Assembly (NCBI RefSeq): GCF_030848575.1
Contig: NZ_JAVDDX010000001.1
Span: forward strand, 1,426,001-1,490,000
Reading direction: 5' to 3'
From: Haloarcula sp. H-GB4
GTDB taxonomy: Archaea; Halobacteriota; Halobacteria; Halobacteriales; Haloarculaceae
DNA: 64,000 nucleotides
Shown here: in pieces, positions 1-64,000 of the stretch
How the letters are laid out: each line of letters starts with the position of its first letter
Position numbering within the stretch: the first letter of the stretch is position 1
Translations under genes and position numbers: made by a program
The notes under the pieces: model-generated
Seen by the model: only the letters and a program-made list of their open reading frames with translations
The model's database searches: none
Told to the model about the DNA's origin: nothing

Positions 1-338
1 TAGATATAAATACAGGCGACACAATATTTGACGTATCTGAGAGTCAAAATATTTATTTTGCATCTGTAACCATCGAGTATCAATTCTGTGTGATTGAAAC
101 AAAAATAATTTGCATCGGGGCACTACTCAACCGTCATAATTGATAAAGCGAACCAGCAGGAAATATTTTTTTCGTACGCTACTGTGATCACTCGCTCGTG
201 TAGGCCCTGCTGCGGCCCCAGTACAACTGACCGCTCGGACTGCTAGACTACGAGTATGACCGTGAAATGTGGTAGATCGACCACTCATCGAAGCGAGATT
301 TGGCATTTTCACATCTGATTCAGACAGTTTGCATTATA
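1..338. other. Left flank without a recognisable gene
   Basis: AT-rich stretch left of the first insertion sequence. A short minus-strand reading frame exists around 127-312, but its composition is not protein-like and it has no convincing start context. I see no gene, repeat or RNA here. It may be the 3' flank of something outside the window. Confidence 0.4.
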
Positions 339-1406
339 AGAGAGGGTGTCATAGAACGGTTACCACACCAACAAGCAGGGTGAACGCTGAGGTGGTATGA
401 GCCCAGCACCCTGCAAAATCACCCTTCGGTAGACTCATTCTTCAATGTCGTAGAGACAGAGACGCTTGCGCTGTTTGAGTATCTCTCCTTCGAGTTTCTC
501 GACAAGTTCAACGTGTTCGCCCCGGCCCAGACGGGGCGAACACGAGAGCACGAACCACCAGAGTTGATGCGTGGGTTCCTCCATTGCTACTACCACGACA
601 TCTATGGGATTCGTCCCATTGAACGCGAACTTCAGAACACGGTCGTCTGGCTGAGCTGTGGGTTCGATCGACCGCCGTCGAGAGACGCGGTCGATCGCTT
701 CCTCACTGACCTCGAACACGTTGTTGACGGGGTCTTCGACCGGCTCGTCAAGCAGGTCGCCAGCCGCGGCCTGTTCGACTTGACCTACTGTATCGATTCG
801 ACCGATGTGAGGGCGATGCCCGCCGACCAAGACGCCTCGAAGTGCTACGATCCAACCGCCGAAGAGTACTACCACAGATACGGCTGCACGATCGCCTTGA
901 CCGGATCAAAGATCCCGATAGCAACGGAGTTCACCGAGAGCAAGCAAGCGCCAGAAGAGACGGCGATGCGCGTCACGAGTGACGCGCTCGCCGTCGCCAA
1001 ACCGATGTGGATGGTCGGTGATAGCGCTTATGACACGCTCGACTGCACGACCACCTGCTGGCCGCACGGGTCGTGCCAGTCGCCCCATACAACGCGCGAA
1101 ACACCGACGATCCAAAAGACGTCGAGTACAGGGTCGAAGACCGCATCGACGAACACAGCGAGGACGTACAACTGAAGCAATCGACGCTAGACGAGACGTA
1201 CAACCGCCGGACAGGAGTTGAACGAACCAGCAAATCAATTAAGGACTGTGGCCTCGGGCGAACGCACGCCTGAGGCCGCGTCCACACACGAGTACATTCT
1301 CGCTCTATGCCTTTGCCTCGTCGTCGCAATCACCAACTACGAACGCGGAGACAATCCAGGGAGCACGATCATCACGGTGTGAGAACTCTTCTATGACACC
1401 CTCTCT
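339..1406 (+). mobile_element. IS4-type insertion sequence, copy 1 (decayed)
   Basis: A complete element by its ends: AGAGAGGGTGTCATAGAA at 339-356 is repeated as a perfect inverted copy at 1389-1406. The flanking bases do not show an obvious target-site duplication. It encloses one frameshifted DDE transposase on the plus strand. A second, more damaged copy of the same element lies at 8238-11337. I did not assign a named ISH element; the family assignment (IS4/IS5 superfamily) rests on the transposase. Confidence 0.8.
397..1382 (+). pseudogene. IS4-type DDE transposase, frameshifted
   Basis: The original start is probably the ATG at 397, by alignment with copy 2 at 10636. The frame breaks within the first dozen codons, is open again from about 513, and shifts again near 1050-1075 and near 1260. 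The body shows typical DDE transposase stretches such as DLTYCIDSTDVRAMPA and WMVGDSAYDTLD, which carry catalytic Asp candidates. The reading frame closes at the TGA 1380-1382, seven bases before the right inverted repeat. With at least three frame breaks it is unlikely to make active transposase. Confidence 0.8.
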
Positions 1407-1523
1407 CGTTGTCTGCCATCTCGGCAAGCCATGTTCCAATTGGTTTATATATGTTCCGGTGATAAACTAGCATCTTGGTGAAAACAATCACAGTGTGGCT
1501 TCAAAGTACACTCCATGAGGATA

Positions 1524-1533
1524 ATTTTATTTT
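1524..1533 (+). promoter_or_regulatory. TATA box of the GT4 gene (leaderless transcript likely)
   Basis: The A/T-only stretch ATTTTATTTT ends 21 bases before the ATG at 1555. Archaeal TATA boxes sit about 25 bases upstream of the transcription start, so the transcript would begin at or next to the start codon. No Shine-Dalgarno sequence is present, in line with a leaderless mRNA, which is common in haloarchaea. Confidence 0.5.
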
Positions 1534-1554
1534 ACCGACCAGTGTACGACGAAT

Positions 1555-2664
1555 ATGAATATTCTTGGATATTTTCCAGGGATTGACTTTTCCGCCAACG
1601 AACAGTTTGGAAGAAAAGTCCATCTTCGTGAGTTCATATCTAATGTAAAGTCTAACGAAGGGGTAACAGCCACGTTTGCCATTGGCAATGCACCCCCAAG
1701 CCTATTTGATGGTGATCCGAACATCATTGAATTAGGCCACACAAACTCAATACTGCGACAGACAACGGGCGAATTCTATCAAGCAATATATTTCTCCAAT
1801 GTTATCCGACAGAACAATATAGACCTCATATACACCAGAGATTCGCCATATTTTGCGCCACTATTGATGAGTGTTCTCAGTGACACCCCTCTAGTTGTCG
1901 AAGCGAATGGGGTTCCAGAAAATGAGGGCCAGAATTCAATAGTTAGTACGGCTAGAAACAAATCATTCCACACAATACGTGCTGTAAAAAGAAATCACGC
2001 GAAGAGGATTATTGCTGTCTCTAAGAGTGTGGAAAACTATTTATTATCAGAAAATTCCGGTTATCAAACGGTCACTGTCTCAAATGGTGTTAATATCAAT
2101 AAATTCGATATATCTACTTCTGTATCACCAAGCGAACCATACACCTTGTGTTACGTTGGTGGACTACAGGAGTGGCAAAACATCGAGAAGATGATCCGAG
2201 TCCTCTCTCTAATAAAGAAGGACATTGAATTTGTGGTTGTTGGCGGTACCAAAAAAAGAATAGCTGCCCTTACCGAAACAGCGAGGGCGGAAGGCATCAA
2301 AGATAGCGTCACATTTGTTGGTAGGGTGTCTCACGACAAAGTCCCGGAGCTGATTAATGAGAGTGACATTTGTCTGGGTCCATTTGCTAAGTCACGAAAA
2401 GCATCGCCGCTCAAGATCTACGAATACTTAGCCTGTGGACGGGAAGTGATTGTCGTGAATGATGATGGATTAGAAGAAATGGACGGTTTGCCGGGAGTGC
2501 ACCGTTTCCAATACGAATCAAATGAAGTATTAGCTAGCAAGGTAGTTGATACCCTAATCGGGTGTTCAACAAACACAGATGGGAGAAACATGGTGGTTGA
2601 TCAGCATTCTTGGAAGGCGGTAACAGATCATATTCTCCATGAGTGTAGAAAAGTGGTTGAATGA
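1555..2664 (+). CDS. GT4-family glycosyltransferase (GT-B fold)
   Basis: 369 aa, a usual length for the family. The N-terminal half is the acceptor-binding Rossmann-like domain. The C-terminal half carries the nucleotide-sugar site: a glycine-rich turn (CYVGGLQEW, about residue 200) and the EX7E-type motif in SPLKIYEYLACGREVI (about residues 281-296). It probably transfers a sugar from a nucleotide donor during surface-glycan or S-layer N-glycan assembly, at the cytosolic face. The substrate cannot be read from sequence. It is convergent with the sulfatase-like gene, with an 11-base gap. Codon use and base composition are AT-richer than in genes beyond 17 kb, as in the rest of this island. 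Confidence 0.85.
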   Translation: MNILGYFPGIDFSANEQFGRKVHLREFISNVKSNEGVTATFAIGNAPPSLFDGDPNIIELGHTNSILRQTTGEFYQAIYFSNVIRQNNIDLIYTRDSPYFAPLLMSVLSDTPLVVEANGVPENEGQNSIVSTARNKSFHTIRAVKRNHAKRIIAVSKSVENYLLSENSGYQTVTVSNGVNINKFDISTSVSPSEPYTLCYVGGLQEWQNIEKMIRVLSLIKKDIEFVVVGGTKKRIAALTETARAEGIKDSVTFVGRVSHDKVPELINESDICLGPFAKSRKASPLKIYEYLACGREVIVVNDDGLEEMDGLPGVHRFQYESNEVLASKVVDTLIGCSTNTDGRNMVVDQHSWKAVTDHILHECRKVVE

Positions 2665-2675
2665 GAGTTCCGTAG

Positions 2676-4001
2676 TTACAGATACCCCATCTGCTCCAAA
2701 TTTTCTTTAATATCGTCACTCAAAGTTTCTGATTTTTGTTGTTTAATACGTTGTAATTGCCTTTGATGTTGCATAAGTGAGTCTTGAAGCTCATCACAGT
2801 CATATCCAGGGCCAGCGTATTCTTCCTCGTCAGGATAGTAGATTAATTTGTCATCCGGTGATTGCCATGCTACAAATTGCTTTTTTGGAGGGAGCCGGTC
2901 CCGGTCTATATCTTCTGATATTTTATTTATAAAGGAGGTAGAGGCACTATAGTACGTATATGCTGTATCGCGTGTTTCCGTTCGAATATCAATACTATTT
3001 GTATCTGGGCTATCGGCCCCAGTTAAACCAATAATGGTCTCGTAGAGGTCATTCAACTGGACAATATCACTAAAGACTCCGTTTTTGATTCTGTCGGTGG
3101 GATCATGGATTATCAATGGAACACGGATTAGTGAATCTGCAACAGAAAACTGGTGACCTAGTATATTATCTTCTCCAAAGTTATCTCCATGATCACCAAA
3201 TATCACAATAATCGTGTTGTCGTAAACGTCTTCTGCTTTCAAAATCTCAATAATTGATTCTACATATTGATCGATATTTCGTAGACACCCACGATATAGA
3301 TCTTTAATCGTCTTCAAATCCCCTGTACTCGGTTTATAATCGCCAACATACATTTCTCCTCGCTTGTCGTAAATCGACCTCTGCCGGATGATATTCAGGT
3401 TCACACCCAGGAGTGTCTTACTTGTGAATTGCTTGTAATGTGGAGATTGGGGTGCATATGGCCAATGTGCACCGTTTAAATGGATAAAATGACAAAAGGG
3501 AGATTGAGTCTGACCTATGGACTGTGAAAAGTTTTCTATTGTCCAATTGTCCCTCTGTAAGATCCAGGAAGCAAATGGTTCTCCTCTCCTAGTTTGACGC
3601 AGGAGTTCTAGGATCGCTTCAGGCTTCGAATTAAAAACTGGTTCAGTGGAAGTATGATCAAACCCACGCAGAATTCCGCCGGCCTCAAGCCATCCATTAT
3701 GGCCGAATGATTGAGTGTTGTATCCTTCTTCGTTCAATATTTCAGCAAAAGTCGGGTGATTCCCAAGAACATCTCCTTCATCTAGAACAGAATGTTCTGG
3801 CGGATATAATCCCGTGAAAACTGAACCATGAACTTGTAGTGTCCAACAAGAGGGACTGATCGCATTGTTATAGACAGCACTCTGTTCTCCAAATTCTTTG
3901 AGAAAAGGTGTAGTATTTTCAGAATCGTTATATACAGAGGAAAAATCACGTCGGAAGCTATCTACAGATATACAAAGCACGTTTGGGGTCTCAACACTCA
4001 T
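2676..4001 (-). CDS. Sulfatase / alkaline-phosphatase-superfamily hydrolase or transferase
   Basis: 441 aa, soluble. The N-terminus PNVLCISVDSFRRD supplies the first metal-binding Asp. The nucleophile region reads SPSCWTLQVHGSVFTG (about residues 49-64), and IVIFGDHGDNFGE supplies the distal DHGD metal ligands. The formylglycine signature CxPxR is absent. In this position many haloarchaeal homologues have PWTxPSHAS, so the nucleophile is more likely Thr or an unmodified Cys/Ser. It could therefore be a phospho- or sulfo-transferase or hydrolase acting on surface glycans rather than a classical sulfatase. It sits alone on the minus strand in the glycan island. Confidence 0.8.
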   Translation of the reverse strand: MSVETPNVLCISVDSFRRDFSSVYNDSENTTPFLKEFGEQSAVYNNAISPSCWTLQVHGSVFTGLYPPEHSVLDEGDVLGNHPTFAEILNEEGYNTQSFGHNGWLEAGGILRGFDHTSTEPVFNSKPEAILELLRQTRRGEPFASWILQRDNWTIENFSQSIGQTQSPFCHFIHLNGAHWPYAPQSPHYKQFTSKTLLGVNLNIIRQRSIYDKRGEMYVGDYKPSTGDLKTIKDLYRGCLRNIDQYVESIIEILKAEDVYDNTIIVIFGDHGDNFGEDNILGHQFSVADSLIRVPLIIHDPTDRIKNGVFSDIVQLNDLYETIIGLTGADSPDTNSIDIRTETRDTAYTYYSASTSFINKISEDIDRDRLPPKKQFVAWQSPDDKLIYYPDEEEYAGPGYDCDELQDSLMQHQRQLQRIKQQKSETLSDDIKENLEQMGYL

Positions 4002-4567
4002 GAATATAGTAATACATGTCTTCCGTTATTAATGAATTCATTGGTTTCGATATCCTTTTTATAACATCCTTAGGGAGCGAAATGGGAGAAGACGAAAAAT
4101 CTCAGAAGCACAGCAAGAAGAATTTGAGGAAACCGTTCACGAACCCCTGAAGAGGTCAGTATTGGCGCACTGGCGTGGACGCCGGCGCTCGCCCGAAACG
4201 ATCTCGAAGAAATGTACTGTGTCAAACATTTTAAATATTACGCGGTGAGATTTTATCAATTCGATACGGAGCGCATGAATCGTCAATATCGGTCATTCAA
4301 CGAACCCGCTGCCCCCTTCAGTCGGCGGGTTCATCCGGGTTATCGACAACTGACTTAGTCTTAACCACCGTAACACGGGTGAAGAGACAGAATCCCGATA
4401 CCACAACACTCTGTCTCTTCGCTTTCCACGGCAATAACGCGGTCGCAGCGGTTCCGTCTAGCGAAACTACAGAGCCAAATACATCAAGGAACTAAAATAA
4501 AATCAAGAGTGAGTCTTAGACCAGTTGAGTAAGCGGTGGTGACGTGGAAATTTTTAAGACTCAGTTT
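4002..4567. other. Gene-free spacer with IS debris
   Basis: 566 bases between two minus-strand glycan genes. The middle (4258-4478) is a remnant of the IS630-type element described separately. To its left, 4140-4257 could code for a short transposase-like tail in one frame but has no start. To its right, 4479-4567 is featureless AT-rich sequence beyond the stop of the GT-C gene. Confidence 0.5.
4258..4478 (-). mobile_element. Remnant of IS630-type element (transposase 5' end)
   Basis: About 221 bases that match 14656-14879, the transposase 5' end of the IS630-type element near 14 kb. The two share blocks such as GGGTTATCGACAACTGA and GGCAATAACGCGGTC, with scattered substitutions and small indels. 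The similarity stops sharply at GAGCCAA on both sides, which marks the element terminus. Only the terminus and the first part of the gene survive, without the catalytic domain. Confidence 0.7.
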
Positions 4568-6652
4568 CTATCTAAATTCTATTAATTTAACGTCTCTATG
4601 CTCAGCCATAATCGAAAAATTTCTTGTTAAGTTTGCACTTGTCTCATTTGTCACAAGGGCGAATTGGATGTCGTCGTCCCCCTCAAGGGCTGATGGTGGT
4701 CCATCAGTTATCGGTCTCTGTGCGAAAAATGAAAAGATCCAGATCTTCCCCATTCGAGGTTCAACAGCTACAGGCACACCCTCCGGGACTTCTTTGGCAG
4801 CGGACTGTCCTAATTTTTCTTCCCCACTATAAGAGGGACCACCAGTACCCAAGGGAACTGAACCAACCAAACTTGCAACGATTAGGGCTGCTAGGAGCAT
4901 AGGGACAATTCGACGGCCGATCTCGTAGTCATCATGGCGCCATTGTGATTTGGCAAGTTGATCGGCTACGGGCAGTGCGACAACCAGCATAGCGGCTGCA
5001 GTTATTACGACCGATTTGAGTGTTAGACCCACCGTGATAATCGCCGCTAAAACGCTCATTCCAATACCGACGAGAGCGACCGGATCATGCTCCAGTGCCC
5101 CGCTGATTGCCACACCAATTATCAAGGAGCAGGGTACGAACATCGGCATGATATACCAAGCGTGGTTTCCAGTAAAGACAAAGAACCCAAACGTTACCAC
5201 TGACCACCATATCAAGAACAAGGGTTTTTTGATCGACTGCTTCTGCCATCCTCGAATAAGAGCAACGGCAGCAGCTGGGAACAGAAAGTAAAACCATACT
5301 CCAATTTGGTCAGGGAAGGTCTGGAAGTAAGGATATTGCATGAAAGAGAACGTCGTTCCAGATTGGTCTATCAACGTTTCACCAGTCGCTCGTTGCACAA
5401 CCTGTTGCAAAAATATTTCATGGACAAACTGATGCCCATATCGAAACCAAGCATACAATGTCCAAGGGAGTGTGATCCCAGCTGTTATTCCCACCATCGG
5501 TACAAGTTCCCTTGACATGAAAGTGTGGGAATGATAGAAAACAACCGGTATGACCGCAATGACGAATATTCCTGCATGAAACCCTTTTGTGAGTAACGCA
5601 AGCCCGGCAACCAAGCCTACGTACGGCAGGAGCTCTGGACGATCGTTGTCCAAGGCTGTCCATGTCAAATACACAAATAGAGAACCGAAGAAGAGCAATG
5701 GCACGTCAGTGCTTCCAGTCCGGCCGCCGTGATTCTGGGCGTAAATCATCGGTATCGTGAACAGCACACAGGCTGAAGCCACCCCAGCAGGACGGTCAAA
5801 TAATTGTTCACCAAATCTATATGTTATCAAACCAGAAAGGATGGCAAAAATAGCTATAGGAAGCCTGATGGCAAATCTGGTAATCCCGAATATGGATACC
5901 GAAATACCCTGGAGCCAGAATACCAATGGTGGTTTTTCGAGAAATGCCCGGAGCTCAAAGCCTGGCCTCTGGGGGTGGATATAGACATGTGGAATCACCC
6001 AACGGTCATTCTGAACCATATTCCGGGCAACGTTCGCGTAGATACTTTCGTCCCATCTTACAAGTGGGCGGTGACCCAGATATGACAGATATACATAAGC
6101 ACCGATGATAGCAATACCGATAATCCACCACAGATTGCCTAAATACGGTTTCCGAATGTTGTCGCGCAGGCGAGTATCAAGTTGGGCTACTGGCCTCGGG
6201 AGCGATACTCTGAGAGGGAGATCGTCGGATACATACTCCGTCTTTCTCGAAGATCCTCGGTCTGCAAAAGAGGGCTGTTGGGGGTTTCTCTCAGTGCTTT
6301 CCTTAGAATCGACAGGTTCGGTGTTTCGCGAACTGGTGTCAGTAGAGGGGGGTGCATGGTTTTTTTTTACGCCCGGAGTATCATCTGAACTTGACTGATT
6401 CGCATCCCCTGAGAAATCCGCTTGCACTATTGCTTGGACGAAATCTTCTACCCCTTCTAATTCAGCTGTGCTGAGGGTTGGGTAGGCGGAGAATTTCTGT
6501 TTTTCAATAGCACTGATTACGATTTCGTGATCTCCATCGTATTCGATTTCACGGGCAATTCTCTCTATGAATTCTCGCACAGTCTCTGAATCTCGGAAGT
6601 CAGTCGAAACTTCTTCTTGGATTCGGGTTATGATGTTGTCCATTATTATCAC
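4568..6652 (-). CDS. ArnT/PMT-like GT-C membrane glycosyltransferase with N-terminal extension
   Basis: 694 aa. Residues 1-170 are soluble and charged: about 75 residues are helical, and a Ser/Asp-rich linker follows. After this come roughly a dozen membrane segments. The first external loop has the GT-C acidic motif WDESIYANVARNM near residue 200, then LEKPPLVFWLQG, as in ArnT/PMT-type (GT83/GT39) enzymes that move sugars from polyprenyl-phosphate carriers to acceptors outside the membrane. It is downstream of GT2 and GtrA on the same strand, which fits a flipped dolichyl-phosphate-sugar donor. The start could be the ATG at 6652 or 6643. The soluble N-terminal domain is unusual for the family, and I do not recognise it. 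Confidence 0.8.
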   Translation of the reverse strand: MIIMDNIITRIQEEVSTDFRDSETVREFIERIAREIEYDGDHEIVISAIEKQKFSAYPTLSTAELEGVEDFVQAIVQADFSGDANQSSSDDTPGVKKNHAPPSTDTSSRNTEPVDSKESTERNPQQPSFADRGSSRKTEYVSDDLPLRVSLPRPVAQLDTRLRDNIRKPYLGNLWWIIGIAIIGAYVYLSYLGHRPLVRWDESIYANVARNMVQNDRWVIPHVYIHPQRPGFELRAFLEKPPLVFWLQGISVSIFGITRFAIRLPIAIFAILSGLITYRFGEQLFDRPAGVASACVLFTIPMIYAQNHGGRTGSTDVPLLFFGSLFVYLTWTALDNDRPELLPYVGLVAGLALLTKGFHAGIFVIAVIPVVFYHSHTFMSRELVPMVGITAGITLPWTLYAWFRYGHQFVHEIFLQQVVQRATGETLIDQSGTTFSFMQYPYFQTFPDQIGVWFYFLFPAAAVALIRGWQKQSIKKPLFLIWWSVVTFGFFVFTGNHAWYIMPMFVPCSLIIGVAISGALEHDPVALVGIGMSVLAAIITVGLTLKSVVITAAAMLVVALPVADQLAKSQWRHDDYEIGRRIVPMLLAALIVASLVGSVPLGTGGPSYSGEEKLGQSAAKEVPEGVPVAVEPRMGKIWIFSFFAQRPITDGPPSALEGDDDIQFALVTNETSANLTRNFSIMAEHRDVKLIEFR

Positions 6653-6695
6653 CGTGATCGCTCTACTGATGGAACATCTATCTCACTCGACATCG

Positions 6696-7154
6696 TCAAC
6701 CAACCACATCCCAAGTAAACAAACTCTCAGCAACATAGTTGATGCTCATTCCAACGCCGATCCCAATGAGGTTTGCAACCGTTGGCCAGAGCTCAATCCC
6801 ACCGATCGAAAGAGAATACTGCAAGATACTGGTCAATAGGTAGAGGATTGTAAATGCAACTGAGAGACCCACTACCCTGACAAGATGTGACTGTATCCAG
6901 CGATGAGCGAATGCAATAACACCGAGCTCTCCCTCATCAACAAACGTCCAGCGATCGTTGATTGTGAACATCGTCGTTATGGATATTTCGGCGCCGATCG
7001 CTTTCGCAACGGTTGGTCCGATACCAAATCCTGCAGTCAAAACAGCCACAAGGAGAGTCTCGATAGTCGCTCCAACAACGCCGACGGAAATAAACTTTCC
7101 AATCCGCGAACGATGTGCAAGTAGCACCAACGTTGACTCAGTCGTCATTGTCAC
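6696..7154 (-). CDS. GtrA-family membrane protein
   Basis: 152 aa with four predicted membrane helices. It carries GtrA landmarks: GKFISVGVVGATIETLL at the first helix, FTINDRWTFVDEG between helices two and three, and SINYVAESLFTW at the end. GtrA proteins are associated with polyprenyl-phosphate-linked sugar translocation across the membrane. The start overlaps the end of the GT2 gene by 17 bases, so the two are translationally coupled. The pairing GT2 then GtrA then GT-C is a classic sugar donor, flip and transfer arrangement. Confidence 0.85.
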   Translation of the reverse strand: MTMTTESTLVLLAHRSRIGKFISVGVVGATIETLLVAVLTAGFGIGPTVAKAIGAEISITTMFTINDRWTFVDEGELGVIAFAHRWIQSHLVRVVGLSVAFTILYLLTSILQYSLSIGGIELWPTVANLIGIGVGMSINYVAESLFTWDVVG

Positions 7155-7908
7155 CGAGCTTCATTAGCTTCGACCGGTCTGTTTTCGTGACGTCTCGGTG
7201 ACGGGGGCTCGTCACGATTGCATCCGTTCGGCGCTTCACGTCGATGAGGGCTGTTGCCAACTCGATCGACGTCGAAATAGGATTGACTGTTGAGTCCGGA
7301 TGGTCCTCCCACTCGATCGGGATCTCCGCGATCTCGTAGCCGAGCGACCCTGCGACTGAGACGAACTCCAGATCCCATGCGAAGCCAGGTTCGTAGCAGT
7401 GGTGGCCTATCGCCTTCCAGGCTTCCGAGCGAACAGCCTTCGCGCCACACTGATAGTCCCGGCACTGTGTGGGTAGTATCTTTCTGGCCGCGAAGGCGAA
7501 TGCGTCCCCAAGGAACCGGCGAATAATCGTTTGGTGGGCGACGATATGTGAAGAGGGGTGGCGGCGTGAAGCGATGCTCACATCTGTAGTCCCATCTCTG
7601 ATCTGGCGAACGATATCGTCGATCGACGTCGCGGGGACCGACCCATCGGCATCAGCGAACGCGACGATGTCCGTATCCAGCGCGTCGAATCCTTCCATGA
7701 TCGCTCCACCCTTCCCTCTCCGTTTAGTGGAGACGTTCACCTCGGCAATCTCTTCAAGCCGATCGGCATGTGCTTGCCGAGGTGCATCAATTTCGATGCG
7801 AATGACCTCGGGACCGAGTTCTTCTTTGATGTCCTTGATGTACGTCTCCAGCGTAAGAATATCCGGGTCATACGCTGGAATCACGATCCCAAGCGAGTCA
7901 CTTGCCAT
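7138..7908 (-). CDS. GT2 dolichyl-phosphate sugar transferase
   Basis: I take the start at 7908 (256 aa, MASDSLGIVIPAYDPD) rather than the longer frame from 7965. The ATG at 7908 overlaps the stop of the upstream 46-aa gene, and the extra 19 residues lack family features. The GT-A fold shows VIPAYDPD near the N-terminus, the DXD-type motif IVAFADADGSVP (about residues 88-99) and RDYQCGAKAVRSEAW. The likely reaction is transfer of a hexose from a nucleotide donor to dolichyl phosphate at the cytosolic membrane face. It overlaps GtrA at its 3' end. The sugar cannot be inferred. Confidence 0.85.
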   Translation of the reverse strand: MASDSLGIVIPAYDPDILTLETYIKDIKEELGPEVIRIEIDAPRQAHADRLEEIAEVNVSTKRRGKGGAIMEGFDALDTDIVAFADADGSVPATSIDDIVRQIRDGTTDVSIASRRHPSSHIVAHQTIIRRFLGDAFAFAARKILPTQCRDYQCGAKAVRSEAWKAIGHHCYEPGFAWDLEFVSVAGSLGYEIAEIPIEWEDHPDSTVNPISTSIELATALIDVKRRTDAIVTSPRHRDVTKTDRSKLMKLGDNDD

Positions 7909-8038
7909 CGAATCCAGCCTCCTCCAAGAGCTTGTCAACGAGTTCTGGATTCGTTTCTGCCACAAGCTCGGTCTTCACTTTTTTCAGCGTCCTCCAAGTG
8001 TCGAGTTCTAGGTCCGCCTGGTAGGTCTTCCCACCCAT
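7898..8038 (-). CDS. 46-aa microprotein leading the GT2-GtrA operon
   Basis: A short reading frame that begins MGGKTYQADLELDTW and ends LLEEAGFDGK. It is charged, helical and has no membrane segment. Its TGA (7898-7900) lies inside the first codons of the GT2 gene, whose ATG is at 7906-7908, so translation is coupled. The acidic and lysine balance and codon use look like a real haloarchaeal protein. I recognise no family. It might be a small regulatory or assembly subunit for the dolichyl-phosphate sugar transferase, but that is inference from position only. Confidence 0.6.
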   Translation of the reverse strand: MGGKTYQADLELDTWRTLKKVKTELVAETNPELVDKLLEEAGFDGK

Positions 8039-8845
8039 GGTGTGATACGTGTGACATGGTTTACTTCGCATAAAAACCTGATTATCGTTGATAGAATTAC
8101 CCCTGAAGGGATCTTCGACTGGTCTGCCGGGCTCCTTACCCTCTACGGTGTGGTCCGGCGATGCCCTCCAGCGCTACGTGCACAGTTTAAACTAACAGCT
8201 GTTTCAGCGAAAAAAGTGTCGAACTATAGTAGTTGTTGAGGGTGTCATACAATGACTCTATGAAAATCCTGCCTTGAAGCCCCTGGCGCGTGAATCAAGA
8301 CAACAGGGGTTGGCAGAGACCGAGTGTGAACCAATGCTTCAAAGCATGCTAGAACGACCGGTCCTAGCCCGTGGAAGGAAGAAGAATACTGTGCCACAGA
8401 CCACGCATAGGCGCCTTTCCGATTCACGCACGCTCAGCCCAACGGAGGCGTTGCATGTACCTCGGCATTGACACCCACAAGAAGTACTCGCAGGTTGCCG
8501 TCGTCGACGGCGACGGCAACCTGCAAGACGAGATTCGCTTGCCAAACGACCGCCTTGACGAGCTCGCCGAAGAGTACGCTGGTGGTGACGCTGCCATCGA
8601 AGCATCGGGCAACTACCGCCCGATCTACGAGATGCTCAACGAGCATCTCGACGTTTCCCTGGTGAATCCATCAAAGAACCGGATTATCGCCGACGCCACA
8701 GTCAAAACAGATCGCGTCGATGCGAAGAAACTCGCGCACATGCTCCGAGCGGACATGCTCGCTGAGAGTTACGTCCCACCGGACGAGATCCGCACCCTGC
8801 GGGATCTCGTCCGGACGCGTAAGTCGTTAGTCGAAAAGCGGACTG

Positions 8846-9779
8846 GTGTGCTCTGTTGAAGAGCAACTAATCCGTTCGTTTTCACCGATTTAGAAGGATG
8901 AAGCCGAGGAATTTGATTCTGTCCATGGAAGTCAAACTCCTCGACTTCGTTCAGGAGTGTAAACGGCTGGCCAAAGAAGCGTTGGGGAAAGGTGCGGGCG
9001 AGCCCGCCAGGGGCGGTTCGCCCGCTGGAAACATGTTGTCCTGCACTGCATTCGTATCGAGGATGAATACAGCTACAGAGAGCTCATAGACCGGGTTGGC
9101 TTGATGAACGATATTTGTGACGCATTAGAGCTTGATTCCGATGATTTACCTGACCCGTCTACGCTCTGCAAATCCTTTGATCGGTTCGAAATGTGGGTGT
9201 GGCGGCAGTTGCTGCGCCGAAGCGCGCAGCAACTGCCTACCTCTGGTCACGCAGCGATCGACGGCACATACTTTGAACGAACACAGCCGTCGTTCCACTA
9301 CCGCCGGCGGTCAGGACGAGAGATACAGACGCTGAAAGCGACAGTATTGGTCGATTCACAAACTAAGACAGTCCTCGACTTACAGCCATCGGCAAAATGG
9401 AGACGTGACACCGATGTTGGGCCGCAGGTCGCCCGCCGGAACGCGGGCGACCTGCTGAGTCTGGCTGCCGACAAAGGGTACGACAAGAACGTCTTCCGTG
9501 AGTGGCTCCGAGACAACGACGTTCGGCCACTCGTCCGGCACTGCCTGTACACATGGTACGATTATGCCCATAACGCGCGGTTAGACGACTCTCTGTACAA
9601 TAAACGATGGATGGCAGAAACGTGCTTTTCGGTGGTGAAGCGCTCGCACGGCGCGACCGTGCGAGCGCAGACATGGTATCGTGAGTTCAAAGAATGCGTT
9701 CTTAAATTCGCCATCTACAACATCGAACGCGCCTGCTCAGCTCTATGAACCTGACGCCGCCCCTCTATTCAACAGAGCA
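8846..9779 (+). mobile_element. IS5-type element nested in IS110
   Basis: The terminal inverted repeat TGCTCTGTTGAA is at 8849-8860 and its inverted copy at 9768-9779. The pentamer GACTG flanks both sides (8841-8845 and 9780-9784) and is the likely target duplication. Joining the two GACTG copies reconstructs the IS110 reading frame around this point, which shows that this element inserted after IS110. Ends and transposase are both present, so it is the youngest layer of the nest. Confidence 0.85.
8925..9748 (+). pseudogene. IS5-type DDE transposase with one frameshift
   Basis: It begins at ATG 8925 (or 8898) with MEVKLLDFVQECKRLAKEAL. The frame shifts near 9000-9010 in a G/C-rich run. From there the correct frame continues without a break to the TAG/TGA region at 9748. 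Typical features are GHAAIDGTYFERTQP (first Asp), LSLAADKGYDKN (second Asp) and MAETCFSVVKRSHG (Glu). Apart from the one frame break the protein looks intact, so programmed frameshifting or a recent mutation are both possible. Confidence 0.75.
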
Positions 9780-10380
9780 GACTGCTGAAAAAACCGCGTC
9801 AGAGCAGTCCTCACTCGTACCGACAACACCTACGACAGCGAGTTATTCGGCCCGACCGGACGAGAGTTCTTGGCGGAACTCTCGCTCAGCGACGCCGACC
9901 GCACGATCATCGAAGCACACCTCTCGGTGATCGACGCGTACGACGAGCAGATCGAAACAATCGAGGAAACGATCGAACAGAAGGTACTGGAATCGCCAGC
10001 AGCCCAACGGCTGCTGACGATTCCGGGAGTTGGACAGTACACTGCCGCTGTGATCGTTGCCGAGGTCGGTGAAATTGACCGCTTCGATGAAGACAAAGAG
10101 CTCGTGAGCTACGCAGGGCTTGATCCGACGGTTCACCAATCTGGCGACAAAGAAATCCGTGGTGGCATCAGCAAAGAGGGCTCAGCGCCGTTGCGCTGGG
10201 CCCTCGTCCAGTGTGCGAACATAGCTGTTCGCTGTGACGAGTACCTCGGAAACTTCTATACGCGGCTGAAAGAACGGAAGAACCACCAGATAGCGATTGT
10301 CGCAACGGCCCGCAAGATGCTCGTGTCGATCTTCCACATGTTGACGCGTAAGGAGCCATACGACCCACCGGAGGTGAGTG

Positions 10381-10545
10381 CCTGAGCGACCGGACCGGTC
10401 GCTCAGGCATCCGGGCTCGATTCGACGTGTAGCACCAGCTTTCGCTGTGAAGATGGCCTCCGCCTGTCGGTGGCTTCACCACCTGTTTCAGGCTGCCGTC
10501 TGGTGATTCACAACTCTGCTTACGGGTGAGCGGACCGCTCACCCG
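10381..10545 (+). ncRNA. Two strong hairpins in the IS110 right end (bridge-RNA candidate or terminator)
   Basis: Two perfect inverted repeats follow the IS110 stop codon. The first is 10381-10393 paired with 10395-10407 (13 bases, one-base centre, containing the TGA). The second is 10523-10533 paired with 10535-10545 (11 bases, one-base centre). Both share the core CGGACCG at the centre. No T-run follows, so they do not look like intrinsic terminators. They could belong to the structured non-coding RNA of an IS1111-like IS110 element, or act at DNA level. Expression is not shown. Confidence 0.35.
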
Positions 10546-10635
10546 AAGTTTTTCATCGGTAGCGTGGCTAGTTTGGCGTGCAGGATTTTCATAGGCGGTT
10601 ACCACACCAAAGAGCAGGGTGGACGTTGAGGTGGT

Positions 10636-11337
10636 ATGAGCCCAGCGACCCTGCAAGATGATCCTTCGGTAGAGACGTTCTTCAATGTCGCGGAGACCGA
10701 GACGTTAGCGTTGTTTGAGCATCTCTCCTTCGAATTTCTTGAAGAGTTCGACGTGTTCACCCCGGCGGAGACGGGGTGAACACGAGACCATGATCCCCAG
10801 GGCTGATGCGTGGCTTCCTTCATTGTTACTACCACGATATCTACGGGATTCGTCCCGTTGAGTGAGAGTTCCAGAACACGGTTGTCTGGCTGAGCTGTGG
10901 GTTCGATCGACCGGCCGTCCAGAGACGCAGTCGATCGCTTTCTCACCGACCTCGAACACGTCGTTGACGAGGTGTTCGACCACCTCGTCGAGCAGCCGCG
11001 GCCTGCTCGACTTGACTTATTGCATCGATTCAACGGATGTGAGAACGATGCCTGCCGATCAAGACGCATCGAAGTGTTACGATCCAAGGATGACGAGTAC
11101 TACCACGGATACGGCTGCACGATTATCTTGACCGGACAAAAGATCCCGATTGCAGTCGAGTTCACCGAGAGCAAACAAGCGTCAGAAGAGACGGCGAGCG
11201 CGTCACGAGTGACGCGCTCGCCGTCGCCAAACCGATGTGGATGGTCGGTGACAGTATCTACAACACGCTCAACGGGCATGACCACCTGCTGGCCGCAGGG
11301 GTCGTGCCAGTCCCCACAACGCGCGAAACACAATTAA
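10636..11337 (+). pseudogene. IS4-type transposase, copy 2 (truncated, several stops)
   Basis: It keeps the original start: ATG 10636, then MSPATLQDDPSVETFFNVAE, which defines the true N-terminus lost in copy 1. A stop follows within about 50 codons and frame breaks follow near 10900 and 11000. Sequence corresponding to the last third of copy 1 is missing. The damage is greater than in copy 1, in line with an older insertion that later hosted IS110. Confidence 0.75.
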
Positions 11338-11600
11338 ACCAACGGACAGATCGTTCCTTAATTCCCGCTAATAGACGATGTCTACGTAGCGGAACTATAA
11401 TATAGCTAGAAAAGAAATCCTAATATAGAATAATAAAACAAAGAGAAATTCGCAAAATGTTTTTATTATGCATACCTTTTTCCAACGTTGTGGGTAACAA
11501 AATATCCGTCAATGTACAAAAGAGGTTAGAAGAGCTATGATATGCATAACTATGATAATACATTTAGTACCAAGCATAATTATCATACAAGATACATAAC

Positions 11601-13427
11601 ATGGATTCAAACGTCTTGTCTGATACTGAGCCAGTCTTTTATTTTTCTGTAGTCTTCTGTATCTTATTGACTGGTTTGTTTGTTTTCTCCAACAGTTCGA
11701 AATTATTTGGACTGGTATTATTTTCAATTGGCATTTCAGTTTTGCTTGGATGGAGAAGTTTAGACGACTCTACACCATCTGCCAAGTTAGACAGGCGGTA
11801 TTTAGATATATCAGTTTATTTGGGTATCACATCTATGATTATATCATCATATACAACTCCGATCGGTGTTCCTACCTTATTTTATGTATTAATGCTTGTA
11901 ACCGCTTGCTTGTTGCTCACACGAGTCTACTGGTATCCAGAGATGCGGGTGGTCTTTCCAATCTTACTCTATGCAACCACAATTCGTCTCAGCTATTGGT
12001 ACGCTGCCCCTGCATTTGGACGTGATACAATTAAACATCTCAGGTTTTCACAATATATGGTACAATATGGTGAACCAATACCGTCATCTGTTAATTACTA
12101 CCACTATTATCCAACTGCTCATTCAATTGTAACTGCTGTTTCTCATATCTTGGACGTTCCTGTGCGCGTTGCATATTACATAGGCATCGGTATTCCAATA
12201 ATATTTGGAATTTTAGGAATAGCCATTGTCATTCCTTATCTCTTGACGAACTCTGAGGCTGAAATCCAGACAATCAATTTCGCATGTCTCTATCTTGCGT
12301 TAGCACCATTCCATATTCGATATTCAACACATATTCTCGCTCAGAGCTTGACACTCGCTTATTTACCATTTACCATTTTTGCTTTCATCTCTGATGATAA
12401 ACGTTTTCTTAGCATCGGCATTCTTTCTGTTATCATTGTGATTTTCACCCACAACACTCCTGGTATTGTATTATCCACATTCGGAATCATACTTATTCTG
12501 GCTAGATATTCATCTAATTATATTTCTCTCCCAGTGTCACATAATAAAACTTCCCCACTTGTTATTCCTATAATTGGAATACTACTGTTAGAATATTGGA
12601 TTCGTATTGATTATATATCTCTTCAGATAAGTAGAATATTCCGATTGTTTGATGCAGGAGGATCACTATTTTCGACGACATCGGGATCCTCGAGTGTGGC
12701 AGCTGCTCCAAACTTTATTCAAAGTCCCCTTTTACATAGAGGTCTTGGTCTGTTATTCGGGGCTGCCGTTATCCTTGGCACTTCCATTCATGTCATTAAT
12801 AAGGCGCGCTCTAATAATATCGGCTTGGCAACAGATTATTATATCACAGTATCAATAATATTTGCTGGCCTAAGCAGCGTAGTGTTTATTGGACTGGATA
12901 CTGAGATTCGGCGACTTTTTCCTTTCGCACCCATCTTAATCTCTCCTGTTGTAGGCTACCTGTTTTATAAAGTGGCTAGTAATAAAAATGAAGATGCCAT
13001 CATAATATATTTAGTTATACTAATAATTCCTTGTCTAATCCTTACCTCGGCTGCAGGAGCTGGATTTAGCCCTGCAGTTGCTATGACTGAGGACCGGCCG
13101 GAACATTACCGAAATTATGTCACAAACAGTCAAATCAGTGGTGCGATAACTATTGGTGAAACTGCCCCTGAACTAACCGTCGATTGGTACATGGTCCATG
13201 GAATATCCCACTTATTCGTGGAAAAAAATCACTCCAAAAATAATTCGGTTGATAACTCCCCAATATCTCAAGCAGACAAAGTCCGGGTAATAGATAACGA
13301 AGGAGAAATCGAATGTAATAACACATTCTATTATTTAGACTATCATTCGCGGGCTTTCGGAACTCAACCACCTAACGGACACCGCATTTTAGATGTTGGT
13401 GATGCATTCGCCATTGATTGTAGATAA
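11601..13427 (+). CDS. Polytopic membrane protein, GT-C-like (glycan assembly)
   Basis: 608 aa with roughly 13-14 hydrophobic segments and a soluble tail of about 100 residues. The loop YAAPAFGRDTIKHLRF (about residues 134-149) has an acidic residue placed like the catalytic Asp of GT-C enzymes, and YYHYYPTAHSIV follows. It resembles archaeal membrane proteins of Wzy, STT3 or O-antigen-ligase type in outline, but I cannot assign one. It is flanked by IS debris on both sides, with an AT-rich 260-base upstream spacer (11338-11600) that must contain the promoter. Composition is notably AT-rich (many ATA and TTA codons), unlike genes beyond 17 kb, suggesting horizontal acquisition. Confidence 0.75.
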   Translation: MDSNVLSDTEPVFYFSVVFCILLTGLFVFSNSSKLFGLVLFSIGISVLLGWRSLDDSTPSAKLDRRYLDISVYLGITSMIISSYTTPIGVPTLFYVLMLVTACLLLTRVYWYPEMRVVFPILLYATTIRLSYWYAAPAFGRDTIKHLRFSQYMVQYGEPIPSSVNYYHYYPTAHSIVTAVSHILDVPVRVAYYIGIGIPIIFGILGIAIVIPYLLTNSEAEIQTINFACLYLALAPFHIRYSTHILAQSLTLAYLPFTIFAFISDDKRFLSIGILSVIIVIFTHNTPGIVLSTFGIILILARYSSNYISLPVSHNKTSPLVIPIIGILLLEYWIRIDYISLQISRIFRLFDAGGSLFSTTSGSSSVAAAPNFIQSPLLHRGLGLLFGAAVILGTSIHVINKARSNNIGLATDYYITVSIIFAGLSSVVFIGLDTEIRRLFPFAPILISPVVGYLFYKVASNKNEDAIIIYLVILIIPCLILTSAAGAGFSPAVAMTEDRPEHYRNYVTNSQISGAITIGETAPELTVDWYMVHGISHLFVEKNHSKNNSVDNSPISQADKVRVIDNEGEIECNNTFYYLDYHSRAFGTQPPNGHRILDVGDAFAIDCR

Positions 13428-13472
13428 TCAGCTCTGTAGATTCGGCACACTGCAGTTGATGTCACAGATATC

Positions 13473-13823
13473 TCACGCTTCGGCGAAGGTGTAGACGGTC
13501 ACTTTCAGCAGCATCTCTCGGAACTCCAGCCAACAGTTTCGCGCACGCACGGTAGCGCCGAGCATGCGCTTGATGCTTGAGAAGACGGTTTCTGATTGGA
13601 GCGCTGGGTGATACTGATCACCCTCCATGCGGGCGCTACGGACGTGATTGAGCGGGTTCATGATCCTGTGTTTGGTCAGCAGTCTGATGCCGTTTTCATG
13701 AAGTTCGTCGCGGAAGGCTTTTGCTGTCATAGCCACAGTCAGCGGCGAGGCTCCGCAGGTCGCCGGCGTTGAGTGATCAGCGCAACTTTTGAGCATTTGG
13801 GAGGAACATTTGGATCCAGTCAA
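13473..13823 (-). pseudogene. C-terminal fragment of an IS5-type transposase
   Basis: The readable part is the C-terminal DDE end, with QSETVFSSIKRMLGATVRAR and the ending MLLKVTVYTFAEA. This corresponds to the Glu-containing segment of IS5-type transposases (compare MAETCFSVVKRSHGATVRAQ in the element at 9 kb). The N-terminal two thirds and both element ends are missing. Its upstream part runs into the IS630-type remnant, so one element disrupted the other. Confidence 0.7.
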
Positions 13824-14879
13824 CCGCGAAACTCAGCCGATGGCTCAACCAGAGAAATGTCTCGGTGAGATACTCTCGAAAGTGGTCTTTGTCCTCGAAG
13901 GTCTCTGGCGAGACCTCACGTTTGAGATCCTTCTACAGTGGTTCGATTACGTTCAGCGTCGGCGAGTATAGCGGGGTGAAGACGAACTCGATACCGAGTT
14001 CGTCGGCCCATTGTTGTGTGATTCTCGCGTGATGTGAGCCATAATTGTCGGCCACGAGCAGAATCCGACCCCGCGGACTCTGCTCGCGGATCTCTTCAAG
14101 CGCCTCGACAATCGTCTCCTTGACCAGCTTTTTCTTGTACGTGATCACGCTCTGGCCGGTCAGCGCATAGAACCCAATCGACCGCTATGGGAATGTCACT
14201 AGCAGCTTCTCAATCGTGTCCGTCCGGTCAAACGACCACAGCCGCCGGGAATTCTCAAACTGCTGTGGCCACGCCTCATCGAAAGAATCCAAAAACGATT
14301 GGATCAGCCTCCTCGTCATGATCCTCGCCGAGCGCCTGCTTCAGGCGCTCGGCAAGAATCTCATCAGCGTCGTCGGGCCGGCGTGGATCCATCGGACGAG
14401 GTTTCACGTAATTCATCCCAGCTTCGCGGAGTTTGCGGCTGAGATGTTCCGGATGGTACGTAACGCCGTAGCGGTCTTTGATGAAAGTCCCTATAGCTTG
14501 TGGTGTCCACGGTTGACCGTCTTCGAAAATAGTACAGAGTTCCTCAAAGTGTTCATACGAGAGCTTGGGCGGTCCGCCGCCGCCGAAGCGCGAGCAGAGT
14601 CCGTCAACGGTGTCATCATTCCACGCGCGTCCCCAGCGACGCGGTGGGATTTGCCCAGTTCGATACGGAGTGCATGCAGCGTGAGCATCGCCCACTCGGC
14701 GAACCCGCCATCCCCTTCGGGGTCGGCGGGTTCGTCCGGGTTATCGACAACTGATTTAGCCTTAACCACCGTAACAGAGGTGAAGAGGCGGAATTCTGAT
14801 ACCACAATACCCTGTTTCTCCGCTTTCTACGGCAATAACGCGGTCATAGCGGTTCCATCTAGCGAAACTACGGAGCCAA
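13777..14879 (-). pseudogene. IS630-type transposase (ISH16-like), broken
   Basis: In order on the minus strand: an HTH segment (RRWGRAWNDDTVDGL), a second winged-helix segment (GQPWTPQAIGTFIKDRYGV, then LREAGMNYVKPRPMDP) and the DDE_3 domain (RILLVADNYGSHHARI, then FVFTPLYSPTLNVIEPL). Frame shifts occur near 14660 and 14270-14160, and a stop follows NVIEPL at about 13933. The terminus is GAGCCAA at about 14873-14879, next to the IS6 left end. A second remnant of the same element is at 4258-4478. Confidence 0.75.
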
Positions 14880-14889
14880 TCATTTTATT

Positions 14890-15636
14890 GGGCACTGTCT
14901 AGTTGAGCGAGTTTGAGAAACGAGGAGGCCGTAGCGAGAAGTGTCCATGCAACTCGCAGACCTCCTCAGAGAGACGTTAGATGAGGACAGCCAAGACGTT
15001 TGGGAGAATGAGCGCACCCCGACACCCGTCCGGCGATTTGGGGTGCGTCTCCATACTGCGGGGCTGTCGATCAGGGAGACGGTCGCTATCTTAGACCTGC
15101 TGGGTGTCGATCGCTCTCACGGGGCTGTCTGGCACTGGGTTCATACATTGTCTGAGGCTCAGAGCGACCCGCCGACGGCGGAGCCGTCGCGGGTCGCAGT
15201 CGACGAGAAACAAATTGAGGTTGACGGCGAAAAGAAGTGGTTGTACGCCGCTGTCGACACCGAGTCATAACTGCTGCTTGAAGTTGACGTGTTCAGCCGC
15301 CGCGGGACTGACCCCGCGGCGGCGTTCCTGCATCGACTCACGCAGAAACACGATGTCGCTGATTCAGTGTTTCTCGTTGATGCTGGCGGCTATCTGACTG
15401 CCCTCTCACGTCATGATTTGAGCGGTCGTCTCGACTACCGAATCCGGAACCACATTGAAAATTGGTTCCAGACTGTAACCATGCGCATCGACCGCTTTCA
15501 CTCCTTCTGGAGGGGCAGTCAATCAAGCGCGAAACAGTGGTTACGACGATTCAGACACCACTACAACCACGAACGGCCGAACCAAGCTCTTGACGGAAAA
15601 ACGCCAGCTGAGGAGATCCAGAACTAGACAGTGCCC
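14890..15636 (+). mobile_element. IS6-family element
   Basis: Terminal inverted repeat GGGCACTGTCTAGTT at 14890-14904 with its inverted copy at 15622-15636. Size (about 747 bases) and organisation fit the IS6/IS26 family, which includes several haloarchaeal ISH elements. It is inserted exactly beside the IS630-type terminus. No flanking duplication is evident, which is common when IS6 elements have recombined. Confidence 0.85.
14947..15627 (+). pseudogene. IS6-family transposase with an in-frame stop
   Basis: Start ATG 14947 (MQLADLLRETLDED). The zinc-finger-less archaeal IS6 layout is present: an N-terminal HTH (LSIRETVAILDLLGVDRSHG), the first Asp in RVAVDEKQIEV, the second in VFLVDAGGYL and a C-terminal YNHERPNQALDGKTPAEE. 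A TAA at 15268-15270 interrupts it after AAVDTES, and the frame continues unchanged behind the stop. Only one substitution would be needed to restore it, so the inactivation is recent. Confidence 0.85.
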
Positions 15637-15785
15637 CGAAGAGACTTACATCCGATTTGTGACCGTTCCAACACCGTCATGAAGTCTTCCAGGTACTGGG
15701 CTAGAAAGCCTCAGAAACCCGTTTTAGTTCACCGTAATCTATGCCCCAAGAGCGTTTAATTAGATACCACCAAACCTATAATTTT

Positions 15786-17270
15786 CTACAGACTGGAGAA
15801 TCTATTGTCCGGGAGTTGGTTTGCTATTTTTTGAAGGTCGTTCCGAGGAATGCCCCCTGCTAGTATAGCTGTGGTTATGAAAATGAGTGCACCTAACGGG
15901 GGTACGATGATCAAAGATATAATTCCATCGAATAAATTAGACAACCAAAATATTATTGGACCGGCCACAACAACAGTCAGTGCTGCCCGCAAGAACATTC
16001 TTAAACTCACTGGATTATATCCGATATACTTTGCACACAATGTCTGAGTAATCAGGAGGCTCCCGTACCCTATAGTTGTAGCGACTGCTGCTCCAACAGT
16101 TCCATACGAAGGGATCAAAAGAGCATTAAGTACTAAATTAAGCACTGCTGTAAAGCCTGTAGCAGCTATAAGTGGCTTCATACTCCCTTTTGCATGAGTG
16201 ATAGCTAAAATAGGCCGGGCTACAGCGAAACCCAACGTGCCAGGCAGTAAGAACAACAAGGGCTTGACAGCCGGAGAGTATTCAGCCCCGAAAAAGAATG
16301 GGACAAATACGTCCGCCAATGCAGCAAGTCCAGTAGCGCAAAGTAATGTAAAAAGTAAGACGTATCGAGTTGCCCTAACCGCCATATTATTGATTTTATC
16401 AATGGCGTTTGTTCGCCACAAATCTGATACAGATTGTATAAGAACTTGTTGTAAAGACTGTGGAGCAACCCAAAGAAGTTCTACAAGCACTAGTGCCGCT
16501 TTATAATATCCGACAGTAGCATCATCTACCGTACGCTGAAGCATCAAAATATCAACATGATAAAGCGATGTGAGTAAAAAAATATACACGATTGAAGTAT
16601 GGTTAAAAAACGCCAGTTCTTTTTTTGGAAAAGTGCTTGGGATGGGTCGGAGAACTGCCTTAATGTCGATTTTCTGCCAGACAAGGAATATTCCGATTGT
16701 AAACATGAGTATATTTGAAATTATATGCCCAGTGATAACACCTGCAACCCCAAAATTGAAATAAGCAAGACCGACTGCCAATAATATGAATGTTGTCTGT
16801 TGTCCGATCCTGAGTTTCTCGGAGTGGTTCTCTAAATGAAGCCCCATTAAAACTCTCCGGGTAAACTCCCTATACTGCGTAACTATAGCCCACAAAGCAA
16901 CCAAATAAAAATAAATAGTATACTCAGTTCCGAATACCGAGGCAACGACACCACTAGCAGAACCGAAAACCAATATTGCTGCAACAATTAAAGCCAGCAG
17001 TCCACCTAATCGAGAATAATATGCCCATACATAATCCTTCCAATTATTTATATCGCGATCCTCAGAAAAATATTTTTGTGCTCCATTTACCACACCAGAA
17101 CTCATTAGTGTCTTCAGAAGGCCAAATACAGCTAGGATAGTGGCATATTGCCCATAAAGAGAAGCTCCCAGAATCCTCGTTAACAACGGTGTAGAGATCG
17201 CCCCCAAGACCATTACAATGACACGGGCAGACGCCACTGACCAGAAAGCTGAAAAGAGACTTCGTCCCAT
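15786..17270 (-). CDS. Wzx-like polysaccharide flippase
   Basis: 494 aa when started at 17270 (MGRSLFSAFWSVASARVIV). A frame open to 17393 adds 41 residues that lack membrane character and run into a repeat, so the internal start is preferred. About 14 membrane helices fit the MOP/Wzx superfamily, with the typical first segment GAISTPLLTRILGASLYGQY. It would flip lipid-linked glycans to the outer face, which completes the set of donor, transferase and flippase genes in the island. AT-rich codon use as in its neighbours. It is the last glycan gene before the conjugation module. Confidence 0.85.
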   Translation of the reverse strand: MGRSLFSAFWSVASARVIVMVLGAISTPLLTRILGASLYGQYATILAVFGLLKTLMSSGVVNGAQKYFSEDRDINNWKDYVWAYYSRLGGLLALIVAAILVFGSASGVVASVFGTEYTIYFYLVALWAIVTQYREFTRRVLMGLHLENHSEKLRIGQQTTFILLAVGLAYFNFGVAGVITGHIISNILMFTIGIFLVWQKIDIKAVLRPIPSTFPKKELAFFNHTSIVYIFLLTSLYHVDILMLQRTVDDATVGYYKAALVLVELLWVAPQSLQQVLIQSVSDLWRTNAIDKINNMAVRATRYVLLFTLLCATGLAALADVFVPFFFGAEYSPAVKPLLFLLPGTLGFAVARPILAITHAKGSMKPLIAATGFTAVLNLVLNALLIPSYGTVGAAVATTIGYGSLLITQTLCAKYIGYNPVSLRMFLRAALTVVVAGPIIFWLSNLFDGIISLIIVPPLGALIFITTAILAGGIPRNDLQKIANQLPDNRFSSL

Positions 17271-17360
17271 AGTATAATTTACAATAAGATGTATTCTGAA
17301 CAAAGTATAAGCGTGACGGTTTATATTTGGAAATTTCATGTTTACTAGCACCGTACAGTA

Positions 17361-17409
17361 AGGTCGTGGCTGCGCGCGCAGCGAAGCGAGCACGGAGCGG
17401 AGGGTGGGG
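17361..17409. repeat. 49-base direct repeat, copy 1
   Basis: Identical over 49 bases with 32944-32992, in the same orientation. It begins AGGTCGTGGC, has the core GCGAAGCGAGCACGGAGCGG and ends GGGTGGGG. Copy 1 lies at the junction between the AT-rich glycan island and the GC-rich conjugation module. Copy 2 is just upstream of a stem-loop leader in the accessory block. Confidence 0.8.
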
Positions 17410-17971
17410 AGGTGGGGCCGCGGGGCTGTGGTCGAAACGAACGGGGAAGGGCCCCGCTAGTCGCTCGCCACCAGCCCGGCGACCGAGTCAGTTGGTGTGA
17501 GATGGGTTTCGCCCGCTTAGTACACCGTCTAGGAGTAGCGTGCGATCTTGTGTTTCGAGGTCGGCACGGTTTCGCTGACCGCCGTCACCAGGTCTGCCTA
17601 GGTGAGCATCTTCCCCGGCATGAGCCGACCGCCGCGTAGACTGTCGCCCGGCCACAGTCTTTCGTGCCGTGCCCGGACCGATGGGGACTGAATCGGCCAC
17701 GTCTGGCAACCGTTCGCCGACCGTCACTAGGTCTATCCCTGTTTCCACGTCGATGCCAGTCTCACCGGGGGCCGTCACGACCCGGTCTACCGCCCAATCG
17801 CGAACTACCGGCGCGTCCACGGAGGTCTGCAACCGGATCTTCCGTGCGGCTGCACACACTCGCTCACGACTGCTTTTTGTGAACTGGACTATCTGGGCCG
17901 GGGTTCGCTCGCACGCCCTGCTAACTCAAATTTTGCTCGGACCACATGGTCTAGAACACAACGTTCAACCG
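17410..17971. other. 562-base spacer without a supported gene
   Basis: GC-rich sequence between the repeat and the stop of the VirB4-like gene. A minus-strand frame (about 17488-17859) has a stretch with haloarchaeal acidic character (APGETGIDVETGIDLVTVGE) that then degrades into arginine-rich nonsense. This could be a decayed gene downstream in the operon. I see no RNA gene or promoter. Confidence 0.35.
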
Positions 17972-19903
17972 CTAATCTCCAATGACATCCACCTCGTACT
18001 CACTCGCTCGCACTCGAATCGGGAACCACCCCTCTTCATCGACTCCAAGCAGTGCTTCGGAGTAGCCATCAGCGCCATTCCCGGCTTTTGCCGATTGTAC
18101 CCAGTCGATCTCTCGGTCGCTGAGGTTGAACCACTCAGCCAGTTGCTGAGCCGCCTCATCAACGCGGTGGATGATCGTCATCGAGCAGAGGTTTGCAATC
18201 GTCCGGGCCTCCGGCGTGAGTGCGAACTCACCACCGGTCTGGGTGATGAACTGCAGGGAGATATCGTAATGCCGACTGTGACGGACAGCCGTTTCGAGGA
18301 AATCCAGCGAAGTTGCGTCATTCATCAGGTAGTGAGCTTCGTCGATAGCGAACGCCACTCGTTTGTCCGTCTGTTTGGCGCGTTCATACACCGCGTTGAA
18401 CAGCACCTGCATCATCAGACTCGTTTCGGACCGCCCGCGTGTCCCCTCCTCTTGGTGGAGATCCAGATACACGACATCGGATGTGATATCGAACTCAGTA
18501 GGTTCCGCAAGGTTCGCGAGGTCGCCACCGTCCCTGAAGGACGGACGCAGGTCGATCAACAGTGATTCTGCATCCGTCCGGACGTTCTCCTGTTCACCAG
18601 CTGTGACGTAGCCAAACGTCGCCGGATCGTCTAGCAGTTGTTCAAGAACGTCAATCACGTCACGGACGGTCGGTGATGACTGGTCGTGTGTCGCTGGGTC
18701 CCGGGTAATGCCCTGTTGCTCGTAGGCCTCTTGCACACACCGGCGAAGTGTCTGTTTTCGATCACCGAGGGGGTTCCCAGCTACCTGTTCGAAGAACGTC
18801 TCGAAGAACGTGAGGACCCACGCGATTTGCTCAGCCCATGGATCCAGATCCGGGACGGTATCTAACACAGTCGTCGGTGTGGGCTGTATCTCCAGTGGAT
18901 TGAACGACCGGGACCCGCCGACTGTGACACGCTCACCGCCGAGTGCGTCGTTGAGTGACGCAAACCCTTCAAGCGGATCCAGCATCACGAGTACCGTGTC
19001 CTGATCGTGCATCGCACGCCGGAGTAACTGCAGTTTCGTCGAGAAGGACTTGCCAGCGCCGAGTTTGCCAATCACCATCGCACAGTAGCCCGTTTCCCTG
19101 GCAAATCGATCGAGCAGGAGGGGACTCTCATTGAGTGCGTACGTCCCGTATTCGATGCCGTGTTCGGCCATCGCTCCCGAGACGAACGGAAACATTGCCC
19201 CCAGTGCGCCACCCAGCATCGGCGTCTGCGTATCCTGCTCAAGATTCATTTTGTCCACACCGACCGGGCTGGCTGAGATGAGTGCGTCCAGTTGTGCCCA
19301 TCGCGGCGACACTGGCGTTAGATTCGCTGGCGCTCGTCTGGCCGCGTTCGCAACCGTTTCCGACGTGACATCTTCGTTTGTCTTCCCTCGCTCGGTGAGA
19401 TACATCGACACGTCGAACGCTTCCATCGACGTGTTCCGAAGCACATCGTACAGTTCCTGGTAGTCCTGCAGGTCCTTGCTGACTCCCCGGGCGCCTGCAC
19501 GGCGCTTCTCCGAGAGATACTCCATTTCCGCTTCCAGATCCTCGATTTTGTTCTCCAGCGAATCCAGCGTCGTCTGCGTGTCTCTGGGTGTGATGTGTAT
19601 CGAGATGTCTGTCGTTCGTGTCTCGGCCGTCGAATACAGTTTCTCGAAGAGCCCATCCCGAGGTGCATCCGGAAACTGGCCAATCCAGAACGTGCGTGCC
19701 CACCGCTCACCGGTTCGTATCGTCGTCGGTGTTCGCTCAATTTCCGATGGTGCGACGAGTGACTGATGTATATCTGCAGGTGTATCCAACGACTGTTCAC
19801 TCTCCCTGTCGACGACATTGAATGCAGGCGTGTCGTCGCCAGAGGATTCCGCTCCTGATGCTGTGTCTGAGTTCCCTCGGAAGGGAAGCCAATCCCACGT
19901 CAT
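17972..19903 (-). CDS. VirB4-like conjugation ATPase
   Basis: 643 aa. After about 130 residues and a coiled coil (about residues 105-140) comes the motor domain: Walker A GKLGAGKSFS at residues 279-288, and Walker B VAFAIDEAH at residues 516-524, followed by the RHSRHYDISLQFITQ segment typical of VirB4/TraC. It would power assembly of a conjugative pilus and channel at the inner face of the membrane. The ATG overlaps the upstream gene's stop by four bases. The domain that VirB4 proteins usually have N-terminally appears to be partly encoded by that upstream gene. It is the last gene of the module's operon. Confidence 0.85.
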   Translation of the reverse strand: MTWDWLPFRGNSDTASGAESSGDDTPAFNVVDRESEQSLDTPADIHQSLVAPSEIERTPTTIRTGERWARTFWIGQFPDAPRDGLFEKLYSTAETRTTDISIHITPRDTQTTLDSLENKIEDLEAEMEYLSEKRRAGARGVSKDLQDYQELYDVLRNTSMEAFDVSMYLTERGKTNEDVTSETVANAARRAPANLTPVSPRWAQLDALISASPVGVDKMNLEQDTQTPMLGGALGAMFPFVSGAMAEHGIEYGTYALNESPLLLDRFARETGYCAMVIGKLGAGKSFSTKLQLLRRAMHDQDTVLVMLDPLEGFASLNDALGGERVTVGGSRSFNPLEIQPTPTTVLDTVPDLDPWAEQIAWVLTFFETFFEQVAGNPLGDRKQTLRRCVQEAYEQQGITRDPATHDQSSPTVRDVIDVLEQLLDDPATFGYVTAGEQENVRTDAESLLIDLRPSFRDGGDLANLAEPTEFDITSDVVYLDLHQEEGTRGRSETSLMMQVLFNAVYERAKQTDKRVAFAIDEAHYLMNDATSLDFLETAVRHSRHYDISLQFITQTGGEFALTPEARTIANLCSMTIIHRVDEAAQQLAEWFNLSDREIDWVQSAKAGNGADGYSEALLGVDEEGWFPIRVRASEYEVDVIGD

Positions 19904-20913
19904 GGGCGGTCCCCCACAAGCGGACGTGTCCGGAGTATCTCTTCGAAGTCACCGTATTCTAACGTCTGGCCGGCCCAGAACTCACTGATGACCTGTGCTC
20001 CATCGCTTGCATCGACGGTCATCGCTTCACACCCTTCGATATCGCGTATTCCGGACTGAACACGAGACAGTCGCTCTTCGAGTGTCGTGAACAGTGCCTC
20101 ACGCTGTCGTTCAGGTGCTGGGGCAGTCAGCGCACGCACGAACACGCCGAGTACCGGGATATCACTGAGCGTCGTCAGGATACTCTCCCGTTCGAACTGG
20201 ACTTCCTCGGGCGAGACCGTGACGATCACGTAGTGGTCTCGGATCGTCATCTGTCGGGCTGCCAGATCCTGTTCGTACCACTCGATATACCGCTCGATGA
20301 GTGTCCGGAGTTGTGCGTTTGCCTTTACGTCAGGGTCCTCCAGCCGCTCACGATAGTGATCGAGATATGTCTCGACTGGGAACGGCTGGGTTGTCGAGTA
20401 AATCTGTATCGGGAACGTAACGGCCGTATTCAGGAAGTCCTGAAAGCTATCGGCCGTTGTGGCCCATTCTTCGTCTGTTGCCAGTGCCATCGACGGTGGC
20501 GACACCCGAACAAGACCGACAACGGCGCCGTCTTGGCGCTTGATTGCGTTTGCATCCGGATACACGCGCTCAAGCTGGTGGTGATCCAGTGCCTCCGAAT
20601 GTGATTTCTCCGTTGCGGTCGTGTGGAATCGGATCATCGTCACCAGCCAGTCGAGGCTTGACGTGTACGCTGGTGTCACGTACACGAACACCGCGCCGAT
20701 ACAGATCGCGACTGCAACGATCGGGAGAAGTATCGCCTGGATCGTGTAGCCAGCAATCCGTGTCGACGACGGGACGACTAGCTGTACGAGCAAGATGACA
20801 GCAACGGCGGGCAACAGTACCACGACGGCATCGCCGAGGGTGTATGATCCAAGCAGCTTTGTCTCAGTACCAAGCGACTTCGGGATTCGTTTTGAAGGAG
20901 TTCTCTCAGCCAT
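19900..20913 (-). CDS. VirB3/PrgI-like membrane protein with VirB4-N-like domain
   Basis: 337 aa. Residues 20-85 hold two close membrane helices after a basic start, as in VirB3/PrgI. The remainder is soluble with a pattern (FQDFLNTAVTFPIQIYSTTQP, then VETYLDHYRERLEDPD) that resembles the N-terminal domain of VirB4/TraC. This suggests that in this archaeal system VirB3 is fused to the VirB4 N-terminus and the ATPase is a separate, overlapping gene. That is inference from order, topology and the overlap of stop and start; no catalytic motif is expected here. Confidence 0.65.
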   Translation of the reverse strand: MAERTPSKRIPKSLGTETKLLGSYTLGDAVVVLLPAVAVILLVQLVVPSSTRIAGYTIQAILLPIVAVAICIGAVFVYVTPAYTSSLDWLVTMIRFHTTATEKSHSEALDHHQLERVYPDANAIKRQDGAVVGLVRVSPPSMALATDEEWATTADSFQDFLNTAVTFPIQIYSTTQPFPVETYLDHYRERLEDPDVKANAQLRTLIERYIEWYEQDLAARQMTIRDHYVIVTVSPEEVQFERESILTTLSDIPVLGVFVRALTAPAPERQREALFTTLEERLSRVQSGIRDIEGCEAMTVDASDGAQVISEFWAGQTLEYGDFEEILRTRPLVGDRP

Positions 20914-20915
20914 TC

Positions 20916-22211
20916 TTAGTAGATGTAACGTGGGTTATCGTTATCGTCCGAGTCGCCATCCGACTCGTCAGTCTCGACGGACTCTGCGTCGGCCCCCGAC
21001 TCGTCAAACGGATCGGACTCGGGTGACTCGTTCTCGTGATCATTGTCTGGCGTGTCATCGTCGTCTCTATCCGTACTGGTTCTCGATTCGTCAGATTGAG
21101 CGGGATTGCTACGCTCGGTCGTCTCCGAGCTATCAGTCGTGGATGTACCGAGCCTGGAGCGAAGCGTTCGCTTCGTCTGGTCCACTTTACGGCCAACAGT
21201 GTGTGCGCTGGATGATCCCGATCCGAGCACTTCCTGGCCACTGGCTCTGATCGCAGACTGTCCCGTGAGCCCACGGCGGAGGTTCTTCAGGCCCAGCGTT
21301 CCGCGTTCACCTGCGTTCTCGACCGTTGCTTTGCGGTCGTGAGCACGCCGGCGTGAACTGTGCTGGGCCGCACGGTCAGCCATGAAGAACAGCGCACCGG
21401 CTTGCCAGAAGAGGACAAACGGGGCGATAACTGCGATGAGCGGCGTGATGATGGCCAGAAGCCACTGGCCGAATCCACCAATCGAAACCGTGACTGAATC
21501 GCCCAGCAACTCGCCTAGGCGAAACAGTACCGCGATGGGAACCGTCATGAACAGGAACGGGACATAAAAGCCCGCAAGTCGCGACATTAGCCGTGCAACC
21601 GGTGCAAACGGGCCGACACCCGGAACCCAGAACACGATAACCAGTGGCATCAGGAGGACATACAGGTATAGCGCCATCTGCCGGACGAGATAGATAAGCG
21701 CGAGGACGAGGAAGATCGTCAGATCGAGTGTCGCAGCAAGCGTCAATCCCGAGAGCCCCATCGCACCGAACGATACTGTCTCGAACAGGCCGATACTGTC
21801 GAGACTCGGCACAATAAAATCGACCAGCCCGTCGATGAATCGCAGTGACAGTGCGGCCATCCACCACCACGACAGGATGCCAAGCAGGCCGGCAAATGCC
21901 CGCTTTTTGAGCTTCGTTCGATGGTACCCGCTGAACAGGTGGCTTGTCGATTCTAGAAAGATGATCACGCCAAGCGAGAGTCCCCACAGCAGGAGTGTCA
22001 GCGGGACCATCGTATCCCAGTAGTACGTGTAAATCGACGGCCAGCCGCCGTTTGACGGTTGACTGAACACTGCATCCGGACGTGGCGTCGTCACGATCAG
22101 GTCGATGAGTGCCCCAACGTTGTCACCGACGAACCCGAACACCGGATCGACCAGCTTCTTCAGGAACCGCTCCAGTGCGTCGACGAATACGTCCCCCAGT
22201 GACTGTGTCAT
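20916..22211 (-). CDS. VirB6/TrbL-like polytopic channel protein with acidic tail
   Basis: 431 aa. Residues about 60-290 contain six to seven membrane helices. The C-terminal third is disordered and very acidic (runs of DDDD, DESD and NDNP), as in many haloarchaeal secreted or cytosolic tails. Position between a surface protein and the VirB3/VirB4 genes matches VirB6/TrbL, the channel component. Start at 22211; the stop is two bases before the next start, so the genes are tightly coupled. Confidence 0.7.
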   Translation of the reverse strand: MTQSLGDVFVDALERFLKKLVDPVFGFVGDNVGALIDLIVTTPRPDAVFSQPSNGGWPSIYTYYWDTMVPLTLLLWGLSLGVIIFLESTSHLFSGYHRTKLKKRAFAGLLGILSWWWMAALSLRFIDGLVDFIVPSLDSIGLFETVSFGAMGLSGLTLAATLDLTIFLVLALIYLVRQMALYLYVLLMPLVIVFWVPGVGPFAPVARLMSRLAGFYVPFLFMTVPIAVLFRLGELLGDSVTVSIGGFGQWLLAIITPLIAVIAPFVLFWQAGALFFMADRAAQHSSRRRAHDRKATVENAGERGTLGLKNLRRGLTGQSAIRASGQEVLGSGSSSAHTVGRKVDQTKRTLRSRLGTSTTDSSETTERSNPAQSDESRTSTDRDDDDTPDNDHENESPESDPFDESGADAESVETDESDGDSDDNDNPRYIY

Positions 22212-22296
22212 ATCTTTCTCGCGGTGCTGTTGGTTGTCCGTCGGTTCCGTGTCGACCTGCGCTGTCTTGTCCTGTCCAACAACAGGGTGTGTCTCA

Positions 22297-23988
22297 TTAC
22301 AGATTCCTCCATGGTGGCCAGAATCCCCATCCGGTAATGCGATCGATCAACAAGCCAGCCAGCAGGAGTGTGCCGACCTGAACCCCAATCGTGAACAGGA
22401 GGTGGACGTACCGCAAGACCGTTCCACCGGTCGCCACAGTCGTTGTGTCACCCACGTAGCCAGGGATCGTCCGCCACCAGTCATCTGGCCGGTACGTCGC
22501 AGTGATAGCATTCCCCTGCCGTGGGATCGTCGTTGTGACCGTGCCGTTTGCAGTCGTGTTGACTCGCTTCCCAGCAAGCTGGATATAGCCGTCACGAGTG
22601 ACCGTTTCGATAGGCGCACCCGTTGTAGCGTCTCTGAGCGTCACTGTGACCGTCACGGTGTCTGCAGTCGTGTTCTGGACAGTGAGACGCAGATCACTCC
22701 GGTTTACCGAGAGATTCGACGTCGTATCTGGTGACAGACGTGTCGGTGACCGCCGAACGAGTCCAATTGCTTGAACCGGCTGGTCAGTGTCTTCCGGTGG
22801 CGCTCTGGCAGCGATCCCGAAACTACCTTCGTAGGTTCCGGTTATGCTATCCAGTGCAATCGACGAGTCAAGGGTAGGTGCCCGGAGCGTACGACCGTAC
22901 GAATCAAGGACTGTAATCTCACGGTGTGCATCCTGTGTGGTCCCAGTTCGGATCGGATACGCGTACACTTTGACCGGATGTACTGGTGAGTGGTCTGTTA
23001 GTGTCGTCTCGCCGTCCGTTTCGGTGAGTGTATCCCACCCGGTATCCCGGGCGACGTAGAATCGCCAGATACCACGAATCTCTCCGGATGGCAACTGGAG
23101 TCCATACCAGGGCTGGCTCCGGAAGGCCACAACACCCAGATCTCCGTTCGGGTATGTCGTTCGATACCCAGAGAGCGTTGGGTTGTACACGCTCACCTGC
23201 CGCTTTTGTTCAACCGTGATCGTCTCGGTGTGCGTCTCTACCCGCTGTGTCCAGTAGTCTCGACAGGTTCTGTTCCCGTTGACGGGCTTGCAGACAGTTT
23301 TCTCTTCGTAGATGGTTTCTGTCAGCTCTACTGTGGCTGTTGCCTGAAGCACAAGCGGCTGGCTCCCAGAGACGTTTCGGGGTTGGTTCCGGTATGTGAG
23401 ACGGACGACATTGTCCGTCGTCGTGTTCGCAACTGTCTCACCGTCCATCCGTAACGTCACGTTCTCTATCGCGTGAGCGACAACGTTCCACTCAGTCCGG
23501 CGTGTCGGTGCATCTGTCCCGGCCGGCACGGCAACTCGGTAGTCGATTGTTCCAAGCACCGTTCCGTTCGGGGCGACGTACAACGGCTGCCGGCGTTCCG
23601 ATACCATGGCTTTCGTCGACGGTGTGACCCCGGCGATTGCGACACCCACGTCTTTGAGATATGTGCCGTTAGTCCGAGTTGCTCCAGTCGGATGGATCGC
23701 TCGCGACGCATTCGTTGCGGGCATCTCGGCAATATCGCGCCGATTCCATGTTTCAGCCGCTTCAGGCGGCGCATCAAGTGGCACGTCACTCGTGTGTCTG
23801 AGCGTCTCCGATGCTGATGCATTGGCAGTAGCAACGGTCTGTCGCTCTTCGTCACCGCTCCACAGATCATGGAATTCCGATTCATTCACACCATGGTCGG
23901 CCGTTTCCGGTGGATGTCCCGCAACCGGTAGTGCCGTGCCGATGATGGCCCAGAGGCAGGCGATTCTGAACAGCGTGTTTCGAGCCAT
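22297..23988 (-). CDS. Secreted membrane-anchored protein of the conjugation module
   Basis: 563 aa from the ATG at 23988, chosen because MARNTLFRIACLWAIIGTALPVAG is a clean signal peptide. The frame open farther upstream reads through the neighbouring pilin gene and is not signal-like. The exported part is beta-rich with many NxT/NxS sites and one Cys pair region (KTVCKPVNGNRTCRDYW). A C-terminal helix (VHLLFTIGVQVGTLLLAGLL) anchors it. It begins four bases after the pilin-like gene ends. It may be a surface adhesin or outer part of the conjugation apparatus. I recognise no named family. Confidence 0.7.
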   Translation of the reverse strand: MARNTLFRIACLWAIIGTALPVAGHPPETADHGVNESEFHDLWSGDEERQTVATANASASETLRHTSDVPLDAPPEAAETWNRRDIAEMPATNASRAIHPTGATRTNGTYLKDVGVAIAGVTPSTKAMVSERRQPLYVAPNGTVLGTIDYRVAVPAGTDAPTRRTEWNVVAHAIENVTLRMDGETVANTTTDNVVRLTYRNQPRNVSGSQPLVLQATATVELTETIYEEKTVCKPVNGNRTCRDYWTQRVETHTETITVEQKRQVSVYNPTLSGYRTTYPNGDLGVVAFRSQPWYGLQLPSGEIRGIWRFYVARDTGWDTLTETDGETTLTDHSPVHPVKVYAYPIRTGTTQDAHREITVLDSYGRTLRAPTLDSSIALDSITGTYEGSFGIAARAPPEDTDQPVQAIGLVRRSPTRLSPDTTSNLSVNRSDLRLTVQNTTADTVTVTVTLRDATTGAPIETVTRDGYIQLAGKRVNTTANGTVTTTIPRQGNAITATYRPDDWWRTIPGYVGDTTTVATGGTVLRYVHLLFTIGVQVGTLLLAGLLIDRITGWGFWPPWRNL

Positions 23989-23992
23989 CTGC

Positions 23993-24406
23993 TCAGAAAC
24001 TGCAACTGGTCCCACCTGAGACAACTGACGACAGAAGGAACTGGACGATCGTCGTCGCAAGCGGTGCAACGATGACGCCCCACACCAACCCCTGTGTTCG
24101 GATCTGTTTGAGTTCCATCTTCGTGTCTGCTTGTCGCACCATTGGTGTTGCAACCGCCGCACCAAGGGCGAGCGTCCCACCGACCAGCGGTCCGCCGAAC
24201 TGGATCAGCGTGAAGATGTTCTTGATCGTCACTGCCATATCTGTCTGACAGAATTCCTCGCCGATACTCTCTGCAGCAGCTGGCTCAACACATAGCAACC
24301 CCAGTGCTATCACTCCAACCAAGACCTGCCGACCGTACTGTTTCAGCAGTGCGATACGATTCTGTTCCGATGCCGAACTATCGGCACTAGATGTGACCCC
24401 CATCAT
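23993..24406 (-). CDS. VirB2-like pilin candidate
   Basis: 137 aa. The layout is a basic N-terminus with a first hydrophobic segment ending AVEPAAA-like (here CVEPAAAESIGEEF), which could be a signal peptide, then two hydrophobic helices separated by a short charged loop (ATPMVRQADTKMELKQIRTQG). Size and topology fit VirB2/TrbC major pilins. It is the first gene of the probable operon running down to VirB4. Assignment is by topology and position only. Confidence 0.6.
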   Translation of the reverse strand: MMGVTSSADSSASEQNRIALLKQYGRQVLVGVIALGLLCVEPAAAESIGEEFCQTDMAVTIKNIFTLIQFGGPLVGGTLALGAAVATPMVRQADTKMELKQIRTQGLVWGVIVAPLATTIVQFLLSSVVSGGTSCSF

Positions 24407-24490
24407 TCCTATCTCACTGCCACTGTGTTAGTGAACTCCCCCCGGAACCCACTGTTTTCAGTGGCTAATCCAATATAGCAAACACTTCGA

Positions 24491-24502
24491 TTTAAATTTA
24501 AC
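24491..24502 (-). promoter_or_regulatory. Probable promoter of the conjugation operon
   Basis: Read on the minus strand, TTAAATTTAAA is a strong TATA-like element in an otherwise GC-rich region. It is about 85 bases upstream of the pilin-like start at 24406. It lies in the only sizeable AT-rich gap of this module (24407-24535), directly after the SWIM gene. Confidence 0.5.
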
Positions 24503-24535
24503 TATTTTTGGTGGAGTATTAATTTTCCGACGAGG

Positions 24536-24988
24536 TTACGAAAAGTCTCGCCGACCTCGTTGATAGCAGTCCCAACAGGGAAATTCCGGAAGACAGTCCT
24601 CGCACTCGTCAGCGTTGGAGTCGTCAGTAAGGCGGTTTGTGCCATCTGTGGGAGCCCCCTCCCCAGTGTCCGAATCCAATGAGGATCCACCGTCGCCTCT
24701 GAGACGGGCCCGAACCTGAGAGCTGCGGCGTGTTTGGTTCCCTTTTGGCCGTCGGATAGCGATTGCGACTCGGTGTTTGCACGCGCCGTCAAATCGTTCG
24801 TCGGCTGGACAGGTACACGCTTGGGGAACTGACCCATCCATCCTGACGAAATACTCGTGATCGGCCGGGTTCGCATGACTTTCGTTGCGAATCTGGAACC
24901 CGCTTCCGACTGGCCTGATGTCGAACCGTTCGTACTGTGCGCGCTTTGCGACTCGCGTCGAAAACGTGAGTACTTGGAGTGGGTGCAT
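24536..24988 (-). CDS. SWIM zinc-finger protein
   Basis: 150 aa from the ATG at 24988. A longer frame to 25045 would read through the stem-loop and is rejected. The SWIM motif CxCx(n)CxH is clear: ACTCPADERFDGACKHRVAIA (about residues 58-77). The tail is low-complexity with a second Cys cluster (CEDCLPEFPCWDC). SWIM domains bind nucleic acid or protein partners; in haloarchaea they are frequent on plasmids. It lies directly upstream of the conjugation operon, so a regulatory role is plausible but unproven. It is preceded by a shared stem-loop (25013-25036). Confidence 0.75.
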   Translation of the reverse strand: MHPLQVLTFSTRVAKRAQYERFDIRPVGSGFQIRNESHANPADHEYFVRMDGSVPQACTCPADERFDGACKHRVAIAIRRPKGNQTRRSSQVRARLRGDGGSSLDSDTGEGAPTDGTNRLTDDSNADECEDCLPEFPCWDCYQRGRRDFS

Positions 24989-25012
24989 AATCGCTCTCGC
25001 GGCGCACTGCAA

Positions 25013-25036
25013 TGCGCCCGCACCCCTCCGGGCGCA
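25013..25036 (-). promoter_or_regulatory. Stem-loop leader SL1 (SWIM gene)
   Basis: Read on the minus strand: TTTTTG, then a 7-base stem TGCGCCC/GGGCGCA enclosing the 10-base loop GGAGGGGTGC, then 24 bases to the start codon at 24988. Member of a six-copy family with similar loops and different, still-paired stems. Confidence 0.7.
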
Positions 25037-25303
25037 CAAAAACACTGCAGAGAGGCATTACTGTCTTGCCTGTGTGGTAAGCTGGGGTCTACCCCAACGA
25101 GACTATTTTACTCACCGACATCCCCCGCCACACGAAGGTACATTTGCTCGTCGACGATGCAGGACAATTAGATGGTGTGTGGCGACGCAACACGTTCGCG
25201 TCTCTCTTCGCATCGCCGATCATCACAGCACGTCGACTGAGACCGTGGTCCTGATCGGGACCCGCACTGAACCCTAGACTGGGTCACGGTGGGCTGGACG
25301 GAA

Positions 25304-26242
25304 TCACTCCATGAAGTCCCTGACAATATCCATCGAGGGGATGGCCTGTTGGGCGCCCTCTTCGGTGGTCGCCAGCGAGGCAGCAGTGATAGCAACGGTG
25401 ACAGCGCCGACTAGCGGTTCGCCGGCCGCAAGCCGAGCAGCGAGGTAGCCATTGAACACGTCGCCGGCACCGGTCGTGTCGACGGGACTGACGTCTGGTG
25501 GGGTAACGCTGACCGACTCCCGGCCGGGTTGCTGGATGATCGCCGGGTCGGCGCCGCGCTTGCGAATCACGGTGCCCTCAAAGTCGGCAATGGCGTCCCG
25601 GAGCAGTTCGTACTCGTAGGCATTGGGGGTGATGATATCGACGGCGTCGTACTGGAGCAACGGCTCCGCACCGACCGACGGCGCCGGGTCGTAGATGACC
25701 GTCGGTCGATCGGGCTCGCTCTCGAGAGAGCTGACCAGTGACTCCATGGTTGATATGGGGATCTCGTTTTGCAGCAGCAGGCACTCGGCGTCGAGGAGCG
25801 CCTCCCGGTGACGGTCGGCGTACGCACTGTCGACAGCCCCGTTGGCTCCCGGGATGATCGCAATCCGGTTCTCGCCGGCCTGGTCCACGAAGACGTACGC
25901 CTTCCCGGTCTCGGCGTCGGTGGACTCAATGTGGTCGACGTTGACCCCTCGGCCGTTCAGTGTCGAGAGGACGCTGTACTCCGCCTCATCTGAACCGACC
26001 AGTCCGCAGAGGGTCGTCGCCGCGCCGGCCCGGGCGGCGGCGACTGACTGATTTGAGCCCTTTCCGCCGATCATGGTCCGGTTGACGAACTCATCAATCT
26101 CCGCAGGGACCGACTCGACGACTCTGGTCTCGTCTAGTGACGGGAACCACTCGTATCGGGCCGGCAGTTCCTTGACCGTCGTCTGGTCGAGACGCGCCAC
26201 GAGGTCGACATTCACGCTCCCGAAACTCACCACATCAGACAT
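25304..26242 (-). CDS. PfkB-family sugar kinase, ribokinase-like
   Basis: 312 aa. The first PfkB signature region is MIGGKGSNQSVAAARAG (about residues 57-73), with the GG dipeptide and the ribokinase-type Lys-Gly-x-Asn-Gln for substrate. The second is DTTGAGDVFNGYLAARL (about residues 255-271), with the anion hole and catalytic Asp. This supports ATP-dependent phosphorylation of ribose or a related sugar or nucleoside. It is a metabolic cargo gene within an otherwise transfer-related block and has no stem-loop leader; upstream 26243-26452 shows no other gene. Confidence 0.85.
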   Translation of the reverse strand: MSDVVSFGSVNVDLVARLDQTTVKELPARYEWFPSLDETRVVESVPAEIDEFVNRTMIGGKGSNQSVAAARAGAATTLCGLVGSDEAEYSVLSTLNGRGVNVDHIESTDAETGKAYVFVDQAGENRIAIIPGANGAVDSAYADRHREALLDAECLLLQNEIPISTMESLVSSLESEPDRPTVIYDPAPSVGAEPLLQYDAVDIITPNAYEYELLRDAIADFEGTVIRKRGADPAIIQQPGRESVSVTPPDVSPVDTTGAGDVFNGYLAARLAAGEPLVGAVTVAITAASLATTEEGAQQAIPSMDIVRDFME

Positions 26243-26452
26243 CTACGCGGCTATTCGTCACCGGGAATAAAATGAGTGGCCACTGCAAACAATTTCAGGC
26301 GCGGTGGCCGTGGCTATTGCAATTCTTACAGCCGTAGTCGTTTACACGCTCTATGATTAGTGGATACACTCTCCAAGCCTTGCAATCCACCCACGACAGA
26401 AACCGTAGAACAAACCAGCCGATCCGGTACACTGTCCCGCTGTACTGACTGC

Positions 26453-26602
26453 TCACGGAAGCTTGTAGACAGCAATACCGGTATGCCCACACTGGGGACA
26501 GGCATCCATCTCGGTGTCCCCTGTGATAGTTTTTCCACACCGCCGGCACTCTCGATACACTGTCGTGCGCTTGAACACCCTCCGAAGCCAGTCACCGATC
26601 AT
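26453..26602 (-). CDS. 49-aa zinc-ribbon protein coupled to TFB
   Basis: Starts at ATG 26602, overlapping the TGA of the TFB gene (ATGA). After a basic helical start (MIGDWLRRVFKRTTVY) there are two CxxC knuckles, CRRC and CPQC, separated by about 15 residues: a minimal rubredoxin or zinc-ribbon fold. It ends VYKLP. Small zinc ribbons often partner with transcription factors, and the strict overlap with TFB suggests co-production. Its function is not known. Confidence 0.7.
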   Translation of the reverse strand: MIGDWLRRVFKRTTVYRECRRCGKTITGDTEMDACPQCGHTGIAVYKLP

Positions 26603-27537
26603 TCGTCGTCTGTGAGGAAGGCGGTGAGTCGGTCACGATGATTCCGGACCGTTGCCGCCGACACGTCTGCAGCATCAGCAAGTGCTAGTTGTGTCGGTGG
26701 ATCCGCCATGGACGATGCGGCAACCGCGAGACAGGCCGCCCCAAAGCCTGCAGGATGGGTTCCACTGCTCACCCCCTCGTCGTGGGCACGGGCGGCGAAC
26801 TCCCGTGCTCGCTGTTCGACCTGGGCAGGCAGTTCGAACTCGTCGGCGACCGACGGAATGAACGCGATCGGGGATTGCGGTGGCACGGGCAGTGCAAGTT
26901 TCCTGTTGAGCGTCCGGTAGCCGTTCTCGACGCATCCTACACCGACTGGTGTAACGGCTGCGACCTCCGCCAGAGTTCGTGTCGTTTCGTTCAGTCGGCA
27001 AATCGCGTACACGCTCGCGGCCGCGATGGACTCGATTGACCGACCGATGAGAAGGTCATTGTCCTGTGCAGTCCGGAACAGGGAACTCGCCTGTTCGCGA
27101 AGCGAATCGGCTAACTCCAGCTCCGAGGCGATCCGTGCAATCTCACTGAGTCCAGTGGCGAGATTCCGTTCGGCTTTCGAGCGCCACCGTGCTCTTGAGT
27201 GCTCACGACGGAGCCGATTGAGCTGACGCTGTTTCTTTGCTGGAAGCGCATTCCCGTTTGCATCCGTCTTGTGACCGATTTCCGTTGAGAGCCCTCGATC
27301 GTGCCGTGCCTCTGTGAGTGGCGCACCTGTTCGTGCTTTCGACGTATCGTCATCGGGGAATGTCCGAGGACCACGTCGGTCAAGTCGGCAACCCTCGATG
27401 ACGACGGCACAGTCCTGACAGGTGATTTCTCCACCGTCCGTTTCGAGGGCCCCACCACACTCCGGGCAGGTATCCGCAGCAATCGTTCGACCACTCGATT
27501 CATCGAAGCCACGTTCGTAGATATCGCTGGAAGCCAT
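26599..27537 (-). CDS. tfb: Transcription initiation factor IIB (TFB) paralogue
   Basis: 312 aa. The N-terminal zinc ribbon is CPECGG and CQDC (residues 24-43). A B-finger-like linker follows (FPDDDTSKARTGAPLTEARHDRGLSTEIG). Two cyclin repeats of about 90 residues each end with a helix-turn-helix (LADAADVSAATVRNHRD). TFB recruits RNA polymerase to TBP-bound promoters; haloarchaea have several paralogues with partly different promoter choice. Its presence among transfer genes suggests an element-encoded initiation factor that could favour element promoters. It is preceded by stem-loop SL2 and followed by an overlapping zinc-ribbon gene. Confidence 0.9.
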   Translation of the reverse strand: MASSDIYERGFDESSGRTIAADTCPECGGALETDGGEITCQDCAVVIEGCRLDRRGPRTFPDDDTSKARTGAPLTEARHDRGLSTEIGHKTDANGNALPAKKQRQLNRLRREHSRARWRSKAERNLATGLSEIARIASELELADSLREQASSLFRTAQDNDLLIGRSIESIAAASVYAICRLNETTRTLAEVAAVTPVGVGCVENGYRTLNRKLALPVPPQSPIAFIPSVADEFELPAQVEQRAREFAARAHDEGVSSGTHPAGFGAACLAVAASSMADPPTQLALADAADVSAATVRNHRDRLTAFLTDDE

Positions 27538-27564
27538 CTATGAATCCGAGGCCAATGCTGGCTG

Positions 27565-27584
27565 GCCCCGCACCCCTCAGGGGC
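27565..27584 (-). promoter_or_regulatory. Stem-loop leader SL2 (TFB gene)
   Basis: Minus strand: TTTTATTA, then stem GCCCC/GGGGC with the 10-base loop TGAGGGGTGC, then 27 bases to the TFB start at 27537. Loop nearly identical to SL1 and SL3. Confidence 0.7.
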
Positions 27585-27607
27585 TAATAAAACGCTCGGC
27601 GGTGCTG

Positions 27608-27940
27608 TTACTGATCTCGATGGCCAGCGAAGACTGCCATTCGACGTACTGCCCTTTCGGTCACACTGTCTGTAACCCGAGCAACTGCTTGTTCGATATT
27701 GTTGTTTCTGAGTGAGATGACTGCCCACGGTGCAACGAACGACTCCCGGTCGAGTCGTCCCTCAACGAACGCATCCGCCAATGATATCGATTCATCGTAC
27801 TCTTTTGTCGAAATTCCCACTGCGATGTACTGCTCACCAGCAAACGGATGGGACTCATCGCTCACGATGAGATACGGTCGATGTGGTGTGTCCCCAGATG
27901 GATCCCCCGCTACGACGACAGTGCCTCGTCGGTACATCAC
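27608..27940 (-). CDS. PemK/MazF-like toxin
   Basis: 110 aa. The N-terminus YRRGTVVVAGDPSGDTPHRPYLIVSD matches the first strands of the PemK/MazF barrel, with conserved Arg-Gly near the start and Pro in the RPYL turn. Members of this family cut mRNA. Its start overlaps the upstream HTH gene by four bases (ATGA), the usual order antitoxin then toxin. Divergent members exist that are not ribonucleases, so activity is inference. Confidence 0.65.
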   Translation of the reverse strand: MMYRRGTVVVAGDPSGDTPHRPYLIVSDESHPFAGEQYIAVGISTKEYDESISLADAFVEGRLDRESFVAPWAVISLRNNNIEQAVARVTDSVTERAVRRMAVFAGHRDQ

Positions 27941-28299
27941 TCGTCAGTCTGCTCAGTATCGAGATCAGGAAGGTCCGAATCCCAATCCGAGTTCTGGTCG
28001 TAATAGTCTCCCTCGAACTGGTCCGCGACAGCTTGTAGTCCGATTACACTGGCCGTATGGGCATCGTATGCTTCGACGTTGATCGCCCAGTACTTGCCTT
28101 TGTGCCGGATGAGCCCCCGTTGTTCGAGTCGGCGAAGCGTCGTGCCGACGCTCCCACGGGGAATATCAAGTTCCTCGGCAAGCTCACTCGCCCGGAACCC
28201 GAGTTTGTGGTGGCTGGCGAGAAACTCGAGGATGCGACGTCCGTTAGTGTCCTCGTCTGGCAAGTCGTTCGGATGGTAACTCTCAAAATCAACAGGCAT
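27937..28299 (-). CDS. Winged-helix (MarR-like) putative antitoxin
   Basis: 120 aa. A central winged helix (FRASELAEELDIPRGSVGTTLRRLEQRGLIRHKG) is followed by a helical and very acidic tail rich in Asp. Such tails in haloarchaeal antitoxins bind basic toxins. The overlap with the PemK-like gene and position first in the pair suggest autoregulation. The upstream spacer 28300-28408 carries no stem-loop. Confidence 0.65.
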   Translation of the reverse strand: MPVDFESYHPNDLPDEDTNGRRILEFLASHHKLGFRASELAEELDIPRGSVGTTLRRLEQRGLIRHKGKYWAINVEAYDAHTASVIGLQAVADQFEGDYYDQNSDWDSDLPDLDTEQTDE

Positions 28300-28408
28300 T
28301 GTAATGATATGTAACAGTATGTCATCAAACGTAATAACGATGCAGGCTGAGACAGACAGATGAGTTTAGTCTCGAATCGGTGATGGATTCGTTTCTATGA
28401 GACCGTGT

Positions 28409-29350
28409 TCACCTGCGTTGGCACTCTTCGACGGCTTCGATTACCTCGGTCGCGGTTCGACTGATTCGACCGAGGCGGTCCAGAATCGTGTCAGGTTCTT
28501 CGGACTCCCATGCGGCGAGGTACAGGGCTGACCCGCTCATGTCTAGTCCGAAGTGTCGGCCCACGACGTAGGCGACCGATTCGGCTTCGACCTCTCGTTT
28601 CGTCCGCTCAGGTTTGTCTGTGACGCCCTTATGAAGTAATGCGTGGGCGTATTCATGGACAAGGACCGCAGCCATCGCGGCAGCACTCTCCCGAGCTTTG
28701 ATCTCAATGGCAGCGTCGTACTCTTCTTCATCGTCGACCGAGCGACAGATGCCTTCGGCAGCGCCGTGTTGCCACTCCTCTGCATCAACGACAGCTACCT
28801 GCACCCCCAGCGTGTCCGCTGCTCCAGTGACTGCTGGAAACAGATCTGTGGCGTCTCCGCGTGCGTCCGTGTCCAGTTCTGGCAGGGGTTCGCCCTCAGT
28901 CTGTGAGATATCAAAGACGGGGACGGGTTTGAACGCCACAGGCCCCTCCGACCACTCGTCGGGTGGCGTCTCGTCGTACTCACAGTCAGTGTCAGCGTGG
29001 TAGTTGGGGGAGTTGCCACAGCCCGGACACTGCTTGGCGATGATGGGTGCCCAGATCCAGATGGCCTGCTCACCGTCTTGGACCTGTCTGTCGAACTCCT
29101 CCTGCCACGTCCGGTAGCCGGCGACTTTCGTCGCCTCGGGACACTGCCGGGCGATTAACAGTGTGTTCCGATACGAATAATCGTGGAAGCGACTCTGGAC
29201 GTCAAGCCATGCCTGGAACTGCTCGCTTGCCTTTGCGTCGTCGACCTGTTCGGTCAGGTCCTGTGCCCACTGTTCGATCGTGCGATGCATCTCATCGGTG
29301 CGAGTGTCACTGGAGGGAAACTCCACTCGCGAGGTCGTGTTCGAAGCCAT
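28409..29350 (-). CDS. ArdC-like antirestriction metalloprotease
   Basis: 313 aa from the ATG at 29350. The N-terminal half matches the ArdC ssDNA-binding domain (YSYRNTLLIARQCPEATKVA, then GYRTWQEEF), followed by a Cys-rich insert. The C-terminal half is a zincin with HEYAHALLH (about residues 237-245) and the third ligand Glu in EVEAESVAYVV. ArdC proteins protect incoming plasmid DNA from restriction during conjugation. This supports transfer as the function of the whole block. It carries stem-loop SL3 upstream. Confidence 0.8.
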   Translation of the reverse strand: MASNTTSRVEFPSSDTRTDEMHRTIEQWAQDLTEQVDDAKASEQFQAWLDVQSRFHDYSYRNTLLIARQCPEATKVAGYRTWQEEFDRQVQDGEQAIWIWAPIIAKQCPGCGNSPNYHADTDCEYDETPPDEWSEGPVAFKPVPVFDISQTEGEPLPELDTDARGDATDLFPAVTGAADTLGVQVAVVDAEEWQHGAAEGICRSVDDEEEYDAAIEIKARESAAAMAAVLVHEYAHALLHKGVTDKPERTKREVEAESVAYVVGRHFGLDMSGSALYLAAWESEEPDTILDRLGRISRTATEVIEAVEECQRR

Positions 29351-29377
29351 TTCGAAACCCGCGAGGCACTGTGTGTG

Positions 29378-29398
29378 GCCCCGCACCCCTCAGGGGGC
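29378..29398 (-). promoter_or_regulatory. Stem-loop leader SL3 (ArdC gene)
   Basis: Minus strand: TTTTTG, then stem GCCCC/GGGGC with loop CTGAGGGGTGC, then 27 bases to the start at 29350. Same loop and spacing as SL2. Confidence 0.7.
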
Positions 29399-29476
29399 AA
29401 AAACAACCCGCAGGAGTGACGTTGCAGGACAGAGTGCTGAATGATAGCAGTCTGGTTTCGTTTGGGGTCCCGTAAG

Positions 29477-29806
29477 CTACTCTGAGGAAATCTGCCGTGG
29501 GAGGACCTGCCCCCAAATGTGCTTTTCGAGTAGGCGGACTGTCAGCGGGCGTTCTACCTCGATACAGCGGGAGAGCCGCGGATAGCCAAACCGAACCGCT
29601 GCCGCATCGTGCCAGTGTGTCGGTTCCGGGGCAGGATCGACTTCGACAGTACAGGTCGAACAGAGACCGCGGCCGCCACAGTTGGCGTACTGCGAGACAG
29701 TCCCGTATACAAGGGAGCCGCGCTGCAGTAGCGCATCTCGGAGGGTGGTACCCCGTTCAACCTCGATAGTCGTCTTTTCATCACAGTGTCCGAGTGAACA
29801 TTTTAT
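29477..29806 (-). pseudogene. 2Fe-2S ferredoxin-like gene without a normal start codon
   Basis: A minus-strand frame open from about 29809 to the TAG at 29477-29479. It encodes TTIEVERGTTLRDALLQRG, then the cluster-binding motif CGGRGLCSTC (CX5CX2C) and a fourth Cys in LSRCIEVE: a complete ferredoxin fold of about 100 residues. No ATG, GTG or TTG lies in frame before the conserved core; the first possible codon is an ATA at 29806 or lies beyond an upstream TGA. Either it is a freshly broken gene or an unusual start is used. Its 5' end overlaps the promoter region of the divergent toxin-antitoxin pair. Confidence 0.6.
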
Positions 29807-29865
29807 GCTTCAATCGAGCCAGCACAATTCATATAATGTATGCAGGAGTATGTTCGGACGAAGCC

Positions 29866-30192
29866 ATGCCCCGGACCACCGCCACCATTCCCGACGATCT
29901 CACTGATCTCATGGAGGGCGCTATCAAAGCAGGCATTTTCGAGAACAAGAGCGACGCGGTCCGTCACGTCTTACGCGAATACTTCGATGAACACGAGAAT
30001 GCACGAATCGCTGCCGCGGTGTCACTATACGAGGACGAAGCCATAACTCTCGGGACTGCTGCTCGGCTTGCAGGTATGAACCGCTTCGAGATGCGGGATG
30101 TCCTCCGCGAAGAGGGGATCGAACTTCGCTTTGGCCCCGAAGACATGGACGCTGCGCGTGACGAGATCGATGTCGCTCGGAATCTTGAATGA
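29866..30192 (+). CDS. UPF0175-type antitoxin with RHH domain
   Basis: 108 aa from ATG 29866 (MPRTTATIPDDLTDLMEGA). Residues 1-45 form a ribbon-helix-helix DNA-binding domain. Residues 55-95 are the UPF0175 segment (ALYEDEAIT-like, here SLYEDEAITLGTAARLAGM). In archaea UPF0175 genes sit before DUF3368 PIN toxins, as here, and the start of the next gene overlaps its stop. TATA-like ATATAATG lies about 33 bases upstream. Confidence 0.8.
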   Translation: MPRTTATIPDDLTDLMEGAIKAGIFENKSDAVRHVLREYFDEHENARIAAAVSLYEDEAITLGTAARLAGMNRFEMRDVLREEGIELRFGPEDMDAARDEIDVARNLE

Positions 30193-30695
30193 CATCGGCA
30201 CCACGTAATGCAATTGTTCTCAACACTACCGTGCTGTCGAACTTCGCACACGTCCAGCGCGTCGAACTGCTCGAAACCCTTCCTCGACTCGTCACTGTCC
30301 CTGCGGTCCGGACCGAACTCGAAGACGGTGTTGAAACCCATTCCTACTTAACAAACGCACTGACCGCCCTTGACGCGGATATTCCGGTTGCCGAACTGTC
30401 ACCACAAGCCCAGACACTGGAGGCGACCTTCCTGGAACGACTCGACCCAGGTGAGGCACAGGCCGTAGCCGTTGCAGAGACCGTCGATGGGACCGTCATC
30501 ACTGACGACGGCGATGCTCGTACAACCACGATCCAACGAGACATCAGATTAACCGGATCGATCGGCCTCCTCGTCCGTTTTGTCGAGAGCGATCTGATCT
30601 CCGCGGCGGCTGCAGATACGTATCTCAAACGCTGGATCGACGAAGCCGGGTTCCACTCGCCCGCTCGTGATTTTGAGACGTTCCTCACGGACTGA
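30189..30695 (+). CDS. PIN-domain (DUF3368) toxin
   Basis: 168 aa. The PIN acidic residues are present in degenerate form: NTTVLSNFAH near the N-terminus has Asn in place of the first Asp, then PAVRTELEDG, LDPGEAQAVAVAE and VITDDGDAR supply Glu and the Asp cluster. DUF3368 proteins are VapC-like ribonucleases. The first Asp to Asn change may weaken metal binding. Overlap of ATGA with the UPF0175 gene marks a toxin-antitoxin unit, the only plus-strand genes in this block. Confidence 0.75.
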   Translation: MTSAPRNAIVLNTTVLSNFAHVQRVELLETLPRLVTVPAVRTELEDGVETHSYLTNALTALDADIPVAELSPQAQTLEATFLERLDPGEAQAVAVAETVDGTVITDDGDARTTTIQRDIRLTGSIGLLVRFVESDLISAAAADTYLKRWIDEAGFHSPARDFETFLTD

Positions 30696-30858
30696 AACCG
30701 GTTTCACTCCAGCAGCTTCTGAACGACGACACTGGTCAATGGTCTATAATGCTGTGACGACCAGTTACAGGAGTATCTGCGGACGCGGATCAGAGCTGTA
30801 CGGCTGGCTCGGAGTGTCGTTGTGGGCCAGTCTCAAGAGCATCTGAATGGCCACTTTC

Positions 30859-31434
30859 TCAGGCTGACTCGGCCACCAGCTCCGAACGCGCGTCTTTCAG
30901 GGCGCCTTGGAACTGCCAACTTGCCCGCTTGAAGGCCTCGTCGGTCGGGCCGTCCCACCGGGGGAACGTGGAGTGGCCGCTCACTCTGACGGTCCACTCA
31001 GCAGGCTCGTCGAACGGGGTCTTTGTCGGGAGTTCCACGACGTAGAGATACTCCTCGTCACCGTGGATGCCGTCTGCTGGATCCTCGACACCGTGGCCCA
31101 GCAGGAATAGTGGCTGGTCGAGATGCTCCATATTGGCTGGATCGAGGAGGTTAGCTGGCTGTGTTGCGTCAATCGTTCGCTCTGGATCACCATCCAGATA
31201 CAACCCGACCGTCGAGAGCTTATCGAGGAACACGAACGTCGCCGCCGTGTAGCTCGGCCCGCGCTCGGCGCGGGTCGCATCGAGAAGTTGCTTCAGTTGA
31301 ACGAGATCCAGAAGCACGCTCTCCGGGTAGCCGTCCGAATGCCGGTACACCTGCGCGACTCGGTCGGCGTTATCTGCTGTTCCATTGGTCTGTTCGACTC
31401 GTTGTACGAATCGGAGTTGACTGCGTGTCGACAT
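30859..31434 (-). CDS. Haloarchaeal orphan protein (191 aa)
   Basis: The start at 31434 (MSTRSQLRFVQRVE) is preferred over 31464, because the longer form would run into the stem-loop. Acidic, soluble, no Cys and no membrane segment. Motif-like stretches are LPDE-poor but include GHGVEDPADGIHGDEEYLYVV and WTVRVSGHSTFPRWDG. I recognise no domain. Its place in the block and the leader SL4 tie it to the transfer-related gene set. Confidence 0.6.
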   Translation of the reverse strand: MSTRSQLRFVQRVEQTNGTADNADRVAQVYRHSDGYPESVLLDLVQLKQLLDATRAERGPSYTAATFVFLDKLSTVGLYLDGDPERTIDATQPANLLDPANMEHLDQPLFLLGHGVEDPADGIHGDEEYLYVVELPTKTPFDEPAEWTVRVSGHSTFPRWDGPTDEAFKRASWQFQGALKDARSELVAESA

Positions 31435-31455
31435 CGATACCCTCCGACGCGTGTG

Positions 31456-31476
31456 CGCCGGCACCTATCCCCGGCG
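31456..31476 (-). promoter_or_regulatory. Stem-loop leader SL4
   Basis: Minus strand: TTTTTT, then stem CGCCGG/CCGGCG with loop GGATAGGTG, then 21 bases to the start at 31434. The stem differs completely from SL1-SL3 but still pairs. Confidence 0.65.
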
Positions 31477-31516
31477 GAAAAAACACTACACGCAGTCGCT
31501 ATGTGACTGAACCCTG

Positions 31517-31912
31517 CTACGCCAGGTGCGACACGCTGTCTGGCTCTTCGACGGCGTCGAATTCACCCCGTTCAACCGGCTCCCACTCCTCACCCGGCTT
31601 CGGACTCCACCAATCAATTTCGTAGCCATCACGCGTGGCGAAGATCTTCACGCGTGCCGATCCGTCGGGCAGATCACGACGGAGCTTCTCGTCAACATGA
31701 ATGTTCCAAGTCGTGTCGGTGTCGAAGCACGCGAGGATGGCCTCTTCGTAGCCCCGTGTCTCCTGGGACTCTTGCAGTACGACCTGCGTGTTACAGCTCT
31801 TGCAGAACACCCCCTCGAACGGGATGTGGCTGAAGACCTCGTGTCCACAGACTGGACACCAGAGGAACTCGAACAGTACATCACTATGACGGTCGATAAC
31901 TTCCAGACTCAT
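31517..31912 (-). CDS. Zinc-ribbon orphan protein of haloarchaea
   Basis: 131 aa from ATG 31912 (MSLEVIDRHSDVLFEFLW). Two CxxC knuckles (CPVC at about residue 19 and CKSC at about 38) form a zinc ribbon. A beta-rich part follows (ATRDGYEIDWWSPKPGEEW). I believe it belongs to a haloarchaeal family found on plasmids but cannot name its role. Leader SL5 precedes it. Confidence 0.65.
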   Translation of the reverse strand: MSLEVIDRHSDVLFEFLWCPVCGHEVFSHIPFEGVFCKSCNTQVVLQESQETRGYEEAILACFDTDTTWNIHVDEKLRRDLPDGSARVKIFATRDGYEIDWWSPKPGEEWEPVERGEFDAVEEPDSVSHLA

Positions 31913-31936
31913 TGCTGAACCTGGCCCGCTTTGGAC

Positions 31937-31955
31937 GGGCCACCCCTTTCGGCCC
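31937..31955 (-). promoter_or_regulatory. Stem-loop leader SL5
   Basis: Minus strand: TTTATTTG, then stem GGGCC/GGCCC with loop GAAAGGGGT, then 24 bases to the start at 31912. Confidence 0.65.
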
Positions 31956-31983
31956 ACAAATAAACCACACTAGGGATCTGGGC

Positions 31984-32349
31984 TCAGCGTTCGGCGCCGT
32001 AGACAGTCTTCGAACGCCCGTCGTAGCCACAGTCCGGACAGTCGAACCATCGCTGTACCGTCGCGCCAGCAGCTGACTTTTGACTGACGACGACGTCGTT
32101 GCTCAGACAGGTGGGACAGGTGAGCTTGGGAGTCGGCTTGTCTCGGAGGACATCCCGGAACGTGGTCGCCGCCTTCGTCTCGAAGCCCCGTGACCAGACC
32201 GGGTAGCCGTCGACAAGAATCGCTCCTCGCCATTTGTACCGGTAGGCGTCCGGCGCTCGATGCAGCACAACCTAGGCACCAGTCTCGGTGTTCCGGTACG
32301 CGAGTGTCGGCGTGCGATTCTCACGACGACAGTTTGTGATTCGGGGCAT
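31984..32349 (-). pseudogene. Zinc-ribbon orphan gene with an in-frame amber codon
   Basis: The frame from ATG 32349 (MPRITNCRRENRTPTLAYRN) is interrupted by TAG at 32272-32274 (codon 26) and continues in the same frame without another stop to 31984. The downstream part, which alone could start at GTG 32268, has YRYKWRGAILVDGYPVWSRG and two CxxC pairs (CPTC and CPDC) forming a zinc ribbon. A Trp codon (TGG) changed to TAG is the simplest explanation. The intact protein would be 121 aa. It starts four bases after the upstream gene ends. Confidence 0.6.
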
Positions 32350-32353
32350 CCTG

Positions 32354-32854
32354 TTAGAAGTGGACGTCTGCGGGTACGATCCAGAGCGTCTGGCTGTCTT
32401 CGTCTTCCTGGAGAATCCGGTCGAGCTGGCCCCGATGTCGAATCCCCTGTGCGTGTTGGTCGTACATCGGGATTGACGGCCCTTCGTACGCGCCAACTTG
32501 GCGGAACGCGTGCCGGGCGAGGTTCTCGTTGCGCATGATCGCCTCATCTGAGAGTTCGTCAAGCGCCTCCTTCACCCGGTCGAGATTCCGCTGGAACTCT
32601 TCCTTCGTGGCGTTCCGGGCTCGATCGAGCAGTTCGCCGCCTTCCTCCGAGTTGATGGGTGCTGCCGTCGGCAGGTCTCCCCAGCGGGCCTTTCCAGCCA
32701 CCGTCGTATCGTCTTCGTCGAAGGTGCAATAGTAATCGAAGACCGCTGGGGAATGGGGATCAGCGCCAACGAGTCGATTGAACACTGCTTTCCCTGCAGC
32801 CAATGCTTCGTTTTCTGTCGATGCTTCTACGAGCGCGTAGATGATCATGTGCAT
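32354..32854 (-). CDS. Haloarchaeal orphan protein (166 aa)
   Basis: I start it at 32854 (MHMIIYALVEASTENEALAA); the frame farther upstream codes through the stem-loop and repeat. The first 80 residues look like a compact alpha/beta fold. The rest is helical (NATKEEFQRNLDRVKEALDE) and ends IVPADVHF. No known domain is recognised. It has leader SL6, but at 52 bases from the start codon instead of 21-27. Confidence 0.6.
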   Translation of the reverse strand: MHMIIYALVEASTENEALAAGKAVFNRLVGADPHSPAVFDYYCTFDEDDTTVAGKARWGDLPTAAPINSEEGGELLDRARNATKEEFQRNLDRVKEALDELSDEAIMRNENLARHAFRQVGAYEGPSIPMYDQHAQGIRHRGQLDRILQEDEDSQTLWIVPADVHF

Positions 32855-32906
32855 TTTGAACCCCTCAACCGCCGACGACTGGTCAGGGAGCGTGCCCGTC
32901 CCAGTT

Positions 32907-32928
32907 CCGCCGGCACCCATCACGGCGG
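32907..32928 (-). promoter_or_regulatory. Stem-loop leader SL6
   Basis: Minus strand: TTTTT, then stem CCGCCG/CGGCGG with loop TGATGGGTGC, then 52 bases to the start at 32854. The loop differs by one or two bases from SL1-SL3; the stem is different and fully paired. Confidence 0.65.
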
Positions 32929-32943
32929 AAAAACCCACACCCG

Positions 32944-32992
32944 AGGTCGTGGCTGCGCGCGCAGCGAAGCGAGCACGGAGCGGAGGGTGGGG
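32944..32992. repeat. 49-base direct repeat, copy 2
   Basis: Identical to 17361-17409. It lies immediately upstream (minus-strand sense) of stem-loop SL6, so it may be part of that gene's upstream region. Confidence 0.8.
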
Positions 32993-33045
32993 CGGTGGGG
33001 TCTGGGCCGGTCTGGCAAATAGCAAAAAAGAGAGGCCTTAGCCCG

Positions 33046-33894
33046 TTACTCCCACCACCGACCGCGTTCGGGGAAATGGATGGATGACCAGCCGGTGACG
33101 GCCAGCGAGGCGCGTCCCTCGTACCAGTTCACCGAGGCCCCGTGAATACGGACCTTATCCCCTTCCTCGATCCAGGGAGCTTCTGAGGCCTTCCAGATTG
33201 TCACACGCGTTCTGCCGCTCTCATCCTCGAGTAGTCCAACGTTCTGTATTGTGGGGCTCGAGGGATCCCACAACTGTGCCACCCGGCCTTCGATGCTCAC
33301 TTCACCGCGATTGACTTCTCCAACTTTCGCAATGGGAATGACTGTCCCAGCCGCCTGATCCAGTTCGTCGTAGACATCGACGACTGCATCCGTCATTCCA
33401 CGGCCGTCTGCAACCCGCTCGGCCAGCCGCCGACTGATCGCCGCCCGCGTCCAGCCATCGAGTTGCTCCGCCAACCGCGCTGCCTGCCTGTTGACCATTG
33501 CGAGGTTCGACTGCGAGAGCATCTCTCGGGGGTCGTCCTTCGCTGGATCCTGCCATCGGTCCACGCTCGCGGCCCGCTCGTCGAACCGCTCTCGTGCCTG
33601 CTGCCTCGCCTCCTGCACTGCATGTCGCGACCCCGCTTCCCGCATTTCAATTTGCTCGCCGACCCGGGCCCGAGTTCGTGCGATCTCGATGTCCCGCGCC
33701 ATCGCTTCCTCTTCCTGTGCCAGCGTCATGCTCGCCCGACAACTGTCCGGGTGGTTCGTATCGACTTTTCCCTGAATCTCCTGTTCGACCGACCGCCGCA
33801 GTTCGGGTGTCTCGTCGACGACCCAACCGCGCTTCTCGTCTTTTCGCTTCTGTGCGACCGTACGCTTATCACGAATGACCTTCTTATTTGACAT
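33046..33894 (-). CDS. OB-fold single-strand DNA-binding-like protein
   Basis: 282 aa. Residues 1-150 are long charged helices (Arg/Glu-rich, probably coiled coil). Residues about 190-275 look like an OB fold: EVSIEGRVAQLWDPSSPTIQ, then RTRVTIWKASEAPWIEEGDK and VRIHGASVNWYEGRASLAV. This matches RPA/SSB-type domains in haloarchaea. It probably binds single-stranded DNA, which suits replication or conjugative transfer. A hairpin with a different loop precedes it (33934-33957). Confidence 0.7.
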   Translation of the reverse strand: MSNKKVIRDKRTVAQKRKDEKRGWVVDETPELRRSVEQEIQGKVDTNHPDSCRASMTLAQEEEAMARDIEIARTRARVGEQIEMREAGSRHAVQEARQQARERFDERAASVDRWQDPAKDDPREMLSQSNLAMVNRQAARLAEQLDGWTRAAISRRLAERVADGRGMTDAVVDVYDELDQAAGTVIPIAKVGEVNRGEVSIEGRVAQLWDPSSPTIQNVGLLEDESGRTRVTIWKASEAPWIEEGDKVRIHGASVNWYEGRASLAVTGWSSIHFPERGRWWE

Positions 33895-33933
33895 TGGAAC
33901 TTACACCAGTTCCGAAGGCGTTCACGCGCCGAC

Positions 33934-33957
33934 ACCGCGATGCTGCAACATCGCGGT
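33934..33957. promoter_or_regulatory. Hairpin upstream of the OB-fold gene
   Basis: Nine-base arms ACCGCGATG/CATCGCGGT around the 6-base centre CTGCAA. It ends about 40 bases before the start codon at 33894, like the SL family, but the loop lacks the GGGGTG core, so I keep it apart. Confidence 0.5.
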
Positions 33958-33990
33958 TTTCACGACGACAACTGCCCGACAGTCCCGACT

Positions 33991-34042
33991 GCGCTCTCGC
34001 TCGCGCCTTCGCGAGCGCCCCAGTGGGCGCGAGCGAGAGCGC
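33991..34042. repeat. Perfect 17-base inverted repeat
   Basis: GCGCTCTCGCTCGCGCC at 33991-34007 pairs perfectly with 34026-34042 across 18 bases. It lies in a gene-free, GC-rich stretch upstream of the OB-fold gene. Confidence 0.75.
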
Positions 34043-34315
34043 TTTCGTGCGATGAATACACCAGCCCCGCGCGCCACCACGCCGCCCGGAGCGAGCGGCC
34101 AGCGGGATTAGCTTGCTCGTGTCCGGCCCGGAGGGCGGGTTCGTGTCCAGTGTGACTGTCGACGAGCACTCGCGCCGTCAGGTGGCGCGAGGGCGCAGTC
34201 GGCACCAAACACTGGAACGCGAAAGCCCGCGAGGGGCGCAACCGACAAGCTAACCCGCTGGCGTCGAAGGCACATGCATTTTAGCCCGGCAGTCCGCCCG
34301 CTACTGCAGGCAGAC

Positions 34316-34373
34316 CGCCCGGAATGGTCGGTCGCGAGCGACGCGAAGGGCGGCAAGGCGAGCGGGGCGGGCC
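34316..34373. repeat. GC-rich repeat, copy A
   Basis: Begins CGCCCGGAATGGTC and ends GGCAAGGCGAGCGGGGCGGG. Both ends recur at 35839-35955, where they are separated by a longer middle. Confidence 0.6.
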
Positions 34374-34501
34374 GTCATGGACACACCTGTTCAGCCGGCT
34401 GCGACGCTCGATAAGCCATCCACTGTCTGCCGGATTCAGAACGGGCGAGGGCTTTCGAGTGTCCTCTCTCACCGAATCAGACCAGAATCCAGTCAGGTGT
34501 C

Positions 34502-34777
34502 TCAGGGGACTATGTCCTCAATGAACCGGAAGCCGTTGACGAACGTCACTGAATCCCTATATCCCTCGCTCGCGAGCACGATTCCAGCCCCCTCGCCGGC
34601 CGCGATGTCCGTCGTGTAGATGCACGCCTCGGTCGCCGTTCCTGTGCTGAGGTACTGGACAGTTAGGGCGGCGGCACGCGCGACCTCGTCGGCAGGCCGG
34701 TCGTCGGCGTTCGCGATGTCCCGCTGGATGCTGTCCATCATCCGGGAGACGGCAGGCTTGGAGAACTCGGGCGACAC
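34502..34777 (-). pseudogene. C-terminal gene fragment
   Basis: 91 aa from a GTG at 34777; the coding frame continues upstream to a TAA at about 34822 without ATG. The sequence is protein-like (SRMMDSIQRDIANADDRPAD, then IYTTDIAAGEGAGIVLASEG) and ends FRFIEDIVP. The missing N-terminus suggests a truncated gene. Family not recognised. Confidence 0.45.
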
Positions 34778-34947
34778 CGCGACTGTCGCCCAACCCTCGT
34801 CAATGGCGACGTCGGCGGGTTATCCTGCTGGATACCAGACGACGGCGCAGGATAACGCTACACGGCCGATGACAGGATCTGTGGACGGAGACAAGCCCGC
34901 GTTACCGTGCTCGATTCGCTCGTTAACCGTGCCTGTTCGGGGTCGGC

Positions 34948-35571
34948 TCAGTCGGCGTCGAGTGCTGCCGCCAGTTTCGTCGCGCCGTCCTCGTAGATAC
35001 TCTCGCCGTGCCCGACCAAGATGCGCTCTGGGTGGTAGTCGGCGAGGCCCTCCGGTGTCTCGTCGAGAGCAGGATGGACGCCGATGTCGTTGTCGCCCTC
35101 ACAGAACCCCGGGAGGGTTCCGAGTGTCTCCATGATGACTAGGGTCCCACCGGCTTCGTCGACGAGAACCGCCTCCTCCCACTCGTCTGTGTCGATAAGG
35201 CGGTGGATCTCGTAGTTCGTGCCGGGGAGTGTAGCTTCGAGTGGCTCCGGGTCGTTGTCGAGTTTCTCGCGGGTCAGGTCCATCCAGTCCGGGATGTGCA
35301 CGGCGACGTCGTGGCGCGCCGCGATTGCTTCGGCGTCGCGCGTGTGGCGGTCATGGATCACGACCACGCCGGCGACTTCACCCAGGTCGCTCAGTCGGTC
35401 GTCGAGTCCGTCGGCGTCGAGGGGGTCGACAACCCAGACGCCGCTCTTGGTCGCGAGCGCTTGACTCCCGCGCATGGCGTCTTCCTCTGGATGCGAGAAC
35501 CAGGTGATGCCGCCGTCCCATTCGGTCACCGCCTCGAGCGAGGGTCGCTCCGTTGGCTCGTCATCGGACAT
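34948..35571 (-). CDS. Metallo-beta-lactamase-fold-like protein
   Basis: 207 aa. The order of elements fits an MBL fold: an early ITWFSHPEEDAMRGS, the metal motif region VVVIHDRHTRDAEAIAARH (His-x-x-His and Asp in HDRHTRD, about residues 72-78), GGTLVIMETLGT and a late LVGHGESIYEDGA (last His). The first motif deviates from HxHxDH, so it is a divergent member. Substrate unknown. An inverted repeat TTAGGC/GCCTAA lies just upstream (35583-35599) and may be an operator. Confidence 0.65.
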   Translation of the reverse strand: MSDDEPTERPSLEAVTEWDGGITWFSHPEEDAMRGSQALATKSGVWVVDPLDADGLDDRLSDLGEVAGVVVIHDRHTRDAEAIAARHDVAVHIPDWMDLTREKLDNDPEPLEATLPGTNYEIHRLIDTDEWEEAVLVDEAGGTLVIMETLGTLPGFCEGDNDIGVHPALDETPEGLADYHPERILVGHGESIYEDGATKLAAALDAD

Positions 35572-35582
35572 GTGTAGTGGTA

Positions 35583-35599
35583 TTAGGCACCACGCCTAA
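35583..35599 (-). promoter_or_regulatory. Inverted repeat TTAGGC-N5-GCCTAA
   Basis: Six-base perfect arms 12 bases upstream of the MBL-like start at 35571. The TTAGG/CCTAA pattern resembles sites of DtxR-type metal regulators, which haloarchaea possess. That link is inference. Confidence 0.5.
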
Positions 35600-35634
35600 A
35601 CGTCTGTGCTTACCGGCCCCAAGCGGGTCGTCCG

Positions 35635-35838
35635 TCACCCCTTGTCCGTTCGCAGGTTGATCGTCGCCACAGTCTCGTACGGGTCGCCGTCCTTAATGAT
35701 CGCGTGATGGAGACGGTGTCGACGGTCGAGGTCGTAGTCCAGCCGGAACTCTGCGATCGCGGTCGCTTCCGTAGTGTCGTCGGGGAGCACGAAGCTGACG
35801 TGGGGACTCTGACCAGCCGCGTGCACCGACCCGCCCAA
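35635..35838 (-). pseudogene. Short orphan, probably truncated
   Basis: 67 aa from a GTG or from within repeat sequence. The part SFVLPDDTTEATAIAEFRLD to the end (TINLRTDKG) has good haloarchaeal composition. Its N-terminal side runs straight into the GC-rich repeat at 35839, so the original start was probably lost. Family unknown. Confidence 0.4.
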
Positions 35839-35955
35839 CGCCCGGAATGGTCAGTCGCGAGCGAAGCGGGGCACGAACACGGTGAGCGCCTCGACACGGC
35901 CGAACGAAGTGAGCCGTGCGCCAGCAGAGGGCAGCAAGGCGAGCGGGGCGGGCCA
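35839..35955. repeat. GC-rich repeat, copy B
   Basis: Shares CGCCCGGAATGGTC at the start and GCAAGGCGAGCGGGGCGGGCC at the end with copy A (34316-34373), with about 60 extra bases in between. Confidence 0.6.
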
Positions 35956-36079
35956 CAACCAGTTGATGTGCAGAAAATGTCGATCCGAGTGAAAGACGGA
36001 TTTGACGAGTATGAACTATCCGAGTCTCTATTGGAGTGTCGTGCCTCCCGGCTGTAGGGCCGACAGGTAGTCTGAATAA

Positions 36080-36214
36080 GGACACAGGGGTGGAGCACAT
36101 GATTACCGACCAGAAAGGGCATCTAAGATCTCGTATAGACCTATCCAAAACTGGTACGAAGAGCAGATCAATTCCGAACAGGTAGCCCGTTCGGTTGCCC
36201 AGCTACAGGACTGA
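36080..36214 (+). pseudogene. Possible C-terminal fragment of a lost gene
   Basis: A start-less frame of 44 codons that ends QINSEQVARSVAQLQD before TGA. The composition is protein-like and might be the tail of a recombinase or other DNA-related protein, but nothing else of it is left. Low support. Confidence 0.25.
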
Positions 36215-36247
36215 CATCGTCCGGCTTAGCGACTGTTTCTTGCAGTA

Positions 36248-36457
36248 TTACGGTATCGCCACTAGCCGCGTCGCAAACTGTGCTTTTCGCAGGCCGGGTT
36301 CCGAAAGCAGGTAACGATGATTCTCTTTGTCTAAGATTGTCCGCGTTAGCTCAACACAGAGTTGCTCATGTTCATCGGCAAAGTAGGTGTACACCTCGTG
36401 TTTCGGCATATCGAGGCCATATGAATCGAGGTGGATGCGGATATCGTCTTTCCGCAC
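36248..36457 (-). pseudogene. Truncated orphan gene
   Basis: 69 aa from GTG 36457, and the same frame is open to about 36550 with protein-like sequence (RLLTVRRNNKKFHYIWKLG) but no ATG. It ends RKAQFATRLVAIP. It may be the C-terminus of a larger protein. No family recognised. Confidence 0.4.
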
Positions 36458-36662
36458 AACAGTATCACAGCCAAGCTTCCAGATATAGTGGAACTTCTTG
36501 TTGTTCCGGCGAACGGTGAGAAGTCGCTTGGAGTCCCCGTATGTAATTATTCACCCACGTCTGCCGATAACAGTCGAGAGAGCCCCCTTTAGATGGACTT
36601 GGAAGTCACCAAGACATTCCATACCCAAGCTGTATATGTAATTGGTAAGTAGTCTGTAATAG

Positions 36663-37130
36663 ATGCGCAAAGGACGGCTGCTCGTTATCGGTGTCAGTCT
36701 CGTGGCGTTAGCGAGTGGCGTAACCGGTCTCTTGAATGGAAACATCAGTCAGGGCGTGTTCGCGGTTGGCCTGTGCCTCGTACTCGGGTATTCGTTGAAG
36801 ATCTCGACGGCCGAAGACCCAGTCGCTGGTGGGATTGTGTTCGTTGTGCTTCTCGTTGTACTGGGTGGCATTGTCGGCGCTATTGGCCTTGTGCCACCAC
36901 TGGACACCGGCGATGTCCTCGACTCGGAAGACACAGAGCCCAGTCCGACACCTGAGCCGAGTGCGATCAAAACGGACACAACCAATGCTGGGGCGTCCGG
37001 ATACAGTGGTGACTACGATTGTGACGATTTCTCATCACAGTCGGCTGCCCAGGATGTCTACGAGGAATCTGGTGGTGCACATGGGCTGGACGGTGACGAT
37101 GATGGGAAAGCGTGTGAGAATCTCCCCTGA
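36663..37130 (+). CDS. Membrane protein with excalibur calcium-binding domain
   Basis: 155 aa. Three to four hydrophobic segments in the first 85 residues are followed by a Thr/Pro/Asp linker and a C-terminal excalibur motif: YDCDDFSSQSAAQDVYEE, then GLDGDDDGKACENLP, with the paired Cys and the DxDxDG calcium loop. The domain most likely faces outside. It stands alone between decayed genes and the acetone-carboxylase locus. Confidence 0.75.
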   Translation: MRKGRLLVIGVSLVALASGVTGLLNGNISQGVFAVGLCLVLGYSLKISTAEDPVAGGIVFVVLLVVLGGIVGAIGLVPPLDTGDVLDSEDTEPSPTPEPSAIKTDTTNAGASGYSGDYDCDDFSSQSAAQDVYEESGGAHGLDGDDDGKACENLP

Positions 37131-37524
37131 AACCGAGTAGATCGAACGAGTGGAAAAGCGGGTACAGAGTACCTCCGGAAGCTTCAAACGAACTCCGCGG
37201 TAGTAACGGACCGATAGAATCCTGGAAAGGGGACACAATCCTTTGTTGGCTGCCCGTTTGCTCGCACTCTTTATTCCTTGGTTACTGAGATACAACGGAG
37301 TCAGTGTGTCCACTGGACTGGGCGCTCAGCCCTGCTGCTTCACGACTCTCGGACAGAGTATCCGTAGGTTTCGATCCGATACTAATATTGCCACGTGATT
37401 CCTCAGCCACCCATCATACATTTTTAAACGTTATACATATGTCTTCCCTGTGTTTCGGCCTGTCAGTCCGGGTTCTCGTAGTTCGTGGTAACGATTAACC
37501 TACAATGGTCAATTGGGCAAGGTG
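37131..37524. other. Spacer with the acetone-carboxylase promoter
   Basis: 394 bases without a gene. The clearest signal is the A/T block TTTTTAAA at 37421-37428, a TATA-like element about 97 bases before the ATG at 37525, which implies a leader of around 70 bases. No operator-like inverted repeat was seen. Confidence 0.45.
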
Positions 37525-39696
37525 ATGGCAAGTTCAGAAGACGATCCCTCGGACCACCACAACGCAGAGATCCTGTCAATCGACGCTGGCGGGACGATGA
37601 CAGATACGTTCCTCATGGACTCCAACGGTGAGTTCACTGTTGGAAAAGCAAAGACCACACCGGATGACGAATCGCGGGGGTTCATCAAGTCCTCACAAGA
37701 TGCCCTTGAGGACTGGGGCCTGACTGTCAAGGAGGGGTTCCCGAATCTCGTGTCGACAGTGTACTCGGGCACCGCAATGCTGAATCGGCTCGTCGAACGC
37801 GAGAGTGAGGTCGATGTGGGGATTCTCATTACCGGCGGGATGGAAGACACACTCCGAATGGGGCGTGGCCGGCAGTCGTACACCGGCTACTCATATTCGG
37901 ATCGGCTCCACGTCAACACCCACAAACACCCCGAGCCATTAATCCCGCGGAACCAGATCCGTGGCGTCAGAGAGCGTATTGACGTCAAAGGGAACACACT
38001 GGTTCCGCTGTACGAAGACGATGTTCGAGAGGGGGTCAATGACCTGCTCGACCAGGATGTCGACCACATCGTCGTGATGTACCTCCATTCCTACAAAAAC
38101 GGTGACCACGAACACCGGACCCAGGAGATAGCCGAGGAGATCATCGACGAACGCGAGATGGACACGACGGTGATGCTGTCGAGCGAATACTACCCGACAC
38201 TGAAAGAATCGGAGCGGCTGAACACCGTCACTGCAGAAGCGTTCGCCGCTGAGCCATCCAGAGATCAGCTAACGAATATTCAAGACTCCGTTGACGAACA
38301 GGGCGGGAACGTCGGCGTACGTGTGATGGCGAGCCACGGCGGGACTATCGATATCCACGCCAACGAACTAGCCCGGACGCTCATTTCGGGCCCGATCGGC
38401 GGGATGATCGGTGCCAACTATTTCGGGGAAAAACTCGACTACGAGAATCTGGTATGTACCGACATCGGTGGGACCAGCTTCGACATGGGCATCATCATCG
38501 GGAACGACTGGCAGATCGACTACAGCCCGGAGATGGCCCGTCTCCTCTTATCGCTGCCGATGGTCAACATGGAGAGTGTCGGGGCGGGCACGGGCAGCTA
38601 CGTGCGGGTTAACCCGACGTTCGACAAAATCGAACTGGGCCCTGAGAGCGCCGGCGACCAGGTCGGCGTCAGCGCGGTCGAAACGGATGTCGAGACGGTA
38701 ACCGTAACAGACTGTCACGTCGCGATGGGCTGGATCAACCCCGAGAACTTCCTCGGCGGAGACATGCCTATCGACCGCGACGTGGCCGAGCGAGAAATCA
38801 AAGAACAAATCGCCGACCCGCTCGGCATGGGTGTCTACGAAGCCGCACAGGGTGTCATCGACATTCTGGAGAGTAAGCTCCGGAACGACCTCGAAGCGGT
38901 CGTGACCGGTGAAGGGTACGCACCGTCGAATTTCAAGTGTCTCTCGTACGGTGGAGGCGGCCCTGTCCACACCGCCGGCTACACCAAAGACCTGGGTTTC
39001 GACGAAGTGCTCATCCCCGAGTGGGCGGCTGGCTTTTCGGCGTTTGGCTGTGGCGCTGCCGACTACGAGTACCGGTACGACCAGACGACGAGTATCGACG
39101 TCGATCCGGACCTCTCGATGGAGGAAGCGGCCGAAACCGCCGGCCAGGAACTCACCGAGGTCTGGAAAAACCTCGAACAGAAAGTCGAAGCCGAGTTCGA
39201 GAACAGCAATATCGGCCGGAGCGAGATAGAGTTCCAGTACAACATTCTCGGACAGTATCAGGGACAGCTCAACAGCATCGACATTGAGTCACCGGTCAGC
39301 CGCGTCGACACCCCGGAGAAGCTCGAACGGCTGCTGGACACCTTTGAGGAGGAATACCGGCGCACGTACTCCGAGGAGGCCCGGTCTCCGGAGCTCGGGC
39401 ACACTGTCACGCAGGCCTCGGTCCGCGGCGTCCGGGACGTTGTCAAGCCGGAGATCCCCACGGAGGAAACCCAGGGTCCGGAACCGCCCGAGGAGGCGTT
39501 CAAAGAGACCCGGGAGGCGTACTGGGATGGCGAGTGGATGGAGACCGAGATTTACGACCTCCACGCGCTCCAGCCAGGGAATGAACTCACTGGCCCCGCC
39601 GTGATGGAGGGTGCCGCGACGACCTACGCGCTCCCGCCGGACTGTGAGACCTACCTCGACGAGCACCGTGTCCACCACCTGACCAGGACCGAGTAA
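37525..39696 (+). CDS. acxA: Acetone carboxylase beta-type subunit (HyuA-like ATPase)
   Basis: 723 aa from ATG 37525; a TTG at 37513 is possible but less likely. The N-terminal Hydant_A_N region has the phosphate-binding loop ILSIDAGGTMTDTFLMD (about residues 16-32). The middle has a second actin-like loop, VCTDIGGTSFDMGI (about residues 311-324). The C-terminal region is typical of hydantoinase A/acetone carboxylase beta. This subunit phosphorylates acetone and bicarbonate at ATP cost. The gene order beta, alpha, gamma that follows, with a true gamma subunit, favours acetone carboxylase over N-methylhydantoinase or acetophenone carboxylase. Confidence 0.8.
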   Translation: MASSEDDPSDHHNAEILSIDAGGTMTDTFLMDSNGEFTVGKAKTTPDDESRGFIKSSQDALEDWGLTVKEGFPNLVSTVYSGTAMLNRLVERESEVDVGILITGGMEDTLRMGRGRQSYTGYSYSDRLHVNTHKHPEPLIPRNQIRGVRERIDVKGNTLVPLYEDDVREGVNDLLDQDVDHIVVMYLHSYKNGDHEHRTQEIAEEIIDEREMDTTVMLSSEYYPTLKESERLNTVTAEAFAAEPSRDQLTNIQDSVDEQGGNVGVRVMASHGGTIDIHANELARTLISGPIGGMIGANYFGEKLDYENLVCTDIGGTSFDMGIIIGNDWQIDYSPEMARLLLSLPMVNMESVGAGTGSYVRVNPTFDKIELGPESAGDQVGVSAVETDVETVTVTDCHVAMGWINPENFLGGDMPIDRDVAEREIKEQIADPLGMGVYEAAQGVIDILESKLRNDLEAVVTGEGYAPSNFKCLSYGGGGPVHTAGYTKDLGFDEVLIPEWAAGFSAFGCGAADYEYRYDQTTSIDVDPDLSMEEAAETAGQELTEVWKNLEQKVEAEFENSNIGRSEIEFQYNILGQYQGQLNSIDIESPVSRVDTPEKLERLLDTFEEEYRRTYSEEARSPELGHTVTQASVRGVRDVVKPEIPTEETQGPEPPEEAFKETREAYWDGEWMETEIYDLHALQPGNELTGPAVMEGAATTYALPPDCETYLDEHRVHHLTRTE

Positions 39697-39825
39697 GAGC
39701 GGTATCCCGCTCTTGTACAGCGATGCATCTATCCCGTCGCTCGGGTCCACTCCGGCGGTGAGGTAGGTGCACTGTACGAGCCCGCATCTGGCTCCGATCA
39801 GATGCCCGCAATACAACACCACATC

Positions 39826-42348
39826 ATGAGCTCAGAACACGAATCTGGGGAGAACTTCCCCCGCATGCGACGCGAGAAAGAGAAGGTTCACGAGAAACAG
39901 GCACAGGGCGATGGAATCGGTTGGGACGGCAAGACGCTCCGCGAACAGTTCGAAGAACTCGAACAGAAAACGGAGGAGACGGACCACTACGCCGGCTTCG
40001 AGAAACTCGAGTTCAAAAACGAGGAACCGATAAAGTACGAACAGATGTTCGCACAGTTGCGGGGCGACCTCGTGACTGCACGCGAGACCTCGAAAGAGGT
40101 GGCCGCAACACCGATCGTCGAACAGGAGGGGGAACTGTGTTATGGCCTGTTCACACCCGAGGGTGACTCTATCGCTGTCTCGACGGGTATCATCGTGCAC
40201 ATCCACACGATGAGTGAGGCCATCAAGTACATGATAAACCACGATTACGAGGAAAGCCCTGGTATCGAACCGGGGGACATCTTCGTTAACAATGACACGC
40301 ACGTCGGGGACGTGCATCCGTGCGATATCATGACGCTTATTCCCATCTTCCATGAGGGAGAACTCGTCGCCTGGGCCGGCGGCGTCAACCACGTCATCGA
40401 CGCTGGAGCGATCGGCCCTGGCAGCATGAACGTCTCCCAGGCCTCCCGCTTCGGTGACGGTGCCTACTACACGGCCCGCAAAATCGGCGAAGACCTCGAG
40501 ATCTACAACTCCTGGAAGAACGACTTCCCGGACAAGACTCGGACGCCGGACTTCCTGAAACTCGACGAGAAGACTCGGATGACCGGCTGTCTGATGATCC
40601 GGAACGCGGTCAACGACATTATCGACGAGTACGGGATCGAGCGGTTCAAACAGCTCTCTCGGGAAGCAGTCGAAGACGGACGCCGGGGCTTCCGCAGCCG
40701 CATCAAGAAGACGATGCTGCCCGGTACCTACCGCGGTGCGTCTTTCGTCGATGCGCTTTATGAGGGCCAGGGAAACCTCACCCGCGAGTACGCGAATGAG
40801 AACCACCTCATGCACGCCCCATCAGAATTGCACGTCCGCGAGGACGGTTCGTTCCAGGTTTCCTTCGAGGGCGCAAACAAGTGGGGCTGGCATCCATACA
40901 ACTGTACCCCAGCCGCCATTCAGGGCGGAATCTGGGTGATGCTCACGCAGACAGTCATCCCCAACTCGAACGTCAATGACGGCGCGTACTACAGTTGTGA
41001 CTTCCACCTGCCGGTTGGGTCGTGGGCCAACACACAGAACACGGAAACGGCACACGCCTATGCCTGGCACTTCCTAGTCTCTGCCTGGGCCCCGCTCTGG
41101 CAGCACCTGTCCAGAGGCTACTACTCGCGTGGCTTCTGGGAGGAAATCAACGCCGGCAACGCGAACACGTCCAACTGGCTGCAAGGCGGTGGTATCGACC
41201 AGTTCGACAAACTCCACGCGGTCAACTCCTTCGAGTCCGCCTGTGAGGGCGTGGGCGCCCGGTACGTTGAAGACGGCGAACCCCACGCAGCCGCCATCTG
41301 GAACCCCGAAGGCGACATGGGCGACGCCGAAGTCTGGGAGATGACGGAGCCACTGCCGTTCCTCGGTCGAGCCGTGAAACCGAACACAGGCGGCGCTGGG
41401 CGCCGTGCCGGCGGCGCGGGCTTCGAGTCCATGCGGACGGTCAAGGACGTAAGCCGGTGGCTGCTGTACGAGATGGGCAACGGCTACATGACCAGCGACG
41501 GCGGTCTCTTCGGCGGGTATCCCGCTGCCTCGGGATATATACTGAACGCACAGGATACGGACCTTGAGGAGCGCTTCGAGAACGGCGAGGACTACCCACA
41601 GCACGACCTCGACCCCGAGAGCGGCGAGTTCGAGTCCAAAATCGACGGTGAGATCACCCGCCGCCCCGAAGGTATCAGTACGCCAAAGCAGTTCGACGAC
41701 TACGATATGTACCTGAACTACCTCCGCGGTGGATCGGGACTTGGCGACCCGCTCGAACGTGACCCGGAAGACGTTCTTTCGGATATCCACGATGGGTACG
41801 TCCTTCCCCGACATGCGAAGGACGCCTACGCTGTCGTGGTGAACAAAGTCGACGACGAGGCAAAGCACAACTCCGCCGTCCAAGGCGAGTGGGAACTCGA
41901 CGAAGAGGCAACTGAAGAACTCCGCGAAGAGCGGATGGACGAACGCGCCGAGAAGGCCCAGCCGGTGTCGGAGTGGTACGAACAACAACGCGACCGCATC
42001 CAGAACGAGGAGAACCTCATTGACGACGTGAAAAAGACCTACGAGAGCAGCATGCGGATGAGCAAGCAGTTCGCCGATTTCTACCACGAGTTCTGGGACC
42101 TTCCGGAGGACTTCGAGTTCGACCTCAGCGAGAAGGCAGAACGGTCTCTCAACGGCCGCTTCAAGTCGGGGACGAAAAAGAAGTGGAAGAACCCGACGAA
42201 AGGCCACGAGACGTGGCTCGGTGTCGGGCGCGACGACGAACCGGAGGTGCCGTACACGTGGACGGCCGATCGCTCGATTCGTGACCTGCCGACCCCGAAG
42301 GCTTCGTTCGGCGACACGACGGTCGGAAAAGCAATGGACGACGACTGA
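39826..42348 (+). CDS. acxB: Acetone carboxylase alpha-type subunit (HyuB-like)
   Basis: 840 aa from ATG 39826, chosen because the second copy at 46298 starts at the equivalent place; ATG 39802 is possible. The Hydantoinase_B domain spans most of the protein and contains GDIFVNNDTHVGDVHPCDIM (about residues 150-170), a His/Asp-rich metal-site candidate. The family forms the carboxylation centre, with Mn in the bacterial enzyme. The C-terminal 150 residues are charged and specific to the acetone-carboxylase branch. It lies 129 bases after the beta gene. Confidence 0.8.
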   Translation: MSSEHESGENFPRMRREKEKVHEKQAQGDGIGWDGKTLREQFEELEQKTEETDHYAGFEKLEFKNEEPIKYEQMFAQLRGDLVTARETSKEVAATPIVEQEGELCYGLFTPEGDSIAVSTGIIVHIHTMSEAIKYMINHDYEESPGIEPGDIFVNNDTHVGDVHPCDIMTLIPIFHEGELVAWAGGVNHVIDAGAIGPGSMNVSQASRFGDGAYYTARKIGEDLEIYNSWKNDFPDKTRTPDFLKLDEKTRMTGCLMIRNAVNDIIDEYGIERFKQLSREAVEDGRRGFRSRIKKTMLPGTYRGASFVDALYEGQGNLTREYANENHLMHAPSELHVREDGSFQVSFEGANKWGWHPYNCTPAAIQGGIWVMLTQTVIPNSNVNDGAYYSCDFHLPVGSWANTQNTETAHAYAWHFLVSAWAPLWQHLSRGYYSRGFWEEINAGNANTSNWLQGGGIDQFDKLHAVNSFESACEGVGARYVEDGEPHAAAIWNPEGDMGDAEVWEMTEPLPFLGRAVKPNTGGAGRRAGGAGFESMRTVKDVSRWLLYEMGNGYMTSDGGLFGGYPAASGYILNAQDTDLEERFENGEDYPQHDLDPESGEFESKIDGEITRRPEGISTPKQFDDYDMYLNYLRGGSGLGDPLERDPEDVLSDIHDGYVLPRHAKDAYAVVVNKVDDEAKHNSAVQGEWELDEEATEELREERMDERAEKAQPVSEWYEQQRDRIQNEENLIDDVKKTYESSMRMSKQFADFYHEFWDLPEDFEFDLSEKAERSLNGRFKSGTKKKWKNPTKGHETWLGVGRDDEPEVPYTWTADRSIRDLPTPKASFGDTTVGKAMDDD

Positions 42349-42365
42349 TACAGAGGTGAACACAC

Positions 42366-42881
42366 ATGCCAGAATCCTACCCACGCGAACACATCGAAGA
42401 CCTCGTCGACGACAACCTAGAGTGGAATCAGCTGCACAACATGATGAGCGATTTCAAGGACGCGGACCGGTTCCAGCAAGTCCGCGACGTCCTGCAGGAG
42501 CGGGTCGACTGGGACGACCCGATTGTCATCCCGTACGCGGACCACCTGTACGTCGTCGCGAAGTCAGAGGACCGGTGGGTCATCAAGTGCGACTGTGGCC
42601 ACGAGTTCTGCGAGCACGACCAGAACTGGAAAGCAGACGCACTCATCAACGTCCGGGACTCCGAGGAGGAGTATCTCGAAATCTACCCCGCGGACATGCA
42701 CCCACACCCTGATTACATGGAACTGCGCGAGTTCTTCTGTCCGGGCTGCAAGACGCTGCTCGAAGTGACCAACGTCATGCCGGGGTACCCGCTCATCCAC
42801 GAGTTCGAGCCGGACATCGAGACGTTCTACGAGGACTGGATCGACGAGCCGATTCCGACGCCAGAGGGGCAGTCGGCGTAA
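42366..42881 (+). CDS. acxC: Acetone carboxylase gamma subunit
   Basis: 171 aa, the usual size. Two metal-binding Cys clusters are seen, CDCGHEFCEHD (about residues 76-86) and FFCPGCKTLL (about residues 121-130), separated by ADALINVRDSEEEYLEIYP. The gamma subunit is specific to acetone carboxylases and is absent from hydantoinases, so it is the strongest identifier of this locus. It starts 17 bases after the alpha gene. Confidence 0.85.
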   Translation: MPESYPREHIEDLVDDNLEWNQLHNMMSDFKDADRFQQVRDVLQERVDWDDPIVIPYADHLYVVAKSEDRWVIKCDCGHEFCEHDQNWKADALINVRDSEEEYLEIYPADMHPHPDYMELREFFCPGCKTLLEVTNVMPGYPLIHEFEPDIETFYEDWIDEPIPTPEGQSA

Positions 42882-42927
42882 CACCTCGACGGGCTTCCTT
42901 CCGTTCTGTATTCAATCGTGAAAACCC

Positions 42928-44505
42928 ATGCTACAACAGAGTCCGCCGACGCTGAAACAGCTCTACGAGTCAGTGCTCCGTCGATACGAGGGCGCACCTG
43001 CCGTCACATTCGGCGACGAGACGCTGACCTACGCTGACCTCGATACGGACTCCGCGCGTCTCGCCAATGCACTCTTGGAGCGTGGTCTTGAACCTGAAGA
43101 CCGCGTCGGAATCTTGCTATCGAATCGCCCGGAGTACACCGTCGCCGACATCGCACTTGCCCGTGCAGGCTTGGCGAAAGTCCCGCTGAACGACATGCTG
43201 TCGGCAGCGGACATCGAGTACATGTTGGACAACAGCGATACCAGCGCGCTCATAGTCGGCCCGTCTTTCGCCGAGATAGTCGAGTCAGTCGCTCCGAACG
43301 TGCCGACGCTGGACCGGGTCATCTCGATAGACGCGACAGTCAGTTCGAAACTGGAGCGCACCCACCATGTCGATTCGTTCGAGCAACTGTTCGAAACGGC
43401 CGAACCGGTGGCCCCGGACGTTTCGGTTTCGAAATCCACCCTTGCTGGCGTCTTCCACACTGGCGGGACAACCGGCGACCCGAAGGGCGTAAAACACACC
43501 CAGGAGAACCTCGCGCTGAACGCACTTGCACACGCCGTCGAACTCGATATCCAGCCCCGGGACACGCTATTGCTGATGACGCCGCTCCCGCACTCGGCTG
43601 GTCTCATCATGGCCGGCGGGTTAGCACAGGGGAGCCACCACGTCATCACGCAGGGCTTCGATGCCGAACGCGCCCTCGAACTCGTCGAGCAGGAAGACAT
43701 CTCGTGGACGTTCATGGTTCCCACGATGGTGTACCGCGTCCTCGACGTCCTCGAACGAGAAACACATGACACCTCGACGCTGGAGACGCTCGTATACGGC
43801 GCAGCACCGATGAAGCCGGATCGATTGCGCGAGGGGCTGGACAAGCTCGGCAGCGTCTTTCTCCAGCTGTACGGGCAATACGAGACGCCGGACCTCATCA
43901 CTGTCCTGCCGAAGGCCGCTCACGACCCCGACGACGAGGAGCGACTGTCCTCGTGTGGCCTCCCGACCACGATGTGTGAGGTGAAGGTTGTCAACGAGAG
44001 CGGCGAGACGGTCCCGCCTGGCCAGCCGGGTGAGATTCTAGCACGTGCCGCCTACTCCATGGAAGGGTACTACGAGATGCCGGAGAAGACCGCAGAGACG
44101 GTCGAAGACGGCTGGATCCACACCGGTGACATCGGGAAGGTAGATGAAGACGGCTACTTTTACATCATCGACCGGGACTCTGACGTTATCGTTAGCGGCG
44201 GGATGAACGTCTATTCCGTCGCCGTTGAGGAAGTCGTCCAGCAACACGACCAAGTGGCGAACGTCGCCGTCATCGGCGTCCCGGACGACGAGTGGGGCGA
44301 GGCGGTAAAGGCCGTCGTCGTCCCCGAGAGTGACACCGTAGACCGGGCGAATATCAGGTCGTTCTGTCGGGACCATCTGGCGGACTACGAAGTGCCGAAA
44401 TCCATCGATGTCGTCGAAACACTCCCGACGACCCCCTATGGAAAGCTCGACAAGAAACGACTCCGAGAACCATATTGGCAGGACCAGTCACGCCAGATCA
44501 ACTGA
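42928..44505 (+). CDS. AMP-forming acyl-CoA synthetase (candidate acetoacetyl-CoA synthetase)
   Basis: 525 aa. The ANL core motifs are TGGTTGDPKGVKH (phosphate loop, about residues 176-188), YGQYETP (about 312), GWIHTGDIGKVDEDGYF (about 389) and the C-terminal catalytic Lys in TPYGKLDKKRL. The family activates carboxylates through an acyl-adenylate. Downstream of acetone carboxylase the expected substrate is acetoacetate, giving acetoacetyl-CoA for thiolysis to acetyl-CoA. Substrate choice is inferred from context; other short or medium acids cannot be excluded. Confidence 0.8.
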   Translation: MLQQSPPTLKQLYESVLRRYEGAPAVTFGDETLTYADLDTDSARLANALLERGLEPEDRVGILLSNRPEYTVADIALARAGLAKVPLNDMLSAADIEYMLDNSDTSALIVGPSFAEIVESVAPNVPTLDRVISIDATVSSKLERTHHVDSFEQLFETAEPVAPDVSVSKSTLAGVFHTGGTTGDPKGVKHTQENLALNALAHAVELDIQPRDTLLLMTPLPHSAGLIMAGGLAQGSHHVITQGFDAERALELVEQEDISWTFMVPTMVYRVLDVLERETHDTSTLETLVYGAAPMKPDRLREGLDKLGSVFLQLYGQYETPDLITVLPKAAHDPDDEERLSSCGLPTTMCEVKVVNESGETVPPGQPGEILARAAYSMEGYYEMPEKTAETVEDGWIHTGDIGKVDEDGYFYIIDRDSDVIVSGGMNVYSVAVEEVVQQHDQVANVAVIGVPDDEWGEAVKAVVVPESDTVDRANIRSFCRDHLADYEVPKSIDVVETLPTTPYGKLDKKRLREPYWQDQSRQIN

Positions 44506-44508
44506 CCC

Positions 44509-44931
44509 ATGATCTCGAAGATCGATCACCTCGGTATCCTCGTCGACGATATCGAAACCAACAGGGAACTGTTCGAACTGCTCAGCCTCAATGTTGGGAC
44601 CGTCGAACACGTCCCGGCCTTTGGGGTCGACATCGCGTTCATTCGCGTCGGGGAGAGTCTGGTCGAACTCGTCGAACCAGTCGACCGGGGTTCGGAGATT
44701 GCTGCCGACCTCGACGCAACGCCGCAGTCAGCACTGATACACCACGTTGCGTTCCGTGTCGACGATATCGAAACAACATTGCTGGAACTCCGAAACGCTG
44801 GCGTGACACTCGCGGACGAGGAACCCCGTGACGGCGCAGGCGGTGCAAGCGTCGCGTTTCTCGACCGACAGGCTGGTAACGGTGTTCGCGTCGAACTCGT
44901 CGAGCGAGAGACGGACGTCGTCTTCAGCTAA
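44509..44931 (+). CDS. VOC-family protein, methylmalonyl-CoA-epimerase-like
   Basis: 140 aa. Two betaalphabetabetabeta modules hold metal ligands: KIDHLGILVDDIE with the first His, SLVELVEPVD with the first Glu, IHHVAFRVDDIE with the second His, and VRVELVERE with the second Glu. This is the layout of methylmalonyl-CoA epimerase and glyoxalase-like proteins. It begins three bases after the ligase gene and so is probably in the same operon, where it may act on a CoA intermediate. Whether it is a true epimerase is open. Confidence 0.75.
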   Translation: MISKIDHLGILVDDIETNRELFELLSLNVGTVEHVPAFGVDIAFIRVGESLVELVEPVDRGSEIAADLDATPQSALIHHVAFRVDDIETTLLELRNAGVTLADEEPRDGAGGASVAFLDRQAGNGVRVELVERETDVVFS

Positions 44932-44977
44932 CAACCGGCAGGAAGCAACTCACGTTATAAGAACAAAACATATGACG

Positions 44978-44996
44978 GTATTGTTCGTGACAATAC
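44978..44996. promoter_or_regulatory. Operator-like inverted repeat
   Basis: GTATTGTTCGTGACAATAC: perfect 7-base arms around 5 bases, followed by an A/T-rich TATA-like ACTTAATTAG. It lies between the epimerase-like gene and the Bat-type regulator (start 45160), so it probably controls the regulator gene or its autoregulation. Confidence 0.6.
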
Positions 44997-45159
44997 TTAA
45001 TTAGAGGAGAAACCTCGGGTACCGGTACTAGTCACCAAGCAGACTGGTGATGTTGGCTGTTACGGGCTTTCACACGCCAGCTTTCCATAACAGAGGATGC
45101 CAGCGGAACAAAACACGATATGATACCAGGCTGGACGCACAGACCGACACTCTGAACTG

Positions 45160-45840
45160 ATGCTCAGAATCGAATTTCAGATACGCTTGGCGGGAATTCC
45201 ATCGCAGATAGCCGACATCGACAGCCAGGTCAGTAGCGTCGAGATAGACAACGCACTACCAGTCGCCGGTGATTCGGTCTTTCTGTCCTTAACTGCCCAG
45301 TTCGGCTCCGACATCTCGCAGGACACACTCGCGGAGAAGTTGCCCGGCGTACAGATTATAGATATGTCGAAGGCGGATGTGAACCAGCATACGTACTATC
45401 TCGGCGTCATTGCAGCGCTCTCGGACGCATCCGTTCTCTCTCTCCTGACGGAAAACCAGGCGATTCCACACAGAATCGTCGGGCGGAACGCGCACCTCAA
45501 TGTGGTCGCATCCGTACGCGACTGGAACCATCTCAAGGAAGTCGCAAGCACCGTTGAGGACGAACACGGCTCACTGGAGTTGGTCGGGACGACACAGACC
45601 GAGACGATCGGGTTTCCGCTCGGCGGCAACAAAATAAAACAGAGCATGTCGGGCAAACTGTCCGACAAACAACTCGAGGTACTGGAGACTGCCTACCGGA
45701 TGGGCTACTTCAAGGTTCCACAGGAGGTGACAGCCGAGGAGATCGCGAGCGAACTGGACATCAGCAGGTCGACGCTGAGTGAACGGCTCCGCCGAGTCGA
45801 GCACAACTTCTGTGAGTTACTGTTCGGGCCACAAGAATGA
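45160..45840 (+). CDS. Bat-type HTH_10 transcription regulator
   Basis: 226 aa. The N-terminal 160 residues are a beta-rich sensor-like region without a named domain. The C-terminal 55 residues are the HTH_10 module typical of haloarchaeal Bat regulators: KQLEVLETAYRMGYFKVPQE, then AEEIASELDISRSTLSERLR. It likely senses a metabolite or redox cue and activates the neighbouring acetone-carboxylase genes. Its last four bases overlap the next gene. Confidence 0.8.
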   Translation: MLRIEFQIRLAGIPSQIADIDSQVSSVEIDNALPVAGDSVFLSLTAQFGSDISQDTLAEKLPGVQIIDMSKADVNQHTYYLGVIAALSDASVLSLLTENQAIPHRIVGRNAHLNVVASVRDWNHLKEVASTVEDEHGSLELVGTTQTETIGFPLGGNKIKQSMSGKLSDKQLEVLETAYRMGYFKVPQEVTAEEIASELDISRSTLSERLRRVEHNFCELLFGPQE

Positions 45841-46235
45841 CGACGATCATCATCATCAATTCGGTCGAGCAACAACCCACTGTCAGGGAGGTTCTGAGCT
45901 CAGTTGTCGACGTGGGCGAGACGGTTTATTTTCTCCGATTGCCGACCGTTCGCTGTCTTGGCCCGCTCATTCAGGAAGTCAACCCCATGATCGAATACGA
46001 TGTGGAGTACACGATTAGCTGTCTCCCCGAGGGATATGACGTTGCCGAGCTCGTCGAATTCGCAGTCGAAACCGACGCCGACCGGATCTGTATCGGGATC
46101 TCCGAACGGACAGTGACCGGCAAAGCTCGAATTGACGACCTGACGGAGTCAGTGTTGCTCCACGACCGGATTTCTGGCGACTTCGTGGTCGGTGAGCACG
46201 TCATCATTCTGGAGGAACTCGACTATGCGCAGTAA
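45837..46235 (+). CDS. UspA-like small protein coupled to the regulator
   Basis: 132 aa. A Rossmann-like Usp fold is suggested by the last third: EFAVETDADRICIGISERTV, then TGKARIDDLTESVLL, the equivalent of the Usp GxxGxxxxxGS nucleotide loop in altered form. The start overlaps the regulator stop (ATGA), so the pair is co-translated. It may be the sensory partner of the regulator; this is inference. Confidence 0.6.
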   Translation: MTTIIIINSVEQQPTVREVLSSVVDVGETVYFLRLPTVRCLGPLIQEVNPMIEYDVEYTISCLPEGYDVAELVEFAVETDADRICIGISERTVTGKARIDDLTESVLLHDRISGDFVVGEHVIILEELDYAQ

Positions 46236-46297
46236 CGTCTCAGCCGAGAACTGCGGCCGCCTGTCAGCACTACGGCCACCGAAAGAGGAGACCAGCG

Positions 46298-48811
46298 ATG
46301 AGTCAAACTGACCAAAACAAGACCGAACAACGCCGGCAGGAAGCGAAACGACAAAAAGAGATCGTCCGAGAGAAACGGCAGCGAAACGAGGGCATTGGCT
46401 GGGACGGCAGGACGCTCCGCGAGCAACTGGCCGAGCTAGAGGACAAGACGGAGGCGACGGGCCGCTACTCCGGGATCACAGAGCTCTCACTCAAAGAAGA
46501 CGACCCGATACGGTTCGAACAGCTCTATTCGCGGCTCCGTGGCGACCTTGTAACTGCACGCGAGATCTCGAAAGAAGTCTCTGCGACCCCAATCGTCGAA
46601 CAGGAGGGTGAACTCTGTTACGGCCTGTTCACCCCGGAAGGTGACTCTATCGCCGTTTCGACGGGAATTATTGTCCACGTGCACACGATGAGCGAAGCTA
46701 TCAAATTCATGATTAACCACGATTACGAGGAGAGCCCGGGAATCGAACCGGGAGATATCTTCGTCAACAATGACCCCCACGTGGGGGACGTGCATCCGTG
46801 TGACCTGATGACGCTGATTCCTATCTTTCACGATGGCGAACTCGTCGCCTGGGCTGGCGGCGTCAACCATGTCATCGATACCGGGGCAATCGGTCCCGGC
46901 AGCATGAACGTCTCACAGGCCTCCCGCTTCGGCGACGGTGCCTACTACACGGCCCGCAAAGTCGGTGAGGAGTTCCAATTGTACAACTCCTGGAAAAAAG
47001 AATACCCTGCCAAGACGCGGACGCCGAACTTCCTGAAACTCGACGAGAGAACCCGTATTACCGGCTGTCTCATGATCCGGGACTCGGTCAAGGAGATGAT
47101 CGAGAGAACGGGGATCGAGACGTTCAAACAGCTCTCTCGGGAAGCGATTGAGTACGGTCGACGCGGCTTTCGCAACAGAATCAAGAAGACGATGCTGCCT
47201 GGTACGTATCGCGGCGCATCTTTCGTCGACGCGCTCTATGAGGGGCAACAGAACGTCACACGCGAATACGCAAACGAGAATCATCTCATGCACGCCCCCT
47301 CAGAGCTACACATCCGCGAGGACGGCTCGTTCCAGGTTTCCTTCGAGGGCGCAAACAAGTGGGGCTGGCATCCCTACAACTGTACCCCAGCCGCCATACA
47401 GGGCGGTATCTGGGTGATGCTCACGCAAACTGTGATACCGAATGAACTGGTCAACGACGGCGCATACTACGCCTGTGATTTCCATCTACCTGTCGGGTCG
47501 TGGGCCAACACACAGAACACTGAGACAGCGCACGCCTACGCCTGGCACTTCCTGGTCTCTGCCTGGGCCCCACTCTGGCAGCATCTCTCGCGGGGATACT
47601 ACGCACGCGGCTTCTGGGAGGAAATCAACGCCGGCAACGCGAACACGTCGAACTGGCTGCAAGGCGGCGGCATCGACCAGTTCGACAAACTCCACGCCGT
47701 CAATTCGTTCGAAGCTGCCTGTGAGGGGGTGGGTGCCCGCTACGTTGCGGACGGCGAGCCCCACGCATCAGCTATCTGGAACCCCGAAGGCGACATGGGC
47801 GACGCCGAGGCGTGGGAACAGGTCGAACCGCTGCCGTTCCTTGGCCGTGCAGTCAAGCCCAATACAGGCGGTGCTGGACGCCGTGCAGGCGGCGCTGGTT
47901 TCGAGTCGATGCGAACGATCAAGGACGTGAGCCGGTGGCTGCTGTATGAGATGGGCAACGGCTACATGACCAGCGACGGTGGCCTCTTCGGCGGGTATCC
48001 CGCTGCCTCGGGATATATACTGAACGCACAGGATACGGACCTCGAGGAACGCTTCGAGAACGGCGAGGACTACCCACAGCACGACCTTGACCCGGAAAGT
48101 GGCGAGTTCGAGTCCAAAATCGACGGAGACGTGACGCGGCGCCCGGAGGGTATCAGCACGCCCAAAGAGTTCGACGACTACGACATGTACCTGAACTACC
48201 TCCGCGGTGGGTCGGGACTGGGCGACCCGCTCGAACGTGACCCGGAAGACGTCCTTTCGGACATCCATGATGGGTATGTCCTCCCCCGACACGCCGAAGA
48301 CGCGTATGCGGTCGTGGTGAACAAAGTCAACGGCGAGGCAAAGCATAACTCCGCTGTCCAGGGCGAATGGGAACTCGACAAGGAAGCGACCGAACAACTC
48401 CGCGAGAAGCGCATGGACAAACGCGCCGAGAAAGCACAACCGGTGTCGGAGTGGTACGACCAGCAACGCGATCGTATTCGGAATGAAGAGGACCTCATCG
48501 ACGACGTAAAAAAGACCTACGAGAGTAGCATGCGGATGAGCGAGCAGTTCGCAAGATTCTTCCGGAACTTCTGGGACCTCCCAGAAGACTTCGCGTTTGA
48601 TCTCAGCTATCAAGCCGAACAGTCGCTGGACAACAGGTTTGACTCTGGACTCCGGCCGATGTGGGACAACTACACGCGGCGACACAAAACCTGGCTTGAC
48701 GTGGATGATGAACCGTACGTCCCGTACACGTGGACAGACCGGTCGCTTCAGGACCTCCCGGACTCAGTGTCGACGTTCAAGCATCTTGAGCAAACAAGCG
48801 ACGACGATTGA
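46298..48811 (+). CDS. Second alpha-type subunit (HyuB-like), paralogue of the gene at 39826
   Basis: 837 aa. The central part (about residues 60-700) is nearly identical in sequence to the protein at 39826, including GDIFVNNDPHVGDVHPCDLM. The first 40 and the last 60 residues differ. There is no beta or gamma partner next to it, so it either shares the partners of the first locus or replaces that alpha subunit under other conditions. It follows the regulator pair after 62 bases. Some synonymous positions are conserved in long stretches, suggesting recent duplication or gene conversion. Confidence 0.8.
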   Translation: MSQTDQNKTEQRRQEAKRQKEIVREKRQRNEGIGWDGRTLREQLAELEDKTEATGRYSGITELSLKEDDPIRFEQLYSRLRGDLVTAREISKEVSATPIVEQEGELCYGLFTPEGDSIAVSTGIIVHVHTMSEAIKFMINHDYEESPGIEPGDIFVNNDPHVGDVHPCDLMTLIPIFHDGELVAWAGGVNHVIDTGAIGPGSMNVSQASRFGDGAYYTARKVGEEFQLYNSWKKEYPAKTRTPNFLKLDERTRITGCLMIRDSVKEMIERTGIETFKQLSREAIEYGRRGFRNRIKKTMLPGTYRGASFVDALYEGQQNVTREYANENHLMHAPSELHIREDGSFQVSFEGANKWGWHPYNCTPAAIQGGIWVMLTQTVIPNELVNDGAYYACDFHLPVGSWANTQNTETAHAYAWHFLVSAWAPLWQHLSRGYYARGFWEEINAGNANTSNWLQGGGIDQFDKLHAVNSFEAACEGVGARYVADGEPHASAIWNPEGDMGDAEAWEQVEPLPFLGRAVKPNTGGAGRRAGGAGFESMRTIKDVSRWLLYEMGNGYMTSDGGLFGGYPAASGYILNAQDTDLEERFENGEDYPQHDLDPESGEFESKIDGDVTRRPEGISTPKEFDDYDMYLNYLRGGSGLGDPLERDPEDVLSDIHDGYVLPRHAEDAYAVVVNKVNGEAKHNSAVQGEWELDKEATEQLREKRMDKRAEKAQPVSEWYDQQRDRIRNEEDLIDDVKKTYESSMRMSEQFARFFRNFWDLPEDFAFDLSYQAEQSLDNRFDSGLRPMWDNYTRRHKTWLDVDDEPYVPYTWTDRSLQDLPDSVSTFKHLEQTSDDD

Positions 48812-49352
48812 GCTGACCCAGAGCGTACTGCTGGAAAGTCTACCCGTCGTTTGTAACGTTTCAACTTCAGCTTCAATTGGTGTATTTATCGTTCTGATAT
48901 GGTTTTATCAAGCCTACTAGTTACCTATTGTCGGCGTTACGAAGTGCACATATTGGTGAATCAGCTGAACGATCGCCACACGCCCTGGTGAGAAGCAACA
49001 ATTCACGTAGACACTGATGTTTCAATCATATCTGTAGCTGCCTGACCAGCCGAACGGGTGGAAGCGACCGGGAGCGTTTGCAAGAGAACCTGAGCGCGCT
49101 CTTCGGTGCGAGTAATCATTGAGAGTAGCGGGACAACCGATAACTTTTGCAGCAAATCCCCTCAAAAATTGCCAGCAACAGTCGGATATATACCTCATAT
49201 ATTCAGCAATACGGCAGGAAGTCGCCATCACATATCTCGCCATCGTGGACCTCTAGGATTCAGATGAGTCTCCGGACCGAGTAGATTTCAGCATCGCTCA
49301 CCGACTTTACTGTGGCGAAAACATCCATAAGAGAAGCACGAACTGGTAGTCG
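48812..49352. other. Spacer without a supported gene
   Basis: 541 bases. It contains the 42-base repeat at 49020-49061. A minus-strand frame (49022-49243) ends in that repeat (RFHPFGWSGSYRYD) but its body is not protein-like, so it may be the tail of a deleted gene. No RNA gene seen. Confidence 0.4.
49020..49061 (-). repeat. 42-base repeat, copy 1
   Basis: Matches 51695-51736 at 38 of 42 positions. Read on the minus strand both copies would encode the tail HPFGWSG followed by a few residues and TGA. Confidence 0.65.
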
Positions 49353-50909
49353 TCAGGGCCGACACGTGGCCACGAGGAGAGCGATCGCGACGCCGAGTAT
49401 GGCGACGCCCGCACCGAAGCCGCGGCCATCCTCTCCCGTTGTCTCGGTCACCTCGGTACTGTCAGTCGGCGAATCCGTGATTGCAGTGGTCGGAGACTCC
49501 GAGGCCACGTTCGTCTGAGGGGCAGTCGTGGTCAGCGGTGCGGTAGTTGGCGGTGCAGTCGTGGTTGCCATCGACCTATCTCGGAGTCCACCGGCTCCGT
49601 CTATCGAGAGGCGGGCGAACAGTTGGTCGCTCGTCCCGCGAGGAACGTTTGCCGATGTCACGAACCGCGGATCCTCTTGGAACACGACTTGCCCGTCGCC
49701 CGCTCGGTCCCAGTGGGTTTCGAGTTCTATCGGCCCGTCCGGCAGACTTGAGACGTTTCGAATGTAGACCGTCTGCGTGCTCTGTCCGTCTGGCACGGGG
49801 ACTGCTTGGGTCACGAGGCCCTCATCCGTTCGCAGTTTGACCTCCAGGATTCCCTGGTCGGGGAGGCGGAATGACGCGTCAACGCGGAGCGTCCAGTCTT
49901 CACCGTCCGTCCCGAGTGCCGTCGCAGACAGGTTCGACCAGCGCGGCTCAGGACCAACGATGACGTCCCGATCCCAGACCGTCCGGTCCTGTCCTGTCGC
50001 CCGGAGCCTGAACCACTCGTACTCGTCGCTCGGCACGTCACGGAGTGTGGCAGAGAACGCCGATTGGACGGCTTCCCGGTTGGCACCTTCCGAGCGAGTC
50101 TCGCTCGTAGTCACCGCTGCTGTGGCAAGGGTTGCTCCGCTCGGGTCAACTGCTTCGACAGTTATCGTCGTTCCGGGACGGACATTCGTCTGCCCCGACA
50201 GATCGAGTGTCGTCGTATTTGCGTACACCCGAGCTGGGCCATTCCCGTCGAATCTGAGATCAGGGGTGGTCGAGTCGACAGTTGCATCCGGGAAGTAGAA
50301 CGTGAACTTGTCTTCGAAGGCGTCCGTTCGGGAGTTGGTGTGCGTCTCGACTTCGACGACAAACTCGTCGACCGATGGCTCGAACGCGATGGGATCGTGA
50401 GTGTCGCGTTCGACAAGCGCGAGGGTCCTCGAATCGACGACGACCGAGAGCGTCGCGTTCGCGCGGTCGTGGACGACATGAGTATCACTCTCGTTGAGAG
50501 CGATTTCGTACGGCTGTCGATTCGGGCCGACCAGCGCCCGGACCGACATGTTCGTGTCACTCTCGTCGAGCATCCGGTAGAACCGGTCGGTCGTGTTTGC
50601 GCCGTTGGTCGCCGTGAAGGTCGCATTCACTTGCTCGGAGTGAATCTGGAGGACTATCGTATCGCCTGTGACGACCGGTTCACCCTCGTCGACCACTTCG
50701 AGCGTCCCGTCACCACGCAAGGCACGGACATCGCTGTCGTCGGTGATGCCATCGGCGACGACACCCTGAGCGGCTAGTACAGTGACGTTCCCGTTCGACG
50801 TGGTGCGGTCTGTCGGTGTCTGTCCGCTGACGGCGGCGACTGTCGCTACCCCTGTCAGGGACAGGACGAGTAGTGTCGCGACCCTGTATCTACTGGTATG
50901 GAGGGCCAT
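49353..50909 (-). CDS. Secreted surface protein with C-terminal anchor
   Basis: 518 aa. The N-terminal signal peptide is YRVATLLVLSLTGVATVAAV. The ectodomain is beta-rich with many NxT/NxS glycosylation sites and resembles haloarchaeal BGTF/DUF7827-type surface proteins. A Thr/Pro/Ser-rich stalk of about 50 residues precedes a C-terminal helix, GRGFGAGVAILGVAIALLVA. The Gly-Phe start of this helix is like a PGF-CTERM sorting signal, but Pro is replaced by Arg, so archaeosortase processing is uncertain. It is probably a cell-surface protein of unknown task. Confidence 0.7.
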   Translation of the reverse strand: MALHTSRYRVATLLVLSLTGVATVAAVSGQTPTDRTTSNGNVTVLAAQGVVADGITDDSDVRALRGDGTLEVVDEGEPVVTGDTIVLQIHSEQVNATFTATNGANTTDRFYRMLDESDTNMSVRALVGPNRQPYEIALNESDTHVVHDRANATLSVVVDSRTLALVERDTHDPIAFEPSVDEFVVEVETHTNSRTDAFEDKFTFYFPDATVDSTTPDLRFDGNGPARVYANTTTLDLSGQTNVRPGTTITVEAVDPSGATLATAAVTTSETRSEGANREAVQSAFSATLRDVPSDEYEWFRLRATGQDRTVWDRDVIVGPEPRWSNLSATALGTDGEDWTLRVDASFRLPDQGILEVKLRTDEGLVTQAVPVPDGQSTQTVYIRNVSSLPDGPIELETHWDRAGDGQVVFQEDPRFVTSANVPRGTSDQLFARLSIDGAGGLRDRSMATTTAPPTTAPLTTTAPQTNVASESPTTAITDSPTDSTEVTETTGEDGRGFGAGVAILGVAIALLVATCRP

Positions 50910-51000
50910 CGATTCGTAATCTTATCCGAGAGACAAATGCCTTCTGACGGGTCGGTCCGCTTGCATATTGATCCCTGGGGCTACACCAGCATCCGGCTTC

Positions 51001-51492
51001 TCACAGGTCCTTTACGAGAATAAGCTCCGTTACATCCTGCCCGGCGAGTTCAGCCGTTCGTCTTTCGTGAATCTCGAAAGCGTGTTTCGCATAAAACGCT
51101 CTTCCAACGTCGTTATCCGCCATCACTGACAACCAAACGGAGTCGTGTCCGTCCGTTCGGAGCGCAGTACAGAGCCGTTCCAGAAGTGTCGTCCCGATTC
51201 CGTCTCCCCAGTTGGCCGGCGAGATATAGATCCGACTCAGGACTGCGTCGGCGGGACCGTCTTCACTCGGCCCGCCTTGCACAAATCCGACCAGATCGGC
51301 ACTGATAGCGACGAACATCGGGTTCTCCGGTCGCTCGATAGACTGCTTCAGTGCGCCTACATCGTACCACTCGTCAATCATCTTATCCACAGCTTCCTCT
51401 CCCATAATCTCGTCATATGTTTCGTGCCACGATCGGCGTGCAACCCGGCGGACTGCTGGCGCATCGTCCGGTATCGCCTCACGAATGTCCAT
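51001..51492 (-). CDS. GNAT-family N-acetyltransferase
   Basis: 163 aa from ATG 51492 (MDIREAIPDDAPAVRRVARR). The acetyl-CoA pyrophosphate loop is SPANWGDGIGTTLLERL (about residues 90-106). A typical last strand follows (VGRAFYAKHAFEIHERRT). Substrate unknown. It stands alone. Confidence 0.85.
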   Translation of the reverse strand: MDIREAIPDDAPAVRRVARRSWHETYDEIMGEEAVDKMIDEWYDVGALKQSIERPENPMFVAISADLVGFVQGGPSEDGPADAVLSRIYISPANWGDGIGTTLLERLCTALRTDGHDSVWLSVMADNDVGRAFYAKHAFEIHERRTAELAGQDVTELILVKDL

Positions 51493-51945
51493 CCGTGATT
51501 GCCCACTCCATCTTCGAATCGACATAACTGTCGGCTCGGTACTTCAGTGAACGGTATGAAATAAAGTCAGCTCTCGTGCTGGACTCACACTCTCTCTACG
51601 CCACGTCGGTTGTCTCAACTGCGGAGTTTCAACAGGACCGATTCAACTCGGCCTGTCGCATCGTTCGGAGGCTGCTTTCGAGCATATAACAGTCTTTCAA
51701 TCACATCTGTAGCCACCTGACCATCCGAACGGGTGGGACTGAAAGGGGGCGGGCGCTCCGGGACGACGGGCGACGCAAGCACCGACTGGAGCGAAGCGAG
51801 TGTGCGGCGCTCCGCGCCGCGATCACTCGAACGGTGAGCGAAGCGAGCCGTGAGAGCCCCTCGACTGGAGCGCCTGGGGGCTTTCTATGCCAACATGGCC
51901 TCTCCTCCAAACATTTTAAACCAAACACATACAAAGTAAATTATA
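51493..51945. other. Spacer with repeat and promoter of the coupling ATPase
   Basis: 453 bases. It holds the second copy of the 42-base repeat (51695-51736), a GC-rich part with inverted GCGAAGCGAG/CTCGCTTCGC-type motifs (51750-51870) and, at about 51914-51922, an ATTTTAAAC TATA-like element roughly 25 bases before the ATG at 51946. Confidence 0.5.
51695..51736 (-). repeat. 42-base repeat, copy 2
   Basis: See copy 1 at 49020-49061. The two copies bracket the surface-protein and acetyltransferase genes in the same orientation. Confidence 0.65.
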
Positions 51946-54900
51946 ATGAAAGCAGGAGAAAAGTTACCGGTCCCAGTCGAGGAGACCCGGCAGTACATCC
52001 GGATCACGCCGACAGACGAACCAGTGGATCCGGACACCGTCAAGGCGCAGTTCGAACGCCTGCATAGACTAGAATCCCAAAACACCAACACTGGCCTTCT
52101 AGACCGATTCACCGGGTCCCAACCAACGATCGAAGTCTATCTAGTCGCCCCACCGGAAGACACGCAGACCATCCAGTACTACGTCGGCGTCGACACCCCG
52201 GACCTCCAGGAACCACTCGAGCGTATCCTTCGCACACTGTTCCCGGACAGTTACGAGTTCCAGACGGTCCAGTGGGCGCCGACACTGCTCCCTGAAGAGC
52301 CCGCAGCAGGCGTGCAGTTCGAAGCGCGACCTGAACGCCGCAAGGACTGGCAAACCCGACTCAGGCCGTTACACGAGTTTCAGCACGACGGCGAGCACGT
52401 CCGCGCGCCACTGGCAAGCGTCGTTGAGGCGATGGCCGCCACCGACGGTCCGGCACTGTTACAGATACTCGTCCGCCCCAAAACTGACTGGTCGACCGAC
52501 AGAGATCTCCACCGACGAACGCTCGAAGAGGGTCGGGAATCGTGGGCCGGACAGGTTATCACTGCACTGCTGGGCCCGGCCGAGAGGATCCACACCGACA
52601 TGCCGATTCCCGTCGAAGACCGCTCACGCCTCGAAGAACTCGCCGAACGAGACCCTCGACGATCCTTCGACGTCAACGTCCGCGCCATCCTGTGCAACGA
52701 CACGGACCAACACGTCGCCGATGATCTCGCAACAGCCTTCGCCGAGGTGAGTCACACCTGTTACGAGATTACCGGCACCGTCTGCACGGGAACGGACGCA
52801 ACCGATCTTCGAACCCAGATCTGTGACCGGGTGTTCCGGCCCGCTGACTACGACCGACTGCAGTACCGCCTTCCGTTCACTACTCCATCCAGTCCGGGGA
52901 TCGTCGCCGACGCGAGCGAACTGGGGAGCCTCTGTCTGCTCGATGGGAGCGCGCTCACGACTGCAGCCAGACGCGCCCTCGCGACGACACCCGGTGAGCG
53001 ACGCATGCTCCCACCGCCGCCGCCGTCACATCTCTCCCCGTTTCGCGATGACGGCCTGCCGCTTGGCCGTCCGCTCTCACAGGACGGGACGGCCCAGGAC
53101 GAGCCAGTAACGCTCCCGCCGTCACTCCAGTCGCTACACGTCGCATGGTTTGGCAAAACCGGGTCGGGCAAGTCCACCAGCCTCACGAACGGGATCCTCG
53201 CGAACCACGCGGCCACCGACGGAGCGGATATCGTGTTCCTGCCGAAAGGAGGTGGGATGGCTACCGAGTATATGCGTGCTCACTACGCCACGTACGGTGA
53301 CCTTGATGACGTGTTGTACTTCGATTGTGCCGCACTGTTACCTGCTCTCTCGTTTTTCGATATCCGCAAGGATCTCGAGGCTGGCGTTTCTCGGACCACC
53401 GCTGTTGAGGATAAAGCCGATCACTACCTCGAACTGCTCGTGGGGATCATGGGCCGTGACCGGTTTGAACAGGCCGTCCGGTCGCCGGATATCATCCGCT
53501 ATCTGGTGAAAGCGCTGTTTGACCCGGTCAACGGTGACGATGCCTTTCAGCATCGTGACCTGCACGCAGCCGCCCAGGAGATGCACGACCGGCAGTCAGC
53601 CCCGGCCGTAGCCGACGAGGATCTTGAACGACTGCTTTCCGGTGTCGTGGCCAACAGCGCCCGTTCGTTCGATGAGATCATGCAAGGGGTCGCCAATCGG
53701 ATCGAGAAGATTCCCGTTGACCGTCGACTGGCCCGTCTGTTCAATCACGTCCCTGAGGCCGATGACCCGCACTTCGACTTCGGTGAGTTCCTTGATCAGG
53801 ACGTCGTCATCATCGTCGACACCGGCCGCGTTCGCACGGACACCCAACGTGTTATGACGCTTGTACTTCTGTCGAACCTCTGGTCCGCTCTGCGCCGGCG
53901 CGCCCAGTCGACACCCTCGACAAAATCATATAATCTCGTTAATGTATATCTCGAAGAAGCCGCCTCGGTTGCTACCTCAAATATATTACAGGACTTGCTC
54001 TCACAGTCGCGTGGCTTCGGTGTCGGGATCACACTCGCGATGCAGTTCCCTGACCAACTGCGTCGGATCGACGATGCCGTCTATCGAGAGTTGCTCAACA
54101 ACGTCTCGACGTACGTCACCGGCAATGTCCCGACTGATGATCGACTGGCCAGCCGGTTCACGACCGCGGATATGTCAGAACAAGAGATTTCCGATCAGCT
54201 CAAGTGGCTCCCCCGCGGAGAGTGGCTGGTTCAGTTACCCGCCCCTTTCGATTACCCCGAACCACGACCGTTTCAGGTGGAATCTTTGCCACTCCCAGCT
54301 GGCAATCCAGACGGGCCTGGCCCATCGATTCCCACTGACGATATCGAGCCGATAGTTGCGGACGTAACAGCGCGAACACGGTCGGAAGCTGGGCTCACCC
54401 TTGCGTCACCGAGCACTCCCGACGAAACCGGTGACAGCGATGATCCGACCGACGAGTCCACGCCTGTGCGGGTCGATAGCGCCCTCCCGCAGACGCGTCG
54501 CCTCCCGGAAACGGTTTCCTACGACCGGGAGAGTCACGCCCTGCACTGTCAGGACTGTGGAAACCGGTATGATCCGTCCATCGACGGGATGCGGCGTGTG
54601 ATCGCCTGCTGTGGTTCCCTTGCCGATGTCGACCCTGATGACGTCCCGATCTGTACGCTGAATCTGAAGCGCTCGGCCGAGGAACGCGCAAACAGTGAAT
54701 GGTCGACGACACAGCTGTGTTTCCTGCAGGCTGTCTACAACGCCCAGCAACTCCGATATGACCCGCTCGAATACGATCTCCTGTCCGATTCGATGCTTCG
54801 ATTACAGGAGTATGTCGGGATCGAGAGCGACGCCGTCCAAGACTTGCTCGATGCCGATGTCCTGCGCCACGATACGGATCGCCCCCATCGCCTGTACTCG

Positions 54901-55524
54901 GTGACCCCTGCAGGTAGGGACGCTATCGGGGAATCGTACCGCCGTGGCGTCGATTACGGCCACGAATGTGGCGATCTTGAGGAATCCAGCGAGCACGTCC
55001 TTGCCGTCGAGGCGGCCCGGCTCTATCTCGAACACGAGTACGCCGCGGACCCGGAGTCACCAGTGACACAGGTCGTCCCCTACTACGAAATTCAGGACGG
55101 CTCGCTCCCGGCTGCGACGTTCATGGGGACGGATGAAGACGCTGTCGAGGAAGTCTCGGAGTCCTACTCTTTGCATCGGCTGGACCTTGTCGGGCTGGAT
55201 GCCGAGGGCGAGATCCGTATTACGCTTGAGGCCGAACGCGTCAACAACGACCATCGACGCGCTGTCCCCGCTGATTTCGATAAGATGGCCGCGTGTGATC
55301 CCGACGAGGCTATCTGGGTCGCCATGTCGCACGACGCCGCTCATGAGATTCTTGCCGCGCTCAATGATCCACTGGAGGGCGAGCCACGTGTCGAGAAAAC
55401 GTATTCCGAAAGCACCCCTGCGAGTTCTTTCACCATTGACGAACCCGGCTTCTCGGACATCATCACGGTTAACCAGCTGCTTGATCGGGTCGATCGCCCG
55501 GATCCACGTGACTTGCAAGGCTAG
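51946..55524 (+). CDS. VirD4/HerA-like coupling ATPase with C-terminal zinc-binding, winged-helix and nuclease-like extension
   Basis: 1192 aa, much longer than classical VirD4. Residues 1-360 are an unrecognised N-terminal region. The motor has Walker A FGKTGSGKS (about residues 402-410), Walker B VVIIVDTG (about 622) and the sensor-like VYLEEAASV (about 666-674), followed by SQSRGFGVGITLAMQFPDQL typical of VirD4/TraG and HerA. Residues 868-910 carry CQDC, CC and another Cys (zinc site). A winged helix follows (about 920-990). Near residues 1080-1097, RLDLVGLD and ITLEAERVN resemble a PD-(D/E)xK core with the Lys replaced. It would bring DNA to the transfer channel. It is 28 kb from the VirB4 operon. 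Confidence 0.8.
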   Translation: MKAGEKLPVPVEETRQYIRITPTDEPVDPDTVKAQFERLHRLESQNTNTGLLDRFTGSQPTIEVYLVAPPEDTQTIQYYVGVDTPDLQEPLERILRTLFPDSYEFQTVQWAPTLLPEEPAAGVQFEARPERRKDWQTRLRPLHEFQHDGEHVRAPLASVVEAMAATDGPALLQILVRPKTDWSTDRDLHRRTLEEGRESWAGQVITALLGPAERIHTDMPIPVEDRSRLEELAERDPRRSFDVNVRAILCNDTDQHVADDLATAFAEVSHTCYEITGTVCTGTDATDLRTQICDRVFRPADYDRLQYRLPFTTPSSPGIVADASELGSLCLLDGSALTTAARRALATTPGERRMLPPPPPSHLSPFRDDGLPLGRPLSQDGTAQDEPVTLPPSLQSLHVAWFGKTGSGKSTSLTNGILANHAATDGADIVFLPKGGGMATEYMRAHYATYGDLDDVLYFDCAALLPALSFFDIRKDLEAGVSRTTAVEDKADHYLELLVGIMGRDRFEQAVRSPDIIRYLVKALFDPVNGDDAFQHRDLHAAAQEMHDRQSAPAVADEDLERLLSGVVANSARSFDEIMQGVANRIEKIPVDRRLARLFNHVPEADDPHFDFGEFLDQDVVIIVDTGRVRTDTQRVMTLVLLSNLWSALRRRAQSTPSTKSYNLVNVYLEEAASVATSNILQDLLSQSRGFGVGITLAMQFPDQLRRIDDAVYRELLNNVSTYVTGNVPTDDRLASRFTTADMSEQEISDQLKWLPRGEWLVQLPAPFDYPEPRPFQVESLPLPAGNPDGPGPSIPTDDIEPIVADVTARTRSEAGLTLASPSTPDETGDSDDPTDESTPVRVDSALPQTRRLPETVSYDRESHALHCQDCGNRYDPSIDGMRRVIACCGSLADVDPDDVPICTLNLKRSAEERANSEWSTTQLCFLQAVYNAQQLRYDPLEYDLLSDSMLRLQEYVGIESDAVQDLLDADVLRHDTDRPHRLYSVTPAGRDAIGESYRRGVDYGHECGDLEESSEHVLAVEAARLYLEHEYAADPESPVTQVVPYYEIQDGSLPAATFMGTDEDAVEEVSESYSLHRLDLVGLDAEGEIRITLEAERVNNDHRRAVPADFDKMAACDPDEAIWVAMSHDAAHEILAALNDPLEGEPRVEKTYSESTPASSFTIDEPGFSDIITVNQLLDRVDRPDPRDLQG

Positions 55525-56891
55525 CTTGGGTTGAGTGGGCCCGCTACACCTGGCCAAAACCGTTCTTTGTCGATCTGGGGGTGTCCAACCCAGGGCTCCA
55601 GCCCCGCAACAAGGTGACTAATCGCTGTCGAGCCTGGCTAGATGCGTGGGGATATCAGCTGGCGAATGCCGTAGCTAACTGGCCAACGCGGCTCTATTCG
55701 TCGGACAGCGCCCTGCTCGAAGCCAGTCTGGAACTACCATGTCATGCAGGTTTGTTATTTTAATTTGAGGGTTCGGATGCATCCAAATTTCCAACCTTGG
55801 TTGCTGTCTTGCGATTTTCTCTAAGGTTGAAGATAGTTATCAATCTGTCATATTTCGAGTTATCGATCTGTATTTCCCACGGAGCGCCCCGCTCGCCTGG
55901 CTTTTCCTCGTGTTTCGCCCGTCTGCCCGTTCTGTCTGCTTGTTGGTGGGTGTCTAGGGAGTACTAGAACCGCTTTGGTTTATTCTACCGGTGGATTTTC
56001 ACAAGGTTGCCCAGCGAAAGCTGCATTGGGAAATTCCAGTTCCGCAACCTCGGGTGTTCATTTTGCATACCTCTCTCTGTATCGGGCATTGGTGGAACCA
56101 ACTTTGTGGATATATCAGGTATTGAAGAAGCTCAATAACTGAATCGTTCTTTTCGGAAACGAAGGGTAGTTTGATTTTGCAACCAACTTCGACACCACAA
56201 TTCCAGAAGCGACTGACCCTATCCCGCGGTCGGTACACTATTCCATCTGGGTAGGTCAGCCCTGCTTCTTGAATTGAGATTCCACCTGAAATTGTACTAC
56301 CTTGTGTGTTTCTATCACACCATAGTTTGGATGCTGGTATGGCCAGCAGTTCGATGCATCAGATGTAGTCAGTACTGAGAAAATGATATAAGTCCAACCA
56401 TTCTAGCTAACGGCTTTGCTGGTAACAGTGGAAGGCCAGCAATCCCAGAACTGATTGAGGATCTTGACCCGATGCAATAGAGGGTATGTTCAAATTTAGG
56501 CTGACGAGAAACGTATGCTAGCAAACTTGATTGCAATCAATGTGATGTCAGACCGGCTCATAGGACATATTTTATTTATGATACAATATTGCGCGAGCCA
56601 AATATGATCTAATATAAGAGTGATTATATTGATAGGGGTTTGTGCATCCCATAGATTATTCACGGAAGGTAATCATTTGATTTGTTTTATTGTTGAATAA
56701 TCAACCGATACTGGGGTGTGCCACACCCGCTGGAAGTGAAAGCATAGATCTGTTTCAGGTATGCACCACAGTTGAATACCATAGAGGGTATCATATGACT
56801 CTGCACAAAGTGTTACTTTCAGCTAGGGTCCCTGAACAGACTATCTAGTATCCTTACGAATCTCTGGCCTGGGAATGGAGGTGGCACGAAG
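55525..56891. other. Gene-poor, partly decayed stretch
   Basis: 1.37 kb between the coupling ATPase and the core chromosomal genes. 55525-55760 is GC-rich with no gene. From about 55760 the sequence is AT-rich. It includes one likely decayed coding region (55999-56353). 56480-56880 has many A/T runs but no clear inverted-repeat cluster or iterons. It probably marks the right border of the accessory region. Confidence 0.5.
55999..56353 (-). pseudogene. Decayed coding sequence of unknown family
   Basis: A minus-strand frame without ATG but with protein-like composition over about 118 codons: LLAIPASKLWCDRNTQG, GLTYPDGIVYRPRDRVSRFW and LLQYLIYPQSWFHQCP. Farther upstream it is interrupted by TGA and TAG (LEWLDLYHFLSTDYI lies between two stops). 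This pattern suggests an old gene with several nonsense mutations. Family not recognised. Confidence 0.4.
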
Positions 56892-57341
56892 CTATTCCTG
56901 AGGGGCTTCCAACTCCACCAACGTCAGATCACGGTCTAGCATACAGTAGTCATGTGGCGGATCACCAATAATCTCAGATATACGATACTCCGAATCAAAT
57001 TCAGCACCGGCGGGTTCACAGTAGGGATGGCTGGGACACTCAGTGTGTGGACAGGGACCCATCAGCGAGGCTTTGCTGCCGGCGTATGCACCCTTCGAGG
57101 GGACGTTGGCCTGAATCGGCGCGGGCTCAACCTCGACAGCCCGAACGCCGGTGTCGTGCACGGCACAGTCTAGCGTTTGGCCGCTCTGTCGGACGTTGGT
57201 GATCCGGTAGCGGTTACCGGTCGTCAGATTGAGACATTGGTCGCGGTAGGGACAGTCAGCACAGCCGCTGGCTTCGCCGCGGTAGACGAACTCCGCGCCG
57301 ACCTCGGCGAGGCGCGTCCCGACGAGCGTGACAGTGGTCAT
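56892..57341 (-). CDS. UPF0179 family protein
   Basis: 149 aa, a complete member. Two Cys-rich groups, CADCPYRDQC (about residues 27-36) and CPHTECPSHPYC (about residues 97-108), could bind a metal or an iron-sulfur cluster. UPF0179 is conserved across haloarchaea and other euryarchaea and has no known function. It and the next gene are typical chromosomal genes. Confidence 0.85.
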   Translation of the reverse strand: MTTVTLVGTRLAEVGAEFVYRGEASGCADCPYRDQCLNLTTGNRYRITNVRQSGQTLDCAVHDTGVRAVEVEPAPIQANVPSKGAYAGSKASLMGPCPHTECPSHPYCEPAGAEFDSEYRISEIIGDPPHDYCMLDRDLTLVELEAPQE

Positions 57342-57373
57342 ACCGAGTTATAGAATGTCGCCACGGTAAAGCC

Positions 57374-57751
57374 TCATGTCCGCCCGGTTAGGTCATCCAG
57401 CTTGTCCAGATACGCCTCGCGGGGCACCTGATACAGCGAGCGGTAGTCCAGCTCACCATCGGCGAACCGAGTGGCGAGTGCGACAGCGCCCTCGACGGCA
57501 GCGCCGCGGCCCTCGTAGGAATCGGCGTCGCGCTCGACTTCGGGCTCAAGATAGAAGGTGACGTACCAGCTTTCTCCGGTCCGGTCAGCGCCGGGGCGGC
57601 GGGTCCGTTTCCCGCGCGTGAGGTAGATAGTCGGCAGGCACGGTGCCGGGAACTGCTCCGAGTCGAACACGTCCGGGCGGTACGCGAGGATGAGCTTCTC
57701 GTCGGTCTCGTTCCACACCGTCCAGTCTTCGGGGAGGCCCGACAGGTCCAT
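57374..57751 (-). CDS. DUF5820-like haloarchaeal protein
   Basis: 125 aa from ATG 57751 (MDLSGLPEDWTVWNETDEKL). The frame upstream to 57895 has non-native composition and is rejected. Acidic, alpha/beta, with LPTIYLTRGKRTRRPG and a helical end. The family is found near UPF0179 in many haloarchaea. Role unknown. It ends 32 bases before UPF0179 begins and probably shares its transcript. Confidence 0.75.
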   Translation of the reverse strand: MDLSGLPEDWTVWNETDEKLILAYRPDVFDSEQFPAPCLPTIYLTRGKRTRRPGADRTGESWYVTFYLEPEVERDADSYEGRGAAVEGAVALATRFADGELDYRSLYQVPREAYLDKLDDLTGRT

Positions 57752-58362
57752 ACCGCTGAATTGGCGTGGACCGGCAAGAATCCGCTGGTCCGTCCCAACG
57801 TCTGCCAACTCCAGATACCGGCAATCGATTGCACAATGGCAACGTCGAGGCGCTGAGCTATCATACTGTGTGTCCCGTTCCCAACCGTCAATCAATGCGG
57901 CAACAGATTCACATCAATCCAGCGCTAAATATTGGCCGACACATCAAAGAGAACAGTTGACAACCGACATAGTATATAAAAGGACAGCAACGTAATGAGA
58001 CATGGTACCATAACTGAGGGTTGCAGTCATCGTATTCGGACGGCCAACGCACTGAAATTTATCGGCGGCATACCCACAATAGGGCAAAGTTCTTATATGA
58101 ACAGAACTCGTACGTTAAATAGTATCGGAAACAGTTCGACACTGCTTCCCGTTACCACACCAGGTCGGAACAGTCCCCGTGTTCCGTCCGGCAGGTCAGC
58201 CATGGAAGGGCACACGCGTCACCCCGCAGTGAAGGGTGAGCTAGCGGCTGTATGCGGTCACATCTGCAGTGGACAGCACCGACACCGAGTAGCGACACAG
58301 CCCCGAGACCAGCCCGCGACAGTCGGCGGTCGCCTGCAGCCACGACGAACTACTGAGATAGC
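57752..58362. other. Divergent promoter region of DUF5820 and the PrkA operon
   Basis: 611 bases. At 57973-57981 lies TATATAAAA, the strongest TATA-like sequence of the window, directed to the plus strand. A second A/T element, GTTAAATAG, is at about 58113-58121. If the first is used, the PrkA transcript has a leader of about 360 bases. A plus-strand frame 57995-58366 covers this leader but has poor, non-acidic composition and is probably not coding. Confidence 0.5.
57973..57981 (+). promoter_or_regulatory. Strong TATA box upstream of the PrkA operon
   Basis: TATATAAAA, close to the archaeal consensus, with the expected start near 58003. Distance to the PrkA start codon is about 380 bases. 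Confidence 0.5.
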
Positions 58363-60435
58363 ATGAGCAAGAACAAAGAGACACTCGAAGCGCTGAGCAA
58401 GGAGTACCGTGACACGATACCGGCGGACCTCCGGAAGACGAACACGTTCGACTGGTATCTGCAACAGTTGTACGACGAACCAAAGATTGCCCGCAACGCC
58501 CACCAGCGCGTGGCGGACATGTTCGACTACTACGGCAAGACATACGACGAGGAGGCCGGCGTGGTCGAGTACGAACTGGCGAGCGAGGACCCGCTCCACG
58601 ACGGTGAGAACACCTTCTACGGACGGGTCATCCACGAGGCGATGCACGAGTTCGTCAACAAGGTCAAATCCGGTGCTCGCGGGCTCGGCCCCGAGAAGCG
58701 GATCAAGCTTCTTCTGGGGCCGGTCGGGTCGGGGAAGTCCGACTTCGACCGGCAGGTCCGGCGCTACTTCGAGGACTACACGAGCCGGGACGACGGCCGG
58801 ATGTACACGTTCCGCTGGACGAACCTCTGTGACGTCATCCACGACCAGGATCCCGCTGACGATGTGGTTCGGTCGCCGATGAACCAGGACCCGCTCGTGC
58901 TCCTCCCGCAGGCACAGCGGGACAAGGTCATCGAGGACATTAACGCTGAACTCGATGCCCCCTACACTATCCGAAACGAGCAGTCGCTGGACCCCGCCTC
59001 GGAGTTCTATATGGACCGCCTGCTGGCCGAATATGACGACGACCTGCAGTCCGTCCTCGAGAACCACATCGAGATCGTCCGCTTTGTCGCCGACGAGAAC
59101 CAGCGCCGCGGGATCGAGACGTTCGAGCCCAAGGACAAGAAAAACCAGGACGAAACGGAGCTCACAGGCGACGTCAACTACTCGAAGATCGCCATCTACG
59201 GCGAGAGCGACCCGCGAGCCTTTGACTACTCCGGGGCGTTCTGTAACGCCAACCGCGGCATATTCTCTGGCGAGGAGCTGTTGAAACTCCAGCGGGAGTT
59301 CCTCTATGACTTCCTCCATGCCAGTCAAGAACAGACAATCAAGCCCAAGAACAACCCCCGTATCGACATCGATCAGGTCATCGTCGGCCGGACGAACATG
59401 CCCGAGTACCGGGACAAGAAAGGCGACGAGAAGATGGAGGCGTTCAACGACCGGACCAAGCGCATCGACTTCCCGTACGTCCTCCAGTACGAGGCCGAGG
59501 CTAACATCTACCAGAAGATGCTGCGCAACGCCGACCTGCCGGACATTCAGGTCGAGCCCCACACGCTGGAGATGGCGGGCCTGTTCGGCGTCCTCACTCG
59601 CATCGAGGAGCCCGACAACGAATCCATCGACCTCGTACAGAAGGCGAAAGCCTACAACGGCGAGATCGATGAGGCCGACGACGTGGACGTGAAGAAACTC
59701 CGCGAGGAAGCCGAGAAGATGGCCGACATCGGCGAGGGGATGGACGGCGTCTCCCCGCGGTTCATCGGCGACGAGATCGCCGAGGCCATCATGGACTCGA
59801 TGCACCGCAGCCGCGACTTCCTCTCACCGCTGACGACCTTCAATCACCTCGAAGGCAACCTTGAGAATCACGGCTCCATCGACGAGGAGTCGTTCAGCAA
59901 GTACTACCGCTTCCTTGAACTCGTCCGCGAGGAGTACAAAGAGCGGGCCATCGAGGACGTGCGTCACGCGCTGGCCTACGATATGGACGAGATCCAGCGT
60001 CAGGGCGAGAAGTACATGGACCACGTCATGGCCTACATCGACGATGCGACCGTCGAGGACGAACTCACCGGCCGCGAGCAGGAGCCCGACGAGCAGTTCC
60101 TGCGCTCCGTCGAGGAGAAGCTGAACCTCCCCGAGGACCGCAAGGACGACTTCCGACAGGAAGTGTCGAACTGGGTGTCCCGTCGCGCACGCGAAGGTGA
60201 CACGTTCAACCCACAGGACAACGACCGCCTGCGCCGTGCCCTCGAACGCAAGCTCTGGGAAGACAAGAAACACAACATCAACTTCTCCGCACTGGTCTCC
60301 AGTTCGGAGATGGACGATGAGGAGCGCAACCAGTGGGTCGACGCTCTCATCGAACAGGGCTACTCCGAAGAGGGGGCCAAGGAAGTGCTCGAATTCGCCG
60401 GTGCGGAGGTCGCCAAAAGCGAGATGGAAGAGTAA
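58363..60435 (+). CDS. prkA: PrkA-type AAA+ serine protein kinase, first copy
   Basis: 690 aa. The PrkA AAA domain has Walker A LLGPVGSGKSDF (residues 119-126 form the loop). The C-terminal part is the PrkA kinase-like domain, with long helices and FDRQVRRYFEDY and EEYKERAIEDVRHAL stretches. PrkA/YeaG proteins act with YeaH and SpoVR in stress and sporulation responses of bacteria. Haloarchaea carry two tandem PrkA genes. It overlaps the next gene by one base (TAATG). Confidence 0.85.
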   Translation: MSKNKETLEALSKEYRDTIPADLRKTNTFDWYLQQLYDEPKIARNAHQRVADMFDYYGKTYDEEAGVVEYELASEDPLHDGENTFYGRVIHEAMHEFVNKVKSGARGLGPEKRIKLLLGPVGSGKSDFDRQVRRYFEDYTSRDDGRMYTFRWTNLCDVIHDQDPADDVVRSPMNQDPLVLLPQAQRDKVIEDINAELDAPYTIRNEQSLDPASEFYMDRLLAEYDDDLQSVLENHIEIVRFVADENQRRGIETFEPKDKKNQDETELTGDVNYSKIAIYGESDPRAFDYSGAFCNANRGIFSGEELLKLQREFLYDFLHASQEQTIKPKNNPRIDIDQVIVGRTNMPEYRDKKGDEKMEAFNDRTKRIDFPYVLQYEAEANIYQKMLRNADLPDIQVEPHTLEMAGLFGVLTRIEEPDNESIDLVQKAKAYNGEIDEADDVDVKKLREEAEKMADIGEGMDGVSPRFIGDEIAEAIMDSMHRSRDFLSPLTTFNHLEGNLENHGSIDEESFSKYYRFLELVREEYKERAIEDVRHALAYDMDEIQRQGEKYMDHVMAYIDDATVEDELTGREQEPDEQFLRSVEEKLNLPEDRKDDFRQEVSNWVSRRAREGDTFNPQDNDRLRRALERKLWEDKKHNINFSALVSSSEMDDEERNQWVDALIEQGYSEEGAKEVLEFAGAEVAKSEMEE

Positions 60436-62717
60436 TGACTGGCGAGGAGTACATCGACCGCGCGGACGAGTCACTCGACGCCGCCTATGAGGCCCCGATG
60501 AGCCTCGCGGAGTACGTCGACACCGTCCTCGAAACGCCACAGGTCGCGGCCCACGCCTCAAAGTACCTCCTCGACGCCATCGAGGACGCTGGGACGCGGA
60601 TGGTCATCGAGGAGGGCGAGGAGAAGGAGCGCTACCGCTTCTTCGACGACCCGTACAACGACGGCGAACACGCCATCCTCGGCAACACTGAAGTGCTGAA
60701 CGCCTTCATCGACGACCTCCGCTCTATCGCGGCGGGCCGCGGCAAAGACGAGAAGATCATCTGGCTGGAGGGGCCGACAGCCACGGGGAAGTCCGAACTC
60801 AAACGCTGTCTCATCAACGGTCTGCGGGAGTACTCGAAGACCCCCGAGGGGCGGCGCTACACCGTCGAGTGGAACGTCGCCGGGGCCGGCGGCAACGCCA
60901 CCAGCATGACCTACGGGAGCGCAGCCATCGAGGACGAGGACGACTGGTACGAGAGCCCCGTCCAGGCCCACCCGCTGACGGTATTCCCCGAGGACGTGCG
61001 GACGGACCTGCTCGCCGAGGTCAACGAGCGGCTCGACGACCACATCCCGATCCGTGTCGACGGGCAACTCGATCCGTTCTCCCGGGAGGCCTACGACTTC
61101 CTCGAAGAGCAGTACCGACGGCAGGGCGAGACGGACCTGTTCTCGGCGGTCACCCAGCCGTCCCACCTCCGGGTGAAGAACTTCGTCGTGGACGTGGGCC
61201 GGGGCATCGGCATCCTCCACTCCGAGGACGAGGGGACGCCCAAAGAGCGCCTCGTCGGCTCGTGGATGCACGGGATGCTCCGCGAACTCGATTCGCGGGG
61301 CCGGAAGAACCCACAGGCGTTCAGCTACGACGGCGTCCTCTCGCAGGGTAACGGCCTGCTGACTGTCGTCGAGGACGCGGCCCAGCACGCCGACCTGCTC
61401 CAGAAGCTGCTGAACGTCCCCGACGAATCCCACGTCAAACTCGACAAGGGCATCGGGATGGACGTGGACACGCAGCTCATCATCATCTCGAACCCGGACC
61501 TAGAGGCCCAACTGAACAAGCACGCCGACCGCGAGGGACAGGACCCACTGAAGGCACTGAAACGCCGGCTGGACAAACACGAATTCACGTATCTGACGAA
61601 TCTCTCGCTGGAGGCCCAGCTTCTGCGCCGTGAACTGACAAACGAGACGCGGGTCTGGGACCCCGAGACCTGGGATGAACTGGAAACGTGGATTCAGGAG
61701 CCACTGACTATCTCGGTCCGGGACCGGGTCGAAACGGCGACCGAGAAGGAACTGGCCCCGCACACCGTCGAGTCCGCGGCGCTGTACGCTGTCGTTTCGC
61801 GGCTCGACAGTGCCGAAATCCCGACCGGGCTGGACCTCGTGGACAAGGCCCTGCTGTTCGACCGTGGCTACCTGATGGAGGGCGACGAGCGTGTCGACAT
61901 CGACGACTATGATCTGGAGACCACCGCCGATGACGGCGACCACGGTATCCCGGTCACCTATGTCCGCGACATCATCGCCGACCTGCTGCACGAGCCACAG
62001 GACCGACACCATCCCGACCTCCCGGTCGAACACGTCCTGATGCCCAGGGACGTGCTCAACGCCGTCGCTGAAGGGCTTTCAGACGCGCCTGTGTTCTCGA
62101 CCGGTGAGGCCACGGAGTACGAGGAACGTGTCGTGACTGTCAAGAACTACATCTTCGGCCAGCAGGAACAGGACGTGCTCGACGCAATGATGCGGGACAA
62201 GCGCGTCGACGAGGCGACCGTCGAGGAGTACATCGAGCACGTCTACGCCTGGGAATCGGACGACCAGATCGAAAACGAGCGGGGCGAACTCGTCGACCCG
62301 GACCCGCTGAAGATGAAGGTGTTCGAGATCGAGCACTTGGGCCGCTTCGACGAGAAGAACTACGACGGCAACGAGCCCGACCACGCCGTCGAGCAGTTCC
62401 GCACCGACAAGATCATTACGGCGCTGAACCGCCATGCGTGGCAGCGCCGCGACGAGGAGTTCCGCGTCGGCGACGTGAATCCCAAGGAGATTCCGGTCAT
62501 CAACACCGTCCTCGGGAGCTACGACTGGGACGACATCCAGCGGACCTACGAGGATTTCGAGCCCAGCCAGTGGGACAACCCGCCGTCCGGAACCGAGACG
62601 GCCCGCCTCAAGGCGAAGACGCTAGATAACATGGTCGAGATGTTCGACTACACCGAGGCGTCGGCCGAGTTGACGAGCCGACACGTCATGAGTCAGGTGA
62701 GTTATAGATGGGACTAA
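60435..62717 (+). CDS. PrkA-type AAA+ protein kinase, second copy
   Basis: 760 aa from the ATG at 60435, which overlaps the stop of the first copy; a longer frame to 60333 is only read-through. Walker A is [12 protein letters not shown] (about residues 111-122). It is more divergent than the first copy and has a longer C-terminus. The two probably form a complex, possibly with different roles for the ATPase and kinase parts. Its end overlaps the YeaH gene by ten bases. Confidence 0.85.
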
Positions 62718-64000
62718 AAGACGACCTCGAGCGGTATCGTGACGTGGGCGAGGAGCGCCGCCAGGACCTCTCCGAGTTCATCCAGTACGGCGATCTGGGC
62801 CAGTCTCGGGGCGATTCGGTACGCATCCCGATCAAGATCGTCGACCTTCCTGAGTTCGAGTACGACCAGCGCGACCAGGGTGGCGTCGGCCAGGGCGAAG
62901 GCGCCGAAGAGGGCGACCCAGTTGGCCAGCCACAGCCCCAGCCCGGCGACGACGGTGACGAGGACGGCGAACCCGGCGAGGAGGGCGGCGAGCACGAGTA
63001 CTACGAGATGGACCCCGAGGAGTTCGCCGAGGAACTCGACGAACAACTGGGACTCGACCTCGAACCGAAGGGCAAGAAAGTCATCGAGGAGAAGGAGGGC
63101 GATTTTACGGACATCACCCGATCCGGTCCCTCCTCGACGCTTGACTTCGAGCGGCTGTTCAAGAAAGGGCTCAAGCGGAAGCTCGCGATGGACTTCGACG
63201 AGGACTACGTCCGCGAGGCGCTCAAAGTCGACGGCTGGGGGCCGGCCACCGTCTACGAGTGGACCCGCGAGCAGAATATGCCCGTCTCGAAGGCGTGGAT
63301 CGACGACGCCTACGAGGAGCTGCCAAGCGAGGAGAAGGCCGTCTGGGACTCCATCGAAGAGATGGAGGACAACGTCGAGGAGGTCGAGACCTCCCAGCGC
63401 ATCCGTCAGGAAGGGGTCAACCAGATCCCGTTCCGCCGCGAGGACGAGCGCTACCGCTACCCCGAAATCGTCGAGGAGCGCGAGAAGAACGTCGTCGTCG
63501 TGAACATCCGGGACGTCTCCGGGTCGATGCGCCAGAAGAAGCGGGAACTGGTCGAGCGGACGTTCACGCCGCTTGACTGGTATCTCACGGGCAAGTACGA
63601 CAACGCCGAGTTCGTCTACATTGCCCACGACGCCGACGCCTGGGAAGTCGACCGCAACGAGTTCTTCGGCATCCGCTCGGGCGGGGGCACCCGCATCTCC
63701 AGTGCGTACGAACTCGCCGCCGAAGTGCTCGAAGAGGAGTACCCCTGGAGCGAGTGGAACCGCTACGTGTTCGCGGCGGGCGACAGCGAAAACTCCTCAA
63801 ACGACACCGAGGAGAAGGTCATCCCGCTGATGGAACAGATCCCGGCGAACCTCCACGCCTACGTGGAGACCCAGCCGAGCGGAAACGCCATCAACGCCAC
63901 CCACGCCGAAGAGGTCGAACGCAACTTCCGTGACGCCGACAACGTCGCGGTCGCGTACGTCTCCTCGCCGGAGGACGTGGTGGATGCCATCTACGACATA
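62708..64000 (+). CDS. yeaH: YeaH/DUF444 protein (partial, runs off the window)
   Basis: 431 codons are present; the C-terminus lies outside. A disordered acidic Gly/Glu region (about residues 50-105) is followed by a VWA-like domain with an intact MIDAS-type motif, [14 protein letters not shown] (about residues 270-283), and [13 protein letters not shown]. YeaH is the partner of PrkA/YeaG. A SpoVR-like gene is expected just beyond the window, as in other genomes; this cannot be checked here. Confidence 0.85.

Follow-up and report, generated by a model that had tools for sequence, protein, structure and literature searches.

Type IV secretion systems (T4SSs) of the MPF_FATA class include a pGO1 subclass with the genes TrsC, TrsD and TrsE, in which the N-terminal part of VirB4 is encoded separately from the ATPase. 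Integrated haloarchaeal elements bearing Fsx1 are described as carrying VirB4 and TraG/VirD4 homologues (PMC9259645), and the Ced/Ted DNA import systems are described as a trio of VirB2-, VirB6- and VirB4-like proteins (PMC9905601). The scarcity of relaxases in archaea is on record (PMC3158045), and the published accounts treat archaeal DNA movement without a recognisable relaxase as an open question (PMC3158045, PMC12857230).

We analysed a stretch of 64,000 nucleotides of Haloarcula sp. H-GB4 (hereafter the window), which contains an operon of five genes on the minus strand at positions 17972-24406. All five open reading frames (ORFs) are present and open in the ORF list. In transcriptional order, they encode a VirB2-like pilin, a secreted membrane-anchored beta protein, a VirB6/TrbL-like protein, a 337-aa protein joining a VirB3-like head to a VirB4 N-terminal domain, and a VirB4 ATPase (Table 1). 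A preliminary description made from the letters alone had read these genes, separated by a 4-base overlap or short gaps, as a conjugation-type T4SS module, and this reading is supported by the profile and fold matches reported below. The ATPase does start inside the stop of the preceding gene, its ATG overlapping the TGA by 4 nt (19900-19903). The single large gap was also as described; its AT-rich run makes it the likely promoter region of the operon. A scan with a sigma-70-type promoter model, which is bacterial and inapplicable to archaea, returned chance numbers only.

Table 1. Positions of the operon, the coupling protein and the borders and neighbours of the element within the window
Feature	Position	Strand	Size and basis
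VirB4-type ATPase, without the first VirB4 N-terminal subdomain (left-most gene)	17972..19903	-	643 aa; CD1110, PDB 4ag5 matches
VirB3-like (two helices) and VirB4 N-terminal domain protein	19900..20913	-	337 aa; TrsD, PrgI, fold matches
VirB6/TrbL-like polytopic membrane protein, acidic tail	20916..22211	-	431 aa; Pfam TrbL_3 PF19590
Secreted beta-rich protein, C-terminally anchored, putative surface component	22297..23988	-	563 aa; conservation, AF2
VirB2-like pilin, two hydrophobic helices	23993..24406	-	137 aa; NCBIfam VirB2 PRK13857
Sole long gap, likely promoter region	24407..24535	-	AT-rich run, sequence reading
SWIM zinc-finger protein, frequent neighbour (next minus-strand ORF)	24536..25045	-	Pfam SWIM E 2e-5; homologues in 20/45 loci
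TFB-type transcription factor, frequent neighbour	26599..27537	-	Pfam TFIIB E 8e-33; homologues in 15/45 loci
ArdC-N/M78-type protein, antirestriction-like, element gene	28409..29386	-	Pfam ArdcN E 4e-5
VirD4/TraG-like coupling protein, other end of element	51946..55524	+	1192 aa; TrwB_AAD_bind E 1.7e-5
Left edge of element	17917..17931		41-55 bp past ATPase stop; congener comparison
Zone with right edge	56011..56906		congeners resume at 56896-56908, 3' end of UPF0179 gene

Across 45 related loci, picked via the ATPase and not all independent, the same companions recur: the pilin in 41, the secreted protein and the VirB6-like protein in 43 each, and the 337-aa protein in 44. Judged by this recurrence, the five-gene grouping is more than chance. 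A lipoprotein gene, present in 35 of the 45 loci, is missing from the operon in the window.

The VirB4 ATPase and VirB6/TrbL pore components of an MPF_FATA-like T4SS are present. The ATPase matches the NCBIfam profile CD1110 VirB4-like (E 4e-47, profile positions 187-724 of 752 aligned; 160.8 bits, under the curated equivalog cut-off of 325) and the VirB4-like structure PDB 4ag5 (E 7e-17). It has a Walker A motif at about residues 279-286, and invariant columns were found in its alignment. The VirB6-like protein matches TrbL_3 above the cut-off (E 9.9e-20) and has five hydrophobic helices by a simple hydropathy scan.

As for the 337-aa protein, it matches the TrsD profile NF041427 (E 6e-9) with 36 bits against a curated cut-off of 200, a value that was reached in none of 286 genomes. 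It thus lies outside TrsD membership as filed, yet it is TrsD-like in looks. Its AF2 model has moderate confidence (pLDDT 67). The first 14 Foldseek matches of this model were all R388 T4SS/VirB4 entries, and residues 103-334 superpose on residues 13-216 of R388 TrwK/VirB4 (Z 10.6, 181 residues). This modelled VirB4-N identity, already proposed in the preliminary description, is the strongest result of our analysis; the protein has the VirB4-N fold and probably works like TrsD. No VirB4 chain came up when the PDB was searched by sequence, either with the protein or with its 50-row profile, and profile comparison of the family with Lacticaseibacillus VirB4 or Paenibacillus PrgI gave nothing, although the fold match to R388 VirB4 was clear. 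The VirB3 assignment of the head is weak, based on two helices (residues 26-46 and 58-79) and a PrgI match that is itself weak (E 0.046; found in one of nine homologues).

The pilin assignment by sequence is also weak: the VirB2 profile PRK13857 matches with E 0.006, and in the aligned family TrbC/VIRB2 was matched by 8 of 24 members and T4SS_pilin by 3, the window member itself matching neither. The ORF of the secreted protein extends from the first GTG over 22297-24180; relatives start at an internal ATG, which gives the 563-aa form in Table 1. A hydrophobic stretch lies at its N terminus and a helix at its C terminus (residues 530-548), and its AF2 model (pLDDT 77.7) shows an all-beta ectodomain followed by that helix. 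A fold search gave no clear match, and no family was assigned. The Foldseek matches, including Fusexin1 (TM-score about 0.10), were discarded for their very low TM-scores, and those of VIA-align (Z up to 9.6) for an rmsd above 20 A, such as multi-domain beta proteins typically give. None of the five operon proteins matched VirB8 in Pfam and NCBIfam profile searches.

The preliminary description had held that dividing VirB4 in this way differs from bacterial T4SSs. This did not stand: TrsD is on record as a VirB4-N family under its own name, the same layout occurs on a conjugative plasmid of Parageobacillus, and Lactiplantibacillus plantarum has a separate TrsD. Fused proteins (about 1,020-1,210 aa) of other haloarchaeal loci align to both window chains in order, indicating that the two chains correspond to one protein. 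On other plasmid contigs of the same host the fused form is found, which might suggest that in this strain a fused VirB3-VirB4 gene was split only recently and by accident, through frameshift or assembly error. However, the loci examined contained 71 split pairs versus 26 fused proteins, the 4-nt overlap recurs at the junction in 45 of the 71 pairs, and the ATPase tree needs only two changes between split and fused states over 77 haloarchaeal rows (all 26 fused rows kept, 20 of the 71 split rows left out as near-identical, partial or interrupted). We therefore regard such an accident as exceedingly improbable, and a strain-specific frameshift is refuted by the conserved junction. The branches of the four bacterial rows are very long and leave the tree without a fixed root, so that either fusion or fission may have taken place. 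Judging from these sequences, the split form is common in haloarchaea, and, as it also occurs in some bacterial plasmids, it can be viewed as a variant of a known machine.

Comparison with congeners places the operon at one border of an integrated element extending from about 17.93 to 56-56.9 kb. The match of one congener (G131) to the window stops at 17917 and picks up again at 56902, and that of another (G198) begins at 17931. In 4 of 13 congeners examined the island is absent, window position -10680 being joined to 56906 with a gap of 23-25 bp. Homologues of the ArdC-N/M78-type protein lie near the operon in genomes G227 and G137. Towards the opposite border, 31 kb away, we found a coupling protein that the preliminary description had overlooked, and thus the VirD4 component of an integrative conjugative element is present. 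The host genome has no other homologue. In 22 of 26 paired copies the orthologue and the T4SS are divergently oriented, at distances of 9.8-113 kb, and in the other four they are adjacent and co-directional; for 5 of 31 T4SS copies there was no coupling protein on the contig. Based on this arrangement, we assign the coupling protein to the same system as the operon.

No shared direct repeat of at least 10 nt was found at the element edges tested, and among ten further divergent elements the best edge repeats were 12-14 nt, the chance level in flanks of 5-6 kb. A 57-bp direct repeat (17361 and 32944; two copies 15.6 kb apart, with a 22-bp partial copy elsewhere) was rejected as att sites because it does not coincide with the congener edges. 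Two sister species hold decayed chromosomal copies: in G198 the pilin, a portion of the secreted gene and the stretch up to 55499 are gone, and in G271 only 17347-20121 is left. Such decay, together with the chromosomal location, the missing lipoprotein gene and the lack of integrase or relaxase, would fit a domesticated or stranded remnant which no longer transfers its element, and serves Ced/Ted-like DNA import, forms a surface pilus or is decaying. This seems rather unlikely to us, as the reading frames of the operon and of the coupling protein are all open, the operon is likewise retained at other loci lacking the lipoprotein gene, the distribution is patchy and plasmid-linked, and the Ced/Ted descriptions, as far as they go (PMC9905601), give no VirB3/VirB4-N chain.

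In the host, PF03432 relaxase matches occurred on contigs C5 and C7 only, PF03389 had no match and PF00589 integrase had none inside the window; for these families, the earlier statement that no relaxase or integrase is adjacent holds. A phmmer search with the C5 relaxase matched two loci only (L137 and L139) and no split locus. Of 140 plasmid records that carry the 337-aa protein, 139 were typed as non-mobilizable, which shows that this family escapes standard plasmid typing. By the preliminary description, an operon widespread in non-transmissible loci would have refuted its reading. This is not what was found: the split form occurs on many plasmids, and pNG600-type split systems from Haloarcula, Halorussus and Halosegnis share stretches of 12-22 kb at 99.99-100% identity, pointing to recent transfer of that type. 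As for a system that secretes protein or builds an adhesion pilus without moving DNA, the lack of a known relaxase and the prominent beta-rich surface protein would agree with it. We nevertheless consider it improbable, given the VirD4-like coupling ATPase in the same element and the near-identical pNG600-type copies in different genera.

Our favoured reading, which we hold to be probable, is that the operon represents the putative mating-pore module of an integrative element of conjugative type in haloarchaea, known from its genes and predicted folds. Building on gene order, homologies, the predicted VirB4-N fold, the conserved geometry and the absence of the element from congeners, we propose the following model. 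The exported pilin would form a VirB2-like filament or channel tip, and the VirB6-like protein a membrane pore. The 337-aa protein would anchor the motor: VirB3-like helices would hold it in the membrane, and the VirB4-N domain would dock the separate ATPase; translation of these two proteins might be coupled through their overlapping start and stop codons, and jointly they would stand in for one VirB3-VirB4 polypeptide. The anchored beta-rich protein would act at the surface, probably touching the S-layer or a partner cell. Finally, DNA, presumably prepared without a known relaxase, would be fed to the pore by the VirD4-like protein from the other element end.

Several observations count against a conjugative element: no relaxase or integrase by the families tried, no att repeat, the missing lipoprotein gene, the decayed G198 and G271 copies, the weak pilin and VirB3 assignments, and the pLDDT of 67 for the 337-aa model.

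More tentatively, we can speculate about widespread integrative elements of haloarchaea whose conjugation dispenses with a canonical relaxase. The split-VirB4 operon and the VirD4-like motor would lie at opposite edges, both pointing outward, and it would take excision as a circle to bring the two halves together, tail to tail, across the attachment site; in one host, such an element would reside beside fused-VirB4 plasmids, two of them with a PF03432 relaxase. Within the Haloarcula group, the window offers a candidate system that is compact and intact, with motor, pore, pilin and coupling protein named, and its split VirB4 lends itself naturally to studies of VirB3/VirB4-N docking separately from the ATPase.

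Compared with known systems, the window shares the separate VirB4-N gene with the pGO1 subclass. In the L. plantarum PC518 plasmid, the PrgI-like protein, TrsD and ATPase are three genes, whereas in the window the PrgI-like part is fused to VirB4-N. The Parageobacillus toebii plasmid pDSM14590 is bacterial and typed as conjugative (MOBQ). Like the window, it encodes a pilin, then a 348-aa protein with two helices and TrsD, and then a separate 614-aa VirB4 ATPase; a profile alignment to the 337-aa family has E 1.8e-5. It differs from the window in its typed relaxase and its gene for an M23-family peptidase, and sequence similarity is remote. Ced/Ted have the same VirB2-, VirB6- and VirB4-like trio as the window but are import systems of Sulfolobales and Thermoproteales. 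The Fsx1-bearing elements, set beside the window by description only, share VirB4 and TraG/VirD4 homologues with it and differ in their fusexin and XerC/D. Haloarcula marismortui pNG600 and its kin have the split genes in the same order, with an ATPase 67% identical to that of the window; pNG600 differs in possessing the lipoprotein gene and in its adjacent, co-directional coupling protein, which is 34% identical to that of the window.

The five-gene operon is a real, well-conserved module of conjugation type with a split VirB4. All five minus-strand ORFs of the preliminary description were recovered by an ORF check, and reading of the sequence bore out the 4-nt overlap of the ATPase start with the stop of the 337-aa gene. 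The 643-aa ORF encodes a predicted VirB4-type ATPase without the first part of the family, matching the CD1110 VirB4-like profile over positions 187-724 of 752 (E 4e-47) and PDB 4ag5 (E 7e-17). The part absent from the ATPase is held by the 337-aa ORF, residues 116-237 of which matched TrsD, a profile of the VirB4-N family (E 6e-9). Its first 100 residues form two helices and match PrgI weakly (E 0.046; a PrgI match was present in one of nine homologues), and for this reason we regard the VirB3 identity of this head as likely but not proven. The structure prediction that had been proposed for this protein was run with AlphaFold2 on 29 sequences (pLDDT 67). R388 T4SS/VirB4 entries made up the top 14 Foldseek matches of the model (best E 0.008), and VIA-align placed its residues 103-334 onto residues 13-216 of the R388 T4SS/VirB4 chain (Z 10.6, rmsd 7.4 A, 181 residues); the best non-VirB4 row was an ESX-5 chain at 6.3, with the rest at 5.3 and below.

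As for the remaining genes, the 431-aa ORF is TrbL_3/VirB6-like by profile search (E 9.9e-20). The pilin ORF itself gave a weak VirB2 match (E 0.006), and among 24 aligned proteins TrbC/VIRB2 was matched in eight and T4SS_pilin in three (best 3.6e-9). The most likely start of the 563-aa secreted protein is 23988 rather than 24180, since its homologues start at the equivalent methionine; its model (pLDDT 78) comprises an all-beta ectodomain and a C-terminal helix, and fold comparison of this model returned no clear match.

The 337-aa protein was matched in 189 of 293 genomes sampled from the order, and in 54 of 392 genomes of a phylum sample, five of them outside the order (frames of 266-346 aa). 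The TrsD profile matched in 43 of 286 genomes at E <= 0.001, and in none above the profile's own cut-off. Open frames in the order were of three kinds: split and close to that of the window (~340 aa), other split frames (~350-430 aa) and fused (~1,020-1,220 aa). Conservation was examined in 45 loci selected by their ATPase (38 from genome contigs and seven from elsewhere, including the window), which are not all independent and some of which end at contig ends, so that the counts are minima. The 337-aa protein was present in 44 of them, VirB6 and the secreted protein in 43 each and the pilin in 41; further genes encoded a lipoprotein (35), a SWIM protein (20), TFB (15) and a VirD4-like protein (14). 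The lipoprotein gene lies between the secreted protein and VirB6 genes. The window lacks it, as do L099 and L101, the loci nearest to the window, and several more. Of the 71 split pairs, 45 had the 4-nt overlap. An insertion in three loci (L121, L129 and L134) leaves 1,374 bp between the 337-aa and ATPase genes, both frames remaining open; since the genes stand apart with open frames, either the start-stop overlap is dispensable or these copies are inactive.

Element edges were derived from comparison with the stretches of 13 congeners, which revealed the 3' end of the UPF0179 gene to be a hot spot. In G125, G083, G157 and G298, window coordinates -11183 to -10680 are followed by 23-25 bp and then by 56906 onwards, meaning that ~67 kb are missing there. 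G131 matched up to 17917 and again from 56902, while G198 (H. marismortui, as judged from its plasmid pNG600) matched from 17931 to 22964, at 55499-56011 and from 56902; these limits therefore define the edges of the T4SS element listed in the table. Internally deleted copies occur in G198 and G271. Direct repeats were searched for at the element edges and none were found. A 57-bp direct repeat (copies 98% identical, 15.6 kb apart) was seen elsewhere in the window, with just a 22-bp partial copy in the rest of the genome. The broken frame left of the element resembles a transposase, without a profile match.

Features of the window and limits of the T4SS element
Feature	Position	Strand	Remark
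Region left of element	1-16 kb		low G+C, 0.41-0.55
Broken frame	14941-15627	+	interrupted by stop codon
Stretch common to two congeners	17355-17917		same site; holds one 57-bp repeat copy
57-bp repeat, copy 1	17361-17417
57-bp repeat, copy 2	32944-33000
Left edge of T4SS element	17917-17931		41-55 bp beyond ATPase stop
ATPase gene (643 aa)	17972-19903	-
337-aa gene	19900-20913	-
Toxin-antitoxin-like pairs	27608-30695		beside ArdC-like protein
Genes between transfer halves	37513-48811	+
Coupling-protein gene (1192 aa)	51946-55524	+
Right edge of T4SS element	between ~56.0 and 56.9 kb
UPF0179 gene	56892-57341

Near the right edge, the 1192-aa ORF matched TrwB_AAD_bind (E 1.7e-5) and has no second homologue in the host genome. 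Homologues were present in 24 of 25 genomes with split systems, and for 26 of 31 T4SS copies a homologue was encoded no more than 150 kb away on the same contig. In 22 of these 26 its gene had the opposite orientation and was situated 9.8-113 kb from the operon, on the promoter side; in the other four it was adjacent, co-directional and just 34% identical. As the window fits the divergent type (distance 31 kb), the five genes described previously are one half of a system, the other half of which lies near the far edge. In genome G116, a coupling-protein fragment (L222, 808-1059, minus strand) stands 39 bp beyond the ATPase stop, tail to tail, and may record either a circular form or a tandem copy.

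The cargo genes between the transfer halves encode a hydantoinase A/B pair, an AMP-binding enzyme, an HTH_10 regulator and a second hydantoinase B. Within the toxin-antitoxin-like pairs, the 110-aa partner of an HTH regulator resembles PemK and the 168-aa partner of a UPF0175 protein resembles a PIN protein, neither having a profile match.

The split system of the type found on the H. marismortui plasmid pNG600 was 99.99-100% identical over 12.1-21.95 kb across H. marismortui, H. amylovorans, H. japonica (over 16.6 kb), Halorussus marinus, Halorussus halobius and Halosegnis rubeus; in Halonotius and Halorientalis the identity was ~94%. The simplest reading of these identities is recent transfer; some of the draft assemblies may be cross-contaminated. 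Elements of this type carry exonuclease VII subunits (xseA/xseB) shortly before the pilin gene (4081-5319 in both L198 and L199). The window's own type is less similar between species, with identities of 77% (H. salina and H. mannanilytica), 91% (chromosomal copy of H. marismortui) and 96% (fragment in H. japonica).

The absence of an adjacent relaxase or integrase was upheld, the window having no matches to PF03432, PF03389 or PF00589. The window occupies bases 1426001-1490000 of contig C1 of the host genome, whose closest named relatives are Haloarcula species. Within this 4.19-Mb genome, PF03432 matches were confined to contigs C5 and C7, both with fused systems, PF03389 had no match and PF00589 had ten, all outside the window. 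No homologue of the C5 relaxase was found in any split locus searched with it, and MOB-suite typed 139 of 140 plasmid records with the 337-aa protein as non-mobilizable. Known relaxases were already noted as absent beside archaeal VirB4/T4CP in a 2011 paper (PMC3158045) and again in a 2025 paper (PMC12857230). Of greater interest than the split itself are this lack of any known relaxase and the coupling protein with which the operon is paired across the element.

Haloarchaeal elements carrying VirB4 and VirD4 homologues have been published (PMC9259645 and PMC2841640). Searches of open-access PubMed Central text gave, in the passages seen, no description of a fused VirB3/VirB4-N chain alongside a separately encoded ATPase, nor of T4SS and T4CP genes in divergent arrangement, and we do not claim that either is unpublished. 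Fused proteins of 1,084-1,088 aa are encoded on host contigs C5, C6 and C7; a further VirB4-N-like match lies in a 384-aa frame of C5 (24786-25154). In an ATPase tree with 77 haloarchaeal rows (51 split and 26 fused, 20 split rows having been removed beforehand), two changes of state explain split versus fused; the bacterial rows sit on very long branches and do not fix the polarity. The splitting of VirB4 had been held to differ from bacterial systems; this view was overturned by the bacterial plasmid pDSM14590 of Parageobacillus, typed conjugative, which has the window's layout. Its order is pilin, 348-aa protein and then ATPase, the 348-aa protein having helices at 44-62 and 73-91 and a TrsD match at 127-309 (E 3e-21). 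L. plantarum encodes a PrgI-like protein, TrsD and the ATPase in three separate genes, and the Paenibacillus set consists of PrgI, a 331-aa protein and an ATPase. The split-VirB4 module is a modified form of an already known machine and has parallels in bacteria.

Follow-up and report, generated by a model that had tools for sequence, protein, structure and literature searches.

A coupling protein (T4CP) whose C-terminal part joins a DNA-binding domain to a predicted restriction-type nuclease is carried by most haloarchaea that have a conjugation system. It appears likely, with a probability of about 0.66, that this protein is a self-nicking coupling protein that serves conjugation in haloarchaea. 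The fusion itself, the invariance of key residues in the tail, and the association with T4SS genes are shown; the nuclease fold is predicted, and nicking, binding of the transfer origin (oriT), a need for the protein in transfer, and rejoining of the cut strand are inferred. The gene lies in the window, by which is meant the whole stretch of 64,000 nucleotides of Haloarcula sp. H-GB4 DNA that was analysed. Its parts, in window coordinates, are as follows.

51946..55524, + strand: T4CP of VirD4/HerA type with a fused C-terminal nuclease (predicted), 1192 aa; one ORF, TrwB_AAD_bind E 1.7e-5
53083..54285, + strand: ATPase core, about residues 380-780; Pfam and NCBIfam matches, conservation
53152..53175, + strand: Walker A motif GKTGSGKS, residues 403-410; read in the translation, inside a DUF87/HerA match at 386-430
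54547..54612, + strand: probable zinc site C868, C871, C888, C889; conservation, weak TRASH match in homologues
54676..54945, + strand: winged helix, about residues 911-1000; MarR-type Foldseek matches, hhalign to the MOBC winged helix E 2e-5
54964..55503, + strand: predicted PD-(D/E)xK nuclease domain, about residues 1007-1186; AF2 of a homologue domain, Foldseek, profile search
55183..55185, + strand: D1080, predicted catalytic Asp, strand 2; invariant in 59/59
55228..55236, + strand: E1095-x-E1097, predicted catalytic pair, strand 3; both invariant in 59/59
55282..55284, + strand: K1113, candidate for a catalytic Lys displaced to the next helix (79-92 of the model); K in 56/59, Q in 3/59

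The gene is a single uninterrupted frame, present in one copy in the 4.19 Mb genome, on a contig of 1.63 Mb. The Pfam domain TrwB_AAD_bind (PF10412) matches residues 594-728 (E 1.7e-5; 24.4 bits against a curated cut-off of 20.5), and the motor part also gives weak matches to TraG-D_C, DUF87, CedB and SXT TraD in Pfam and NCBIfam. Membership of the VirD4/TrwB class was judged on a TrwB/TraG ATPase domain with a Walker A motif and on genetic association with a VirB4 T4SS, and the 1192-aa protein meets both. The last ~340 residues gave no useful match in sequence searches of Pfam, NCBIfam or the PDB. The ATPase, the Cys site, the winged helix and the C-terminal domain lie in one ORF and form a genuine fusion; it is not an accident of assembly, because the same fusion recurs across Halobacteria. 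Thus the preliminary description of a 1192-aa VirD4/HerA-like fusion held (single ORF, Pfam match, family-wide recurrence), as did its placing of a Cys-rich site near residue 868 and a winged helix near residues 920-990 (conservation, Foldseek).

Among 46 near full-length homologues, C868, C871 and C888 are kept in all 46 and C889 in 43. The probable zinc site is missing from a plasmid sub-family (family 2, ~34% identity) and is therefore regarded as dispensable. When a model of the whole 348-residue tail was used as the Foldseek query, the best matches to the winged helix were of the MarR type (prob 0.97-0.99). With that query the winged helix and low-confidence linkers dominate the search, and the compact domain of a homologue was modelled instead.

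In the whole-tail model (17 sequences), the nuclease part has a pLDDT mostly of about 77-91, and the tail mean is 69, which is mediocre overall. The isolated domain of the homologue L033, which is 65% identical, was predicted by AF2 from 21 sequences with a pLDDT of 89 and a pTM of 0.84. Its elements run H15-33, E42-50, E53-60, E66-73, H79-92, E97-102 and H105-116, and the model thus has the canonical alpha-beta-beta-beta-alpha-beta core that defines PD-(D/E)xK topology. In a Foldseek search of the PDB with this domain, ranks 1-24 are all PD-(D/E)xK proteins and the first outsider stands at rank 25. They comprise YaeQ, EndoMS/NucS, SfsA, Cdn1 and Can2, and also PaqCI, BsaXI, BpuSI, the small subunit of R.BspD6I (BspD6I2) and Mus81-Eme1. 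Individually each match is weak (prob up to 0.96, E 0.05 at best); it is on ranks 1-24 as a group that the resemblance to solved structures of the superfamily rests, and on that basis the domain satisfies this criterion. The C-terminal domain is thus predicted, by a model of pLDDT 89, to have the PD-(D/E)xK fold. A fold unrelated to nucleases had been set beforehand as a result that would refute the idea; this refutation did not occur.

Aligned to the L033 model, D1080 falls on strand 2, E1095 and E1097 on strand 3, and K1113 in the next helix, and E1013 and H1017 lie at the start of the first helix or just ahead of it. In the 46 near full-length homologues, R1078, D1080, E1095, E1097, R1098, N1100, D1102, D1110, D1112 and K1113 are invariant. 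A more diverse set of 59 adds the plasmid sub-family (L055-L061, L064, L070) and short forms of ~850 aa (L065-L068), and so spans three sub-families, with identity as low as about 34%; here D1010, E1013, H1017, D1080, E1095, E1097, D1110 and D1112 are invariant in 59/59. The conserved D plus (D/E)xK signature is met, with the Lys position occupied by E1097 (ExE). A D-ExE active site is found in BamHI, which is a precedent for ExE in place of ExK. The D-ExE site of the haloarchaeal tail also resembles that of MOBC relaxases.

It had been suggested from the sequence alone that D1080, E1095 and E1097 form a nuclease-like core with the Lys replaced. The positions proved exact, the three residues are invariant in the 46 close and the 59 diverse homologues, and the proposed check on conservation of the acids was passed (59/59). 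The replacement of Lys holds at the motif itself, and K1113 in the next helix is a candidate substitute. The idea of a PD-(D/E)xK-like nuclease is supported by the predicted fold and the invariant acids. The conservation of the active-site residues is shown; metal-dependent DNA cleavage is inferred, there being no biochemistry, and catalysis remains an inference.

The closest parallel is with the MOBC relaxases, which are PD-(D/E)xK enzymes; their prototype, pAD1 TraX, carries a winged helix at its N-terminus (PMC12857230). MobC of CloDF13-type plasmids (P0002) matches PF13814 (Replic_Relax) with E 1.2e-21, and five MobC proteins share an invariant H, PD, ExER and K. The immediate neighbour of mobC is a T4CP or HerA-like gene in nearly all of the MOBC plasmids examined, Gram-positive and Gram-negative alike. 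The haloarchaeal tail shares with CloDF13 MobC and pAD1 TraX a His in the first helix, PD, an ExE-type motif, and the association with a T4CP. It differs in carrying ExER-x-N and a DFDK helix, and in being fused to the T4CP, whereas MOBC is a separate gene of ~240 aa in bacteria.

Profile comparison by hhalign of the tail with 19 MOBC sequences, Gram-positive and Gram-negative, gave a probability of 85%, E 6e-6 and a score of 46, against at most 14-15 in 20 column shuffles. The alignment is in register through the winged helix, the helix-1 His, the Asp and the ExER (H...D...ExER). When it is split, the winged helix only gives E 2e-5, and the nuclease only gives E 0.0044, a probability of 8% and a score of 23.5, with shuffles reaching at most 12.9. 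An earlier hhalign comparison with only five MobC sequences was not significant. Of the features that mark MOBC, a winged helix followed by PD-(D/E)xK in the same order is present; so is encoding with a T4CP on mobile elements, in fused form, in 169 plasmid records. A PF13814 match over cut-off is not, being found in 0/292 haloarchaeal genomes, with no hit among the homologues scanned. MOBC enzymes also nick oriT at a specific site, no covalent link having been observed; for the haloarchaeal tail such nicking is inferred. Common ancestry with MOBC is likely but unproven, because winged helices are common and supply much of the combined score and because the nuclease-only match is marginal. The tail is not filed as MOBC, since PF13814 misses it and the nuclease-only profile match is weak. 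In a plasmidome study of a halobacteria-rich lake, MOBC and Replic_Relax matches were counted with their source unnamed (PMC8563766).

The window also holds T4SS genes and genes of related kinds, all on the minus strand.

17972..19903, - strand: VirB4-type T4SS ATPase; AAA_10, DUF87 and TraG P-loop matches
19900..20913, - strand: PrgI/VirB3-like protein (weak); PF12666 E 0.046, below cut-off
20916..22211, - strand: TrbL/VirB6-like membrane protein; PF19590 E 9.9e-20
28409..29386, - strand: ArdC-N antirestriction-like protein; PF08401 E 4.3e-5
33046..33894, - strand: OB-fold single-strand-binding-like protein; PF01336 E 4.8e-6

That this VirB4-type ATPase belongs to the same element as the T4CP is inferred. 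The T4CP lies <60 kb from VirB4 in 24 of the 30 same-contig pairs (pairs with a listed VirB4), and homologues of the OB-fold protein lie <10 kb from the T4CP in 12/20 loci. On pNRC200 of Halobacterium salinarum NRC-1, VirB4 is followed by the T4CP, VNG_RS11050, with its nuclease motif intact, and by a primase-like gene, the gene ends overlapping. No relaxase had been recognised in the window, and this held: ten window proteins were scanned without finding one, and no match to PF13814, PF03432, PF08751 or PF01076 was placed there. The statement is limited to the window, as HUH relaxase genes exist on two other contigs of the source genome.

A search next to the T4CP gene for clusters of oriT-like repeats found none. 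Directly downstream, window positions 55525-56891 form ~1.4 kb without convincing genes; it is possible that cis-acting sites lie there, with no repeat cluster among them. A tRNA attachment site was looked for and not found, and neither element borders nor an integrase were located within the window. Several other observations concern the region. A 57-nt direct repeat, 98% identical (17361-17417 and 32944-33000), flanks the T4SS gene cluster. The interval that separates the T4CP from the T4SS genes holds hydantoinase/acetone-carboxylase-like cargo genes (37513-48811). The large B-type subunit is encoded there twice (39802-42348 and 46298-48811), by copies whose DNA is up to 87% alike. An ORF at 17488-17859, close to the left end of the T4SS cluster, resembles part of transcription factor B and is possibly a TFB remnant; positions 26599-27537 hold a full TFB-like gene.

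Reviews reportedly state that archaea have no relaxase. That haloarchaea wholly lack HUH relaxases is rejected, as PF03432 matches over cut-off occur in 20/292 haloarchaeal genomes. These HUH loci serve as a natural control. The two in the source genome (L121:2157-5978 on C5 and L122:659-4498 on C7) share the order VirB4, NikA-like RHH, RHH, HUH relaxase and TrwB-type T4CP, and so give this haloarchaeon a second conjugation module, of canonical appearance. In L124-L127 the T4CP adjoins the HUH gene, and at L128:4851-6920 an HUH relaxase (PF03432) and a T4CP (TrwB_AAD_bind E 8.4e-38) make up one ORF of 690 aa. In that fusion the HUH nuclease is N-terminal, in contrast to the C-terminal PD-(D/E)xK tail, and the two nucleases are unrelated. 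HUH relaxases thus occupy the same slot, beside or fused to a T4CP and at several loci near VirB4, and none of the T4CPs at the seven loci (L121, L122, L124-L128) has a PD-(D/E)xK domain. That the slot at the T4CP holds either of the two nucleases fits the view that the PD-(D/E)xK tail does the relaxase's job, an argument that rests on seven HUH loci.

Relatives of the T4CP, counted at E < 1e-10, were found in 184/292 haloarchaeal genomes and 62/77 genera. A profile of the nuclease domain, run over 247 genomes of the phylum, matched only in Halobacteria, in the same order, and mostly within T4CP ORFs. The family is present on 169 plasmid records, of which 168 are typed non-mobilizable; four queries found no relatives among 2.9 million viral contigs. 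The tail varies: L069 keeps the nuclease motif without the zinc site or the winged helix, and L062 and L063 are T4CPs of about 1540 aa whose C-terminal ~500 aa have a different apparent winged helix, an RPD...ExE nuclease-like motif and a Pox_D5-type domain. Candidate stand-alone nuclease ORFs in G040 were rejected; they border stretches of N, and are probably pieces of T4CP genes that assembly gaps have interrupted. In G195 and L050, frameshifts are the probable cause of split T4CP genes. A stand-alone protein of 291 aa (L116:4936-5811), with a winged helix and a PD-(D/E)xK-like part, lies ~1.3 kb from a tyrosine-integrase-like ORF, and may serve a small integrated element as its mobilisation protein.

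Among known motors, the protein resembles VirD4/TrwB/TraG in its ATPase core, its TrwB_AAD_bind and TraG-D_C matches, and its encoding with VirB4. Unlike them, it has an extra zinc site, winged helix and nuclease, shows no evident N-terminal membrane helices in its sequence, and scores weakly against the family. The archaeal DNA import and repair motors CedB, CedD and HerA show weak NCBIfam similarity in the motor, far under equivalog cut-offs (CedB: E 2.9e-8, 32.8 bits where the cut-off is 700); none is known to have a fused nuclease of this kind. TdtA, of the Thermus transjugation ICE, is likewise a HerA/FtsK-type DNA-donation motor that works with nucleases (PMC5365140), but its nuclease is a separate NurA-like protein and its system has no T4SS. 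No description of a fused T4CP-nuclease protein was found in the open-access literature searched; most subscription papers and preprints lay outside the search.

The mechanism proposed for a self-nicking coupling protein is as follows. The winged helix would recognise the transfer origin on the element, and the PD-(D/E)xK domain would cut one strand there, thereby starting transfer. The ATPase part would couple the DNA to the VirB4/VirB6 pore and pump it. The protein would in effect work as a MOBC relaxase joined to its own coupling protein. The earlier suggestion that the fused domain starts archaeal conjugation is supported by VirB4, VirB6, the plasmids, the ICE-like elements and the MOBC and HUH parallels; nicking, oriT and transfer itself are inferred. 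It counts against self-nicking that the HUH relaxases on other contigs of the source genome could possibly act in trans.

Of the alternatives, the first is that the protein is a translocase-coupled DNA-end-processing nuclease, similar to HerA-NurA, which pumps double-stranded DNA and at the same time trims or degrades it, without a specific origin. In its favour, the ATPase is of the HerA/VirD4 class, HerA-NurA has been proposed to make single-stranded DNA for archaeal transfer (PMC9905601), and donation by the HerA-like TdtA of Thermus is efficient only with a NurA-like nuclease and a restriction enzyme (PMC5365140). However, a winged helix between motor and nuclease suggests sequence recognition, and the domain layout matches MOBC. 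The NurA fold is also a different one. This reading is considered unlikely.

Also unlikely is that the nuclease-fold domain is confined to binding DNA or a partner while another protein is the true relaxase, for example an HUH protein in trans. The source genome does have HUH relaxase genes on two other contigs, and the nuclease activity of the tail is inferred, none having been shown. Against this, the predicted catalytic acids are invariant in 59/59, unlike a decayed site; HUH relaxases occur in 20/292 genomes against 184/292 for the T4CP family; and HUH genes adjoin a T4CP of their own. Least likely of all is a role in defence or interference, in which a protein carried by a plasmid or ICE would pump incoming DNA and cut it: the ATPase part is matched by the PADLOC profiles for mad8 and HerA (E 8.5e-8 and weaker), and pairs of HerA and a nuclease do occur in defence, but the matches are confined to the motor, and the gene accompanies VirB4, VirB6 and SSB-like genes and adjoins VirB4 on pNRC200.

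If the self-nicking reading is true, the protein may be the missing enzyme that starts haloarchaeal conjugation, the cutting itself being inferred. It is a concrete and widespread candidate with named residues to mutate, and a member of the family is at hand on pNRC200, whose host NRC-1 is a laboratory strain. A bolder reading, towards which the balance tips by a small margin, is that this family of coupling proteins is the long-sought archaeal relaxase, and that most of the plasmids and integrated elements of haloarchaea at present typed non-mobilizable owe the start of their transfer to it. Were the self-nicking reading borne out, plasmid-typing tools could recognise haloarchaeal conjugative plasmids; among the plasmid records that carry the family, 168/169 are now called non-mobilizable.
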